Of a stretch of 64,000 nucleotides of DNA, positions 1-64,000 are shown piece after piece (position 1 is the stretch's first letter; each line of letters begins with the position of its first letter). A model generated the notes under the pieces. It made no database searches. It was not told the DNA's origin and was given only the letters and a program-made list of their open reading frames with translations. Source of the stretch: Pyropia yezoensis (Eukaryota; Rhodophyta; Bangiophyceae; Bangiales; Bangiaceae); contig CM020619.1 in assembly GCA_009829735.1 (NCBI GenBank), positions 22,314,671-22,378,670 on the forward strand, written 5' to 3'. The position numbers and the translations under genes were made by a program.

Positions 1-828
1 CTCCACTCCCGGGGTCGCCCTGGCTCTCCTCAAGTTGGGGAGAGACGCTCTGGCTATCGCGGCACGAGACCCGCCTCGAGTTGAGGGGGACTCGGATCGT
101 GGGTATACGGGTGGCCTCCCCAGCGTGGGGCGGCCCAGTGGAAGGTGAAGGGGAGGTGGTGGTGATGGTGAAGTGTGAACTGAGGAGAGCAAGCTGCCGA
201 GTGGGCAAGCTTGAGGAGAGGGGCGGTCAACGCGACCGCCTCCACATCCGCGTTACGTACTCGATGGGGGACAGCAAGTCGCGCCCCCAACGCCGAGACG
301 TGCGTTTACGCACCCCCTCACAGGGCCGACCGGGTCGGTCGGAACTGAGGAGAGGGGAGTGTGGCAGCATTGACCCCCAGGTAGGGGGGCAACACGTGCC
401 ATGCAAGGGGCGGCAGGCCACTAGCCTGATCCGTTCCTCCCCCTGCATTTGGGTCCATATTCCCTAAGTTTGGGATAGTTAGCTTAGTAGTAAATCCAAC
501 TTGGATTTGAGGGTTTTCTGCATTTATCGTCTTGAATTTTCGTGTGGCCCGGTGGGCAGGTGCTGGGGTGGGAGATTCTGAGTGGCGAGATTCTGAGTGG
601 ACCCTGGGGGGATAAGGGGAGGGACAGCGGGGCTTGGCCCTGCGTCCCCGTCCCGACCAAGAAACTGTTGGACCACACACCATCCTCTTGTTTGTCCGTG
701 GGGGGTTTGCCCTACAACAGGGACAGAGTGTGTGCGACTTGCACTTCTTCCGGTTCCCCCGACACGGGAGGCAGCCCTTGCACACCGCCCCAACTTGGGT
801 GCCGTGTGTGCATGTGGTTTTTGCCACA
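1..828 (+). mobile_element. 3' end of a family-C LTR retrotransposon (continues left of window)
   Basis: Positions 1-359 resemble 37822-38178, the stretch just upstream of the family-C LTR at 38179. Positions 360-828 match that LTR (about 80%) and the solo LTR at 44582-45050 (near identical). A purine tract (GAGGAGAGGGGAG, about 347-359) sits directly before the LTR, as a polypurine tract does before a 3' LTR, so the element reads on the plus strand and its body lies left of the window. Its right edge abuts element D sequence, so this copy probably inserted into D. The minus-strand ORFs here are not conserved enough to call. Confidence 0.65.
360..828 (+). repeat. Family-C LTR, copy 1 (469 bp)
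   Basis: It starts TGTGGCAG and ends TTTTTGCCACA. The boundaries come from comparison with two other copies in the window (38179-38647 and 44582-45050), all 469 bp. It is preceded by a polypurine tract, so it is a 3' LTR. Confidence 0.75.
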
Positions 829-871
829 CCGGGCTGTGCGTGGGCACTACCGCAGCCCTGAGGCGACGTCG

Positions 872-2759
872 ATGGACGATAGGGTTGGTTATGTGGATGA
901 CGCGCCTCTAGTGGCGGCGGCGCGTACCAACCGGTTGCTAGCCTCGAAGCGCATTCGCGACGCCCGTTGGGCGTGTGGCGTTCTGGCCTTTGGGGTCAGG
1001 TGGGCCCTCGGTGAGGTGACTTGGGACCCGGTCGGCAGTGTTACGTGGAGCCCTACGCTTGCTGGGGATCCTTGGCCAGGTGGCCCGGCGTTGTGCCGAC
1101 ACACCCGGAGCCCTGATTGGCCCACCCGACTCGAGGACTTGCCCGGTTTGTGGGCGTGTTGACACCCTTTGTCATTTGCTTGATTTTCGTATTCATTTTC
1201 CTTGCGTGATTTTGTGTCTTTCTTCTTTTTACCACTGAATATTTTTTGGGGATTGACATTTGTGTGTGTGGGGATTTTCGCTTGCTTTTCGTTAGTTGGC
1301 CCGGTGAGTGGCCGGTGCCTTGCTGGCACTTGGCCCGCTGGGGGCGCCCTCTGGGGGCCCCGCTCTGGGCCCCTGAGGGGGCCAGGGGGAGGGTTCTTGA
1401 AGATCGCTTCGGGGTCTCCCCGGGACCATCTTGTAAAATCAACAGTGCTCAACAGTGCTTAGGGTTCTTGCTCCCTCGGGCTTTTGTCCTTGTTACCTTG
1501 ATCTCTGACGGGGTGGGCGAGTGGATCACGCTTGGGCACTTACCTGCTCCTTCCTCGCCTGTCTGTGGCCTCCTACGTGTGTGTGGTTGTGGGGACTGTG
1601 AGGGCCATAACGCTACGGGGCGGACCTGGAACTGTTTCAGGAAGCCACGTTGGGCTGGGCGTCTTACGCCGGCGAGTCCGTCAAGGACGTTCATGCTAGG
1701 CTATGGCGCCTGTGGCGATTTTCACCCGTTCCATTCTCGGCTGTATGCCTGGGCTCTTTGCTTCCGCGTCGGGAGCACCGAGACGCTTGTCGTAGCGGCC
1801 AGTAACTTCGGACGTCTGCTGCGTCTGTGGCCTGCGGCCTTTCTTCTTGAGCGGTCCTTGGCCGACAGGCCAGACGCTCCGATGGCTGAAGAGCCGGGTA
1901 TGGCAGGGTATCTCACCCTGTTGGCCTACAAGGCTTGGTCGGATGATGGCCCGCCCGAGTTGGGCTATGGTCCGTCTACGGCTTGCCTGCCCACTCCCTT
2001 TCGGGACCCGTCGACGGCCGTGCGCCATCGGCGTATGGCGGACATGCTCGTTATTGAGCGTCGCGGCCTGTTGGCGCCGGCGTGGGTGTCGAGCATGACA
2101 CGTGCTAAAACCTACTTCGATTTGAAGCCTTGGTTGATGGAGCGCCCGTCCTCGTGGACCGATTATGGGCCGTCCATGGAGACGCCGGTACCGGTATCGT
2201 ACGTCGCCACTCGGCTTACAAAAGCCAACAACGCGGCTTGGGGCGTCGTCTACGACGAGTTATTTTGCTTCTTGCTGGCGGCATGTGTGCACTGGCTTGT
2301 CCATGAGGGACTGTATTGCTGGTTGTCCGACCAAGTGTTGGAGTGGCTAGACGCCTTGGATTACGGCCGTCTGGCCGATGGGCCGGAAAGCGAGGCGCGC
2401 GTAACGGCTTATCGCCAGATGAGGCAGGTTCACGGCAACATTCCGTGGTCCACGGTGGTGGCAGATGTCCGTCGTCCCGACTATCGCAGTCAGGCGGCTC
2501 GCCAGGTCTACGTCAAGGTTGAAGCGTCAGCCAAGTATGGCTTCGTACTTCGCCAGCCGCACGGCAGTTTCGACTGGAAGCCAGACATCTCTTGGGTGAT
2601 GCCAGAAGGCTCGACAGCTGTCGCGCGTGGCCCGCCGCCCGGTGGGCGAGGCAATCGCCGTAAGGCGCGGGCCCCCTCTCAATCCGCTTCTCCGCCTGCT
2701 GCAGGTAGGTCGGTTGACCGTTGTTGCCCCACTGGACAGCCCCCATTTCTTCTGGTCCC
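872..2759 (+). pseudogene. Element D antisense accessory gene, first part (cut by element A)
   Basis: ORFs 872-1162 and 1246-2759 (the second in the -1 frame relative to the first) read on the plus strand, opposite to D's integrase at 34378-35895. The product is Trp-rich with hydrophobic stretches and has no domain I recognise. Motifs match the antisense ORFs of A and B by eye: a Trp followed by a G-rich and P-rich stretch (about 1936-1990), a DYG..P.P.V.Y block (about 2160-2200), a hydrophobic block (about 2260-2340) and a VYVKV block (about 2505). A Pro/Arg-rich linker follows. The ORF runs into A's LTR at 2760, and the missing C-terminus lies at 33551-34020. Whether the frame change near 1162-1246 is a mutation, a frameshift or an intron is unresolved. 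The start is uncertain. Confidence 0.55.
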
Positions 2760-3330
2760 TGTAGCATCCTTGGCCCTGAATCGACGCAGACCCGGGACGG
2801 TGACCAGCGGACACCAGGTGCCAGAACACGCCCGTCGTCTAAGGATGGTTGGCGGCCGTGGCGCGTGCCCAGCACTGGGATGCAGTGGACTGCGCTACCC
2901 ACACGTGAGAGAGGAACTTCTGATGGGTTCTTGCAAGCTTGTGAGGGACTTGAAGGAGGGAATCGAGTGCGAGTCTAGCGAGGAAGAATAGAATTGGTAG
3001 TGATAGTGGCCCCCGACCTGACAAAGTTAGACTCGGGTCAGGGCCACTGAGGGCTATGGGGGGGCTACCGGGCCAACGTGGCGAGGCTCCTCCCAGACGC
3101 ACGTTAAGAGGGACAGCGAGGCGCCTCTGGCCCGCGCCCTCAGGGAAAAAGACAACTGAGCGTTTGCTCTCCTCTTCCCCGAGTGCACTGCCGTGCGTAT
3201 CTGTCGGCCCTTCCGACAGGCACGTGAGGCAACAGGCATACCCCTCTCGTAGTTCCCCTTTCTGTGTTACCTGTCCCTTTCCCCCGAGGGGTAGTGACAC
3301 GTGTCTGATGCGGATCGAGTTGATACCACA
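2760..3330 (+). repeat. 5' LTR of element A (571 bp)
   Basis: It runs TGTAGCATCC...GATACCACA and is followed after TAAT by a primer binding site. It aligns with 33097-33550 over most of its length; the right copy lacks about 115 bp near the 3' end. A minus-strand ATG at 2829 corresponds to the 33166 start of the antisense ORF in the right LTR. Confidence 0.85.
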
Positions 3331-3334
3331 TAAT

Positions 3335-3352
3335 TGGTGGAGCAGCAGGGGA
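3335..3352 (+). promoter_or_regulatory. Primer binding site of element A
   Basis: TGGTGGAGCAGCAGGGGA lies 4 nt after the 5' LTR and is identical to the site after element B's 5' LTR (8611-8628). The leading TGG would pair with the CCA end of a tRNA. I cannot name the tRNA. Confidence 0.7.
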
Positions 3353-3536
3353 TAGGAGTATTTGAGGATAGACATTTGGGAGCAGCGGTTGGGTTGTTCC
3401 TGTTTTGTCTTCTGTGGTTTGGGAATTTTCCGCACCCGTTTACGGGAGTTCCATTACTGGCTCTTCAACCCCTCTGTTGTGGTCTGACGATCTTTGGACA
3501 CGCAGGCAACTGGATTGTGGCTGTTAAGCGACCATC

Positions 3537-5474
3537 ATGGCCACCTCACGTGGCACGACGGTGCCCGAAGGGGCAGAACTTGCGTCCCTTGACGCATCCC
3601 TGGTCACCGCGGCGGACGGTGTCCAACCTGGCGTTCTCCCAGCGGGCGAAGCAGACCCGGGCGCGACACCCGGTAGTGGGCTGGAGTTTACAGGCGGCCA
3701 AGTACCTCCTGCTCCGGTTCCCCCGGCTGTCCCTTTTGTGGGAGCCACCCCGAGGTCAACGGCGTTTGAGTCAGCTCGAAGCGTACGACGCCCTCCTGTC
3801 GGGTCCACTCCTGAATTTCCAGGGATACTCCCTGGTGTGCTTAATACTGGGCCTACACACGGCAGCCGGGTATACACTCCCCTTCCTGTGGGCGCTACCA
3901 GTACTCGGGGCACGGCCGCGACTGGCTCCACGGGGCCCCCTCAGGTCTCGACCGCTGGGACCGGTCAAGCATTTCCTCCTCTGGTGTCTTATGGGGCGGG
4001 ACGTTCTCAGATCCGCAACCGGAGCAGCCGGAGGCGGTGGCGTCGCCGTCGTCACTCTAGCACAAGTGAAGCCAGTTCCTCTAATTCCAAGGAGAAATAG
4101 GACTGGGACGCGACCCCTGGTCCTACCTGGCGCAGGCTGGTGGAGTTTGGCTTTCCTTCCCACCAAGTGAGGGAAGCTTCCCTAAAAAAGGTCACGTACT
4201 GGAGCAACTACGTGCTGGAGAACAAAGACCAAGGGTACACCCTGAAGATGGCAAAGAAGATGGAATCCCTGAGCCGGCGCATGCAGCTGAGCTTCGGGGG
4301 ACATCCCAAGTCTTCTGGGAAGAAACCGGCGCTTATCTTTGCCTTCCTGGGCCGGTTTGTCAACGCATATAACGACACTGACGTGTCGGAAGGCAAGGGC
4401 CTCTACCTCCTGTTTAACTTCATGAACGGGGAAGCGGAACAGCAGTTCGCTCAAGTTCTTCCAGATTCAGCCGGACACATCAGCGGGCGCACCGTTGGTA
4501 GCTATCTGGAAGAGTTCAACTGGCTCCTGACCAACTACGCTGAAGCGGACCCCCTGCGCAAGGCGGTGGGAAAGTTCAACCGGGAAATCATCGAGCGACA
4601 GGAGACCACAGAGGCCTTTGCCCGTCATGTCCCGTAGATGAGCTAGGTTTGTGGCAATGTCTACCCCGAGGACAGGCTCAAAATGGTCTTCTCGGAAGGG
4701 CTCTCTGCATATCTCCAAGCTGATGCTGAGAACTACAACCAGGAGCACCAAGAGCATACCTTCCAGCAGCTGATGGCCTACACCTAGGGCAAGTACCGGC
4801 AATCCAAGGCACTCAAGGCCGCCATGGTTTCGACTCCCCAGACGTTGGCGCGAGCTCGCCCTGGACCAGACAAGTATAAGGGAAGCGACAACCCGGTACT
4901 GGTGCTGGCTGTTGCTGAGACCTCTCCAGTGACATCAAGTGACCGATGGGGTGGCTTCGTCTCGAAGGAGCAGCCTTCCTTGGTGGCTTCTGAGCGGGTC
5001 AAGAACCAGCGCTTCTGGTTATCCTGGATGTGCCAGAAGGAGGACCACCTGTCTTATCAGTGCCCGACCATCCTTAAGGATCTCCAGGGGCGGCTGAAGC
5101 GCCAAGGACTGGTGTTCGCCAAGGCGGTCAACTGGGCTGACCGGAGGACTCCTACCAGAACGGACAAGGCCCAGGTGCACGCGGTCCAGGTGACGACCCT
5201 GCAGAGCACCACCGAGGCTCTTACCAAGGAAGCCGCTACGGACAAAGACCTGGAAGTCGAGAAGTCCAAGGAATCCTTCGGGGGCAAGCGAGTAGGGCAG
5301 GCGCTCCCCCCAGAGCGCCTTCCCAAATATTCGACGGCAGGCTACTTCCTCACGTTCTCCTCCTGTGTTCCGGGAGAAAGGACGGCGGTTACCTGCTCAA
5401 TCGGTAGCCGCCTGGACACCCTGTTTGTTCAAGGGGACCTTGCTCGTCCTGCGCAGGGACAACCTCAAGATTAA
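3537..5474 (+). pseudogene. Gag of element A, interrupted by in-frame TAG codons
   Basis: One plus-strand frame stays coding-like from ATG 3537 to TAA 5472-5474, broken by TAG at 4098, near 4635, near 4644 and near 4785. The N-terminus (3537-4100) is Pro/Thr/Gly-rich and ends in a basic Arg/Ser run. The capsid-like part (about 4140-4800) has the helical pattern of gypsy Gag. The zinc knuckle near 5025-5065 has lost its first Cys (WMC..KEDH....C, Ser in its place). All stops fit CAG to TAG changes. The protease frame takes over by a +1 shift within 5365-5474. Confidence 0.75.
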
Positions 5475-6138
5475 TACTCGTATGCGTGTGGGGGATAATC
5501 TCCCCCAAGATGTTACTCAGGTGGTCGACACTGGAGCCGGTCCAAGCGTCATCACTGTGAACCTGATACCTCAGGGCTGGCCCAGACAAGTCTGTAGAGC
5601 TCCTACTAAGACTCGGATTGTGGACGCCTCGGGTCAAGCCCCACGACCGCTCGGGCGTCTCCCTGTCACCATCTTTGCCAACAATGAACCAATGCATGTT
5701 CCCTGTCTCGTAATTAAGACCCTGTCAGATCCCTATATCCAAGGCTGGACCTTCCAGAAGCGGCACGTCAAGATTATCCTGCCAGGAGAGGGAAAGGTGC
5801 TGTTCAACCACGGATATGTGTCACCTGTGCTGGAGCACCTGGAAACCAAAGCTCGCGTAGTCAAGAGCAAGAAGGACCGTATCCCACCCTGTACCCCGAC
5901 GCTCTTCAAGCCAGTGCTTCTCCTTCCCCGTTCGGAAATCAAGGTCCAAATGACGACCCGGCGAACGGATGAATGCCTGATCTTCAGACGCAAAGATGTT
6001 CTGGAGAAGCACCGGTTATACTTGACCTATGGGCACCACTGGAAGGTAGAAAGACACATTCCCTTCTCCGTGCTTGTCGTCAATGTGAGCCGGAAGCCGA
6101 TAGCTCTCGCCAAGGGCACTCGGAGTTGGGACGACTGA
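5365..6138 (+). pseudogene. Aspartic protease region of element A pol
   Basis: The retropepsin active-site motif DTGAGPS is encoded near 5527, followed by a second fold half with the hydrophobic stretch PCLVIKTLSDPYIQGW (about 5698-5750), as in element B where the same region reads ...ILGC. The reading frame is +1 relative to gag and ends at TGA 6136-6138. RT starts in another frame. The protease would mature Gag-Pol. Confidence 0.75.
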
Positions 6139-6197
6139 GACTTATCGAGGCTCTGCCCGTGCCCTGAGCAAGGACGACCTCTTAAAATCTGCTTGAA

Positions 6198-6860
6198 GAA
6201 CTTGAGTGGCCGGCTGGACCACATCGCTGGGAAGAGATTGAGAAGCAGGTTAACAAGATGCTCAAGATGCATGTTATTGAGCCCTCGGATGGCGAGTGGG
6301 CCTTGCCGGTGGTTGTCGTCCCGAAACCTGGCGGCCGCTTCCGTATCTGCTTTGAGTACAGGCGCCTGAACGAGATGACGGTCAATGATGTATACCCAGT
6401 ACGCCGGATAGGTGACTGTATTCACTTTCTCTGGGACGCCAGCCTCTTCTGTACTCTGGATTGTAATGCCGGATACTGGCAGATCCCGCTGGCCGACGAG
6501 GACAAGGATAAGACCACCTTCACAGGCCACCTGGGACTATTCCGGTGCAATCGGATTCCTTTTGGGGTTACCAACCCTCCAAGTACTTTCCAAACAGCGA
6601 TTGACATCATCCTGTTGGGGCTAAGATGGAGGACCTGCCTGATATACTGCGACGATATCATCGTCTTTTCGAAGACACCGGCGGAACATCTAGAGCACCT
6701 CCGAGAGGTCCTGTCTCTCCTGTCTAAGGCTGGAGTCACCCTGAAGGCAGAAAAGTGCCGCCTGTTTGAGACTGACGTTGAATACCTGGGGCATTTGCTG
6801 ATTCCGTGGAGCTCCGGGTCAACGAGAAGAGTATCAATGCTCTTTGGCAAGCCCGACAAC
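6198..6860 (+). pseudogene. Reverse transcriptase of element A
   Basis: Typical Ty3/gypsy RT motifs appear in order: a VVVVPKPGGRFR-like block (about 6310), YRRLN (6357), LDCNAGYWQIPLADEDK (about 6457), FGVTNPPSTFQ (about 6560) and the catalytic YCDD (about 6645; the usual form is YLDD or YVDD). The open frame from 6258 shifts near 6800 into the RNase H frame. It is closest in layout to element B's RT. Confidence 0.85.
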
Positions 6861-7797
6861 CCAAGATCCAGACGAAATCGAAGAGCGTCCTGGGGATGTG
6901 CAATGTCATCTGCCGGTTCGTACGCGAGTACACCCTGACTGCCAGGCCGTTGACCCAGCTCATTAGCAAAAAGCTCCCAGCGCAACTCCCGGTGTTCGAC
7001 GAGAAGCAGACAGCAGCCTTCGAGGAACTCAAGAAGCTTCTGACCACGACTCCAGTACTTGTGTTACCCAAGCGGGACGGCAAATTTGTCCTGAAAATGG
7101 ACGTTTGTGGCGTCCAGGTCGGGTGCTCTCTACTCCAGCAACAACCTAATGGGCACTTCCTCCCTGTGGGCTACTACAGTCGCGTCCTGACTCCAACAGA
7201 AGAGAACTATTCTAACACGGGGCGCGAGTGCTTGGCAGTCGTCTGGGCCTGCTTCTTGTCCCGGCCCTTCCTACAAGGACGAGACTTCCTGAGCTGGACG
7301 GACCATACCAGCCTGAGATGCCTGCTTTGCATAGCCCGCTGCGAAGGAAGGGTCGTCCGGTGGCGTTTACGCCTCTTCAGGTTCAAATAAAAGGTGTGTA
7401 CCAAAGCAGGGAGGGAACACCACTGCGCCGACACCATGTCCCGATTCGAGCCTCCTGCTGCCGACACGGGCCGTATCCCGGAGGAAATACCCTGCTTCAT
7501 CCTCCCGAACGTCGGACGTGGCTGGCATGCTCACCTGTACGAGACGCCTAAAGCCAATCAGCCGGTAACCATTTTACAGATGCTGGAGGCGCAGCTCAAG
7601 GGCCCTCATTGCTTTGAGCGCCGCCACCAGATGGACTTGAGCCGCAATAGTCGCTTCTCCGAGTCAACGGACGGACTCTGGATACGGGTATCACTCTTCG
7701 ATGGGGCAACTGAAGTCTACGTGCCCCAGGACCAACGGGATGATGCCCTCCGCCTAGAATAATCGTCTCCCCAAGCTGGACACCCTGGTATCAAACG
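6806..7797 (+). pseudogene. RNase H and first part of integrase of element A
   Basis: RNase H motifs are visible: the PVLVLP...FVLKMDVCGVQVGCSLLQ block (about 7050-7135), a TGREC block near 7215 and TDH near 7300. In-frame TAA codons follow near 7388 and 7760. The frame then enters the integrase zinc-binding domain (Q-A-G-H-P-G-I-K, about 7772-7796), where the hAT transposon interrupts it. The zinc domain resumes in frame at 22524, as expected for an insertion with target duplication. Confidence 0.85.
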
Positions 7798-7810
7798 CAG
7801 GCCCTACCAT
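7790..7810 (+). repeat. Left target duplication and terminal inverted repeat of the hAT
   Basis: ATCAAACG (7790-7797) is followed by the terminal repeat CAGGCCCTACCAT. It mirrors 22511-22531. Confidence 0.93.
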
Positions 7811-8246
7811 AAGTATATTTTGAGTGAGTATTCCCACGGGTGTGAGTACGGGTATACCGGTACTCATTGTCTTTTCCGAGAGCTACATACGGTACTTGAT
7901 CCGCTGAGAGAGTCACATACCATACTTACAGATACGCCGGAGTGAGTACTGGTCATAGCCACAGCTCACAGCCCTTGTCTGCCACAGTTCTACAGTCATC
8001 CCGAATGAGAGCTTTTCCTTTCACTATAGGGATCGGTTTTGGCTCGCGTGAGAGCGTACCGATGGTGCGACGAGCGCGTATTCATGGAGACTCATCCGCC
8101 AAGGGAGCAGAATATCGGCCCAGCTTGTAAGCACGAGCGCCAAGAAAGATCACGGCTATCTGTGGCGAGGAGTGGCACGAGTCTCTGGTTTGTGAAACAC
8201 GAGTGTCAGGATACATAGACTCCGCAGATCATCGATACAGGAGCCC
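7811..8246. other. hAT left subterminal region, no gene seen
   Basis: This is AT-richer than its surroundings, with repeated GAGTA and TACTC motifs that could bind a hAT transposase. No convincing ORF. It ends at element B's target duplication AGCCC (8242-8246). Confidence 0.5.
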
Positions 8247-8609
8247 TGTAGCAATATGGTTGTCCGTATTGTGACCCTAGTATTAGGGGGGCTACTTCTA
8301 ATCCTTAACTTTCAATTTGAGAGTCCGTACTGGTCACGGTATCTATAAGTTACGTATGACCAGAGGGACTTGCATCTTGGGGTGGAGGGTAGTTAGTAGT
8401 GTCTCCGAGGGTTTATAACGAGGGGGCCGGTGGCGAATCCACCGCCGGCCAAGGTAGAACAACAAACCCCTCCCATTTGGGCTCCCATCTTGGTCCCGTG
8501 GCTTGCGCTCCAAGGACAGCAACCTTGGCCTCCCGGTGACGTTGGTGCCGATCCCCCTTGGTGAGTGTTCCCTGAGAGTGGACGTGCGACGGATTCCTAT
8601 TGTGCTACA
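8247..8609 (+). repeat. 5' LTR of element B (363 bp)
   Basis: It runs TGTAGCAATATGG...TGTGCTACA with inverted TGTA/TACA ends. A TATA-like TTATAA sits near 8413. A short palindromic GC block (GGCCGGTGGCGAATCCACCGCCGGCC) follows it. Related copies lie at 18598, 60582 and, truncated on the minus strand, at 53760-53910. Confidence 0.95.
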
Positions 8610-8610
8610 T

Positions 8611-8628
8611 TGGTGGAGCAGCAGGGGA
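8611..8628 (+). promoter_or_regulatory. Primer binding site of element B
   Basis: TGGTGGAGCAGCAGGGGA begins 1 nt after the LTR and is identical to element A's site at 3335-3352. Confidence 0.75.
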
Positions 8629-8828
8629 CGGGTTTCCGTCACCCTTGTGGTGACGCCGTCTTCGGCCCTGGCACACGGATAGGGATCCGGTCCTTTTCTT
8701 GTACTCGTGGTGTTGCGACCTGATCGAATGTGTTGAGTTTTTACCTTTGACTGTGATCTACTGTTACTCTCCCCAATCTACCCCCTCGCTCTCTTATTCG
8801 TGGTGATTGTTACGTCAGTCGACTGATT

Positions 8829-10814
8829 GTGACGATGTCTACCCAAGAGACGGGGAATGTTCAAGACGACGGATCGGCGTCGACGCCGACCCCGGAGGTG
8901 ACTACGGGAACTGGGATCGGGAACCCGATCGACAAAATTGAGACGCCAATGCTTTCCGGTGCCGGATCGACGTTTTTCACGGCTCGGACGGCAGGAGGCG
9001 GGGGTCCGCCTCAACTGTCATCGACCGACCTCACTCCGCCGCCTCCTTCACCAGGGGATTCCCTGATGGCATCATTGGCCCGCATCGAGGCCCGGTTTTC
9101 CGGGCTCGACGCCCGTCAAGATCGGACGGAGGACGCAATGGCAGTGTTGATGTCAACACGCCACACGACGGGACCCCGACGGGTTCCTCCCACACCGGTA
9201 CGGTTCGAACCGGCCGGACTACTTTCGGGTTCCACCAGGGTCAACCCCGGTGTTGCTACTCCTGGACAACCCCCGGACACAACGGGGTATGGATCCGACT
9301 CGTCGGCTGAGTTGGAACGTAGCCACACGGAGCGATACGCTCGGAGCACCCGAAGCGGACTCCGCGGACACGACCCGGCGGATACTTACGCCGGTGGGGA
9401 GTCGGTTATTGGGGGAGGGGGTACCCTCTCACAGTACCCCCACGACGACGGAGGCCAGGCAACTCGGGTTCCTGAGGTGCCGACGCCTGAAGTACCATCT
9501 TCAGTGGTGGAAGCTATGACCGCGCAGGTAACTGCGAGCCTACTGAAGCGGATGGAGTCCGATGAGTTTGCTCATCAACTGGCTAAGCGACTGGATATCC
9601 AGGACGCTGACACGGAGATCGTCAACGAGGTCTTCCGGTCGGTACTGACTCCCGAACGGTATCGTTTGGAGGACCGCTCTACCACCGTATCGGAATCGAT
9701 GCGTAATACGTCGCATAGGGCGATCCGCTCTATGCAGACCCTTATGAAGGGAGTCCCTATGTTCGGGGGGCCGAACGGACGCCCGTTGGCAGTCATCGGC
9801 TTCTTGACTAGCTTCAAGGCAGCCGCGGACAAGGCGCTCGTCAACGAGGGGCTGGCCCTGGAGATCCTCCCGTTCTTTGTTGATGAACGGGTGCGAGGCA
9901 TTCTTCGCCAGGCATCCCCGATGCCGGGAATGAGGGTTGCGGCCACCCCCATGGATTACCGTGGGATTCTCAAGGAGCCGCTGAGCAGTTACCTCAGTGA
10001 GGACAAGTGCGAGGACCACTACCGGGCCCTGCGCACGGCCACCGCCCAGAGCTGGGAGGATGAGGAGATGTTTGGACGCCGGATCCAAGAGCTCGACTAC
10101 GAGCTGGGGAAGCTCCTCGGAGAAGGGGAGCTACGGGCCATCCTGTTCGCAGGAGTACCCAACTACGTGCGGATATCCGCTCGGGGAGCCAATACGGCGC
10201 GGACCAACTTCAGTCGACTGATGCATATGTGCAAGTCCCTAGGGGACGCCTACCGGGTTCTACACCCGGAATGTGCCTTGGCCCCGAAGCCCAAGGGTGA
10301 GGGAGGCAAGCCCAGTCTTACCCCGGTACCGAGGCAAGAGAAGGTGGAACGTAAGGCCGCACCAGTACTGGTGGCGACCGAACATCCCCCTATTGGTGAG
10401 GAGAAACCTCTAGTTGACCAACAGGGCCACCTGTTGCTACCGGCGACGCCGGTGATTGATGAGCACGGTACGGTAGCGTACATTGCCCCGGCGGGGACCC
10501 AGTTCCAGGTCTGCGAGGGCACGGGACGTCGCGTCCCGTACGTACGGACTACGGGGTACTCCCCGGTGACGGGTAACCCTCATCAACCCTTGCCAACATG
10601 GGCGGTGCGCACGGAGGCACCCCCGCAGATTGCGGGCCGACCCAACCGGTTGGGGGAGTCCATGTTCCGGTTGACCCAAGGACCCAAGACGTACCTGGGA
10701 GCAGGCACTCGGGCGCCCGAGGGAGGCAACCGCAGCTACGGGGCTACCCCGATGCGAACTCAAGGGGGGACCGGCACGTCCGGATGTATGTTGTGTGGGG
10801 ATCCCCAACACTAG
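8829..10814 (+). CDS. Gag polyprotein of element B
   Basis: A 661-codon ORF with a Pro/Thr/Ser-rich N-terminus (residues 1-220), a helical capsid-like core (about 240-460, including an IRSMQTLMKG block and an EDKCEDHYRALR block) and a basic linker. It would form the particle that packages element RNA. The ORF ends at TAG 10812-10814 in the middle of a CX2CX4HX4C zinc knuckle: C-M-L-C-G-D-P-Q-H precedes the stop, and the last Cys comes four codons after the His, counting the stop. The frame stays coding-like beyond it (see 10812-11014). ATG 8835 is an alternative start. Confidence 0.9.
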   Translation: MTMSTQETGNVQDDGSASTPTPEVTTGTGIGNPIDKIETPMLSGAGSTFFTARTAGGGGPPQLSSTDLTPPPPSPGDSLMASLARIEARFSGLDARQDRTEDAMAVLMSTRHTTGPRRVPPTPVRFEPAGLLSGSTRVNPGVATPGQPPDTTGYGSDSSAELERSHTERYARSTRSGLRGHDPADTYAGGESVIGGGGTLSQYPHDDGGQATRVPEVPTPEVPSSVVEAMTAQVTASLLKRMESDEFAHQLAKRLDIQDADTEIVNEVFRSVLTPERYRLEDRSTTVSESMRNTSHRAIRSMQTLMKGVPMFGGPNGRPLAVIGFLTSFKAAADKALVNEGLALEILPFFVDERVRGILRQASPMPGMRVAATPMDYRGILKEPLSSYLSEDKCEDHYRALRTATAQSWEDEEMFGRRIQELDYELGKLLGEGELRAILFAGVPNYVRISARGANTARTNFSRLMHMCKSLGDAYRVLHPECALAPKPKGEGGKPSLTPVPRQEKVERKAAPVLVATEHPPIGEEKPLVDQQGHLLLPATPVIDEHGTVAYIAPAGTQFQVCEGTGRRVPYVRTTGYSPVTGNPHQPLPTWAVRTEAPPQIAGRPNRLGESMFRLTQGPKTYLGAGTRAPEGGNRSYGATPMRTQGGTGTSGCMLCGDPQH

Positions 10815-11014
10815 GTGTCTTCCTGCCCACTCATCCCCGAGGAGTCTCGGCGGGCAGCGGCGCAACGCAAGGCATCCACCGGGGGGTATCCCGCCAGAGC
10901 ACCCGGACCCGCACCGGGTAGGTAGCCAGCTCCAGGTGGAGTACTGGCCGTCGAGGAGGCACCTCCTCAGCCGGATGTCCCGGCGGACAGCACCCCACCA
11001 AGGGCGGGGAACGA
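10812..11014 (+). other. Gag frame continuing past the TAG within the zinc knuckle
   Basis: In the gag frame the sequence after TAG 10812-10814 completes the knuckle (V-S-S-C) and continues with a basic then Pro/acidic tail to a second TAG near 10918 and a terminal TAA near 11013. Either both TAG codons are CAG to TAG mutations or the first is read through, as in some retroviruses. Pol (11027) is in another frame, the equivalent of a -1 shift. Confidence 0.6.
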
Positions 11015-11026
11015 GTAAGAGGAAGG

Positions 11027-14000
11027 ATGACCGGGGGGCGCTGGGGTAACCCAAGCAAGCCACCCCGGAGTACCGCGGGGAAAGCCCCACGGAGAGCGCG
11101 GTTGAGCCGACGCCGCATCAACCCCCGGGTACACCTTCCGGCCCCGACGACACGGCGTCAGGGGATTGATGACCAACCTCCAAGGTTGGGAGGAGAGGAC
11201 GGGAAGCCCCGTCACATGGAACCAGACACGGGCCCTGATCAGGATGCCCGAGCTACACCGGATATCGGTGTAGGCCACGTACTGTTCACCTTGGAGAACT
11301 TCAAGGTATCAGCTACACTGGGGGTTGACCCCCAGTCGACACGATCGTACTACCCTGTACTAGATACAGGAGCTGGACCCAACCTTATCCGGAAGGACAC
11401 CCTCCCGGACAAGTGGCTTCCGCGAGTCAGAGTGACTCGGGGACCCACCATCAAGGATGCGAATGGTCGCCTCATTCGTACGACCGCAGCGATGTCGCTG
11501 CGGGTTACCATCGGGGAACTCACTACGGAAGTCGACTTCCTGGTGTGTGAGACCCTATCGGTGCCCTGCATATTGGGATGCACCTTCATCAACGTTCACG
11601 TTGATGCAATCCGGCCGGGCCGGAGGACCGTCGAGCTGCAAGAAGCCGACGGGACGAAGCGAGGACATACGGCTATCTTCAGGGACCTGACGCTACAAGG
11701 GAGCCACGTTAACGTGGCTGAGGTGTACGCAAGCGTCGAGCCGAAGACACTTCGGTTGGCCAAGCGAACTCGCTTTGAGCCGTTGTCGGAGACAGTCCTC
11801 CCGGTTAACTGTGACCTCGCAGGCATCTGCAGAGTCAAGTCCAACCTGCGGACGTACAAGCGCCATGGGTTGACCATGGCCAACGGTCTCATAGACCTCC
11901 CAGCAGGAGGGTCGTCCCTCCTAGTGATGGCGAACTATCGCCGTAAGGCAGTCACCCTCCCGAAGGGAACTATCCTCGGGATTGCCGAGCTCTACGAAGG
12001 AGGTATCCTTACCCCTGACAAGGAAGGTCAAGTGGAACCCCTTGAGGTGCTGGCGGCCGCCGAGACCACCGAGCGACAGCAACCCGATGACGGGAAGCCT
12101 AGCCCATCGGCGGCTCCGGCGGACATGCCGCCAAAGGACCAAGAAGCACTGAAGGCCCTGGCCGAGGCTGACCTCAACCACCTTCCCCCTTCGGTTGCCG
12201 AAGGGGTACGACGGATGCTAAGGAAGCATGACGTCATGTGGACAGGCGGGGCCTTGGGTACCATATGGGCAACCCATTATCGTATAGACCTGGTACCAGG
12301 CGCGCGACCCGCCCGGTCACAACCGCACCGAGCGGGACCTATGCAACGAGAGATCGTTGATGGAGAAGTGAAGAGGATGAGCGAAGCGAAGGTGATACGT
12401 CCTTCGATGTCGGAGTGGGGTGCCCCAGTCGTTATCGTACCGAAGAAGGATCAAACCCCTCGGTTTTGCATCGATTATCGACGCCTCAACTTGGTTACCA
12501 AGAAAGACTCCTACCCTTTACCAAGGATGGATGAATGCATCGACTCCCTGGGGGAAGCTACGGTGTTTACCACCATCGACTGCAACGCCGGATACTGGCA
12601 GATCCCGGTGGCGGACGAGGATATCCCCAAGACGGCATTCGTCTGTCACAGTGGAGTGTACGAGTTCCTAAGGATGCCCTTCGGATTGTCCAACGCCCCC
12701 GCTACATTCCAGCGGGCTATCGACATTATACTGTCGGGGGTGAAGTGGCGTAACTGCCTAGTGTACCTCGATGACGTCATCGTCTTCTCGCGTAACATGG
12801 ATGACCATGTGCAACATGTGGACGAGGTACTCACCCTCTTGAGGGACGCCGGGGTAACCCTGCGTCTGAAGAAGTGCGCATTCTTCCAACAGACGGTCGA
12901 GTATCTGGGCCACCAGATAACCCCTGGTAAACTAGGGGTACTCGAAGCCAATACCCGGGCACTCCGGGATGCCCGGTTCCCTAACACCCAGACACAGCTC
13001 AAGAGCTTCCTGGGAATGTGCAATGTATACCGACGGTTCGTCAAGGACTTCGCTCGGATAGCTAAACCGTTAACGGTTCTTACGAGCAGTACCTTGCCCA
13101 AGGTACTCCAACCCCCTTCGCCTAGCGAAGAGGAGGCATTCGAGTCGCTGAAGCGAGCCCTACTATCCCCACCCGTCCTTGCGTTACCGCACAGACGGGG
13201 GACCTTCGTCATCGATGTCGATGCGTGTGATACACAAGTGGGATGCACCCTGTTGCAGGGAGAGACGTTGATCGGTACCGATAACGTTATCCCGGACCTA
13301 CGTCCGGTAGGGTACTTCAGCCGGACACTCAACCCGGCTGAGCGTAACTATAGTGCCACCGAGCGTGAGTGCCTCGGAGTTATATGGGCAGTGCAACTGC
13401 TCCGTCCATACCTGGAGGGCTCCAGGTTCATCGTGAGGTCCGACCACGAACCCCTACGATGGCTCCTCAACCTTGGTGACAAGGATTCCGATAGCCATGG
13501 GAGGCTAGCCCGATGGAGGTTGAAGATGGCCGAGCACGACTACCGTACCGTGTATAAGGCTGGGTCAACCCACCATCTCGGAGACGCATTGTCTCGACTC
13601 GACACACCGAGCGGGGATACCCGCCCGGTGGACGAGGACATTCCGGTGGTACCGGTCTGCATGGTCGGTAACGCTACCCAAGGTATGGTTGACCATACCA
13701 TGGCACACCGAGCATGCCCACTGACCCTCGCGGACTTCCGCGAGGCACAAGCCAATGACGACGACTGTAGACGTCATCGTGCTAACCTCCTGGCCGGTAC
13801 GGCCGGCATCTTCTCCGAGAACGAAGACGGACTCATATACCGGCGGGCACCCGCCGATGGACGACATCAAGTCGTAGTTCCCGTGTCCTTACGGCAAGCC
13901 GTCATGGAACGAGAACACGAGAACCCCACATCCGGACACCCGGGGGGTTCCCGTATGTTCGCAGCAATGCGAAGGTTCTTCTACTGGCCAGCAATGGCCG

Positions 14001-15193
14001 TCGACGTGGTCGACCACGTAAGGGGATGCCACCCCTGTGCACGTAACCGCATGAGTCTACATAGGCAGGCATCTGCCATGAAGCTATTCCCACCCGATGG
14101 GCCCAACGAGCAGGTCGCTATCGACATACTCGGGCCACTTCCGGTAACGGAAGAAGGGAACAGGTACATCCTGGTCATGTCTGACCGCTTCACTAAGCTG
14201 TCACGAGCGGCAGCCACTCCGAATGATACGGCATATACCATCATGAACACAGTGGTTGACCACTGGATCAGTGCATACGGAGTCATGAAGCAACTCCTCT
14301 CCGATAACGGAGCAAACCTTACGTCAGCATTCTGCACTAAGGTCCTGGGCATGTTCGGTATCGAACCACGTCGGGCATCCGACTACCACCCGCAAACCAA
14401 CGGGCAGGTGATGCGGTTCAACCGCACCATCGTTAAGATGCTACAGTGCTACGTGGCCGAGCACACGAACACTTGGGACAGGCTTCTCTCCGTACTCACC
14501 CTGGCATACAATGCCAGGCCACATCGGAGCACGAACATCGCTCCGTTGGAGTGGGTCATGCCACTAGGCGTCGGTAACCTGACGCTGCCGCCAGGCAGGT
14601 GCACTCGGTATGATACACCGAAAGGCCGACCGGCCAAACGTATCCACCTAGCTTGGTTGGCCAAGCTATCGTGGATGATTCCTAAGCTCAAGGGTGCCCT
14701 CGACAGAACACAACTTCGTTACAAGAAAAACTTCGACGCCCGACTACGGGTGCGCAACGCTACCCTGATGACAGGTGACTGGGTCTATATCAGACACCAG
14801 AAGTTCCGAGGGAACAAGCTTATGCAACCGGTCAAGGGACCGTACCAGATTCTCCACAGAGATGACCACTCTGTTATCTTACACTCCGATACGGAGATCC
14901 AACGCATCAGTGTGAATGATGTCACACCTGCTCCGAAGCCGGAACAGCCTCAGCCGGTACCGGCTGGGTTGCTACATGAAGCCCTTACAACCCACCGGTC
15001 AGATGACCCGGTGGGACCGGATGGTATCCCATACCAAGTAGAGAGCGTGGTCGGACACACCGACCCGGACCTACCAGGACCCTGGTACGTCAAGGTTATG
15101 TGGGTCGGATACGACTCACCCACCTGGGAACAGGCGGCGAATATACCCCGCCAACTCCTCATGCCTTACATGAGGCGACGACGCCTACTGTAA
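11027..15193 (+). CDS. Pol polyprotein of element B: PR-RT-RNase H-IN-chromodomain
   Basis: One 1388-codon ORF. Protease DTGAGPN is near residue 112 and the second half reads ILGC. RT has IDYRRLN, FGLSNAPATFQ and catalytic YLDD (about residue 580). RNase H has FVIDVDACDTQVGCTLL and a TERE block. The integrase has an H-H-C-C zinc domain (ENPTSGHPG...C..CARN), first Asp in AIDILGPLP and second Asp in LSDNGANL. Where the third catalytic residue should be Glu (NGQVERFN in relatives) it reads NGQVMRFN, so the DDE triad lacks its Glu. A chromodomain-like end (about 1340-1385: YQVESVV...KVMWVGYDSPTWEQ) suggests targeting to modified histones. The start is the first ATG of the frame; in life it is probably fused to Gag by recoding. 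Confidence 0.95.
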   Translation: MTGGRWGNPSKPPRSTAGKAPRRARLSRRRINPRVHLPAPTTRRQGIDDQPPRLGGEDGKPRHMEPDTGPDQDARATPDIGVGHVLFTLENFKVSATLGVDPQSTRSYYPVLDTGAGPNLIRKDTLPDKWLPRVRVTRGPTIKDANGRLIRTTAAMSLRVTIGELTTEVDFLVCETLSVPCILGCTFINVHVDAIRPGRRTVELQEADGTKRGHTAIFRDLTLQGSHVNVAEVYASVEPKTLRLAKRTRFEPLSETVLPVNCDLAGICRVKSNLRTYKRHGLTMANGLIDLPAGGSSLLVMANYRRKAVTLPKGTILGIAELYEGGILTPDKEGQVEPLEVLAAAETTERQQPDDGKPSPSAAPADMPPKDQEALKALAEADLNHLPPSVAEGVRRMLRKHDVMWTGGALGTIWATHYRIDLVPGARPARSQPHRAGPMQREIVDGEVKRMSEAKVIRPSMSEWGAPVVIVPKKDQTPRFCIDYRRLNLVTKKDSYPLPRMDECIDSLGEATVFTTIDCNAGYWQIPVADEDIPKTAFVCHSGVYEFLRMPFGLSNAPATFQRAIDIILSGVKWRNCLVYLDDVIVFSRNMDDHVQHVDEVLTLLRDAGVTLRLKKCAFFQQTVEYLGHQITPGKLGVLEANTRALRDARFPNTQTQLKSFLGMCNVYRRFVKDFARIAKPLTVLTSSTLPKVLQPPSPSEEEAFESLKRALLSPPVLALPHRRGTFVIDVDACDTQVGCTLLQGETLIGTDNVIPDLRPVGYFSRTLNPAERNYSATERECLGVIWAVQLLRPYLEGSRFIVRSDHEPLRWLLNLGDKDSDSHGRLARWRLKMAEHDYRTVYKAGSTHHLGDALSRLDTPSGDTRPVDEDIPVVPVCMVGNATQGMVDHTMAHRACPLTLADFREAQANDDDCRRHRANLLAGTAGIFSENEDGLIYRRAPADGRHQVVVPVSLRQAVMEREHENPTSGHPGGSRMFAAMRRFFYWPAMAVDVVDHVRGCHPCARNRMSLHRQASAMKLFPPDGPNEQVAIDILGPLPVTEEGNRYILVMSDRFTKLSRAAATPNDTAYTIMNTVVDHWISAYGVMKQLLSDNGANLTSAFCTKVLGMFGIEPRRASDYHPQTNGQVMRFNRTIVKMLQCYVAEHTNTWDRLLSVLTLAYNARPHRSTNIAPLEWVMPLGVGNLTLPPGRCTRYDTPKGRPAKRIHLAWLAKLSWMIPKLKGALDRTQLRYKKNFDARLRVRNATLMTGDWVYIRHQKFRGNKLMQPVKGPYQILHRDDHSVILHSDTEIQRISVNDVTPAPKPEQPQPVPAGLLHEALTTHRSDDPVGPDGIPYQVESVVGHTDPDLPGPWYVKVMWVGYDSPTWEQAANIPRQLLMPYMRRRRLL

Positions 15194-15650
15194 CAACCCA
15201 ACCGACACCGACTTCGGCTGTTGGGGGGTGAGGCTTATACCTACTAAGTAGGGTGTGACAAGGTTACGGCAGACTTAGGTTTCTAAGTCAAATCAGACTT
15301 AGGTTTCTAAGTCGAACCAAGCTTAGGCAATTAAGTAAAATCTGAACCTTAATAAGTTAACTTAAAGGTAAAGGCTAACTCCGATAATATCGAAGTAACT
15401 AGGGAGCTTACAAGGGAGGATGACCTCCCCAAGCCAAGACACGAAGTGAGGGAGGATGACCTCCCCAAGCATGAACCAACCGGAAGAAGTTGGACGGGAG
15501 GTAAGGCACCACTGAGCCAGAAGGGGTACTCCCCAGGGCAGCAAACAGAGGCAAGCAATGCCCCCGAAGGGGATGAGTTTATACTCACTACTACCCGGCC
15601 ACCATAAGGGCCACCGGGTCCCTCTCCCGTACAAACAATAACACTCCTCA
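15194..15650. other. Convergent gap between pol and the antisense gene of element B
   Basis: No ORF seen. It holds three imperfect copies of an AGACTTAGGTTTCTAAGTC-like unit (about 15270-15340), each partly palindromic (CTTAG...CTAAG), and two GGGAGGATGACCTCCCCAAGC units (about 15415-15470). These could be termination or processing signals for the two converging transcripts. Confidence 0.5.
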
Positions 15651-18015
15651 GTGGGTAGACCCACTGCCCGAGGGAGGCCACTCACGCGTAAGCGCGTATA
15701 CCTCCGTGCTCCACCGGTCGGCAATCTCACGACGGTCAATCACCCGAGTTACCTCGGTGCATAGCTGGACGAGGGTGCTGCGGCCAGCCTCCACGTCCTC
15801 CAGAGCTTTCTGGAGGCGGTCAAGCACGCCACCGAAGCAACGCGCTGACCCAACCAGCGCCGCACCTGGGGGGATATCCCCCCAGCTAACAGAGAGACCC
15901 TCCCGCATTGCGCGGGCAACAAGGGCGTCAACGCCCTCATACCAGAGACGGGGACCCCCGTCATGTATGACAGGGGCGGGAGGGGACACTGGCGCAGCCA
16001 GAGGGGCCACATGAGCCGACACGGCTACCACCGGAGCCGGTGGCACCTGATACGAGGCCCGGTAGGACCCTACCGAAGGGGCTCCACCGTAACCCCGGCG
16101 GGGCTCCGCCCGACGACGGGACACCTCACGCTCCCCACCCGCAGAGCCCCACTCTCGGGGACGACGGCCAACCGCCGCCGGTATCGGGTTACCGAACCAC
16201 GGGGCAAGGACCTGAAGAGGGTCATGGATAACCATGGGAATACCCAGGTCAGCAACAGCCTCGGTGGACGCCCACCCATGGCAACTAGGCTCACCCGGCT
16301 GAGTACGCCGGATACGCAACGAGTGACGAGGCAAGGGGGTAGCCCCAGCCTGCGGGTCCCGATACGGGGGAAGGGCTAACACCCCAGCCCAGTTCACGGC
16401 ATCGTGAACAGCCAGCAGGGCCTCGAACTCCCGGGCCAACCCGGTCTTGGCAGCTATCAGATCCACGCCCATCTGCGCGATGTGCTGACGGACGCCCGTC
16501 GGAAGATGAAACAGGCGCCCCTGCCGGCGGACGGACAGCAAGAAGGAGGAAGCCTGCCCGAGGGTAACCTCAAGGGTGAAGGTACCCTGCAACGGGTGGA
16601 CCGGCCGGGAGGCCAACACACTCCCAAAGTATCGGAGACAGGAGCCGGTGTCAAACCGGAAAGCAGGGGCGGGTTCCCACCCTCCTGCCATAGCGGCGGG
16701 CGCACGGGAGTGTATACCGGCGCACGACCGTTGCCGGTCTGCAACGCACACGTTATATCCGTGCGAAACGCATCCGCCATGACACCATGGTTACGTCGCC
16801 AGCTCGACGCCGACTTCAACCCCGCCATAGTCGGGTAGGGAGCCGTCAACGACAGATACGGGGATACCCCCGGGTAATAGTCAAAGTCGGGATACCGACC
16901 GGTACTGCCCACCGTCTCCCCAAACGCAACCGGCTCCGCCGCCGCCGCAATCCCCCGAGCACTAGCCGGGTAGTCAATCTCCCGCGGCAACGCGGGGGCA
17001 ATCAGGTCGCATACCCCGAAGGCGGGGTCGAGGTAGATCTCACCCCGTCCCACTCGAGTGCGCCAGAGCTGCGCATGCCGGTCGTCCGGCTGACTCAGGA
17101 TCCAATGGTGTTCCACTCGCACCGCGTTCGGCTGGTTGACCAGCCACATCAACTCCCGCTCCCAATTCGGGTCCACCTTGACGCGCCGGGAGGACTCTCC
17201 ACGGGATGTGGCAGGTGGAAGTCCACCCGCATCCGCCCATCGGACTCCATTGACTCTTGTACAGTCAGGCCTCGAACCCGAGCCACCAAGTCGGACATCG
17301 ACATGGCGGGTTGACCCGCCGCCACGGCGACGCCGCCACCCAACGGGGCAACCCGGGCAGGACCAGGAAGCATAGGGGGCGCCGGGGGATGCCCTACCGG
17401 CAGAGGGGCCGGCACCGGAGTCGCACGGGGCCGAGGAGGAAGAAGAAGGGCGGGCGCCCGCCCGGAGTAACTACCGGAGTCCACTGCCATCGGTGTAGAC
17501 CCACCTTGACCGCCAGACGCCCGCGGCACCGCGGGCAGAGCAACGCCGCCACCCGAGCCCGACGGGGGCACCTTGGGGGCAGCAGGGGTAGACCCGCCAC
17601 CCGCAGCCGCGGATGAACCACCCGGGCGGGCACCCGCGCCGTCTTGACCCGCCGTCCCGGTCGGGGTGCCACCATAACCTCTCGACACGCCAGCGACGCC
17701 GTCTTGAGGTTGAGCCGCGCCGGCACCGGCGACAGAAGCCATCCGGGCCGCCGGAGGAGTAGGGGTAGACGCAGCAGCTACCCGCGGTTGCCCGCCACCC
17801 GACGGAGCCGTCGTGCCGCTGCACACGGACGACAAACCGCCCGGAGCACCGTCAGGAGCCACACGAACGGTCACCCGGTCGTCCTCGTCCTCGGACGAGC
17901 TCGCGAGGAAGCACTCGGCGGCGGTGGCGGAGACGGGAACGTCGTCCACCATCACCTCTTCCCCCTTCTCAGGCAGGAGGTCGTCCTCACCCCCGGGTAC
18001 CTGGGGGTCCGACAT
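15648..18015 (-). CDS. Antisense accessory protein of element B (unknown function)
   Basis: The frame starts at ATG 18015 (minus) and continues through three overlapping frames: 18015 to 17149, 17176 to 16457 and 16751 to 15648, each a -1 step, for roughly 780 residues. The N-terminus is acidic (EDD, SSEDEDD) followed by about 200 residues rich in Pro, Gly and Ala. A conserved-looking core has NWERELMW, LWRT..GRGEIYLDP, YYPGV.PYL and a Tyr-Phe/Leu hydrophobic block, then an Arg/Pro linker and a C-terminal helical segment (GGVLDRLQKALEDV). No known domain was recognised. It converges on pol, and matching ORFs occur in A and D. Whether one spliced, frameshifted or mutated product is made is not settled. 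Confidence 0.7.
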
Positions 18016-18586
18016 GGTGCAACCGGGGTAGCAGGGGCGCCCCGTGCAGAAAAGCCGAGGCCGGCTCGACCCCGTACAGAGAACGCTCGCACGGACGAGC
18101 CAGGGAAGCGCGGGCACCCGCGCTTATAACCACACAGCTGGGCACCAGCGATAGGGAAGCGCGGGACGACCCGCGCCAGCCGACCAACGAGGGCGCTCCC
18201 GCCAGGCACCTGGGGCGGGCCACGCCCCCCCCACACGGGGTAATCGAGGGGGGGTCACCCCCAACCGCCCCCACGTAACGCGGGCAGCCCCCGCCCCCAC
18301 TCAATCGTCCACACGAGAGGGCCCCCTACCACCAGGCACTGGTGGCGGATCCGCTTGCACCACCCCTCGGAAAGGGGGGTCGTGAACAGAACCCGCATCG
18401 GGAATCTAACGGTCCGGAAACGGATCGTGTGTGTACCACACAAAGGGGGGCACCCCCCTCAGACAACCTCGAAAAGGGGTGTCTGTCGCGACGGGGCGCA
18501 AAGCCCCACCCGACGGGTAAACGGTCACGCGACCCACTTACATTTGGTAATCCGAATGCAACTCGACCCGAGGACGGGCTGAATCT
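18016..18586. other. Leader region of the antisense gene, no other gene seen
   Basis: GC-rich, with runs of CCCC/GGGG; it carries the TATA-like site near 18125. No conserved ORF. Confidence 0.4.
18121..18132 (-). promoter_or_regulatory. TATA-like box upstream of element B antisense gene
   Basis: On the minus strand the sequence reads GGTTATAAGCGC about 110 nt upstream of ATG 18015. The LTR has a similar TTATAAC. This suggests the antisense gene has its own internal promoter. Confidence 0.4.
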
Positions 18587-18596
18587 AAGGGGGGAT
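18587..18596 (+). promoter_or_regulatory. Polypurine tract of element B
   Basis: AAGGGGGGA lies immediately before the 3' LTR at 18598 and would prime plus-strand DNA synthesis. Confidence 0.75.
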
Positions 18597-18597
18597 A

Positions 18598-18962
18598 TGT
18601 AGCAATATGGTTGTCCGTATTGTGACCCTAGTATTAGGGGGGCTACTTCTAATCCTTAACTTTCAAATTTGAGAGTCCGTACTGGTCACGGTATCTATAG
18701 GTTACGTATGACCAGAGGGACTTGCATCTTGGGGTGGAGGGTAGTTAGTAGTGTCTCCGAGGGTTTATAACGAGGGGGCCGGCGGCGAATCCACCGCCGG
18801 CCAAGGGTAGAACAACAAACCCCTCCCATTTGGGCTCCCATCTTGGTCCCGTGGCTTGCGCTCCAAGGACAGCAACCTTGGCCTCCCGGTGACGTTTGTG
18901 CCGATCCCCCTTGGTGAGTGTTCCCTGAGAGTGGACGTGCGACGGATTCCTATTGTGCTACA
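18598..18962 (+). repeat. 3' LTR of element B (365 bp)
   Basis: It differs from the 5' LTR by three substitutions and two single-base insertions, and is followed by the target duplication AGCCC (18963-18967). Confidence 0.95.
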
Positions 18963-19192
18963 AGCCCATTCAATTCACGGGAGCAGGAGCAGAGCGAGCC
19001 GTCCAAAGGTTGAAAACTAATGCGCGTGCCCTCTGGCTCACTCGGCTGGGCCTGTGGGCAAGGATGTGGGCCAGAGAGAAGCCCTCTAGTTCACAACATT
19101 CCGCCTGTATCAAAGGCCTTTTGGGCAGGCATCGATGCACCTCGGCAACAGGAACTGCTCCGCACCACGTGGGATCCCCCCTGCTGCACACC

Positions 19193-20342
19193 ATGTCGAC
19201 TACCACGACAGAGTCGGACGCTCCGGATGTGCGCCGCCCTCATCGCTCGCCCACCACTCGCTCCCTGCCGCCCCCGACTCTGCCGTCATCCCAGATCACG
19301 GACGATGAGGAGGCCCCAGCGCCGGCGACAAGCCAACTTGGAAAGCGGTCGCAACCTGGAGCGGATTCTACCTCGTCAAAAGATGACGGTTGTGCTAACT
19401 TCCCTCGCACAGAGGTCGGCATCACGCGGTCTTTATCTATCGGGGACCCTCCCCAACCGTCACGCATGACGGAGAGAGTTGGGCTCACTCAGATGACAAC
19501 CCTGGATCCGGTTCAAAGCGCTCACATCTTTGGGTCCTCGTGGATTCGTACAAGCGATCAGGAACGTCGGACATCTGCGCTGTTTGCCGCATTTGCGCTG
19601 TCGTGGGCAAGAAAACGATCCTGTTTTTAAAAGGTGGGGCGGCGAGCAACGGAACAAAAACACTTCGAGACTATTGGACGGGGCAATGGCACAGCGACTG
19701 CGCGGAGCGATCACCTACTGACCGCGCTGTACCTGGCCAAAAACATCAAGGGCGGGGCACGGACGCGGTCTGTCGCAGCAGATGGGACCATCACGCAGTT
19801 CATGCGCCCGACTGAGCGCCGGGAGTATCACGTTCGATTTACCATGATGGTAGTCATGACGGGCTCGGCCCATGCAGTTGGCCGGGAGGAGTACGTACGC
19901 GCGTTTTTTGGACGGCTTCCGCATCAGCTACACGCCACCGGCGCTGGGCACGGTCGCCCACCACCTCACTGAGCTGGCATCCCACTTGCACACCTCTGTT
20001 GTGGCTTCCTTAAGAGCCGTCAAGGCGTACTACAAGGGGGTTCCATGGGCGCACGTGTCAACGGATATGTGGACGGCGCGTCATTCCCATGACAGCGACG
20101 GCTCCGTTGTTGTTCGGTACATCGACCCGGACACATTTCAAGCTGAGGAGAGGTCGTTGGGAGTCTGGAGGTGCGCGGGAAGGCACAACTATTTGAGCAC
20201 TCGGTCGTGGCTGGAGAACCGGCTTGGATACTTCGGCGTGGCTGCCGGCGACATTGCCAGTTCCACCACGGATTCTGGCGCAAACGTTCGCAAGGCCATG
20301 CTCGAGATCACGGCGGGGTGGGTCCCGTGTGCGGCGCACTCG
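19193..20342 (+). pseudogene. hAT transposase, frameshifted and cut by an assembly gap
   Basis: From ATG 19193 the coding signal moves through several frames. A Ser/Pro/Asp-rich N-terminus (to about 19500) is followed by a BED-like Cys/His segment (about 19550-19710, C..C...W...H..C). A region in the style ITQFMRP...VVMTGSAHAVGREEYVRAFF follows (about 19790-19905), and then the RNase-H-like catalytic start (about 20040-20340, WAHVSTDMWTAR with the first catalytic Asp, TTDSGANVRKAM and C-A-A-H). At least three frameshifts occur before the N gap. The hATC dimerisation domain is not seen and may lie in the gap. It would move the surrounding hAT. Confidence 0.8.
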
Positions 20343-20842
20343 NNNNNNNNNNNNNNNNNNNNNNNNNNNNNNNNNNNNNNNNNNNNNNNNNNNNNNNNNN
20401 NNNNNNNNNNNNNNNNNNNNNNNNNNNNNNNNNNNNNNNNNNNNNNNNNNNNNNNNNNNNNNNNNNNNNNNNNNNNNNNNNNNNNNNNNNNNNNNNNNNN
20501 NNNNNNNNNNNNNNNNNNNNNNNNNNNNNNNNNNNNNNNNNNNNNNNNNNNNNNNNNNNNNNNNNNNNNNNNNNNNNNNNNNNNNNNNNNNNNNNNNNNN
20601 NNNNNNNNNNNNNNNNNNNNNNNNNNNNNNNNNNNNNNNNNNNNNNNNNNNNNNNNNNNNNNNNNNNNNNNNNNNNNNNNNNNNNNNNNNNNNNNNNNNN
20701 NNNNNNNNNNNNNNNNNNNNNNNNNNNNNNNNNNNNNNNNNNNNNNNNNNNNNNNNNNNNNNNNNNNNNNNNNNNNNNNNNNNNNNNNNNNNNNNNNNNN
20801 NNNNNNNNNNNNNNNNNNNNNNNNNNNNNNNNNNNNNNNNNN
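20343..20842. other. Assembly gap (500 N)
   Basis: Exactly 500 N, probably a placeholder, so the real distance is unknown. A 19-G run (20876-20894) follows shortly after. Confidence 0.99.
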
Positions 20843-22510
20843 GTTAGGGGAGCGACAAGGACAGACGGCGTGTATGGGGGGGGGGGGGGGGGGGCGCATA
20901 GCGCCGGGCTGGCGGCTGGCGGCTGGCTCTCCGCCACTGGCGCCCTGTGGTCACCGACGCGGTGGGCCCCCGCGGCTGTCGCAACGGGCGCGACAGCACG
21001 GGCGCGCCCCTCGTGCCTTGCCCTCCTTCTGCATCTGAACACGAGACCTACCCGCCGGTTCCTTGTTGGGGGTGACGGGGTTGGGGGGGGGGGCGGCCGC
21101 CCATTTGACGCCCGCGTCCGCCTTCGCGCGCTGCGGGAATTGCGGGAGGAGAGGGAAGGTGGGGGGGGTGGGCGCGCGCAGAACGGGGGGGGGGGGTGGA
21201 GCGGGGGGAGGATCCGAAGAGGCCTAAATCCGCCGTCCGGTCGCAGAGAGCGGGGAAAAAGGGGAATGGGAAGGAAGGGGCGCCCTGCAGACGCCAGCGG
21301 GCACCCCGCGCCAGCTCAGACCGGGCGGCAGTAGAGTCGCCGCCGCTGACGCGCGGTTGGCAGCGCCCAGAGTAGATTGAATGGTCATGATGCAGCAACC
21401 CCCTTCCCCCCCCCTTTTCTGCCTCTCCCCCCCTCATCCCCTCCCCCGTCCCTCCTTCCTCTCCAGCTCCTGCGAGACAGGTGGTCGCCTTACTCCTCCG
21501 CACGCCACCGCCAGCGCCACCACCTGCGTCAGGCTTGTTAGAATATGGGAAAGGACGGCGCCGAGGGCACGTCCGTTATGGCGCAGTAATCCATCACCTG
21601 CCGCGGCAACTGGTCAAGGCCAGCCGCGGCGGCCGCGGCAGCGGCGGCAAGCCCAACCCCCCCCGGCGGCAGCCGCACCAGCGCCACCGCCCGGCGGACG
21701 GCGCAGACGCTGCCGTGGAGCAGCGGCCTCCGCGTGCCGTCGTCCACCTCCCGCGCGAAGGCGTCCCAGTCGCCGCTGCCGCCGCCACCGGGCACCAGCT
21801 CCACGGACAGGGGGAAGGGGCCAGCCGCAGCGCCGCCGCCTTGACCGCCTGCACATCGGCGGGTGGGGCTGCGAGGAGGATGGTGAGGAGGGTGTGCGGG
21901 ACGCCGCCGCCGCCGCCAACGCCGACGCTGTGAACGCCTGCCGCCGCCGCGCGGCGAGACGCCACCACCCCCGCGGTGGCCAGGACGTCGGTCAAGACGG
22001 GTGGCCCCGCGGGGAGGACGGCGGCGACCGCCGCGCGATAGGCGGCGGGGGGGGGCAGAGGGGAAGGTGCTTGCTGAAGGGGAGGGTGAAAAGGGGATGC
22101 GAAGCGCAAGACCTCCCTTTCGCGCCAGACGACCTCGAGAGTGGTTGCCTTCGAGCGGGGGAGGCCGCCCGCGGGAAGTCATCCTCGGTGGCTCGGGCGG
22201 CAGCGCAGCACGCCCTCAGATGGCACCGCAGCACACCACCGTGCGGCTTTCAGCCGGCGCTCACACGCGACGCAGTGACGGCGGTGGGCCCTGCTCTACT
22301 GACTGGTGGCAACCGTCATCGGAACACAACAGTTCCTTTCGGGGCAGTTCCAAACCTCAAAACACTCGAAGTTTCGAGTTTATGAAATATCACTGCTCGA
22401 GCCGATTTCACCATGGCGCATACTCGTGGTCGCCAGGCCACATTTCATATACTGGTACTCGTGCAATACACTTGGGGCGATACCCATACTCGGTCCTGAA
22501 AACGGTACTC
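20843..22510. other. GC-rich right half of the hAT, no certain gene
   Basis: Very GC-rich with G and C runs. Minus-strand frames between about 22110 and 21540 look coding-like in patches (a VPHTLLTILLAAPPADVQ stretch, then in another frame a GDWDAFAREVDDG stretch), which could be a captured or older gene fragment with a frameshift. I do not recognise it. No hAT C-terminal domain was found. Confidence 0.35.
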
Positions 22511-22531
22511 ATGGTAGGGCCTGATCAAACG
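22511..22531 (+). repeat. Right terminal inverted repeat and target duplication of the hAT
   Basis: ATGGTAGGGCCTG (22511-22523) then ATCAAACG (22524-22531), matching 7790-7810. Confidence 0.93.
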
Positions 22532-23831
22532 GATGTACGCCTCAATGCGGCGACACTCCTACTTGGAAGCCATGGCAAGTGAAGTCCATACGCATCTGGA
22601 AGCTTGTGTATTTTTTTGCCAGGAACCGGTTGAGGAAAAACACTTGCAAGCTACGCCTGTTTTCTGCGGTGGAGCCCTTTATAAGCTTGAATATGGACAT
22701 CCTGGGGCCCCTACCTGGGACATACAGTGGCAACCTCTACCGGCTCATTATTTGTGACCGGTTCTCCAAGTTCACTCGAGCAATCCCGCTGAGAACCATA
22801 CAGCCCTGGATGTCGCGTCGGCCTCCTGTGAGTACTGGATAGCCCCCTACGGCCTTCCGGAGTCCGTCTTGACCGACAACGGACCCCAGCTTGCATCCGT
22901 GTACTTCCGAGGAGTCTGCGACCGGATGGGTATCAAGAACTTGTTCACAACCACGTATCACCCGCAAACGAATGGTCAAGTAGAAGGATTCAACCGGACC
23001 CTGGTAGACATGCTCGGGTACTACGTTGAGGAGCATCAAGAAGACCGGGACAAGCTCCTGGCCATCCTCAGTCTGACGTACAACTCCCGGGTTCACAGAA
23101 CGACCGGGGTAGCTCCCCTAGACTTTGTCACACCAAGGCTGTTGACCAAATTCTCCCTGGAAAGGATTCCTAACGGCCTTGAGCCTGGCCCGAAGCCGGG
23201 TCCCAAGGCCAAGGATGAGCTCCTAGAATAGCTGAAGCTTCTTCCCCCACGAGTCAAGTAGTCATTTGCCAATACCCAGGAGCGATGCAAGCGGGACTTT
23301 GACAAGGGTGCACGGGAAAAGAACAAGGAACTGGATGATGATCACTGGGTTTTTGTGAACAGCCATAGCGAGACCAGGGGGAAGCTGGAATCGAAGATAA
23401 ACGGGCACTATGAAGTACTGAGCACGGACGGCTGGACGTTTTATCTAGACGTGGATGGTTCCCCATACCGGTCGAGTAGCGACCACGTCCCTCGAGCTCT
23501 AACGCGAAGCAAGAGGGACCTGACTCGGCGCAGGTACCATATTTATCACGAAAGGAAGGCCGCGAATATATCTACGTCAAGTTCAATGACCATGCCTGGA
23601 GTGCGCGTGCGCTGATCCAGCTTCAACTTGGCTGACGATACCTGGGAGCCATCTAACCGGTTACCCATTGCTGATGTCTGTGCCTCCACCCGGCGGAACG
23701 GGATTGAAGGTACACCAGTGGCCAAAGCTGGCAAGATCCTCAAGACATTCTTGGAGGACGACGAGAAGGAAAGAACTGACCAGGGCCTGCCAGGCAAGTC
23801 CAGCTCGGAAGCGACGGACGAGGAACAATAA
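22532..23831 (+). pseudogene. Second part of element A pol: integrase and chromodomain
   Basis: Directly after the duplication the zinc-binding domain continues (RRH...HTHLEAC...C). Catalytic residues follow: Asp in NMDILGPLP (about 22690), Asp in LTDNGPQL (about 22875) and Glu in NGQVEGFN (about 22975), where the usual Arg is Gly. Frames shift near 22640 and again before 22800. The open core frame ends at TAG 23229-23231. The C-terminal GPY-like region (about 23355-23540) and a degenerate chromodomain (about 23560-23700, ending DDTWEPSNRL) follow with further breaks. Confidence 0.85.
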
Positions 23832-23999
23832 GATTAAGAAAAAGGAACGGGTGCATTAAGGAATCAAGCTCTACAAACATGGAACTACCAGGAAACCAGC
23901 AAGCACCCGTTCGAGCAACCCTTCTCTTCGCCTCTTCCCTCCTCGATCCCCTATGGCTTCTACCTTTCGCTTCCTCGAGTCTTACTCCCGGCGCGCGCG

Positions 24000-25333
24000 C
24001 TACGCGGCAGGAACATCCTCCAGCGCCTCACTAGTAGCATGATGGGACCCAGACGATGACGGGATGACGTAGTAGGGCGGCCGAGACGCCTCGGCATACG
24101 CCACCACCGGAACAGCACTTGTAGCAGCCGGACGCTTCCGCTCCGCCAGGTTCGCCCGCGAGCGCTCCTGGAACTCTTGCAGGTCCCTTACCAGCGCTGG
24201 GCCAGGCCATGCCGAGCCAAGGTGTCCAGAAGCTCGAGGACCACCGAACTATCTGACATCTGGGCGCTGTCCGCTCAAGCAAACACCTGGTCAACCACGT
24301 CATTCAAGACGCTGGCGTATGTACCCAGCACCAAGGAAGACCGGACGCCCTCGACTTGCACCGGAGGTCGTCCCGGCTGATCCTAGATCATGCCCCTATC
24401 GTACCGGTCACAGGAGGGGCCACCTTGAGTCAGGTACCAGTCGGGGACCCGGAAGCGAGAAAGGCCGAGGATCGGAGCTGGAATCTCAAACTGACCAGGT
24501 GGCGCTATGCGCGGACGGCTAACACTAACCCCTGAAACCGGAGTGCCAAGCTCATATGTAGGCACGGAACCACGAGCAGCCGTAGCCGTCGCCCGACCAG
24601 TAGGCCCCGAGGTAGAAGGCGACCGGATAGTGATACCCGGGGCAGCACCAAGAGTCGAACCCGGACAGCGCAGTGCCGGATGAGCCCGGAGAACCGGTGC
24701 GGGGGGAGCCCGCGGCACAGGCGCCCGCGAAGACGGATCGACTGATGCCACAGGAGCTACCGGAGGAACTTGAGCAACCACGTAAGCCTGTAAAGCAGCT
24801 GCAGCCCACCCCGCTTCTTACACCAGCCGAACAGATGGAAGCAGGTCCAAGGCGGCCGGCGCCGGAAAGCTTCCCAGCTGCGAACACGCCGGCAACGGGA
24901 TCGCCAGCTGCACCTTAACAGGAGAGGACTGGTAGACCACCTGCACCCAACCAGAGTCATCCTGAAGCGCGCTATTCTGCTCAGCGATCAAATTCAGGAA
25001 CATACCGTCATGCAGCGTGAGCTGACGCCGGAAGTCGATCATCGCCTGGAAGAGCTGCTCGTACTCCGCATCCTGGCTGCGCAAGAAGTCGACGGTCAGC
25101 TTCTTGCTAATCTAGACCATTATCAGGTCCGAGAGAAGCCAGGGCCCGTTCAGCACCAAGACTCCATGTATACAGTGGTTGGCCGCAAGAACAGTCATCT
25201 CGAAGATGTACATCATGTACAGGATCGAGTGAATGAATACCTTGTTCGACGTCTGGGTGAGCGCGTGAAAGAAGTACGAGGTGGAGAGGATGCTGGATGG
25301 CGCGAACCCGACCGGGATCTCAACGTGAGGGAT
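24000..25333 (-). pseudogene. C-terminal part of element A antisense accessory gene
   Basis: Reading leftward from the copia insertion, the segments are: PHVEIPVGF with a Tyr-Phe and hydrophobic block (about 25330-25112), TAG, SKKLTVDFLRSQDAEYEQLF (about 25100-25040), VQVVYQ (near 24940), a long Pro/Ala linker, YLTQGGPSCDRYDRG (about 24440-24390), SSLVLGTYASVLNDVVDQ (about 24350-24290) and an end at TAG 24000-24002. These match in order the ORFs of B and D. Internal stops (TAG near 25113 and 24390; TGA near 24275; TAA near 24185) are consistent with C-to-T changes. The gene converges on A's pol. Confidence 0.6.
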
Positions 25334-26063
25334 CAATGGGAGGTAACCAGGGGTGATTGATAAAGGAGTAGAAACCAATACCGTGCTGAGTGCCCCGTAC
25401 TTGGTAATTCGCGAATGTGAGAAGTAGGGGTGCGTGACACCAATGCGTAACAGGTCCCGTCTCTTCAAGGCCGCGTAATCGGCCCTGTAGCGTCACAAGT
25501 GAAGGGCCGCGTTATCGGCACTATCAAGAATGAACGTTTACAAGAAAAGACAAAGGCACAGACGCAAATGCCGGTCGGCTGCCTGCGGCGGCGACTAGCG
25601 TCCCTCAAATACCCCCCCTCCCTCATTCCCGTCTCGAGAGGACCCCTCGTGACCCCTCGTTGGGCCACCCCATAGTGCGGGCACAGTTGCCCGCCGCTTA
25701 TCCGCCCTCTCAGTCAGGTCCATCATCCTCTGGGGCCGGGACCCAGCACGACCGGTACAATCGGCCACGTGAGTCCGCCGCCAGTAGCGTCCCGCCGTCG
25801 GGGCGACGTCCGCGGCGCTGGTCGCGACACGCGTCGCTTGCCGGTCCTGTTCCTGTCGTGGCGAGACCCACCACGAGCAGGCGCCCATCACGCCAGCTGT
25901 GGCACTGCGCAACGAGGTGCCATGCCCCCCGTGACTGGCCACACAAGCAACGCCCAAACAACATATCTTGCCAGCCGGCTGCTTAAGCAGCCGGCCACAA
26001 CTTGAGACCTGCCGCCCCACCAAAATGCGGCAAGTCGTCACAGAAGGTCCAGAAAGTCTCACA
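25334..26063 (-). repeat. Copia 3' LTR (730 bp)
   Basis: On the minus strand it starts TGTGAGACTTTC and ends CCTCCCATTG, so the 3' terminus is not the usual CA. Nearly identical to 31428-32157. Confidence 0.9.
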
Positions 26064-26314
26064 CTGGCGGGGTTCCCGTGGCCAGACACGGGGGGTTTAC
26101 AGAGGGTCGGATTACCCACTGGACCACGGGGGTGTGGTCCACCCCCGAGCGCAGCAGTGTCTCCAAGGCGGGGCAGCCCCGCGTCTATGTCATGGGGTCA
26201 GCCGGGTTTTGTTCCGACGCAATGAGCCCGACGTTGGAGATCTCGTGGCGGTTGTAGGCCTGCCGGGCTGCAGCAATGTCGACCATCAGCCGCTTCTCGG
26301 TTGGATGCGACGCC
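26064..26314. other. Copia region between pol stop and 3' LTR
   Basis: No ORF seen; it contains short GC-rich inverted repeats (CCACGGGGGTGTGG). No clear polypurine tract beside the LTR. Confidence 0.5.
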
Positions 26315-27575
26315 TTAGTCACCACATCGGACATGCCTGCAGTACAGCTGCTCCAAGTCATACCTTAGTACAAACGCCTCCTCAAAGGCGGTCGAGAAGG
26401 CATAGACCTCCCCCGCCATCACCGACCGTACCACCCGCTTGCACTTGCGGCTGGCAAAGCTGAGGACGTGCGCCCGCCCAGTGTTGTCACACAGTAAAGC
26501 AATGTAGCCAATCTGCGTTGAGTTGTCGTGGTTGTTGGCAAAGGAGGAGTCAGCGTAGACTCGCAGGTGCAGGCTGTTCACGTCCAGCTTGGGATACTTG
26601 AGGGCCAAGTCCCGCCCAGTCTGGGCCTTCTTGACTAGATCGTTATAGGTCTTGATAGCTGCTGCCCCGTACGCGCCCTCAGTGACCTGCGCCAGCTTGT
26701 TTATCCCGCTGCACAAGTCAGGCCTGGTGTGCGCCAGCCACGCCAGGCTTGCCCGAGCCGATGCATATCGGCTGAACGAAGACTCTGCCGACAGTCGCTC
26801 AAGGTTGTCCACGTAGGCGACTTGGTCGAGCGTAAACCGGTAACCCTTGCCCTCAGCTGTTGACACTCGGACGCCGACGAAGTCAGTGTCGTCCCAAACC
26901 CGCTCCTTCCCTTCAAATTTGACGAGCATCTCCTCTGTAGCTGCTTGGAACTCCCGGTCGCCTCCCATGATGAAGTCGTCGACATAGGCGCCGAGGACAC
27001 CAACCAGGGCGCCCGCATCGTTGCGCTTGTAGAACATGGACGGGTCGTAAGTGAGGGAGGACATCATCAAGTCACCCTCAATGTGAGCGGTGAAGGTGGC
27101 ATGCCCATAATCGCCAGCGTCACATACCCCGTAGAGGGGCAGCAGGATCTCGAGCAGCTCATCCTCTTCTATGGCAAAGAGGTGCCTGTCAGCCGGCTTG
27201 AGACGCAGGTAAAGTTGCCCCGTGAACCCGTCTTGGCTTTGTAGGTAGGCTTGGGTGATGTCGTGGGCGAATAAGCGAAAGTCGAGGATCGCTGAGGTCG
27301 ACACCAGCAAGCGTGTAGACCGTTGGCGGAGGGTAGCTAGGTTGTGCACTACAAACTCCTTTGCCTTGTCACGATATCCTTGGGCAACAAACCGCGCCTT
27401 GGGCGTCTCGTCCGCGGTCTTGAAGTTTTTGAGGGTGTACACGAAACGCCCACCAATAATGTTTGCCCCCTTGGGCACGTCTTTTTCTTTGACGCGGTTG
27501 AAGGTGCCGCGATCCTGCAGGCCGTCGATTTCCTTGCGTGCCGCTGCCTGGAACCGGGCAGTGTTGATGAGCGGA
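26315..27575 (-). pseudogene. Copia reverse transcriptase and RNase H
   Basis: On the minus strand: PKGANIIGGRFVYTLK (RT start), ARFVAQGY, AHDITQAYLQS, the catalytic YVDD (about 26980), then RNase H with YADSSFANNHD (about 26560), SFASRKCK and GEVYAFSTAFEE. The open ORF starts at 27478. It is in a different frame from the upstream integrase ORF (stop at 27576), so either a frameshift mutation or recoding joins them. The C-terminus is CRHVRCGD. Confidence 0.9.
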
Positions 27576-29606
27576 TCACCTTTGGGGGATGACCTCAGTC
27601 AGGTGCACACCTGCTGCGCGAGCCGCATTAGTTTCCTCCACCACGTCGGCTTCGTCATTTTGCTGGCTATCCTCATCCTCCTTGAGCCTCAGGGGTGCAC
27701 GTACAGCACGAGCGACTTTAGGGGGGGGCGTCTTGACCCCACGTTGAGGTAATCCGGCAGAGGTAGTCGCTCCAGTACACCGAGCACCTGCCCTGTAGCA
27801 GGCAGACAATCCGGACGGGGTCAGGCGCATCTTGGGAAGCGTTGAAATAAATGCCCGACAATCAGCCCGGACGCTCGACAGGAACGCCTCGCCGTTGATG
27901 ACTGAGTCCAGCAACTGGGCGTTCCCTACGTCGGGATCCAGCGCCGCTGCTTGAAAGCCACCCGGCCGCCCACCAGGCGGTGTCGTTGCCGCCATCGGGG
28001 TAGCCACCAGTGGAGCCAGAGGAGGCACCTCTGTAGCCGGCGTTCGGTCCCCGTCTGCTGGGTTTGAGCTGCTACCAGGGGCAGAGTTTGCGACGGCCGC
28101 GCTGCTTCCACCACCGGGGGACGGATCACCAGTTCCCGCAGAGTTTGCCTCACAGGCTGTGGCCACGTAGCGCTTAAGTTTGTCCACAGAAAACTGCTTC
28201 AACATCCCATCGACTGCCAGCCAAACTTCCTTGTCTTGCCGTGCCACCAGCGCGTACGGACCGGTCCACTCGTCGGCAGGTGGCTCCCGATAGACGAGGA
28301 CCTGGTCGCCAAGGTAGAGGTCACTGCTGGCAGCTGCAGGCACAGGCGCGGCCATGGCGACTCGTAGCCGCGCCCGAGCCACAATCGCTAGCATCTCGCC
28401 GCGCGCTGCGGCCATGGCTAGCATGCGGTCCCGCTGCACAGGTAGCGGGAGAGAGCTTAAGGGCGTCCGAGGGATGACTCAAAATACCAGTAGAGTGGGC
28501 ACCGGACCACACGGACCAGCAGTCTGATTCATAGCCGCCACTGACAACGAGAGGGCCGCCTCAGGCGGAACGCCAGCATGCGACATCCTGACTTTGCGGT
28601 AGATGGTTCGCAAGAACGCATGGTAGCGTTCGCCCCCACCAAGCGCGTTGCGCCATTCCACACCTGAGAGAACGAGTTGAGTGCCCGCCGAGGTAGTAAG
28701 TGCACGCCAAGAAGGGGACGAGAATTGTGGCGCTTGGTCAACGTGAAGAATTTGTGGGTGGCCGACGTACGCGTTGGCCCACGTGTTGACGTATAGCTGC
28801 CACAGCTCATCAAATCTTTCGCCCTTGGTGAATACGGCGGCGCTGAACAGCGTGTCCTTGTCCACGATGTGCATCACACTCCGGCCGTCCAAGTACATCA
28901 GGTCTATCAGGACGACCCGGTTAAACACAAGGTCGTCGTTGGGCATGGAGACCTTGGACAGCCGCTGGCACACGTCAAACGCGGCTGTCAGTTGCTCCAG
29001 CTCGGCCCGGGTACCCGCTTCAATCTTGCCGTCATTGGCCCGCCGCAGCAATGCGGAAAGCCTGTCGGGATGGGGGTGGTTGAAGTGCTTGTGGAGCCGG
29101 TCAAGCTTCACGGTCGTGTAGTACACGCGCGCGCCCCATTCCAGGTAGATGTGGCCGTCCTTACCCACCAGCGGCGTGGCAATGCCGCGCTTGTCACACT
29201 TGAGCACAGTTTCGACGGTGTTGACATACAGGGCCAGGACGTCGAGGATGTCGAGCCCGACCAGGAATGGAACGTCAATATCCACCACGTCTACATGTAG
29301 CAGAGCGTAAAACTCGGTCGAGATGGGCACCCGGATGGACACCTTGCCTTGGCTTAGAGTACGTACGCCACCAAACAGGAAGGACGTCGGCTTTTCCCGT
29401 CGCAAGGACAGTGGCCTGCCTGTCAGTCGGGCGCAGGCCTCCGCCTGCCGGCGCCCAATCACCGTACGGGTGGCGCCCGTGTCTAGGCATGCCCCCATGA
29501 AATCCGCAGTACAGCGGCTGTCAACCAGCAGGCATTTGAGTGCGTATGGGTCAGTCTCCCAAGGCGGGGCTTTGCGTCTAGGATTGGGAATGTGGCGACG
29601 ACTCAC
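27576..29606 (-). pseudogene. Copia protease and integrase with an in-frame TGA
   Basis: The minus frame begins near 29606. The aspartic protease has ACLDTGATRTVIG (about 29490) and FLVGLDILDV (about 29250). The integrase zinc region has LHKHFNHPHPDRL and a lone C..L where C..C is usual. The catalytic triad is Asp in VLIDLMYLDG (about 28910), Asp in LHVDQAPQF (about 28740) and Glu in ALGGGERYHAF (about 28625). The frame is cut by TGA 28481-28479 within a TLLVF-x-VIPR block usual in copia, and continues in the same frame to 27576 through a C-terminal region with an LGDQVLVYREPP block. The tail is Pro/Ala-rich then acidic. Confidence 0.88.
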
Positions 29607-29611
29607 ACCCC

Positions 29612-30820
29612 CTACGCAAAACCCACGTGCTTGCCGATGGCGGCGCTTGACCCCTGCGACGGATAGCCCTTTTCGTCGTCGTCATCATCGCTGTTGTTCG
29701 TCGTGTAGTATTGGCCCGACTCCTCCGTAGTGGCATAAGAGCCTTCCCTCGTGCCACAGACGAGCACGTCCTCCAGGTCGTTGGCGCCCTCGACGGTTGC
29801 TGTCGGGTTAAGTTGGAGGGTGAGTTGGTAAAGAACTGCGGCGACGGATGCTCGGCCACCGTTCGTCTTCTTGTCGTAGTACTCCACCTCCCGCTTGGTG
29901 GCTCGGATAGCGTCGACGGGCTTGGGGCAGTTCTTGAGCAGGTGCTTGGGGTCATCACAATTAAAGCACCCTGGGATCGTGAGGGGGTCAAAACGGGGTC
30001 CGCCATCCGCCTTAGCGGAGGCCTTGCCTCTCGCATAAGTGGGGCGAGGCATCCCGATGCTCTTAGCTGACTTGCCGTACATGCCTTGCCCTGTGAAGTA
30101 ATTTGCCTTAAGAGGCGCCTGGGCCACCATTCCGCCGTTAGGGTTGGGGTCGTTGGCGGTGTCAAATTCCTCCGCCAACTGCAACTCGCTGATGAGGGCG
30201 GCGTATAGCTCCTCGAAGTTCATATCTACCGTCGTAAGACGGCCAAGGGGAGCGCGCGCCCAAGGGACGCCGACGAAAGCAAGGCGGAGGTAGTCCCGCT
30301 TGTGCGTGTCGTCGCGGTAGTTGGTGGGCAGTTGTGGCGCCAGCTTCGTGATGGTCTTGTAAATGGTCTGCAACGCCGTTTTGTCGTCCATGCCCTGCTT
30401 GAGCAGCTTGCCAAATCGTAGGCTTGACAGGCGGTTCTGCACAGCCGTCTGACGGGTCGTCGAGCTGTACTGCTTATTCATCAGGAGGACCGCCTCAGAG
30501 AAGGTGGCGATACGGCCATCCACATGGTCGTCAAAGTAGCGCTTTGCCTCCCTGTCAAAGAGGTTGTACATGAATTGCAACTTCTGCTCATAACTGACGG
30601 AGAAGTCGCGTGTGATCTGCAGGTAGAGCCCCACATACTCATGGAAGGCCTGGTCCTTGGCGCCCGTAAACTTTATGCTGTCCTTGGAGTACCGCATGCC
30701 AATGCCCTGGCCAATGCGGTCGGGCGACAAGCCGTGTTCGGCACTACGAGGATGTGCACCGCCGCCTTGTACACCGCCGCCCTGGTGTGGTGTACCCGCA
30801 TACGATGCCCGCGCCATCAT
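29612..30820 (-). CDS. Copia Gag
   Basis: An intact 402-codon minus-strand ORF. It has a central helical capsid region (DRIGQGIGMRYSKDSIKFTG to LQLAEEF, residues 35-235) and a complete zinc knuckle CFNCDDPKHLLKNC (about residue 287), then an acidic DDDDDEK stretch and stop 29612. It forms the particle. The next ORF begins 5 nt later in another frame. Confidence 0.92.
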   Translation of the reverse strand: MMARASYAGTPHQGGGVQGGGAHPRSAEHGLSPDRIGQGIGMRYSKDSIKFTGAKDQAFHEYVGLYLQITRDFSVSYEQKLQFMYNLFDREAKRYFDDHVDGRIATFSEAVLLMNKQYSSTTRQTAVQNRLSSLRFGKLLKQGMDDKTALQTIYKTITKLAPQLPTNYRDDTHKRDYLRLAFVGVPWARAPLGRLTTVDMNFEELYAALISELQLAEEFDTANDPNPNGGMVAQAPLKANYFTGQGMYGKSAKSIGMPRPTYARGKASAKADGGPRFDPLTIPGCFNCDDPKHLLKNCPKPVDAIRATKREVEYYDKKTNGGRASVAAVLYQLTLQLNPTATVEGANDLEDVLVCGTREGSYATTEESGQYYTTNNSDDDDDEKGYPSQGSSAAIGKHVGFA

Positions 30821-31427
30821 CGTATTGTGGAACTTGCGAGCTAGCTCCTGGGCCTGGTCGCGTTCGGGTCCGTGGGCTTACAGTCGGCCCGCCAAGAGGT
30901 TGTAAACACGGTGAGTAGGATGGTTGCCGAGGGCAGCACCATGTTTGTCCAGCCAGTTGCGGAGCTTGGTGTAGATGCGTTGGTAAGATGCAAGGTCTGG
31001 GTCAAAGAGCATCTCAGGTGGATAAGACTCAGCAACCATCTCCTTCACCTAGGCGCCCGCTGTGTCTGTCCCGATCTCCTGCTGAATGCCGCGAATAACG
31101 CGGATGAAGCCCTGCTGCACCATGGAGAGCTCGCTTAGGTTCTCTCCTTTGAGAAAGATCTCACGGAAGATGTTGTCCGTCTCGATGCTTCGCTGGCGGT
31201 TAAGTTCAAGGCCGGTCTGAATGCCAACTCCAAGGTTGCCTTGCACATTGGCCGGGACAATGCCCTCCAGGTTACCTTCCGCGTCGCCGCCCAAGTTGGG
31301 CTCGGGTGCGCCAGGGAGGTTCTCCTCGAGCTGGTTGTCCATGGTGATGGGGCCAGATCGGGACCAGTGGGGAGCAGCGGTTCGCATAGACCAGGCGGAT
31401 CGACGAAAATCCGGGCAAGTGATGGAT
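30821..31427 (-). other. Copia leader between 5' LTR and gag
   Basis: About 600 nt. Patches look coding-like on the minus strand (31387-31049, with a METDNIFREIFLKGENLSELSM-like stretch) and may be an N-terminal Gag extension interrupted near 31050. The PBS should lie at about 31427-31410; the sequence there (ATCCATCACTTGCCCGG on the minus strand) is not a familiar tRNA complement. Confidence 0.5.
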
Positions 31428-32157
31428 CAATGGGAGGTAACCAGGGGTGATTGATAAAGGAGTAGAAACCAATACCGTGCTGAGTGCCCCGTACTTGGTA
31501 ATTCGCGAATGTGAGAAGTAGGGGTGCGTGACACCAATGCGTAACAGGTCCCGTCTCTTCAAGGCCGCGCAATCGGCCCTGTAGCGTCACAAGTGAAGGG
31601 CCGCGTTATCGGCACTAACAAGAATGAACGTTTACAAGAAAAGACAAAGACACAGACGCAAATGCCGGTCGGCTGCCTGCGGCGGCGACTAGCGTCCCTC
31701 AAATACCCCCCCTCCCTCATTCCCGTCTCGAGAGGACCCCTCGTGACCCCTCGTTGGGCCACCCCATAGTGCGGGCACAGTTGCCCGCCGCTTATCCGCC
31801 CTCTCAGTCAGGTCCATCATCCTCTGGGGCCGGGACCCAGCACGACCGGTACAATCGGCCACGTGAGTCCGCCGCCAGTAGCGTCCCGCCGTCGGGGCGA
31901 CGTCCGCGGCGCTGGTCGCGACACGCGTCGCTTGCCGGTCCTGTTCCTGTCGTGGCGAGACCCACCACGAGCAGGCGCCCATCACGCCAGCTGTGGCACT
32001 GCGCAACGAGGTGCCATGCCCCCCGTGACTGGCCACACAAGCAACGCCCAAACAACATATCTTGCCAGCCGGCTGCTTAAGCAGCCGGCCACAACTTGAG
32101 ACCTGCCGCCCCACCAAAATGCGGCAAGTCGTCACAGAAGGTCCAGAAAGTCTCGCA
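31428..32157 (-). repeat. Copia 5' LTR (730 bp)
   Basis: It differs from 25334-26063 at about four positions. It starts TGCGAGAC on the minus strand at 32157. Confidence 0.9.
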
Positions 32158-32162
32158 GGGAT

Positions 32163-33166
32163 GACCTTGGGGTAGTTGGCGCCCGGTTTGCCTTGTCCAG
32201 CTTCCATACCTCCTCGTGGTTGCAGCTCACGATGAAGTCCCGCTGGCACCTCCCACGCTTACCTTGCTCCCGCGTCGGCGACAACATCGAGGACTGCCTG
32301 GTCAAGAACAGAGGCTCCAGAGCAACCAACTCCGGAGTTGGGTCGCAGGTAAAGGTCCCCGGTCCCTGGAGTGCCGCGTCCCAAACCTTGAGCGCCCAGC
32401 GGACGCCGTCTTCCTCCTCCGGCCACCGAAGCACTGACGCGGACACACGGCGCTCGGTCCGGGGGCGATCCAGAATCATTGCAAAGGGGAGGTCCTCAAG
32501 GCAGGCAACCTGAGCCGAACCGGAAAAGCTCCGAGAGCGGTCTTGAGCCAGGCGCATCTGGTCAGCTGTGTTTAACCGCGCCTTGTCTATCTTGATGATA
32601 TCCCCGCGCTGGAGTACTTCGCGCCAGATGCCCAGGCAGTCCTGCTGTCATCGGATCGCGCTCACGATCCCGACCACCGTGGTGTAGCGCCGGCCCGCCA
32701 GGGGATCTTCACCAAGAAGAATGTCCGGGAGACCCACCGGGGGGGTCTCGACACGGCGCGAAGCCGGAGCCGGGGGCGCTTGTTCCTCATCCTCCGCCGG
32801 GACGACCGGCATCGGCGACGACACTCGCAGACTCGTGGGCAGGAGCGGGGCACGCCCCGAGATCTCCTCCACAGGACCCACCGCCGGAGCCACGGGCCCA
32901 ACCTGGATCTCGGAGGTGGATATGCCTTCCAGAGCCAAAAGGAACGGGAAGGCCAAGGTGAGGGGAGGAGCAGGTGGTAGGTGCCCACGGCTCAGGGTGA
33001 AAGCGATCGACCTCCGTAACGGCGTGGACGTGCGCGAGGCTGTGCACGGGCGCACCTGGAAATGCCCGAGGATGTTCCGGACTAGGGCTTGAGCTATGTA
33101 GCATCCCTGGCCCTGACTTGGCGCCGATCCGGGATGGTGACCAGGGGACACCAGATGCCAGAACAT
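32163..33166 (-). pseudogene. N-terminal part of element A antisense accessory gene
   Basis: The minus frame starts at ATG 33166 inside A's 3' LTR, passes a Pro/Ala/Glu-rich region (EDEEQAPPAPAS) and a LPDILLGEDP block, meets TGA near 32650 and continues with IWREVLQRGDIIKIDK, DLPFAMILDRP, ALKVWDAALQGPGTFTCDP (about 32380) and FIVSCNHEEVW. It then runs into the copia target site with the residues of a NYPKV..P block whose second half lies at 25333. The W..G.G.F..DP block aligns with B's W..GRGEIYLDP. Confidence 0.6.
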
Positions 33167-33550
33167 GCCTGCCGTGTGGGAATGGTTGGCGGTCGTGGCT
33201 CGTGCCCAGCGCTGGGGTGCGGTGGACTGCGCTACCCACAGGTGAGAGAGGGACTTCTGATGGGCTCTTGCAAGCTTATGAGGGACTTGATTGGAGGGAC
33301 TTGAGTGCGAGACTAGCGAGGAAGAAAAGAATTTGTAGTGACAGTGGCCCCCGACCTGACGAAGTTAGACTCGGGTCAGGGCCACTCAGCGCTATGGGGG
33401 GGCTACCGGGCGAACGTGCCGAGGCTCTTCCAAGATACACGGTAAGAGGGACAGCGAGGCGCCTTCGGCCCGCACCCTCAGAGAATAAGACAACTGCGCG
33501 TTTGCATTCTTCTTCCCAGTGTGCACTAGGCAGATCAGGTTCATACCACA
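33097..33550 (+). repeat. 3' LTR of element A (454 bp)
   Basis: It runs TGTAGCATCC...CATACCACA. It aligns with 2760-3330 but lacks an internal block of about 115 bp near its 3' end. The next bases are gttcg. Confidence 0.85.
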
Positions 33551-34020
33551 GTTCGGGTGGGCATGAGCCGCTTTGGCCGTCCGAGTGGGCTTGAGCGGGT
33601 GTGGCTGCCCTCTGGGGTACGGACCGGGCGGGGGAGCACCGTAGCCGGATGGTCCCTCGCGGGGCGACGGCCGGGGCGTTGGCCATTGCTTCGTCGCACA
33701 GGATTGGGGAGCTCGAGGGCGTTTTGCAGCGAGTGAGCGGTATGACCGAGGCGACGGCCGTTAAATCGTCGATTCATACGGTGTTTCGCTTTACCAAGGT
33801 GGACTATGTCCGGGACAGCATGCTTGCTGAGTTGCGGTTGGCTTCAGAGGTGGAGGTTCGGCACACTAGCCCTCGTCCGGTTGACGTGAATGCCATCTTG
33901 GGCGTGCGTCGGCGCACCGTCGAGAAGGACGACGAGGAGGAGCCGCCTTTGACGCAGAACGTGCGCCACACTCGTTCCTGCAGTCCGTCGTATGACGAAG
34001 ATCGGCGCCGCCACTATTGA
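33551..34020 (+). pseudogene. C-terminal part of element D antisense accessory gene
   Basis: If 33551-33555 is taken as the (mutated) target duplication, the frame of 1246-2759 continues at 33556 without a shift: GGHEPLWPSEWA, TGA (near 33591), then SSHRIGELEGVLQRV (about 33690) and an acidic, Arg-rich tail ending at TGA 34018-34020. GGHEPLW aligns with B's DGGPRLW and A's QGGPSCD, and GVLQRV with B's GVLDRL. The tail converges on D's integrase 360 nt away. Confidence 0.6.
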
Positions 34021-34377
34021 TTGGTTGTTGCAGTGTGCTTGTTGCCCGTTGAGCTCTTTTAGTCTAGTTTGCGTTTACGTGTGGGGCGTGCTGGGCGTGC
34101 CTTCTTGTGGGTGCTTGTACTCTCAAAGAGGAAGCCCGCTGTGACCCATTCTGCTTGCATAGCTTATCTTTATTGAGGAGGATTGAGTATATTGTACTCG
34201 TTGCAGAGCCGTCTTGCTGTTGAGAACCAAGAATTGTGTTTCCAGAGGGGGTTGACAAGGGCAGCGTCCTGAGGACGTTTTTGTAGGTCAGATACTACTT
34301 GATAAAGTGTGCGGACCGTGGGGGTTCACCGTAAACCTGATGATTAGGGCTTGTGTTGCTCAGTGCAAGTGACGTGT
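34021..34377. other. Gap between D antisense gene and D integrase end
   Basis: AT-richer, with no ORF seen. It separates the convergent ends of the two coding regions as 15194-15647 does in element B. Confidence 0.5.
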
Positions 34378-35895
34378 CTATCCGCCGTCGGTGTTGGGAC
34401 GCAGCGGCCCATAGGGATGAAGTAACTGTGCGTGTTCTGGTGATTGGTCGCACATGGGGTTTGTGAAGTTGCGCCATGCCCTAGGTAGGGAACACTTCAT
34501 GTAGTGCACAGGCACCTGCTCGACCATGTAGCGGTCTGCGTTGCCCCATCGGGCCAGTGTGAGAATCGGTAGAAGTTCATCCGAACCTGTGGGGTCTTCT
34601 GTCGCATAGTGACGCAGTTGGGTGGCAATGGTATGATTGTACCTCTCAATTTGACCGTCGGTCTGTGGGTGGGAGACTGCTGTACGGCTCGTCTCGATCC
34701 GGAGGACTTTCATGCCCGCGATAAAGAAATTTGACAGGAACTGAGGCCCTTGGTCCGACCAGACTTTGTCAGGAGGTCCGTAACAAGCAACCCAGTGATC
34801 AACGGCGGCTGAGGCTACTGAAGTGGCCGTAATGGTTTGGAGTGCAACGCACTTGGTCAGCTTAGCAAACCGGTCAGTAATGACGAGTGTGAAGCGATTC
34901 CCGCTTTTTCTTGGCGGCAATGGCCCAACATTTTTTGTAGATGTGTCAGTCAACGGCTCCGTTGCGGAGAAGAGGGTAAGCGGTGTGGTGTGTCGCCGGA
35001 GTGCAAGACGGCTTTGTGCACCAGATGTGCAGTTGGTACGATAGAACCACGGATGTCTGTAAGTATGGACGGCCAACAGACCTTAGTTCTCGTCGTTCAA
35101 TATATCGTGTTCATGCCCGGGTGGGCAGACACCGTAGAGTGGTGATCGGGATCCAAGATCTTGTTTAATAGGCCCTTAAAAGTGACCAATTGGTTGCCAA
35201 ATTGGGTTCGGCGGTAGAGGGCGTGGTTGTCGTCAAGAAAGAACGACTTGGCCGTCCCATTGGTGATGTTACCCATTGTGTACCTACGTAAGTTAATGGA
35301 CTGCTGTTCCTCAATAATATCTTGGAAATCATAGGGGTTGGGATCAGATGTCCCAGTGTACTCTTTGGTAATGACCCCTTGTGGCGTTTCGGCAACTGCT
35401 AGACACGGGTTGTCCTCATCAATGGCTTCTGATGATGCATTGTTGCCCGCACGTGACAGAAAGTCTGGGAGGTGGTAGCTGGCACCCGGCTTATACTTCA
35501 GTTCGAAATCAATCTCGGCCAGTCGCATGTGCCTACACATGAGGCGGCCACTGGAGTCAGCGGTGCTGTACATTCAGCTAAGGCACCGATGATCCGATTA
35601 GAGAGTGAAGTCTTGTCCTTCTAGAAAGTGGCTCACTTTGAGCACTGCCCGTACGATGCGAAGGCATTCTCGTTCCGTAGTGGAATAGTTGAGTTCGGCC
35701 GGGTCCAGCCCCCGGCTCCGATATCCAAGAGGTTGCGTTTTGCCCTGGTCATCGTTTTGCAAGAGTATGCACCCAAGTTGGTTCGCACGTGCGTCAACGT
35801 CGAGCGTTAACTCGCGGCCGGCGTAAGGTAAAGCGAAGAAAGGTGGATGGACGAGCGCGTCGCGCAGGTCTTCAAAAACGAGAGCACGCAAGTCA
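34378..35895 (-). pseudogene. Element D RNase H and integrase (remnant)
   Basis: On the minus strand from 35895: RNase H (LTLDVDARANQLGCILLQ, TTERECL), a linker with FELKYKPGASYHLPDFLSR (about 35500), the integrase zinc start (HHSTVSAHPGM, about 35110), then the core with NVGPLPPRKSGN (first catalytic Asp replaced by Asn), VWSDQGPQF (second Asp) and TDGQIERYN (Glu present). Several frame breaks occur (near 35585 and 35085). RT, protease and gag are missing because the remnant ends at about 35895 against element C in the opposite orientation. Confidence 0.85.
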
Positions 35896-35901
35896 ACGCC
35901 A

Positions 35902-37193
35902 ATGTTGACAAGTGAGTCCTTCGGGACTCAAGCAGCCCAGAGTCGGGGATCGTTGGCTAGCCTGAAGGTGGACGCAGTCGTGAACGCCCCCGCAGAGGTT
36001 CCTTTTTGCAAGCCGCAGGGGGAGGCACTTGATGCAGTGCCGGAACTGCGGTTCTTCGTCGGAGACGATGACCTCCTCTTGAGGACAGGGGCGATCCAGG
36101 GGAGTGAATCACTTGTCGTCCCCGGATCTCTTAAGGACATCATCCTTGATCAGGAGCACAACTCCCCTACAGGTGGACACCTGGGGTCTGGTAAACTTTA
36201 CCAGACCCTGAAGACCCGGCATTACTGGCCCTCTGTGGTGGTTAAAATCTAGAGATTGGTGGCTGCATGCACGAGTTGTGCGCAGAATTGCCTGATCGAG
36301 CGGCGGCGTGCGAGGGCCATGCTTCTTTTCACGGCAAAGAAGCCTTCCGCCGCGTTGGCGATGGACGTACTTGGGCCTCTGCCAATGACCAAGAATGGCA
36401 ACCTGTACCTCCTGTTCATTTGCGATCGCTTCACGAAACTTACGCGAGCGATCCCCATGGCAGACATCACGGTCATGTATGTCGTGTCAGCCTTCCTAGA
36501 TCACTGGGTTGCCGCGTATGGCATCCCGGACAGTACACTATCGGACAATGGACCGCAATTTGCGTCCGTACTGTTTCAGGGAGTGCTGGATACGTTGGAG
36601 GTTAGGACACACTATGCCGCCCCCTACCAACCACAAAATAACGGGCAGGTGAAGTGCTTCAACAACACTATTGTTCGGCAGCTGCGCCACTATGTGAGAG
36701 AGCACGTGACAAAGTGCGACCAATACATTTCCGCTTTAACTACCGACTACAACTCGCAGGTTCGCTCTGCTACGGGGGAAGCACCCCTCGCTTTTTTGCC
36801 TTCGCGCCGCGGACGCTTTATTTCTGTACAGCGGCCGCTCCCAACTAGGGAGGCCGGGGGCGGGACACGTTCTCCCACTGAGATTAAGGTGGAGATGCTG
36901 CTTGGCCAGAAACGCTCATCACGAAAGTCAGGGCTGAGATGGACAAAGCGCAGAAGCGCTACAAGCTTACATTCTGTAAGAAGGTGCAAAACGCCAAGCA
37001 CGTCCCCGAGCAGGGTGACTGGGTGCTGGCACACTTGTGTACCCCACCTGGGGGTAAGCTGGTGTTCGAGAGCAGGGGACGATACCACGTCCTTCGTACT
37101 GATAGGCGGCGCATCACCATCAATTGTGACGATGGGATCTGTACTCTAAACAGACAGGACGTGGTGAGAAGTTGCACCACCTGCTACAAGTGA
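35902..37193 (+). pseudogene. Element C integrase
   Basis: On the plus strand: a zinc domain (DQEHNSPTGGHLG...HYWPSVVVK), an in-frame TAG near 36250, C..C (ACTSCAQN), Asp in AMDVLGPLP (about 36360), Asp in LSDNGPQF (about 36543) and NGQVKCFN (about 36645), where the catalytic Glu is Lys. A frameshift near 36880 leads to the C-terminal GPY-like region ending at TGA 37193. The 5' portion (RT and earlier) is absent. Confidence 0.85.
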
Positions 37194-37212
37194 CCCTGCT
37201 TGGGCGCGCGCA

Positions 37213-37455
37213 TTGATGGCGAGGCGGTTGCCTTCACTGCCTGCGGCAAACCAGGGCCCGCACGAGTCAGTGCTGGACACGTTCGTCGAACACGGGTTGA
37301 ATGTGGACACAGACCGCCTCACGTTGAGGGTGCGGGGGTTCCGATACGGCGCCAAACACGATGCATGGGAGTATGTGCAGGTCCACCCTGCTCGGAAGGA
37401 CCCGGTTTACTGCGCCCGGAACGATTTAGACCCTGATTGCCCCCCCTTGACATAA
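37213..37455 (+). pseudogene. Element C chromodomain-like C-terminus
   Basis: The frame reads a VRGFRYGAKHDAWEYV block that fits the chromodomain pattern (V-x-W-x-G-Y...D-x-W-E), with Arg and Phe replacing Trp and Tyr. It ends at TAA 37455. It would tether the integrase to chromatin. Confidence 0.6.
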
Positions 37456-37565
37456 GGATGGTTCAGATGGCCGTGCCGAGAGAGTGCTTCCAATTGAAGT
37501 GATACGCAAGGTGGTCTTCACCTACAGCCCTAGCATCTCGCTCTCACAACAAAAGCAGCGGCTAA

Positions 37566-37830
37566 CTAGGCGCGCATGCTAGACGCCGCACCACCGCGAC
37601 CCTCACCCTCACGTGGAGGTGAGCGCCGAGCCGCACGCCGGTAGCGATCCCCGCTATTTGGTGGAGGCGGCAGCTTTAAGTCGAAGCCGTCGTGACCGTC
37701 ACGGTCGCGAGCGGCGGGTGGCGCAGGCATCCCATTCCCCAGGGCAGTCGCGGAACTCCCGCCGGAAGTCCCGGCGGGTGCTGCAACGCGGCGCATATCC
37801 TCCATGCGCTCGTCGAGGGAGTCAGACCGG
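37566..37830 (-). pseudogene. Possible C-terminal remnant of an antisense gene in element C
   Basis: The minus frame has SDSLDERMEDMRRV then a Gly/Pro/Arg-rich tail to TAG 37566-37568, 110 nt from the chromodomain end. Position, orientation and the short helical segment resemble the C-termini in A, B and D, but the match is weak and the rest of the gene is not visible. Confidence 0.35.
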
Positions 37831-38159
37831 AGTCACCCTGGCCCTCCCCAAGTCAGTGAGATTCAAATCAGTCACAGCCGCTCGAGGCGCGCCTCACCTT
37901 GAGGGTGACCGGTATCGGGGGTAGACAAGAGGCATCCCAAGGCCCAGGTATGGTGAAGGGGATGTGTCGGTGCGGAGTGCGGGAAGGTGGTGGTAACGTG
38001 CGGGGTGAGATCAAGCTGCCAAGTCGGCGAGCCTGAGGAGAGGGGCGGTCGACGTGACCGCCTCCACGTCAACGTGACGTTCTGGGGAGCAGTGTGTCGC
38101 GTCCCTAGCGACCGCAACTCGCGTTCTTATACCCCCCCGCAAGGCCGACCGGGACAGTC

Positions 38160-38178
38160 GGAACTGAGGAGAGGGGCG
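38160..38178 (+). promoter_or_regulatory. Polypurine tract of element C
   Basis: GGAACTGAGGAGAGGGGCG lies immediately before the LTR at 38179; the same tract occurs before 360. It fixes the plus orientation of family C. Confidence 0.65.
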
Positions 38179-38647
38179 TGTGGCAGAATTGACACCACAT
38201 CGGGGGCAGGGCACGACACACGGGGGCGTGAGACAGCTAATCTGACCAGTTTTTCCGTTTGCATTTGATCTCGGATTCCCCTAAGTGAGGGATACTTTGC
38301 TTTTTAGTAAATCCAACGTGGAATACAGGGTTTTCTGCATTTTTATCGTCTTGAATTTTCGCGTGGCGCGGTAGGCAGGTGCTGGGATGGGATATTGTGA
38401 GTGGCGAGATACTCAGAAGACCTTGCAGGGAAGTGGGGATGGACAGCAGGGCTTGGCCTTGCTTCCGCGTCCCGACCAAGAAACTGTTGGCCCACGCACC
38501 TTCACTTTGTCTCGTAGTGGGGGAACTGCCCCGCAACAGGGATAGCGTGCGTGCGACTTGCACTTTTTTCGGCTTCCCCGAAACGGGAGGCAACCCTTGT
38601 ACTCCATCCCAGCTTGGGGGCTGTGTTTGCGCGTGGTTTTTGCCACA
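38179..38647 (+). repeat. 3' LTR of element C (469 bp)
   Basis: TGTGGCAG...TTTTTGCCACA, the same boundaries as 360-828 and 44582-45050. It is more diverged (about 80%) than those two are from each other. Confidence 0.8.
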
Positions 38648-39510
38648 CTTTCGTGAGACATAACTTTCGTCGTCAGCTAGTCTCTCGAGACGCGACATAT
38701 GATTGAGGACACTATCGGGCGATAGTACGAAAAGTCACGAAAGTTCTGACCATACAGGGTTCCGTCAAAGACCACATGCCAATGGAATATTTTTGAACTC
38801 TGAGCGCCAGATCGCGCTGTGGGTGTCTCGTGAGCCAGTGGCACGTCGTTGAATATCTTGTGCTCCTGTTCATGCACTTGTGCTCGTGTAAGGATCGGCC
38901 AGAACTCGGCAAACAGAAATACGTAGATACATTGGGTCTATTCCAGGGTTCGTCAACGTACCAATACTGGCCATGCGAATGGTAATGGGTGACGAGGGTG
39001 GGGCGCTAGTATCCACGATTTGACCACGGACTCAGAACCAAGGGCAGTGGGGCCCATGACCCGAGCCAAGAGCAGGGCTGTCTGTGAAGAAGTGTGCTAA
39101 ATGCATTGCATTAGTTCTGAATTGTTCTCTACGGCTGATTCAAATGCGCGGGCTATACTCTTACATGTATGTATATGTAACGGAAGCGACTTGGACCGAC
39201 AGCTCTGTACAAGGTGTGACGTTTGGCGGAATATAGGCTTTTAGAACCCAGAGTCTCATCAGAATCTCAGGCGAATGTGATGTACCCCTGTCACGTGCGT
39301 CCGACATGGGGACAGTTTGTACGGAGAGGTTCCGTATCTGGCCGTTTCTGGCCACTTTACGTACTGGACGATCATGCGAGAAATAAATCCTGGGGCGCCA
39401 CGTGGGCAAAATCTACTGCAATGATGTGCCCTCGGTGCAGCTCACGAGCTCTGATGGCGTGGACTGCAATACGGCGCGCAGCGCTCCTTTGTCAAGATAG
39501 ACCGCTGCTT
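38648..39510. other. AT-richer stretch, no gene seen
   Basis: Composition is closer to 50% GC than its surroundings. There is no coding pattern in any frame and no terminal repeats; it may be old repeat or unique intergenic DNA. Confidence 0.5.
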
Positions 39511-39929
39511 ACCTTTGCTCCATAGTCCAGCCAGTGACGGGCGCGTCACCGGCCAACAGGAGGAGGGAGATGGAACGGCAGCGGCGGCGGGCGACGTAGA
39601 GGAGGGAAGTGGGGTGACTGCATCGGCAGGCTTGTCACCGGCGGGGACTGGGACAGGAGGGCAGCGGCAGGGGCGACACGTGCGTCAACAACCGGTCGGG
39701 GGAGGCGGGGAAAGCAGCAGCGGCTACGTGTGCCTTACCGCCAGGGGGAGGGCGGGGCGGGAGTGGTAGCAGCGATCCATGTACCACTTGCGGGCGGGGG
39801 AGCTTCGGGGGGGGGGGCGAAGACCCGGAAAAGGAAACGTGGGGGGGGAGGGACAACCCAGGCAGCAAAGAGGGAGGTGAAGGCCAGGAGTTAGGCAAAG
39901 CAATATTCAGGGCGAAAAGAAAAAGGTCA
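39511..39929. other. GC-rich G-run stretch, no gene seen
   Basis: Long purine-rich plus strand (GGCGGCGG, GGGGGGGG) with no conserved ORF. It lies downstream of the minus-strand pseudogene 39930-40875. Confidence 0.4.
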
Positions 39930-40875
39930 CTAAAGGTCTACTCCATGAAAATAGTCACCATAGAAGACCCATCTTCTTGTGCCCCGCATGACACAGCGCA
40001 TGGCACGCACCTTGTGTGCATACGCGTCGATTATATCCACGAGCGCTTGGCGCACATCGCTGTTCGTCGCACCCACCGCCTCCACGACAACCACCGGGCG
40101 CGTTTTCTCCGACAGGCATTGGCGGAAAAGCCCCACAGAAGTGTCCCGCTTCGCCTTCTTGGCGGGTGACGCGGCCGCAGCAATGTCGACGGCGCTGGCA
40201 ATTCGCTCATCCACATCGCTTCGGGTAGCCTTCTCGGGCCCACTCTCGGCGCTGCTCTCGGCGTCCACATCATCGCCGACTCCAACGCTATCCCCATCGC
40301 TGCCCGCCCCGTCACCCCCCTCAAGGCTGTCGCCACCGGCGCCACTGAAACTACCAGCGAGGAAGTCACTCTCGGCGCTGGGGCGCGGCGGCACGACAGC
40401 AGTGGGGCCGTGCTCCCCAAGTACGGTCGCTGCGGTGGCAAAGAGGTGCCCCAGCTCACGGGCGGTCAGCTGTGTCGACACGTGGGACGTCCTGAACGCC
40501 TTCCGAGCCAGTCTGTCAAGCTCGGTGCCTCCGAACGCGATGAGCAGGTCCTAGCGCTGGGAAGTGCTCATGCCCGTCGGCCTCCGCTTCCGGTAAGTTT
40601 CCATGTAGCGGGACCACATATTCTTGATTTCCTTGTTGATGCTGTTCGCCGTGTGGGTACGCGCTAGGCAGCAGTCCTTGGCCAGCGTCGCGCTTACAAA
40701 CGCCTTCAGCATGGCGGCGCCTGACCGGCGCTTCATGTCGCCCGTGCGGCTGGCCCGGTACGCCGCTTAGTGGGATGCGGCGGCCGTGAGCACGCCGACC
40801 CACTTTCTGGGAGTGAAGTTAACGGTCGGAGAGGACGCGGCCGTGCCACCCGTCTTGGTCTTCGTGCCCGCCATG
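39930..40875 (-). pseudogene. Unrecognised gene with two in-frame stops
   Basis: One minus-strand frame is coding-like from ATG 40875 to TAA/TAG near 39930, broken by TAA near 40767 and TAG near 40551. The N-terminal part has KTKTGG...NFTPRKWVGVL, then a basic helical stretch (NSINKEIKNMWSRYMETYRKRRP) with the feel of a Myb/SANT- or MADF-type DNA-binding domain, then a Gly/Asp/Ser acidic linker, a KKAKRD basic patch and a C-terminal helix ending RRWVFYGDYFHGVDL. Both stops fit CAA/CAG changes. I cannot assign a family; a transposon-associated DNA-binding protein is possible. Confidence 0.45.
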
Positions 40876-42128
40876 CCGATGTGCACGGGCAACTGTCCTT
40901 GCTGAGATAGGGACGAGGAAAGGATGCTGGAAGAGCTAGAGAAGGGGGGGGCGTGGGGCCGGGGGCAGGGCGCGGGTGGGATGGGGGGGGGCTGGGGGGG
41001 GGTAGACATTTTAGGACAATAGCAAGAGGAGACACGGTAAGGCGCAAAGGTCAGGGCACAAGGGTGTAGAGGTCGTGGGTGCTTCTTTATACATGCACTG
41101 CAAACCTCCCTCTGGCCTGACGGCTAGGCCACCTCGCCACACAGCAAGACTGGCGCGTGCGCGCGCAGAGCAAACGACAAAGGCGCGACGCTCCCATGCA
41201 AAACATGGCGCGCTCAATCTCGGCTGACTCGGCCGATGCGAAGAGCAGTAAAACTGACGCCACGGCCGACTTGGCGGCGCGGCTTGCGCCGCGCGTTGTA
41301 CGCTCGAGCACGGCGCTGGTGCTCGTGTTCGCCAGCAGAACCGTTGGACTGCGGTCCGTTGAGCTCCAGACACGGACAATATATCCATCTCGTGTATGTC
41401 GGAAATCGGTTCTGAGCTGGATCCTGAGCCGAGGCTAAAGTCACAAACAACCGAGAATCGCCTTCAGGTTGGCTTGTTCGTTGTTAGAGCACTGCCAGCG
41501 GTGGCGCCCTATCCCTTACTTCAACCGCCAGTCGCAGAACACGTGAGGGATGCTGAGTGGATCAACACCAATTTATAGAGCGATGCAAGAAGTGACCCTC
41601 TCAGCGGTTGGTCACCCTATAGCATGTGGTCCCAACATGTTGTTCTGAATTTGACCAGCTCCACAGGGGACCAGTTCCAGTTCGAACAACTTTCGCCCTT
41701 ATTCGGCGTCGCTTCGGACACGGCCTCCGAGGCTCCCGCGATGGTCTCAGCACGTAAAGGTGGGGATGTATGGGGGGGAGAGGAAAAGGCCATGGTCGGA
41801 ACGCGGTGGGGAGGAATCACGGCTGCGAGGGAAGCGGGGCGGAAAAGACAATAACAGTGGGCGCGACGGGCTCGAAAGGACACGATAGGACATGTGCACG
41901 CCGCCTCTTCCCGGCGGACAGAGGTGCGAGCCCAGAAGACCGGCAGAAAACATCCTCCGGTGTAGACTGCATTGGATTGGATTCGGGACTGGCCACTGTA
42001 TGCGAAAGACAGCTCTGGGAGGTGGTGTGGGAGGGGGTCGATGCGCCCTACGGACGCCTCGCAATGCTCATGGATGCCGCAGATATTGGCCGATTATAGC
42101 GTGAGGATCTGACCTATCCCAGCTTGTA
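40876..42128. other. Non-coding stretch, no gene seen
   Basis: Upstream of the pseudogene, with C/G runs near 40945-41010. No conserved ORF in either strand was recognised. Confidence 0.45.
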
Positions 42129-42150
42129 GTGTTACCGCTCGCGGTAACAC
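42129..42150. other. Perfect 9-bp-stem hairpin
   Basis: GTGTTACCG, loop CTCG, CGGTAACAC. No T-run follows, so it is not a simple terminator; it may be a protein-binding palindrome. Confidence 0.6.
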
Positions 42151-42239
42151 CACACCGCTAAGAAGGTGCGTTCCCTAAATCTGTACTATAACCGACAGCG
42201 CGACCTAAGTACGGCACCGCTGGGAACGCTCTTAGACCC

Positions 42240-42705
42240 ACTTTGGGAGAGGTGCTCCGTCGGGAGTGCGACGCGGACGGACCAGGGATCAGGGAACCAG
42301 GGTTGAAGGTTCGGTTCCAATCCACATGAAGAGGTTCGGTTTCGTTGTGTGTGCAGGATTTTGCAGCAGCCCATACCCACTTGAATGCGATGGCAGCGCA
42401 AAAGTGCACGTCTTGTCTGATGCGTTGGGATTCGGTTCCGTCGGGGGATTGTGCGTCCCGTAAAAAGTGGACGTGCACGGGTCGTGCAGTGTGGGTTTGA
42501 TTGGTCCAGTGGCCGATATTTGACTCGAACGCGACACGAGTACGTCCACTTTTTACGGGACGCACTATAGGGTTCCATTGCTGGGGCGGTGTCACAATTC
42601 TTGACGCGCACGACGTATGTGCAGGGCGCCAAAAAAAGCGTGCGCAGCCGCCGTCGTCCCCGCAGATCCCACCTCCGACGCCACCACGCCTGCAACTTGT
42701 GAGTA
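42240..42705 (-). repeat. Inverted repeat arm G (left), contains a MITE
   Basis: The reverse complement matches 45057-45478 at about 90%, in order: GGTGGCGTCGG, the MITE, AATCCCCCGACGGAACCGAA and repeated GGAACCGAACC. The two arms are about 2.4 kb apart in opposite orientation. Confidence 0.8.
42451..42565. mobile_element. 115-bp palindromic MITE (Tc1/mariner-like ends)
   Basis: The inverted ends GTGCGTCCCGTAAAAAGTGG and their complement (24 bp with ACGT) enclose about 67 bp. Flanks are TATA on one side and AATC on the other, compatible with a degraded TA duplication. A second copy is at 45189-45303. Confidence 0.7.
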
Positions 42706-42723
42706 CAGCGACGTCACCTCGCG

Positions 42724-42777
<54 letters not shown>
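42724..42777. repeat. 54-nt uninterrupted poly-C run
   Basis: 54 C in a row, then GA and another run of about 15 C. It could be real slippage or an assembly artefact; the opposite strand could form G-quadruplexes. Confidence 0.95.
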
Positions 42778-42778
<1 letters not shown>

Positions 42779-42799
42779 ACCCCCCCCCCCCCCCTCCCT

Positions 42800-43347
42800 T
42801 CCCCGCCGTCGCGCCGCGCCCCCTCGCCGCTGGGGTTTGGGCGGGTGCGACGGGAAGTGGTGATGCTGGCGGAGGCGGCGTCGTGCGTGAGCTGCTATGA
42901 GGAAAGGTCCCCGACCGTTGGTACGCCGGCGCCATTGCGGTGGCAGACGCATGAGTGTTGGCGGGCGAGGAAGTGGTGGTGGCCGCGGCGGTGGGGGGGG
43001 GCGATGCTCGTCGATCTGATATGGGGCGGCTGGTGGGGCAGGGGCGGCGGTTGTGGGTCTATATAATGGCAAGAATACCCCGCAGGTCTTCGCCCCGGAC
43101 GCCCCTAGAGAGCCCACACTGCTATTTCTACCTCTCAGGCGACCACGGCCGCCCTCGTACGCCACCTGGCCGCAGCTGCCTCAACCCCGTCGTCCCAACG
43201 GACGCCATCATGCCAGCTCTCCCAAACTCCCCTTCCCTTACCCCTGCCGCCCTCTACCACGCCTACCGCCAATGTACGGCTGCCGTCTTCCGTGCACCCC
43301 GATGCTGCCCTGTCAAAGCCAACGAAAGAGAATCCAGGACGCCCTAA
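42800..43347. other. Stretch with a possible truncated 5' gene end
   Basis: GC-rich. From ATG 43210 (plus) a short frame with SLTPAALYHAYRQCTAAV runs into the family-E LTR at 43348. The L-Y/A-Y-R pattern recalls LYR-motif mitochondrial assembly proteins, but 45 codons are too few to assign. A TATATAATGG site sits near 43060, upstream of it. Confidence 0.25.
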
Positions 43348-44170
43348 TGTGAGGAACCACCCACACTTGGGCAGATTTCAGCGTACTCGTGATGGTGTCA
43401 GCGACCCAAACCAGCCAATAGGGCGAAAGGGTGCGGGGAAGAGGATGGAGATGGTGACGGTGGTGGGTCTGGGGAGAAAGACGGCGCGACGTCGGTTGTG
43501 ATCGAGGGGGGTTGAAAGGGCTAAGGTCGTCTTTGGTCTGTGTCAGTGGTTGCCCCTCCGGTCTCCCCCGGTGGCGCCGACACCCACGCACTATATACTC
43601 GCGTCGGGGCACCCGAGGTGCCCCAAAGCATGCGTTTCCTCGTCGCGCCGCCGGTAGGCACAAAGCGGCCCAAAAAAAAAGCATGGCTCTCAGAACAAAG
43701 CATGGGCGGGCGTGCGCACTGAAGGAGTGCAGCCCCAGCTTGCCCCAAACGAAGGAGTCCGGCGTGCAGCGCCTAGTGCGCCGTCCCAGCCGGCCCCGGA
43801 CGCCAGTATGTCCGAAGGTCCGAGAGGCGTGTAAGCACGGTTCGATGGAGTCGACCGAATCTGCCAGCGGGCCAGCCAGTCACATCGCTGCAATGCTGCA
43901 GCGAGGACATTCTAACGGACTCGCCAGCTGTGGCAGATGTGGCTCGTCACGGGTGCTGACGGTGGCGCCTTTCGACAGTCCGTGATGCGTTGTCGATGGC
44001 CGATGTCGTGCGGCCAGCAGACACCGTGAGACAGCGGCTGACTCATCATGAGTCTGGAAGGTACACCGCGTCATGCCCCACAACACAAGGAATTGATCCA
44101 TGTTGCCAGGAGTGGGTTCGGCAGGATTTGTAAGAAGAGGTCCCAGATATTATCCATTAGGTATGAGGCA
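43348..44170 (+). repeat. Family-E LTR, copy 1 (about 823 bp)
   Basis: It starts TGTGAGGAACC and ends about TATGAGGCA. It matches 52935-53758 at over 90% and 56191-56790 more distantly. A TATATA box is at 43593. No internal element sequence is attached, so it is probably a solo LTR; the flanks show no clear duplication. Confidence 0.65.
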
Positions 44171-44581
44171 TGGGATTCGGGGGGAAATCGTTACACCCAC
44201 GTACAGGGAAAAGGGTTTTGAGGCGTTGAGTAGCCACCACAATTGCCACTTCTTTGGGGTACTCAACGGCAGACAAGCCACACTGGACGCGGCAACTGCT
44301 GACGCTGCCGCTTGCCGCGGCGTCTGCTGGCCCTAGTGCTGACCGCCTGCCACGTGGGCGGATAGGAGGGAGGGGGGGAGAAAGAAATGGGCGGACGCGC
44401 ACAGCTCACCACAGGAGGGGAGGTAGCGACCACGATTTTGAACGAGGGGGCAAAGACAGTCATGACGGGGGAGTGACACAAGTAGCGGAGGGGGGGCACG
44501 GTGAAGTCGGGGAGAAGGGGTAGGCGGTGGCGTCGGAGGGGAGGGGGGGGGTGGGGCGCGAGGTGACGTCGGTGTACCCAC
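44171..44581. other. GC-rich stretch leading into repeat G, no gene seen
   Basis: No coding pattern. Its last about 40 bases (GGGGCGCGAGGTGACGTCGGTGTACCCAC) match the distal part of arm G on the left side, so this is repeat G split by the solo LTR. Confidence 0.5.
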
Positions 44582-45050
44582 TGTGGCAGTCTTGACCCCC
44601 AGGTAGGGGGGCAACACGTGCCATGCAAGGGGCGGCAGGCCACTAGCCTGACCTGTTCCTCCCCCTGCATTTGGGTCCATATTCCCTAAGTTTGGGATAG
44701 TTAGCTGAGTAGTAAATCCAACTTGGATTTGAGGGTTTTCTGCATTTATCGTCTTGAATTTTCGTGTGGCCCGGTGGGCAGGTGCTGGGGTGGGAGATTC
44801 TGAGAGGCGAGATTCTGAGGGGACCCTGGGGGGATAAGGGGAGGGACAGCGGGGCTTGGCCTTGCTTCCCCGTCCCGACCCAGAAACTGTTGGCCCACAC
44901 ACCATCTTCTTGTTTGTCAGTGGGGGGATTGCCCCACAACAGGGATAGAGTGTGTGCGACTTGCACTTCTTCCGGTTCCCCCGACACGGGAGGCAGCCCT
45001 TGCGCACCGCCCCAACTTGGGTGTAGCGTGTGCGAGTGGTTTTTGCCACA
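44582..45050 (+). mobile_element. Solo LTR of family C (469 bp) with target duplication
   Basis: TGTGGCAG...TTTTTGCCACA, nearly identical to 360-828. It is flanked by CCCAC (44577-44581) and CCCGC (45051-45055), a 5-bp duplication with one transition. It sits inside repeat G, whose other copy lacks it. Confidence 0.85.
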
Positions 45051-45056
45051 CCCGCG

Positions 45057-45478
45057 GGTGGCAGGCGCGGTGGCGTCGGCGGTGGGATCTGCGGGGACGA
45101 CGGCGGCTGCGCACGCTTTTTTTGGCGCCTTCCACATACGTCGTGCGCGTCAAGAATTGTGACACAGGCTCAGCAACGGAACCCTATAGTGCGTCCCGTA
45201 AAAAGTGGACGTACTCGTGTCGTGTTCGTGTCAAATATCTGCCACTGGACCAGTCAAGCCCACACTGCACGACCCGTGCACGTCCACTTTTTACGGGACG
45301 CACAATCCCCCGACGGAACCGAACCCCAACGCATCATACAAGACGTGCACATTTGCGCCGCCATCGCATTCAAGTGGGTATGGGCTGCTGCAAATCCTGT
45401 ACACACAACGGAACCGAACCTTTTGGTGTCGATCGGAACCGAACCTTCAACCCTAGTTCCCGACGAGGAGCACCCCAC
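45057..45478 (+). repeat. Inverted repeat arm G (right), contains a MITE
   Basis: Inverted counterpart of 42240-42705. The MITE is at 45189-45303 and GGAACCGAACC units at about 45410-45450. Confidence 0.8.
45189..45303. mobile_element. Second copy of the 115-bp palindromic MITE
   Basis: Same ends and length as 42451-42565, with TATA on the left flank. Confidence 0.7.
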
Positions 45479-46720
45479 GGTCAGTTCAGCCGTCCGATCC
45501 TGCGCACAAAGAAAAATACGACCGGTCCGGCCAAAAAACGAGTGGTCGGTCTCCGAAGCGGTTCCCGTGAAGGCCGCCTCAAATTGGTGCTGGACACATT
45601 TTGTTGAGACGTTCCAATTTCATTCGCAACGTTGCATGGCCCTGTCACGTGACATTGGCCAATGCGGCGGAACCCTGCTGGCTTTGGGCCCTTTTTCCAC
45701 CACTGTTGCCGCCGCACCTGGCCGCGATTGGTCATGGTGGGAAGTCAAGAGGAGCTCCCCTGCCCCCTGCTGCCGAAGTCCCTGGAAGCATGTGGCCGGC
45801 CGGCAACACACGTGTACTTTGGATGTTAAAATAGAGGGGAGGGGGCGGAAAAATAGACGCGCTGAGAGGGGTGCGCTGGGGGGGTGCCTCGCCCCGGCAG
45901 CCTCCTTTCCTCGTGGTGGCCCCGTCAACGCCCGTAGACACACGGTCTGCGGGGCGGGGGCGTGTGTCCTTCCGGCCACACGCGACGCGACCACACGCCC
46001 GTAGCACGACGCACCGCTGCTCTGAGACTGGGCGTGCCCACGGCATCCACCGTCCCGGCGGCTGCCATCGATCCCGGCGGTGTGCGGTCGTGCACGTCGG
46101 TTTCCGCCGCGCGAGGTGGGGGGGCGCGGGGGGAAGGGCGCAGTTGCTGTGCGTGCGGGCGCCGTGCAGTGCTGCCGCGTCGTCTCTCTACGGTCGACGT
46201 TGGGCGGCGGCGCCGCGCCGTTTTGCGGAGCCTTTCTTCTCCCGACTGGAGGTGGAGGTGGGGAGGTGGGGGGCTCCCTACCTTGCTCTTCCGCTTGTCG
46301 TGTGTTGTTTGTATCCCGGGCTCGCCCCGCCTCCATCCCCGTCCGGCCGCACGACCCCTTGCATTCGCCGGCCGGCGTGCGTGCAGTCTGGAGGGTGGCT
46401 GCCTGTGCGTTGGCGCGGCGGTGGGGGTGGGCGTCGGCCGCCGTCGCCCCGCGCCTCTACTGCCGCCGCCTTTGACGACTCTTTGTGACGGCTGTAGGGC
46501 ATCCCGCGGGGACCTGTCCTTGCCTTTTCCAAGCCGTCGTCCTTGGCGGGCTGGAAGTCGGCCCACTCCGCTGTTGGCGGGTACGTGAGCACCGCGTGGT
46601 GCGCGGCGGCGGCATTGGCGGCGAGAACGGTTTCGTGCAGTGCTGGACATCGGCGCTGCTTGTCGCGTCTCGTGGGCGGCTATATCCTTGTTTTCGTCGC
46701 CACCCCCCGTGTGGGGCACC
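45479..46720. other. Upstream region of the MED15-like gene
   Basis: GC-rich with CpG and pyrimidine-rich patches; no conserved ORF. A GGCTATATCCTTG site at about 46677-46690, 35-40 nt before ATG 46721, could be a TATA box or lie in the leader. Confidence 0.4.
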
Positions 46721-49700
46721 ATGGCTGATGGCGGCCACATTTGGCGTGCGTCGATGAGCGTCGAAGACCGCATCAAGATCAGTAAGCATGTCATGGGCAA
46801 GCTCAAGCAATACTACCCGACCATTCCACTAAATGTACGTTCTCGCGCTCCCCTTCCGCACCCGTTAGCCGCGACCGATTGCATGATTTTCTTTCTCGGC
46901 GCAGCTGTGTGTGCGGTATGCGTGAGGGTGATGCCGTGCACGCGCCTCAACCCTCGCACGTGCGGGGGTTGTGTGCGGGCACAACTGCCACTTGGCGGCT
47001 GTGCAAATGTTGACGCTGGTGGTCGTACTGTGTGTCGGCGTCGCCCGTTGTCTTGGTGTGTACGCTGGTGGTGGTACTTTGGTTTTTGCGACTCTTACTG
47101 GCCTCTTTTGCTCTCCCCTTCCCCCGTTGCAGACGCTTGAGGAGAATTCCCGTGCGTTTGAGAACCAAGTCTTTATGCGCGCGAATGACCGCTCGGACTA
47201 CTTGAAGCAGGTGGCCAATGGTATTGACGAAGTGGAGGAGCAGGCGCAGCGGGCTGCTCGGAATGCTGCCGCCGCCGCCGCTGCTTCTGCTTCCGCTGCA
47301 ACATCCGCTGTCGCCGAGAGCTCTACCTCGATTGGGGTTGAGGAGCAAGCTCAGCGCGCCGCCCGGGCGTCTGCTGCCGCTGCTGCTGCCGCCGCTGCTG
47401 CCGCGGCGAATAAGCAACATCAGGAACAGCAAGAACAAAAACTTTTACTCCAGCAACAAGAGCAACGGCGCCAATTACAGGAGTACCAGCTGCGCCAACA
47501 GCAGGCTCAGCGGCAGAGACAACAACAAGATCTGCTGATGCAGCTTCAGCAGCAGCGGCAGAGCCCGAAAACAGCGGCGGCGGCGGCAACGGCGCTGTTC
47601 CAGAATCTGGAGCCGTTGCCCGATGGCGTGCCGGTGCCGACGCCGGACCACGTTATTCAGTTTATGAAGCAGGCGGCGGACCGGGGCATCAACCTGTCGG
47701 GACACACGCCGGCGCAAATTCGGTCAATCTTGGCTGATACCCTCCTGAAGCAGCATCAGGCGCAGCAACTGAAGGCGCAACAAGCGGCGGCGACCACGGC
47801 GGCAGCTCAACAACAGCAGCAACAGGCACAGGCGCAGGCCCAGCATGTTCAGCAGCAGCAGGTACTACAGGCACGGCAACGGGCTGCAGCAGCTGCAGCA
47901 GCGAAGGCGGCGAAGGCGGCTGCTGCGCGGGTAGCGGGGCCGACTGCGAGCGCGCGGGGCGGCAACTTCCCGGGCACCGCCTTTTATGGCAATGGGCCTG
48001 GTCTGCCCGGTCACCCAGGTGCGCCGCCCGCTCCACCACCGCCACCGGCGGCTGTCCAACAGCAGCAGGCGCTACAGCTCAAGCAAGAGGCGTCAGCAGC
48101 TCTTCAGCAGCGGGCTGGCGCGGCGGGACTTTCGCAGCCACCGCCACCAGCTCGACCGGCGGGGGGAGCGGCGGCTGGGGCGGCGGCATCGCAGCAGAGT
48201 TTCTACGCGCACGGGGCGGCCGCAACAGTGCGTACATCGCCAACAGCGTCAGGAGGGCAGCTCCTGCCGCCGCCGCGGGCCTTCTCCGAGGACCAGGCGG
48301 CTGTGTTTTCGTTTTCGCAGAACGGACCGTCGGGGATGTCTGTGGCCAACGGGCCTGCGATGCCGTCTGTGTCGGTGAACTCGAACTCGGGTCGCCCTGG
48401 TGCGGTTGGTGCACCTGCTGAGAACCCCCAAGGCGCTGTGGCGTCGGTGCAACCGTCCGGTGAGGTTCCCGTTGACGAGGAGGCGTTTTGGCTCAAGCTG
48501 GAGCGGATGCAGGCCAAATACCGGCCAACGCTGGTCAAACTCTATCCCTTCATCGTTCAGTTGCAGAACCAGCAGCCCGCGGAGCGAAGGGATCCGTTCA
48601 TCCACCACCTGCGTAATTGTATGGCCATCCTCAACCTGAAGCGCAAGCCGGGTCGGCCCCGCAATGTAACGGGGGCGCTGCTAGACAAGGCCGCTATCTT
48701 TATCCACAAGGTCGTTGTGATGTACTCCCGGCACGTCAATGAGAAGATCAAGGAGCATAATGCACGTAAAGAAGCAGCAGCCAGGGCGGCAGCATCGGCG
48801 GCCGCGGCGGCCGCGGCGTCAGCGGCAGCACCGGCAGCGTCTCCACCGCCTGTGGCACCCCCGGCCCCGACTGCGCTACCGGCTGAACCTGTTGCCGTTT
48901 CCCCGGCCCCTGTTGCCGCGGCAACTCAGGCAGCTGCCGCTATGGTTCCTGTCGGTGTCTCTCCTGCTGCGTCTCTGGTGCCTGCGCCTGTTCAGCCGAC
49001 TAGTTTGGGCCAGCCCGGGTCGGGGGCGCCCAACTCTCTTTCCGGGGTTCCGGCTGCCGTTGTGGCGCCTGTTGCTCCAGCAGTCCCAACTGCTCCGGTA
49101 CCAGAGCCCTCTCCTGTAGTTGTGTCCCCGCCAGGTATGGTACCAGTGCCCGGCATGCGGCAGTCGGCAGCAGTTTTGCCGGCAAGTCGTGGGCCACTAG
49201 GCGAAGTTCGTACTGCTGCTTCCTCGGCGCTGACGCCGCCGCCGTCACACTCTGCGGCCGTGACGGTGAATGTGTCCGCACCCGGCACACCGGGCCCTTC
49301 CTTGTTCGATTCGTCGTCATCCGTGACACCTCCGCCTCCTCCCTCTGTCGTAGCACCGGCGCCGGCGCCGTTGGGCAATGGCCGCATCCGGCTGGAGCCC
49401 AACATCATCGCGGTCGCGCAAACGGCGACGGAGCAGGCTAAGCCCGCGGTGCCGCCAGTCATGTCAAAGGTGGATTTGGTTGTAGCCCCTTCTCGAGCAC
49501 GTGTAGTCAAGGGTGCATCTGTGTCAGGAGGGGCTGGTGCTGTGCCTATTCCGGTTGGTACTGCCGGGGCACGGACCCCGGTGCCTGCAAAGCCCGGACC
49601 GCCGGCGAAGCCGGCGCCCAAGCGGACTACCGCCGAGCTTATGGGCCAAATGGATGCGCGTTTGTTCGCGGCCGTTGAGTCAGCGCGTGACATCAGCTCG

Positions 49701-50555
49701 TTCATCAGCCGCAGCAAGCAGGACCGTGTGTCCAATACTCTAGCGTTGCTGGGTCTACCAGCTACTCCCACCACTACGTCCGAGTCTGTCAAGCCGCAGT
49801 CGTCGCTGCCAGGCGGTGCGAATGCTGTCACACCCGTTGATGGTCGGGTGGGCCCGACCCTCACCCCGACGGTTGCTGCCGTATCAGCGGCTGCTGCCAC
49901 AAGTACGAAGGGCGCTCCTGCTGGTGGGGCGGTCGCAGAAGCCGGCCGCGTGGGCATCAAGGTTGAGCAGGGAGTGATCACGGGCGCCGCGACTAAGCAG
50001 AATGCAATCGACCCGGTCAACCTGGCACGGGCCCTGGGCCAAGAGCGAGAGTTGTCTGCAGCTCAGCGAGAGTTCCACGTCAGCGCTGGCCGCATAGGCA
50101 AGCAGCGGAAGCGCACTGGTCTTCGCGGCAATCGGACGCTCGCCACTCTGCAGCGTGCGGTTTCAGCCGAAGCATTGGCGGCGGCCACGGCGGTGGCACC
50201 TTTGGCGTTGCACGTTCAGTTGGAAGAGGAATTTGGCCTGCCCGTTCTGGTTGGCACCTTGCTGCACACGCCGGTGGATGTGCCACGCATCCGCCTGCGT
50301 GTGGCACATGACTATCCGCGGGGTGGCGCGTCGTACGCGCTGCAGTACGAGCCCTCACGAGCGGGCACGGAGCTTCTGCGACAAGTGGAGGCCAGCGTAG
50401 TCAAGTGCCGCACTCGTGCGTTGGGCTCCGGCGTTGGCGTGGAAGCTACACTCAAGGCATGGGCGACCGCCACGCAGGCGTGGGCCGAAGCTCAGGTGGC
50501 GGAGCCGGTGCCGGCAGACGCAGCCGCCGCGCTTGCTGACGCTTCTGGAGCTTGA
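46721..50555 (+). CDS. MED15: Mediator tail subunit 15-like protein (two exons)
   Basis: Exon 1 is 46721-46834 (38 codons) and exon 2 is 47133-50555 (TGA), giving 1178 residues. Residues 8-75 fit the MED15 KIX domain: IWRASMSVEDRIKISKHVM in exon 1, and LEENSRAFENQVF plus RSDYLKQVANGI in exon 2. The KIX three-helix bundle binds activator domains. Long Ala and Gln tracts follow (about 75-310), then a charged conserved block (about 485-575: EEAFWLKLERMQAKYRP...) containing an AT-hook-like KRKPGRPR, long Pro/Ala/Val linkers, and a C-terminal domain (about 1057-1160, LPVLVGTLLHTPVDVPRIRLRVAHDYP) of MED15 type that anchors it in Mediator. ATG context is CACCATGG. Nuclear coactivator of RNA polymerase II. 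Confidence 0.85.
46835..47132 (+). other. Intron of the MED15-like gene (298 nt, phase 0)
   Basis: Donor GTACGT at 46835 and acceptor CCCCCGTTGCAG ending 47132. Splicing joins the two halves of the KIX domain without a frame change. A second possible acceptor (GGCGCAG, 46904) would break the frame. Confidence 0.85.
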
Positions 50556-52082
50556 CAGGTTCGACCGGGTCCGTTGCGGTATGGACCACATTGGCCGTAG
50601 GTGTTACGGCTTCGTTTTGGCCGCCTTCTTTTCCTTCTTCTATCCTGTTGTCATGTGCTGTGCAGGCAGTGCGTTGGTTGGGTACTGGTGCTGTGTGGAT
50701 GTGGCAATGCGCCGTGCCGTGTGTGCGTGGTTGAATCGGCTGTGTTGAGGGATGCTCTGCAGCCTGGCGCTCTGTGTAAATGATGGCCGTCGGAGCTTCA
50801 GCCATCGGTTCCTGCGCCTCGTCTTGGCCAAGACCCACTTCGTCTGCGGCTCAGCACCTGTGCCAGCCGCACTTCAGACGCGACCTGCTCGCGCACTCCC
50901 AAGCCGCAACGGCGGGAGTTCCATGCACGAATGAATGCGTTCTATTAATCAAATCTCTCCCAGCACCAGCACTGATGGCAACTCTTTGAGGCTGTTGACT
51001 CCTCACCCCACCGACCCCCAGCACCTCTGGTGTGTTGACGTGTACCCCTTGCCCCTCTGCACAGCGCCCCTGGCGAAGGGGTTGTGACGTCTCCACCTGG
51101 GCAGCACAATCCGCCAATGCCAGAAGACCACGTCCAGACGTGCCAAAACCATCACGCGTCGAGACGAAATATATGTAGATACTATGGAGACACCAGGCCG
51201 TGAGCGCCGCCAGCGACAAGCACTGGCGAACATGCGTCAAGGGGTACTATGTAGCTCATGTTACTGTCGCCGCCCGTCCCCGCCCGACCCACCGCCTCGC
51301 ACACGCTCAGAGGAGTGATGTGCAGGGCATGAAGGTCAAGCGGGTGGCGCACCGCCCACCGCGGGATACATGCCATCGCCAGCGAGAAGGGAGATAAAAA
51401 GCTTCAGCGCTGGGCTCAGCTGGTGGGAAGCGCATGGTGGCCGAGACTGGGAAAACCCCAACCTCAGCCCAATGCTGCGGCACACTCACGTCATCAAAGG
51501 AAAAGAGAAGAGAGACAAGAGAAGAGAGAAAAGGGGACGACCACGGAACGACATGATGGGACAATTACCGGCCAAGCCTCGCGAAAGCGGCGAGAAAAGC
51601 ATGCAATTCGCAGAAGGCCGACAACAACAATAACAAGGGTTACACAGTAGATCGGTTTACCAATCAACCAGTCAGCAGAGGAGTTTGTTGCCAGCGCACA
51701 AGCCGCTTCCGTACAAACATATCAGCTGCAGCAGGAGTCGGTGAAGAGGCACGGCGGCTACACATCTAGGGATGCATGAGGTCTCGTTGAAGGACCGCGG
51801 TTCAACAGATAGTCCCAGCGCTATCGCGATGAAAAAGCGCAGAGTAGTCCCCCTATAATAAAAAAATGAGATTGTAGCTATGCTACCGTCGGCAGTACTA
51901 AGTTTAGGCAGCGACCTGCGATCAGTGGTGGGTGTTGAGCAGACACGGGAAGCTCTCACCGGTACCAGAAAGAGCCAACGAAGAAGAGCACCAAAGTAGA
52001 GAAAACAAAATGAACACGTGACCGAAGGAACACCTGACCGCCAGACTCAACCCCCCCCACTCCCCAGCGTATCCCACACCCC
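50556..52082. other. Convergent intergenic region, no gene seen
   Basis: Lies between the 3' ends of the MED15-like gene and the adenylosuccinate synthetase remnant. It has AT-richer patches and purine runs (AAGAGAAGAGAGACAAG near 51505). No conserved ORF. Confidence 0.5.
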
Positions 52083-52934
52083 TCATGCGGTCGGTGCTGG
52101 ATTCCGCACAATCACCGCATCACGGCCCGACCCCACGCCAATCCACTGAACCGCCACCCCCATCAGCTGCTCTAACCGCTCCACATACTTGCGCGCATTC
52201 TCGGGCAGTGCTTCCCAGGTGCGCGTCCATGTGATATCCACCCCCTCCCAGCCTGGGAGCTCCTCGTACACTACCTCTGCCTCTCCAATCGTCTCCAAGC
52301 TGGCTGGGTAGTAGGCACACCGGCGGCCGCGCACGGTGTAGCCCGTCCCGATCTTGACCGTCTCAAACGCCGACAAGACGTCTAGCGTCGTCAGCCCCAC
52401 CGCCGTGTGGCCATTGACCGAGTTGGTGTACCGCAGCATGAGCGTGTCCAGCCACCGACACCGCCGCGGCCGCGCTGTCGTTGTGCCATACTCGTGGCCG
52501 ACGCGCTGTAGTCTCTCACCCGGCTCATTGTGGAACTGAGTGGGGAACGGGTCTTCACCCACCCGCGTGGTGTAGGCCTTGACGATGCCCACAACGTGGC
52601 CAATGTGCCTCGGTGGGATGCCCAGGCCGGTGGACACGCCCCCAATGGTGCAATTGGAACTCGTCACGTACGGGTAGGTGCCAAAGTCTACGTCCAGCAG
52701 CGCCGCGTTGGCACCCTCCACAAGTACGGATGCAGAAGGCGACGGTGCCGGCGCGCCGTCACCTCCCATGGCCACGACCGCCCGCTCCCCGCCCTTGATA
52801 GCGTCGGGCATCAGCGCCACCGTGTCCGTATTGTTGGGCTCCAGCACCTGCGCAAACTGATAGTATCGCGCCACCCCCGCCTTCACGTCATAGTCGAACG
52901 CGTGGAATCGCTTGTGCTTGGACGCAAGGGAGCG
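52083..52934 (-). pseudogene. Adenylosuccinate synthetase, C-terminal two thirds only
   Basis: About 283 codons on the minus strand to TGA 52083. Diagnostic motifs: EGANAALLDVDFGTYPYVTSS, NCTIGGVSTGLGIPP, GIVKAYTTRVGEDPFPT, GHEYGTTTARPRRCRWLD, NGHTAVGLTTLDVL and the end WIGVGSGRDAVI. The intact enzyme (about 430-460 residues) joins IMP and aspartate with GTP in AMP synthesis. The N-terminal third with the GTP-binding loop is missing: the frame is open up to 52934, where the family-E LTR begins. No N-terminal part was found beyond the LTR, so this copy cannot encode a working enzyme. The residues present look undamaged, suggesting a recent break or an assembly join. Confidence 0.9.
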
Positions 52935-53758
52935 TGTGAGGAACCACCCACACTTGGGCAGCCCTCAACGTACTCGTGATGGTGTCAGCGACCCGTGCCA
53001 GCCAATAGGGCGACAGGATGCGGGGAAGAGGATGGAGATGGTGACGGTGTTGGGTCTGGGGAAGAAGACGGCGCGACGTCGGTTGTGATCAAAGGGGGGT
53101 TCAAAGGGTTAAGGTCGTCTTTGGTCTGTGTCTGTGGTTGCCCCTCCGGTCTCCCCCAGTGGCGCCGACACCCACGCACTACATACTCGCGTCGGGGCAC
53201 CCGAGGTGACCCAAAGCATGCGTTTCCCCGTCGCGCCGCCGGTAGGCACTAAACGGCCCAAAAAAAAAGCATGGCTCTCAGAACAAAGCATGGGCGGGCG
53301 TGCGCACTAAAGGAGTGCAGCCCCAGTTTGCCCCAAGCGAAGGGGTCCGGCGTGCGGCGCCTAGTGCGCCGCCCCAGCCAGCCCCGGACACCAGTCGGTC
53401 CGAAGGTCCGAGAGGCGTGTAAGCACGGTTCGATGGAGTCGACCGAATCGGCCAGCGGGCCAGCCAGTCACATCGCTGCAATGCTGCAGCGAGGACATTC
53501 TAACGGACTCGCCAGCTGTGGCAGATGTGGCTCGTCATGGGTGCTGACGGTGGCGCCTTTCGACAGGCCATGATGGGTTGTCGATGGCTGCTGTCGTGCG
53601 GCCAGCAGACACCGTGAGACAGCGGCTGACTCATCGTGAGTCTGAAAGGTACACCGCGTCATGCCCCACAATATAAGGAATTGATCCATATTGCCAGGAG
53701 TTGGTTCGGCAGGATCTGTAAGGAGAGGTCCCAGATATTATCCCTTAGGTATGAGACA
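52935..53758 (+). repeat. Family-E LTR, copy 2 (about 824 bp)
   Basis: It starts TGTGAGGAACC directly against the synthetase reading frame and ends about TATGAGACA. Over 90% identical to 43348-44170. Its TATA box is TACATA instead of TATATA. Confidence 0.65.
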
Positions 53759-53759
53759 T

Positions 53760-53910
53760 GGCCAACTACCCTCCACCCCAAGACGCAAGTCCCTCTGGTT
53801 ATACATAACTCGTAGATACCGTAGCCACAGCGAACTCGTGACTCGAAAGTTAAGGCTTAGAAGTAACACCCCGATGTTAGGGCCGCAATATGGTCATCCA
53901 TATTGCTACA
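53760..53910 (-). repeat. Truncated B-type LTR
   Basis: On the minus strand from 53910: TGTAGCAATATGG, then the same order of motifs as element B's LTR up to GGTGGAGGGTAGTTG, where the E LTR begins. About 150 of 363 bp remain, roughly 80% identical. Confidence 0.75.
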
Positions 53911-56190
53911 GTTGCGCGGCGGCGGCGATGGCCGGCGGCCCACGGCGGCGTCAGCAAAGGCTCGGCGGCGGGCCGCGGCGGGCCCTGACGGTCGGTCATA
54001 CGGGCGCGGGCGGCGGCCGTGGTGGAGCTTCTCGCGGCGGGGCGGTGGGGGGGGCGGTTCAAGCGCTGGCGGCGGCGGCGGCTGTCGCCCCCTCCCCCAT
54101 CACCCGTCCCTGGAACCTCCCTGGCGGTCGCCATGGCGCTCTTGCCGATGGTCTTTTGGGGACAATACTGCCGCCTTCCCCCCTGCTCCCCTTTTCACGC
54201 CCACCGGTCGGTGGCGATGGCGACGACGGGCGCGGTGCGGCTGATGGCGACGGCGCGGTCAAAAAAGCAGGCTTCCGGACCCGGCGTCCGCTAGAGGAGC
54301 ACCTCGCCTCTGCAGACGGCGTGGCGGCTGCGGGCGCGTGGCCGCCGTTGGCCGCGGCAGCCGCTCCGTTGCGCAGCCTATCCGCCTCACCGATTCCCCC
54401 CCCCCTCGGCCATCATGTCTATGATGGACCCGGGCCGGCCGCGGGTGGTGCCGGCCGGCAGACCCCTGTCTGCTACATATAGCCAGTGGCGGCCGCCTCG
54501 CTCGGCAGTAGCGTCTCCGCGTCGGCGCCGCACCCGCCAGTCGTCGCTGCGGGCCGCAGCCGCTGCCGCGCGCGGCGGCGGTCGCGGTGGAGGCCGCACG
54601 GACTGGTGGCGGCACTTTGAGGGCGGCTGCCATAGCATCGGCCGCGGCCGGCGCGTCCCACTGTCGTGGGTGCTCACGCGATGCGCTCCCCGCCTCTGCC
54701 GCTGCTGTCAACGCCGCCGAAGAGTGGCCCGCGAAGGCCTTTTTCATGTCGCTTGCGGGGGCGCCCTGTTTTGGCCGGCCGCCGTGGACGGCCGACCGCA
54801 GCCGCGCGGCGGCCTGGCTGCCCTGGCGGCCGCCGCTCCGCGGCTGCGTGGTCGCGCGTTGGTCGGCCGCGGCGGCTCCGGCGGTGTTCCCTCCGCTGTG
54901 GGGCACGGCCGTGGTACTCTTCGCACCAACGAGGCGGCGCTCTCTCTGGCAGAGCTGCCTGGCTAGGGCGCCACCGCTGTTTTCGTTACCGCCGTAGGGG
55001 GGGTGGTTGCTCGCCGCCGCCGACGGCGTAGCGGCTGCTATCGCCTCGGGGGGGCGGCCAGCAGGTGCTGCGCTTGTCAGATGATGAGGCCGCCGCGGCT
55101 TGGACAACGAGGACGGTCACGGTGGCTTGCCCCTCCGTGTTGCTCGCTTTTCTGTGCCTCCCCGCGGTCGCGATGAGCACTGGATGCGCAGTGGTAGTGG
55201 TTGGCTGTGCCGGCAGGGCGTGCGCCAGCCGCCGGAAGGCGGAGGCGGCACTCCTGGCGGCCGGTTGCCGCAGAATCTGTGGCGGCGGCGGCCGCAGCGG
55301 GCGGAACGGTCTGGACGTGCGAGGTGCGGCAGCTCGGTCGTCGACGCCGTTCCCGTTTCGGCTCTCAAATTCCCTGTGGCACCTCTCCTACCGCGGACGG
55401 GCATAGCGGCGCCCGCGCGGCGGTCGGCTGGTCAGGAACGGGCGCCTGCGGAGGCCACCGAGGTTTTTTTTTTTTTTTTCTTTGGCCCCCATCCTGCCCA
55501 CCCGCGCCGTGATCGTCGCGCGCGAGTGTGACGGCGACGGTGGCTACGCGAGGATCGAAAAAGGGCGGCGGATGCGGACCCGTCGGGGCAGTCTAGTGGC
55601 AGAGATGGCAGCGAGGGCGGGGATGCCACTACCAGCCCCTACCTGAACATCAACGAGGACTGCAGCAGCGAGCCCGCGGGTGGGTGCTCCTTGGGCTTCT
55701 CACTTGACCGCCCCGCCGCCGAGGGCGCCGCGCCCGCCGTCGACGAGGCCGTGCTGGTTGAGGTGGTCGCAGCAGGTGGCCGGTCTGTGTGTGGGCAACC
55801 GGCGCGTGCGGCCGGTGGGTCCCACCCTTCCCGCCGCGGGCGCCTGGCGGCCGTGGCGGTCAGCCAGGATGCGGCAGCATAGGTCCCGCACGTGGCGCGC
55901 GCCCCCCCCCTCGCTGGCAACGACGTGCTGCCGCTGGCCGGGGGGGCTTCGCCGTGGTGTGCTGGCTCGGGCCCGCCCACCAATGCGGTCTTGCGCGCCC
56001 CCCCCCCCCTCATCCCTACCTCACCATGATGGCGGCCATGAGCCGCGGCCAAGGAGGAAGCATCCTCACCACGGCCGGCGTAAGAGCGCCTCCCCCACTC
56101 GACCCCCCGACGCGCGTCGGGGCGCGGGCGGTAGCCTGTGCCTGACCCCGCTGCCGCGCGGGATTGACGGCGCGCCTCTGTCGGGACGCC
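53911..56190. other. GC-extreme low-complexity stretch, no certain gene
   Basis: Dominated by GCGGCCGC-like and CGGCGG units. Open frames on both strands give only Ala/Arg/Gly/Pro-rich products without conserved blocks. A 15-T run lies near 55465 and a C run near 56000. Probably decayed repeat DNA or a GC-rich satellite-like domain. Confidence 0.5.
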
Positions 56191-56790
56191 TGTGAGGCAC
56201 AACCCACACCCGGGCAGCCCTCAACGTACTGGTGAACGGTGTCAGCTGCCCGCGCAAGCCAATGGTGCTGCGAGGCGCGGGGAAGGTGACGGGCGGGGTG
56301 ACGGTGATGAGGGTGGGGAAGAAGATGGGCGTGACGTCGGTGAGGGTCGAGGGGGTCGAGGGGTTCGAGGGGAAAGGAGGTCGTTGTGTCTGTGTTTGTG
56401 GTTCCCCCCGAGGTCTCCCCGGGTGGCGCCCGCACTCACGCATTATATACTCCCGGGGGGGCACCCAGGGTGCCCCAAAGCATGCGATTTCCCGTGCCGC
56501 CGGGGGGGCGGCACCAATGGGCTCAAAACAAGGCATAGGCTCTCAGAACAAGTCAAGGTGGGTGTGCGCGCCCCAAGGCGCCCCGCCAGACAGCCCCAAG
56601 CGGGGGCGGCGGCGGCGCGCGGCGCTCGTAGCACCGCGCGGCTGGCCTCACACGCCGGTCGGCCGGAAAGGCCGAAGAGGCGTGTAAGCCAGACGCCAGT
56701 CTTCGGGTCGAAAATCTCCCGTGGGTCAGCAAATCTTGCCGTTCCCATTGGCTCGTGGGGAAATTGTTCCGGCTGGCCGATGAGTTAGAG
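56191..56790 (+). repeat. Family-E LTR, diverged copy 3
   Basis: It starts TGTGAGGCACAACCCACACCCGGGCAG and keeps the order of copies 1 and 2, including a TATATA box near 56450 and GCACCCAGGGTGCCCCAAAGCATGCG. The similarity fades at about 56790, so the end is uncertain. Confidence 0.6.
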
Positions 56791-56799
56791 ATGTGGCTT

Positions 56800-57063
56800 G
56801 TCCTGTGGTCCGTTAGTCCTCTGATCCGCGGAGAGAAAACATCTGTCCGGGGATGAGTCAGGGTACTAACAGGTAGCCGATCCGCGGCTCTTGTGCTGAA
56901 CGTCCGCTACACGTAGAATCTCGGCCGGACACCGCGGCATCTCCAGATTACCAGGGATTTGAAGCGTCTTGGAAGGAGTTGGCTGAGAAGGACAGGGAAG
57001 AAGAGGCCCCAGTCCTTATCCCCGAAGCTAGAGTCTTGGGGATTCAGGGGACATGTCCTTACA
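56800..57063 (-). repeat. Probable 3' LTR of element F
   Basis: On the minus strand TGTAAGGACATGTCCCC begins at 57063, directly after a purine tract. The far end is not defined because no second copy lies in the window. Confidence 0.45.
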
Positions 57064-57076
57064 CCTCCCCCCCCTT
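57064..57076 (-). promoter_or_regulatory. Polypurine tract of element F
   Basis: On the minus strand AAGGGGGGGGAGG overlaps the pol stop and precedes the LTR start at 57063. Confidence 0.6.
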
Positions 57077-58490
57077 AGGGCGCGCGGCGAAGGAACGCGT
57101 CCACAACCTCAGGTGCGTGCGCAAGGTCTTGCTTGGTCATCCAGGAGTCCTCGCTGACGTCACAGCCTTTCCACTTGACGAGGTACTGTAGTCGTCCTCG
57201 GCGCTTTCGTGACCGTATGATGGAGTCGACTTTGTACTCGACCGAACCGTCCGGAAATGTAACCGGAGGCGGAACGGAAGGAAGTTGGCCGTACGGGTCA
57301 GCGCGGTACGGCTTTAGCGAGCTTGCATGGAAGGCGTTGTGAACCTTGCGATCGAGCACCGCTTGGGGAAGATCCAGGCGGAAAGTCACATCATTGATGC
57401 TTTCAGTGACGCGATAAGGTCCTGAGTACTTGGGCATCAGCTTCCGAGCGCCTTGGAAGGCGTCTGGCATAAGGTGTTTGGTACTTAGAAGCACCAGATC
57501 GTCGACGGCAATCTTGCAAGGTCGGCGATGGCGATTTGCGTACGCCGAGCGCGCCTCATTTGCACTCTTGATGGCTGAAATGGCAGTCTCCTGAGCACGT
57601 TGGAGACCGCTTAGCCAGTCAGACACTGCAGGTATACTTGATTCTAACTTGTCGAGGTTGTCCATTGGAACCGTCTTGGGTTGGAATCCGTAGTTCAGGG
57701 AGAAGGGTGTGTACGTCGTCACAGCATTTGGCGACCGGTTGTAGGCTACTTCAGCAGCAACCAAGAATAGGTCCCAATCGCCCTGATGATGGTTGACGAA
57801 ATTTCGCAGGATTTCCTCAATCTTCTTGTTCATCATCTCAGTCTGTCCGTCAGTTTGCGGGTGGTAGGCTGATGATGCCTTGACCTTGACTTTGAGGATC
57901 TCCGTGAGTGACCGCCAGAAGTTGAAGAAGAAGATGCGGTCCCTGTCGCAGACGACATCAGCAGGGAGTCCGTGGTGTCGATAGACATGATCGTGATAGA
58001 GCTGTGCTGCAACCGGCGCGGTACAGTCCGGCTTCATAGGGGCGAGGAGAATCATTTCGGAGAGGCGGTCGACAACGACGTAAATCCCGTTGTGACCTCT
58101 TGTAGTCAGAGGAAGAGGCGTGATAAAGTCCATGGAGACACTTGCCCATCGTTGGTTCGGAGGATCTAGAGGTTTGAGGTGACCCAGAGGTGAATGGATG
58201 CTAGCCTTGTTTTGCTGGCACAAATCACATGTTTGTACGTATCTTTGGATGTCCTTCCGCATTGATTTCCAGTAGTACTCGGAAGAAATGGCCTTCGTTG
58301 TTTTCTTGACTCCCATGCGCCCTTGGCACGGGACATCGTGGAAGTCGTGGAGTAGTCTTTGGCGTAGAGTACCGACAGGGATGCACGTACGGTAACCTCG
58401 CATTAAAAACCTCATGTGCAGCCAGTAGGGAGATACCGGGTCTTTGACTAGGTCGGCAAACTCGGGGTCCGTCGTACTCTTGCTCTAAGG
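57075..58490 (-). pseudogene. Element F integrase and chromodomain
   Basis: On the minus strand from about 58490 (+1 shift from the RT frame): VKDPVSPYWLHMRF, a zinc domain (HDFHDVPCQGRMG, with the second His replaced by Arg, then CDLC), Asp in SMDFITPLP (about 58127), Asp in VVCDRDRIF (about 57950), Glu in TDGQTEMMN (about 57845), a GPYRVTESIND block and a full chromodomain at the end (VEYKVDSIIRSRKRRG...YLVKWKGCDVSEDSW). This is a chromovirus. The main ORF is 57075-58415. Unlike A, B and D there is no antisense gene between pol and the LTR. Confidence 0.92.
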
Positions 58491-60012
58491 TGGCAAGGTC
58501 TTGATCACTTTGGTTGATGGTCATGAGGTTGTTGATTTCAGTTTTCTTGGGGATGGCTTTGATGGTCTTGGCCAGCACGCGACTAAGGAGGTCCTGTTTG
58601 GGGGCGTGCTTGTCGGGAGCATCTTGTGGCTGCCTGGAAAAGGCATCAGCCACGGGATTTGAAGTGCCCTTGATGGGGACAATCTTGAACTGGAACTGGT
58701 CCAGAAGCTCCAGCCATTTGACTTGACGATCGTTGAGCTTTTCTTGGGTTCTTAGGTATCTCAGGGACTCATGGTCGGTGTGGACCTCAAAGGGTCTTCC
58801 GTAGAGGTAGCAGCGCCAATGGCGGATGGCTTGTACGAATGCAAGAAGTTTTCGTTCACGAATGCTGTAGCGTTGCTCGTGGATGTTGAGAGTTAACGAA
58901 AAGTATGCCACTGGACGCCGTCCGCGTCCGTCATCTTGCGCAAGGACTGCGCCAACAGCATATCCGCTTGCATCGGTAGACACGTAGATTGGATATCTAT
59001 TGTCGAAAGGCCTTGGTACTGGTGCGGTTGTTGTCAGATTCTGCAGCTGCTCGAAAGCTTTCTGGGCGTCTGGGGTCCACTCGAAGTCGACATTCCCAGT
59101 CAGCCTTGTCAAAGGCGTGGCTACGGCCGCCATTCCCTTGATAAATCTGCGGTAGAAGTTGACCATACCGAGGAAGGATTGCACGTCCTTTTTGCTTCTC
59201 GGTGTTGCCCAAGTACGAATGGCTTGGACCTTGTAGTCTTCCATGGAGAAGCCTTTCTCGGAGATGACGTGACCGAGGTAGACCACAGTGGTCCGAGCCA
59301 ATTGGCACTTGCTCAACTTGGCGTAGAGCTTGTGTTCTTGTAGTTTGTTGAGTGCTAATCTTAGGTGCTTGATGTGATCGTCATAGGTTTCGCTGTAGAC
59401 TAGGATGTCGTCGAGGTAGACGCAGATGAAGTCGTACAGGTTGGGTCTGAAGACATCGTTCATTAGGTTCATGAAGACCGCGGGTGCATTTGTAAGACCA
59501 AAGGGTACGACCGTGAACTCATAGAGTCCGTACTTGGTTCGAAACGCCGTCAGAGGTATTGTTTCCGGATCAAGGCGAATCTGGTGGTAGCCAGAGCGGA
59601 GGTCGCTCTTCGTAAAGTACGTGGCCTTTCGCAGTTGGTCGAAGATGTCGTCGATGCGTGGTAGTGGATACGCGTTCTTGATGGTTGCCTTGTTCAGGGC
59701 CCTGTTGTCGATGCACATTCGCCAGCCACCGTCCTTTTTTGCCGCAAAGTGGACGGAAGAGCCCCACGGTGAGGCGCTTGGTTAGATGAATCCCTTCCTT
59801 ATTAGGACGGCAAGTTGGGTATTGACTTCTTCGAGCTCCCACTCGGCTAGTCGGTAAATTCCGCTACGACGTGGTTGGGCATCGTCGGTAAGCTTGATGC
59901 TCAACTTGTGACTGCGCTCAGGAGGAAGTCCGTCGGGGAGCTCGTCTGGAAAGACGTCGGCGTATTCTTTGAGAATCTCTTGAACTTCTCTCATGTCGTC
60001 GGCGTGTCCCAT
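58491..60012 (-). pseudogene. Element F reverse transcriptase and RNase H
   Basis: On the minus strand: EYADVFPDELPDGLPPER (RT linker, about 59980), a TAA near 59782, RMCIDNRALNKATIKN, YPLPRIDDIFDQL, LRSGYHQI, FGLTNAPAVFMNLMN and catalytic YLDD (about 59415), then RNase H with YVSTDASGYAVGAVL (about 58985), a RERKLLAF block and TDHESL. The ORF is open from 59718 to 58225; the shift to the integrase frame occurs near 58487. Confidence 0.92.
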
Positions 60013-60581
60013 CGTGATGGCGTTAATGTCAAAATTGGTAGAGGGATCTTCGGACTGCAGGTAGATGGCGAAAACCGGGCACCTTCAGACGAGGTCCCGT
60101 GCGAGACGTTGCCGACTGATCAGGGGTTCGGGCTTCTTGAGGGAGGCTGTGATAGAGATGTTCTTGTAGTTGAACTCGAAGGAGATCTTGTTTCTCTTGT
60201 TGTTAATTTTGGCGTCCTTGTCATCGCGCCACTTCTTTCCCAGGATGAGGTCGTAGGCGTTTAAGTCACATACAGCAAATCGTAGTCGTTCTTGGTACGG
60301 TCCAATGTGAATCTCAAGTGGTTCAACGGTTTCAGAGAGGACATGAGAGCGGCCATCCGGCATGCTTGCCGCAAAGTCCGTTTCCTTAGTGTTCACAAGC
60401 AGGGAGGTCACGAGGCGCCTTGAGACGAATTGGATTGGAGATCCGTCGTCAAACAGCACCTCAATAACTTTGCCATTGACAGAAGCAGTAGAAAGCAGAA
60501 GCCCGAGTCGCAGGCCTTCAAACGGTGACGACATATTTTCAGGAACCGAAGAAGCGTCTTTCACAAATGTTGATGACGGTT
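60013..60581 (-). pseudogene. Element F protease region, cut by a solo LTR
   Basis: On the minus strand the frame is open from the LTR edge (60581) to TGA near 60085. It contains VNGKVIEVLFDDGSPIQFVS, where the retropepsin D-T/S-G is D-D-G, and a DLILGKKWRDDKDAKIN block usual at the protease end. Gag is absent because the sequence is interrupted at 60582. Confidence 0.7.
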
Positions 60582-60943
60582 TGTAGCAATATGGATGACC
60601 GTATTGTGACCCTAATACAGGGGGACTACTTGTAACCCTTAACTTTCAATTTGGGAGTCCGTATTGGTCACTGTATCTATAAGTTACGTATGACCAGAGG
60701 GACTTGCATCTTGGGGTGGAGGGTAGTTAGTAGTGTCTCCGAGGGTTTATAACGAGGGGGCCGGCGGCGAATCCAACGCCGGCCATGGCAGAACAACAAA
60801 CCCCTCCCATTTGGGCCCCCATCTTGGTCCCGTGACTTGCGCTCCAAGGACAGCAACCTTGGCCTCCCGGTGACGTTGGTGTTGATCCCCCTTGGTGAGT
60901 GTTCCCTGGGAGTGGACGTGCAGCGGATACCTGTTGTGCTACA
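60582..60943 (+). mobile_element. Solo B-type LTR (362 bp)
   Basis: TGTAGCAATATGG...TGTGCTACA, about 93% identical to element B's LTRs, with the same TTTATAACG box. Flanks are CGGTT and CGGTA, a possible 5-bp duplication with one mismatch. Left of it is element F, right of it a transposase fragment. Confidence 0.85.
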
Positions 60944-61248
60944 CGGTAGCGCATCCGGAATCGAGTCCCATAGAGATGGTTTGGGGCAATCTGAAGGTCG
61001 CATTGCAGCGCTCCAACACGGATTTTTCGCTGGCCCGGTTGCAGCAGCTCGTTCAGCGGGAGTTTGAGCGGATTAACCCTGAGGTTTGAGGGCGCTGCGA
61101 GGACCATGCGGAGAAGATGGAGAACTTCTATTGTACAGCGGCGGCTGCTGCGGACGAGAAGGTCTCAGATCTTGAGTCTAGCGATCTGGAGATACGTAGC
61201 GGGAGCGAGGATGTGTCGGAGAGTGACGAAGAGGATATGGAGTGCTGA
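60944..61248 (+). pseudogene. C-terminal fragment of a Tc1/mariner-like (DDE_3) transposase
   Basis: The frame reads AHPESSPIEMVWGNLK, like the catalytic P-D-x-N-P-I-E-x-x-W block of DDE_3 transposases, followed by a helical LQQLVQREFERINPEV. It then has TGA 61087-61089 (probably a former Trp codon) and continues to TGA 61246-61248 with an acidic tail (GSEDVSESDEEDMEC). The N-terminal catalytic Asp region is missing. Confidence 0.7.
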
Positions 61249-62564
61249 TACAGACTTGTGGTTGTGTGATGCTATGGTTGGGGGGGTGCGACTAAAATTT
61301 TCAGTGCTGTAGGTAGGAGTACACCTTCACGGTTGGAACCATGCTTTGTACCGCGAGTTGGCCGACTGGCCGGTGAACGGCGATGAGATCCCCCGTAACA
61401 GCTGGCTCCGACGGGAATGCTGTTTCCGTGCTGTCACGGCGGTGAACGCCGGACGCCACATACCCATCGGCGGCGGCCGTTCACGGTCGCGGTGGCGGGT
61501 GATGGCGCCCGCTGCGAACCAGCCGCCGAAAGGCGGTGGTGAACCGCGGCACACGCCGGGATGGTCGGTCGGGGCGAGGGAAAGAGTCGCCGGGCAGAGG
61601 GAGCTCTGAGGGGGGGGCGGAAAGCCCGCGACTCTCAGTCACACGCTTGGATAGCTAGCCGCGCGGCAGCACCCACGACTCCGTGGCAGCAGGAAGGCCT
61701 TGGTCCCTGGCGGTGGTGTGGTTGCGGGTGGATCGTGTCCTGGCGAATGCCTGCGGGGCGGGGGGGATATGGTAGTGGGTCCGACGATATCGAAGTGGAT
61801 GACCTGAGCTGATGTTTCAGTATTTCAAAATGAAGCCCCCCTTACACCTATTTTCATGCTGCGATCTATTCGCGACAACCGAGTGAAGACCGGGCATCGC
61901 GCGCTTCGCGTGAGAAATGGGCACACGAAGGCACCCAGCCGCTCCCGTGAGGCAGCATGCATAAAAAATTCTTGCCATAGGGAGCAGTACGCCGGTGTTG
62001 GACCATCCTACAAAGCTTCAACTCGATGTCTTAAAGAACGGTCGTGCAGGAACCGGAAGCCCACGGGCCTAGCAATATGGAATCGACTTTAAGTACTAGC
62101 CCAAGAGGTTGGAGACCCTCGAACAATTGTGCGTGGCCCTGCTGGCCAACACGCTGGCCGGGGCCTTCGTCGGCCGACGTCACAGGAACGAATTTGCCCG
62201 GTCAGCAGTGCTTCAAGACAGCCATGTCTGGCGCTGTGTTGAGCGCCGTGCGAGCGTCGGCCGCGCGTGCAACCCAGCTTTCAACCTCGGTTTATTCACC
62301 CACTACGCCACCTTCGTGACGTTGCCACTGCGTAGACTGCTTGTCATTGCCTCCACGCAACCTACTGGTCGTGGTCACCCTCTTATTTTCCCTCATCCTC
62401 AGCACTCGCAGTCGCGACAGGGTCCGTGCTCGCTTCCTCGGCTCTGCTGCCTGCCGGTGTTCCGTCGCTGCTCCTCGGCTTGCCACTTGTTGAGCGGGCC
62501 CCACGTCGCCCGCCTCTCGCCTGTGGTCCTGGGCTTGTTGCGCGCTTACCCCGTGCCCGCCGCC
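61249..62564. other. Upstream region of the eIF6 gene, no other gene seen
   Basis: The frame of eIF6 stays open upstream to 62109, but the product there shows no conservation, and the ATG at 62565 matches the known eIF6 start. A pyrimidine-rich patch (62380-62560) is probably promoter or leader. Confidence 0.5.
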
Positions 62565-63302
62565 ATGGCGACTCGCTGTTTGTTTGAGAACAGCAACGAG
62601 ATTGGGGTGTTTTCCGTCCTCACCAACTCCTACTGTGTGGTGGCTATTGGCGGGTCGGAGAACTTCTACTCCGTCTTTGAAGCCGAGTTGGCCGAGCACG
62701 TCCCGGTCGTACACGCTTCCATTGCTGGCTGTCGAGTGGTGGGCCGCCTAGCGGTAGGGAACAAGAATGGGCTACTCCTGCCCAACTCGACGACTGACCA
62801 GGAGCTATTGCACCTGCGCAACTCACTGCCCGATTCGGTCAAGGTACAGCGCACGGAGGAGCGGCTGTCGGCGCTTGGCAACTGCGTGGCGGCCAACGAC
62901 TACGTGGCGCTGACACATACGGACCTTGACCGGGAGACGGAGGAGCTGGTTGCGGACGTGCTGGGTGTGGAGGTGCTGCGGCACTCGATTGCGGGGGAAG
63001 TGCTAGTTGGCTCCTTCTGCAACTTTACCAACCAGGGCGGGCTGGTGCATCCCATGACCACCCTCGAGGACCTGGACGAGCTCTCCTCCCTGCTGCAGGT
63101 GCCCCTTGTGGCGGGGACGGTCAACCGCGGCTCAGAGGTGATTGGGGCGGGGATGGTGGCCAACGACTGGAGCGCGTTTTGTGGGCTGGACACCACGTCG
63201 ACCGAGCTGTCCCTGATCGAGAGCGTATTCAAGCTGCGGGACGCGCGGCCGTCGGCGTTGGTCAACCAAATGCGCGGCAGCCTCATCGACCAACTTTCAT
63301 AG
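62565..63302 (+). CDS. eIF6: Translation initiation factor eIF6
   Basis: 245 codons with stop TAG 63300-63302, exactly the usual eukaryotic eIF6 length. Start context GCCGCCATGG. It begins [17 protein letters not shown] and has the conserved [90 protein letters not shown] and the LIDQLS end: the five repeats of the pentein propeller. It binds uL14 on pre-60S and free 60S subunits, blocks joining to 40S and is needed in the nucleolus for 60S maturation. No intron is visible. It converges on the gene ending at 63479. Confidence 0.97.
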
Positions 63303-63478
63303 GGGCGGGATTGCACCCGTGGCACCCGCCGACAAGGCGTCCCAGCGCACGGGCTCCAGGAGATTGCACCGGCAACACGGATCGCGGAGCAAGTCGCTTG
63401 GATTGAAAAAAAAAACAGGGAACATCAAGATCATTGCACAAAGCACGCATTCGCGATGCGTGAGGGCAGCCACCATAC
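63303..63478. other. Short convergent gap between eIF6 and the next gene
   Basis: 177 nt with an A-run (GGATTGAAAAAAAAAACAGG near 63405) that may belong to the polyadenylation signals of the two genes. Confidence 0.5.
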
Positions 63479-64000
63479 CTAAGATTTCTTGTTAATGACG
63501 CCGCCCGGACGTGGTGCGGCCGATATTGGCAGGCCGGGAACGGCGGGCGTAGGCGGCCCCGCCGGCGGTTGCACCCCAGTGGGCATGGTGGCTGCTCCGA
63601 GAGGCTGGCCCAACGTCGGTCGACTATTGACACTCAGCGCATAGGCCGCGGGCGCCAACTGCGGGGAAGCGGCCACGGCCAGCGACGCCCCGCGACCAGC
63701 ACCAGCGCTAGCAGGCACCGCATACGGTGGGCGGACTGCGCCATGGGGCAGGCCCGGCGGGACAACAACGCCTTGTCCAGCAAGCGCCTTTTTCATCCGC
63801 TTTTTGGGCGGGAGCCCCGCGGCCGAGGCCGCCATCGCATCACCTCCGCGAAGAAGAGCACCAGGGACGCCTTGGCCCATCGTCCCAGCGAGCGGCGGCA
63901 CGGCATGGCTGGGCATGCCTCGACCCGCCCCTACACCTCGACCTGCCGTAGTGCCTCTGCCCAGACCACCCCGTCCGACAGCACCGCCGCGAACAACGGG
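63479..64000 (-). CDS. C-terminus of an unidentified Arg-Gly-rich protein (continues right of window)
   Basis: The minus frame is open from the window edge to stop 63479. It begins with repeated R-G and G-R-G units (VRGGAVGRGGLGRG, GRGVGAGRG), then a Pro/Ala/Gly-rich region with one basic patch (PPKKRMKKALAGQG) that could be a nuclear localisation signal, ending NKKS. RG boxes suggest an RNA-binding or nucleolar protein. No domain is visible in this part, so no family is assigned. Confidence 0.6.
   Translation of the reverse strand, partial: PVVRGGAVGRGGLGRGTTAGRGVGAGRGMPSHAVPPLAGTMGQGVPGALLRGGDAMAASAAGLPPKKRMKKALAGQGVVVPPGLPHGAVRPPYAVPASAGAGRGASLAVAASPQLAPAAYALSVNSRPTLGQPLGAATMPTGVQPPAGPPTPAVPGLPISAAPRPGGVINKKS

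Follow-up and report, generated by a model that had tools for sequence, protein, structure and literature searches.

Antisense protein-coding genes between pol and the 3' LTR of Ty3-type retrotransposons in the red alga Pyropia yezoensis

What do the LTR retrotransposons of a red alga encode on the strand opposite gag-pol? The question is raised by a stretch of 64,000 nucleotides of the Pyropia yezoensis genome (hereafter the window; part of contig C2, 34.3 Mb), in which an earlier note had described, in each of three elements (A, B and D), a gene that runs against gag-pol and ends tail to tail with pol. Mapped with intact or open relatives, all three elements do carry coding sequence in this arrangement (Table 1). 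Antisense accessory genes of unknown function have been reported between pol and the 3' LTR in plants and fungi (PMC7264820 and PMC11963269, in excerpt). None of the matches listed in the open PMC literature describes antisense ORFs in retrotransposons of red algae, subscription papers lying outside the scope of that search. Our main reading is that in three red-algal Ty3 families a third protein gene occupies the opposite strand of the stretch separating pol from the 3' LTR, that it would have a promoter of its own and that its product would be a regulator; for this explanation as a whole we estimate a probability of roughly 0.6.

From the repeats and the matches we read the locus as three nested Ty3-type elements, B lying inside A and A splitting D. 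Element B (8247-18962, plus strand) is laid out as follows: its pol ends at 15193, the antisense gene covers 15648-18015 and the 3' LTR starts at 18598, immediately preceded on its 5' side by the purine-rich AAGGGGGGATA. In Pfam, B pol matched RVT_1 (E 4e-36), RT_RNaseH, Integrase_H2C2 and rve above the cut-off and the protease under it; the gag-like frame gave no Pfam match. The description of B as young holds for its LTRs, which are 98.6% identical with AGCCC on both sides, but not for the antisense gene of the window copy, which is broken into three overlapping frames. Element A, on the plus strand around B, has likely LTRs at 2760-3189 and 33097-33527 (87% identical) and pol pieces at 5296-7759 and 22525-23612. 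Its antisense gene is cut by a further nested element, E (25321-32154, minus strand, 6.8 kb, terminal repeats 99.3% identical), with a Copia-type reverse transcriptase (RVT_2); a search of E for an antisense gene of the A, B or D type found none. The antisense gene of D is cut in its turn by A; the pieces of this gene show an overall identity of 50-70% with the relatives P0010 and L067, and the rve match in the D pol remains (E 2e-5) is under the cut-off. Across their matched pieces the pols of A, B and D are 27-52% identical.

Table 1. Coordinates in the window of the antisense genes and of the element parts that frame them. P0001, L062, L067 and P0010 are intact or open relatives used for mapping.
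Feature	Position	Strand	Remarks
B antisense gene, part 1	17203..18015	-	residues 1-271 of intact relative P0001 (18015-17203), 90% identity; third frame
B antisense gene, part 2	16670..17203	-	residues 272-449 of P0001 (17203-16670), 96% identity; another frame
B antisense gene, part 3	15648..16682	-	residues 446-789 of P0001 (16682-15651) plus stop, 97% identity
A antisense gene, N-terminal part	32165..32923	-	residues 2-254 of L062, 66% identity; dN/dS 0.24 over 161 codons
A antisense gene, middle and linker	24191..25360	-	residues 250-637 of L062, 63% identity; severed from N-terminal part by nested E
A antisense gene, C-terminus	23985..24173	-	residues 644-706 of L062, 60% identity
D antisense gene, N-terminal piece	776..976	+	P0010 residues 10-71, 55% identity
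D antisense gene, core	1693..2730	+	L067 residues 77-421, 59% identity; dN/dS 0.29 over 325 codons
D antisense gene, C-terminus	33445..34011	+	L067 residues 394-582, 50% identity; severed from core by nested A
B element, 5' LTR	8247..8609	+	98.6% identical to 18598-18962; ends TGTAGCA..TGCTACA; AGCCC flank at 8242-8246
B element, 3' LTR	18598..18962	+	98.6% identical to 5' LTR; AGCCC flank at 18963-18967
B gag-like open frame	8757..10814	+	685 aa, stop to stop
B Ty3-type pol	10922..15193	+	1423 aa, stop to stop; matches to RT, RNase H and integrase, a weak one to protease
A element, integrase part of pol	22525..23612	+	tail to tail with A antisense gene; 34-46% identical to residues 1040-1334 of B pol
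D element, pol remains (RNase H, integrase)	34381..35927	-	29-45% identity to B pol residues 739-1195; tail to tail with D antisense gene
Conserved block upstream of B antisense ATG	18100..18129	-	candidate core promoter; TTATAAG in window, TCATAAG in L039 and L049

Elsewhere in the genome (107.5 Mb searched, in 11 contigs, the three largest listed being 43.6, 34.3 and 29.4 Mb) the B gene is a single open frame, with 825-909 codons in many copies; in copy L039 the in-frame ATG that we have chosen gives a protein of 789 aa. Among the best-scoring matches, which are not random samples, frames of at least 789 aa hold 57 of the 119 scored for B (3 of the 57 also have a stop in the matched stretch), frames of at least 706 aa hold 121 of 150 for A (3 of them likewise with a stop) and frames of at least 900 aa hold 9 of 75 for D. 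Chance is ruled out as the origin of such a frame, both by the purifying selection described below and by a simulation: 300 sequences of 2,600 bases, drawn from a first-order Markov model with the composition of one intact B copy, contained no open frame longer than 412 codons, as against 825 in intact B copies. An intron as the main reading of the B gene is excluded as well, the open copies running through in one frame. Nor have we adopted programmed frameshifting, to which the recurring positions of the frame breaks in the first B matches might have pointed; this recurrence is discounted because the search query was itself partly in shifted frames and thus favoured such copies.

For B and D, the arrangement seen in the window recurs throughout the genome. 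The B gene lies tail to tail with pol in all 20 of the loci fetched with long flanks, which were picked from the matches of the genome search for this gene; 420-488 bases separate its 3' end from that of pol. Two 30-base probes, chosen as the most widely shared among the loci at hand and allowed up to 3 mismatches, found 903 B antisense sites and 941 pol-end sites genome-wide, the reversed-pattern controls for both finding 0. When exact matches are counted over the first 14 Mb of contig C1, a pol-end site lies 1,925-2,014 bases downstream on the other strand for 66 of 88 antisense sites, 22 being without an exact partner; conversely, 66 of 100 exact pol-end sites are paired and 34 are not. For D, 17 opposite-strand pairs in tail-to-tail order lie within 7 kb at 15 of 150 scored RT sites, two further opposite-strand pairs link neighbouring elements, and no antisense match on the same strand as the RT was found within 7 kb among these 150 sites. 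For A, the arrangement was observed within the window. A fourth antisense family, sought with D at E 10, did not appear among the 75 scored out of 996 candidates, where the matches were all D-like (lowest identity 42%).

Under neutral decay dN/dS would lie near 1 with stops throughout; this is clearly not what is found, as dN/dS on intact copies is well below 1 and open copies are plentiful. For the full-length B gene it is 0.25-0.45 (12 of the 66 possible pairs among 12 copies, out of 20 fetched), for A 0.19-0.27 (three pairs; 0.24 for the window piece) and for D 0.29 (one pair). A regional analysis of B employed eight copies in six pairs, three between and three within subfamilies, L048 being absent from the full-length set. 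Between subfamilies the core gave 0.12-0.16 over residues 264-450 and 0.06-0.15 over residues 451-610, the linker (611-690) 0.84-1.39, the C-terminus (691-789) 0.57-0.59 and pol 0.10-0.13; the three pairs compare the same two subfamilies and are therefore not independent. The within-subfamily pairs, which have few changes, gave 0.12 to 0.46 for the core, 0.20 to 0.37 for pol and 0.37 and 0.64 for the linker (undefined in one pair). Differences at the three codon positions over B residues 264-789 are 0.030, 0.011 and 0.084, a third-position excess. A lowish dN/dS (0.32) is likewise obtained for one frame read on the reverse strand of the B core, yet this frame contains 14 stops. The dN/dS values and the codon-position pattern are together strong evidence that the origin is neither non-coding nor neutral, and we are nearly certain that this is a selected antisense gene. 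The genes are protein-coding, have a long open frame in many copies and are under purifying selection. Judging by the probe counts, the paired sites and the core dN/dS, the B gene is present in most copies of its family, is about as abundant as its own pol and, in its core, is conserved like the other proteins of the element.

We read the B protein as an acidic low-complexity N-terminal tail followed by a core that is conserved, a linker that is probably flexible and a domain at the C-terminus. Its N-terminal third, compared in the L039 and L049 equivalents of 15648-18015, differs strongly between subfamilies that have closely similar pol. Over the N-terminal 263 residues dN/dS between subfamilies is 0.39-0.48 and dS is 0.43-0.63, about three to six times the values of the core (0.10-0.15) and pol (0.13-0.14). 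This excess of dS over both core and pol suggests that the N-terminal segment has been exchanged between element lineages.

Whether the three genes form one protein family is a separate question. The earlier note had presented them as a single conserved family on the basis of motifs occurring in the same order, a view that our comparisons do not establish and on balance lean against: profile-profile scores are marginal, a control also scored high, and the motif order finds no statistical support in hhalign or in the shuffle tests. The GG..LW motif is indeed present in window B and roughly in D (GGTEPIW in the open copy), but open A has GGPTCD; at this position the Pyropia vietnamensis relatives of B have GGSTPW or GGSSSW. 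By eye, A and B can be lined up at the W..G.G..DP block, but the block stayed unpaired when their alignment was computed. Alignment A1 comprised 15 B-type sequences chosen from the B matches and the proteins of the B protein search. For D, the tests draw on 584 residues from a single open copy and on some shorter pieces. With hhalign we obtained E 0.017 for A-B, 0.22 for B-D and 0.32 for A-D; trimmed profiles gave E 0.033, 0.13 and 0.28, with scores as high in 3, 18 and 46 of 200 column shuffles. In Smith-Waterman profile shuffle tests several pairs reached z 3-4 and the C-terminus of A-B reached 3.6-4.6, the C-termini of B-D and A-D being without support in these tests. When the tests were repeated with fresh profiles, built from 6 of the 15 rows for B, 6 or 8 of the 9 for A and 2 of the 4 for D, they gave z 3.5-4.1 for the A-B C-terminus, 1.3-3.3 for the A-D and B-D cores, 2.1-2.6 for a joint A+B C-terminus against D, and -0.4 and -0.3 for a joint A+D core against B. 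The A-D core score was equalled by 0-4 of 300 shuffles and, in the repeat, by 5 and 47 of 500. In the trimmed-profile hhalign test and the later of the two initial Smith-Waterman rounds, one D row was restricted by masking to its homologous part; in the earlier round it was not. Of the six gag control tests one, in which gag was set against the B core, gave z 3.4, and the other five gave 1.2 or lower.

These scores can be taken in two ways. Perhaps the genes are unrelated, each lineage having taken a different sequence into one and the same permissive position, flanked by pol and the 3' LTR. The hhalign values, none clearly significant, point in this direction, as do the negative scores of the joint A+D core against B and the fact that the best B-D and A-D alignments fall on different parts of D. 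The identical slot and strand in related pols are harder to reconcile with separate captures, and so are the A-B C-terminal signal that recurred in the repeat, the joint A+B C-terminus against D and the A-D core score, although the last was reached more often in the repeat. Separate captures seem to us a serious possibility, if somewhat short of an even chance. The other way is to regard A, B and D as one ancient and very fast-diverging antisense family, an essential third gene of red-algal Ty3 elements with a core under pol-like constraint and an N-terminal tail swapped between lineages. Homology of A and B is plausible, and the shared slot in related pols and the broadly similar layout are consistent with common descent of all three, without proving it; the full proposal nevertheless strikes us as rather unlikely. 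If it were true, the swapping of the B N-terminal tail would be the behaviour expected if the protein were an effector at odds with host silencing.

The role of the genes can likewise be approached through its alternatives. It might be the antisense transcript that matters and not the protein, double-stranded RNA formed with the genomic RNA tuning silencing and the ORF being incidental. The convergent arrangement would suit such a role, and antisense regulatory RNA is discussed for such genes in PMC7264820; codon-level purifying selection, the third-position excess and a frame of 825 codons nonetheless indicate a selected protein. The dN/dS values largely refute an RNA-only role, which we hold to be very improbable, and an RNA role could exist in addition to that of the protein. 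As for the protein, its location between pol and the 3' LTR is that of env, which would agree with an envelope-like or movement-type protein for cell-to-cell transfer. Against this stand the antisense orientation, the basic tail that ends the open D copy and the acidic tail that starts the intact B protein, and the absence of any clear transmembrane segment, the highest 19-residue hydropathy being 1.44-1.58 (one intact B, one intact A and the 584-residue D part); we think such a function very improbable. The env-like ORFs of plant LTR retrotransposons, which share the position, are by contrast on the sense strand and some have transmembrane domains (PMC7264820, in part). Finally, gene transduction by retroelements is possible (same source), and the gene might be a captured host gene carried as cargo. 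The protein searches, each with 8000 candidates scored and reaching close relatives only, offer little for such an origin: an open B protein matched 7 proteins, of which five are hypothetical proteins of Pyropia vietnamensis (32-59% identity where given) and two unnamed (92-96%), while A and D each matched a single unnamed protein (97% and 65%), and there was no Pfam match either. We give cargo hardly any credence. With Pyropia vietnamensis as the source of every named homologue, a fungal origin of the DNA is rejected too.

The remark that no known domain could be recognised has been borne out, no Pfam match over the curated cut-off having been obtained for the antisense proteins and no remote PDB homologue at E 1 for the three profiles. 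In particular, six antisense proteins scanned with hmmscan to E 10 (under the HMMER filters) showed no match to TRP28 (PF04195), and the same six no Pfam match to the plant mobile domain (PF10536). A search of this genome for TRP28 at E 10 also found no match, with no control genome known to hold the domain; a genome search for the plant mobile domain found none, but found none in the control genomes either.

Among known systems, the closest in arrangement are plant Ty3 elements of the Tat/Retand type (Retand ORF4, RIRE2, Grande gene23), which likewise have an antisense gene between pol and the 3' LTR in most copies and for which a nuclear or DNA-related role has been proposed (PMC11963269 and PMC7264820, both in part). 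Retand TRP28 proteins carry PF04195, whereas the red-algal ones are a different protein in a different host. In the fungi, Boty of Botrytis cinerea and Sclerotinia sclerotiorum has an antisense ORF in the same slot (PMC7264820, in excerpt), a likeness of position. The red-algal genes join this known kind, and what is new is their protein sequences and the host group. The pol-level constraint on the core, the approximately 900 probe sites for one family and the absence of a known domain suggest that the slot is used beyond plants and fungi and that the products of the antisense genes matter to the elements. With open copies at hand and relatives in a second species, the function is testable.

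By analogy, the role that we propose is most likely comparable to that of Grande gene23, the Retand TRP28 proteins or HTLV HBZ. The last is a bZIP protein. The antisense gene of HTLV-1 has an accessory regulatory role (PMC11963269, in part) and a promoter inside the 3' LTR (PMC7264820, in part). In the mechanism that we favour, the red-algal gene would have its own promoter, located between the ORF and the 3' LTR, and the mRNA made from it would converge with the genomic RNA. Its product would be a soluble accessory protein, probably nuclear or nucleoprotein-associated, that may act in trans on the expression of the element, on its RNA or on host silencing. Regulation in trans is proposed by analogy with the plant antisense genes, the proteins of which are nuclear or predicted to bind DNA (PMC7264820 and PMC11963269), and we advance it tentatively, as a little less than an even bet; a nuclear or nucleoprotein role would suit the acidic tail of intact B and the basic tail of the open D copy. 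Upstream of the B ATG the two subfamilies are 60-85% identical over about 180 columns and 96% identical over the next 60, which hold a block with ATAAGCGCGGG. As a core promoter this block is suggestive only, because conservation is just as high (at least 95% identity) over most of the sequence beyond it on the way to the LTR and within the LTR.

Several further features of the window deserve mention. The LTR-like repeats at 185-829, 38007-38648 and 44582-45052 are related, 360-830 and 44582-45052 being 95% identical and 185-829 and 38007-38648 just 78%, and there is more than one candidate for the 5' LTR of D. Adjoining the minus-strand pol remains of D is a Ty3 pol fragment on the plus strand (35827-37190; 28-42% identity to B pol residues 964-1334), which we take for yet another element, nested or rearranged. 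Candidate host genes adjacent to the repeats are a Med15-like ORF (weak, below the cut-off), an adenylosuccinate synthetase and an eIF-6, at 46932-50555, 52083-52964 and 62100-63302. The vicinity of another element at 57-60 kb was searched for relatives of the A, B and D antisense genes and none was found. The region 54000-56000, flanked by a partial LTR-like repeat and by the pol of this element, is GC-rich (0.73), strand-skewed and similar in composition to the B antisense region; no A, B or D relative was detected in it.

The B family also occurs in tandem forms. On C1, B-type LTR probe sites form arrays at 807654-819134, 603176-611768, 833762-837847 and 1498850-1507476, with spacings of about 0.88, 1.7, 2.0 and 1.23 kb (or multiples), which look like tandem TRIM-type derivatives of the family. 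At C1:3595198-3604627 three B antisense matches follow each other at intervals of about 3.86 kb, B LTR probe sites lying between them and exact pol-end sites being absent, and at C2:9881081-9892084 there are four tandem antisense units 3,489 bases apart with open frames of 843-897 aa; both are possibly antisense-only derivatives that have lost gag-pol.
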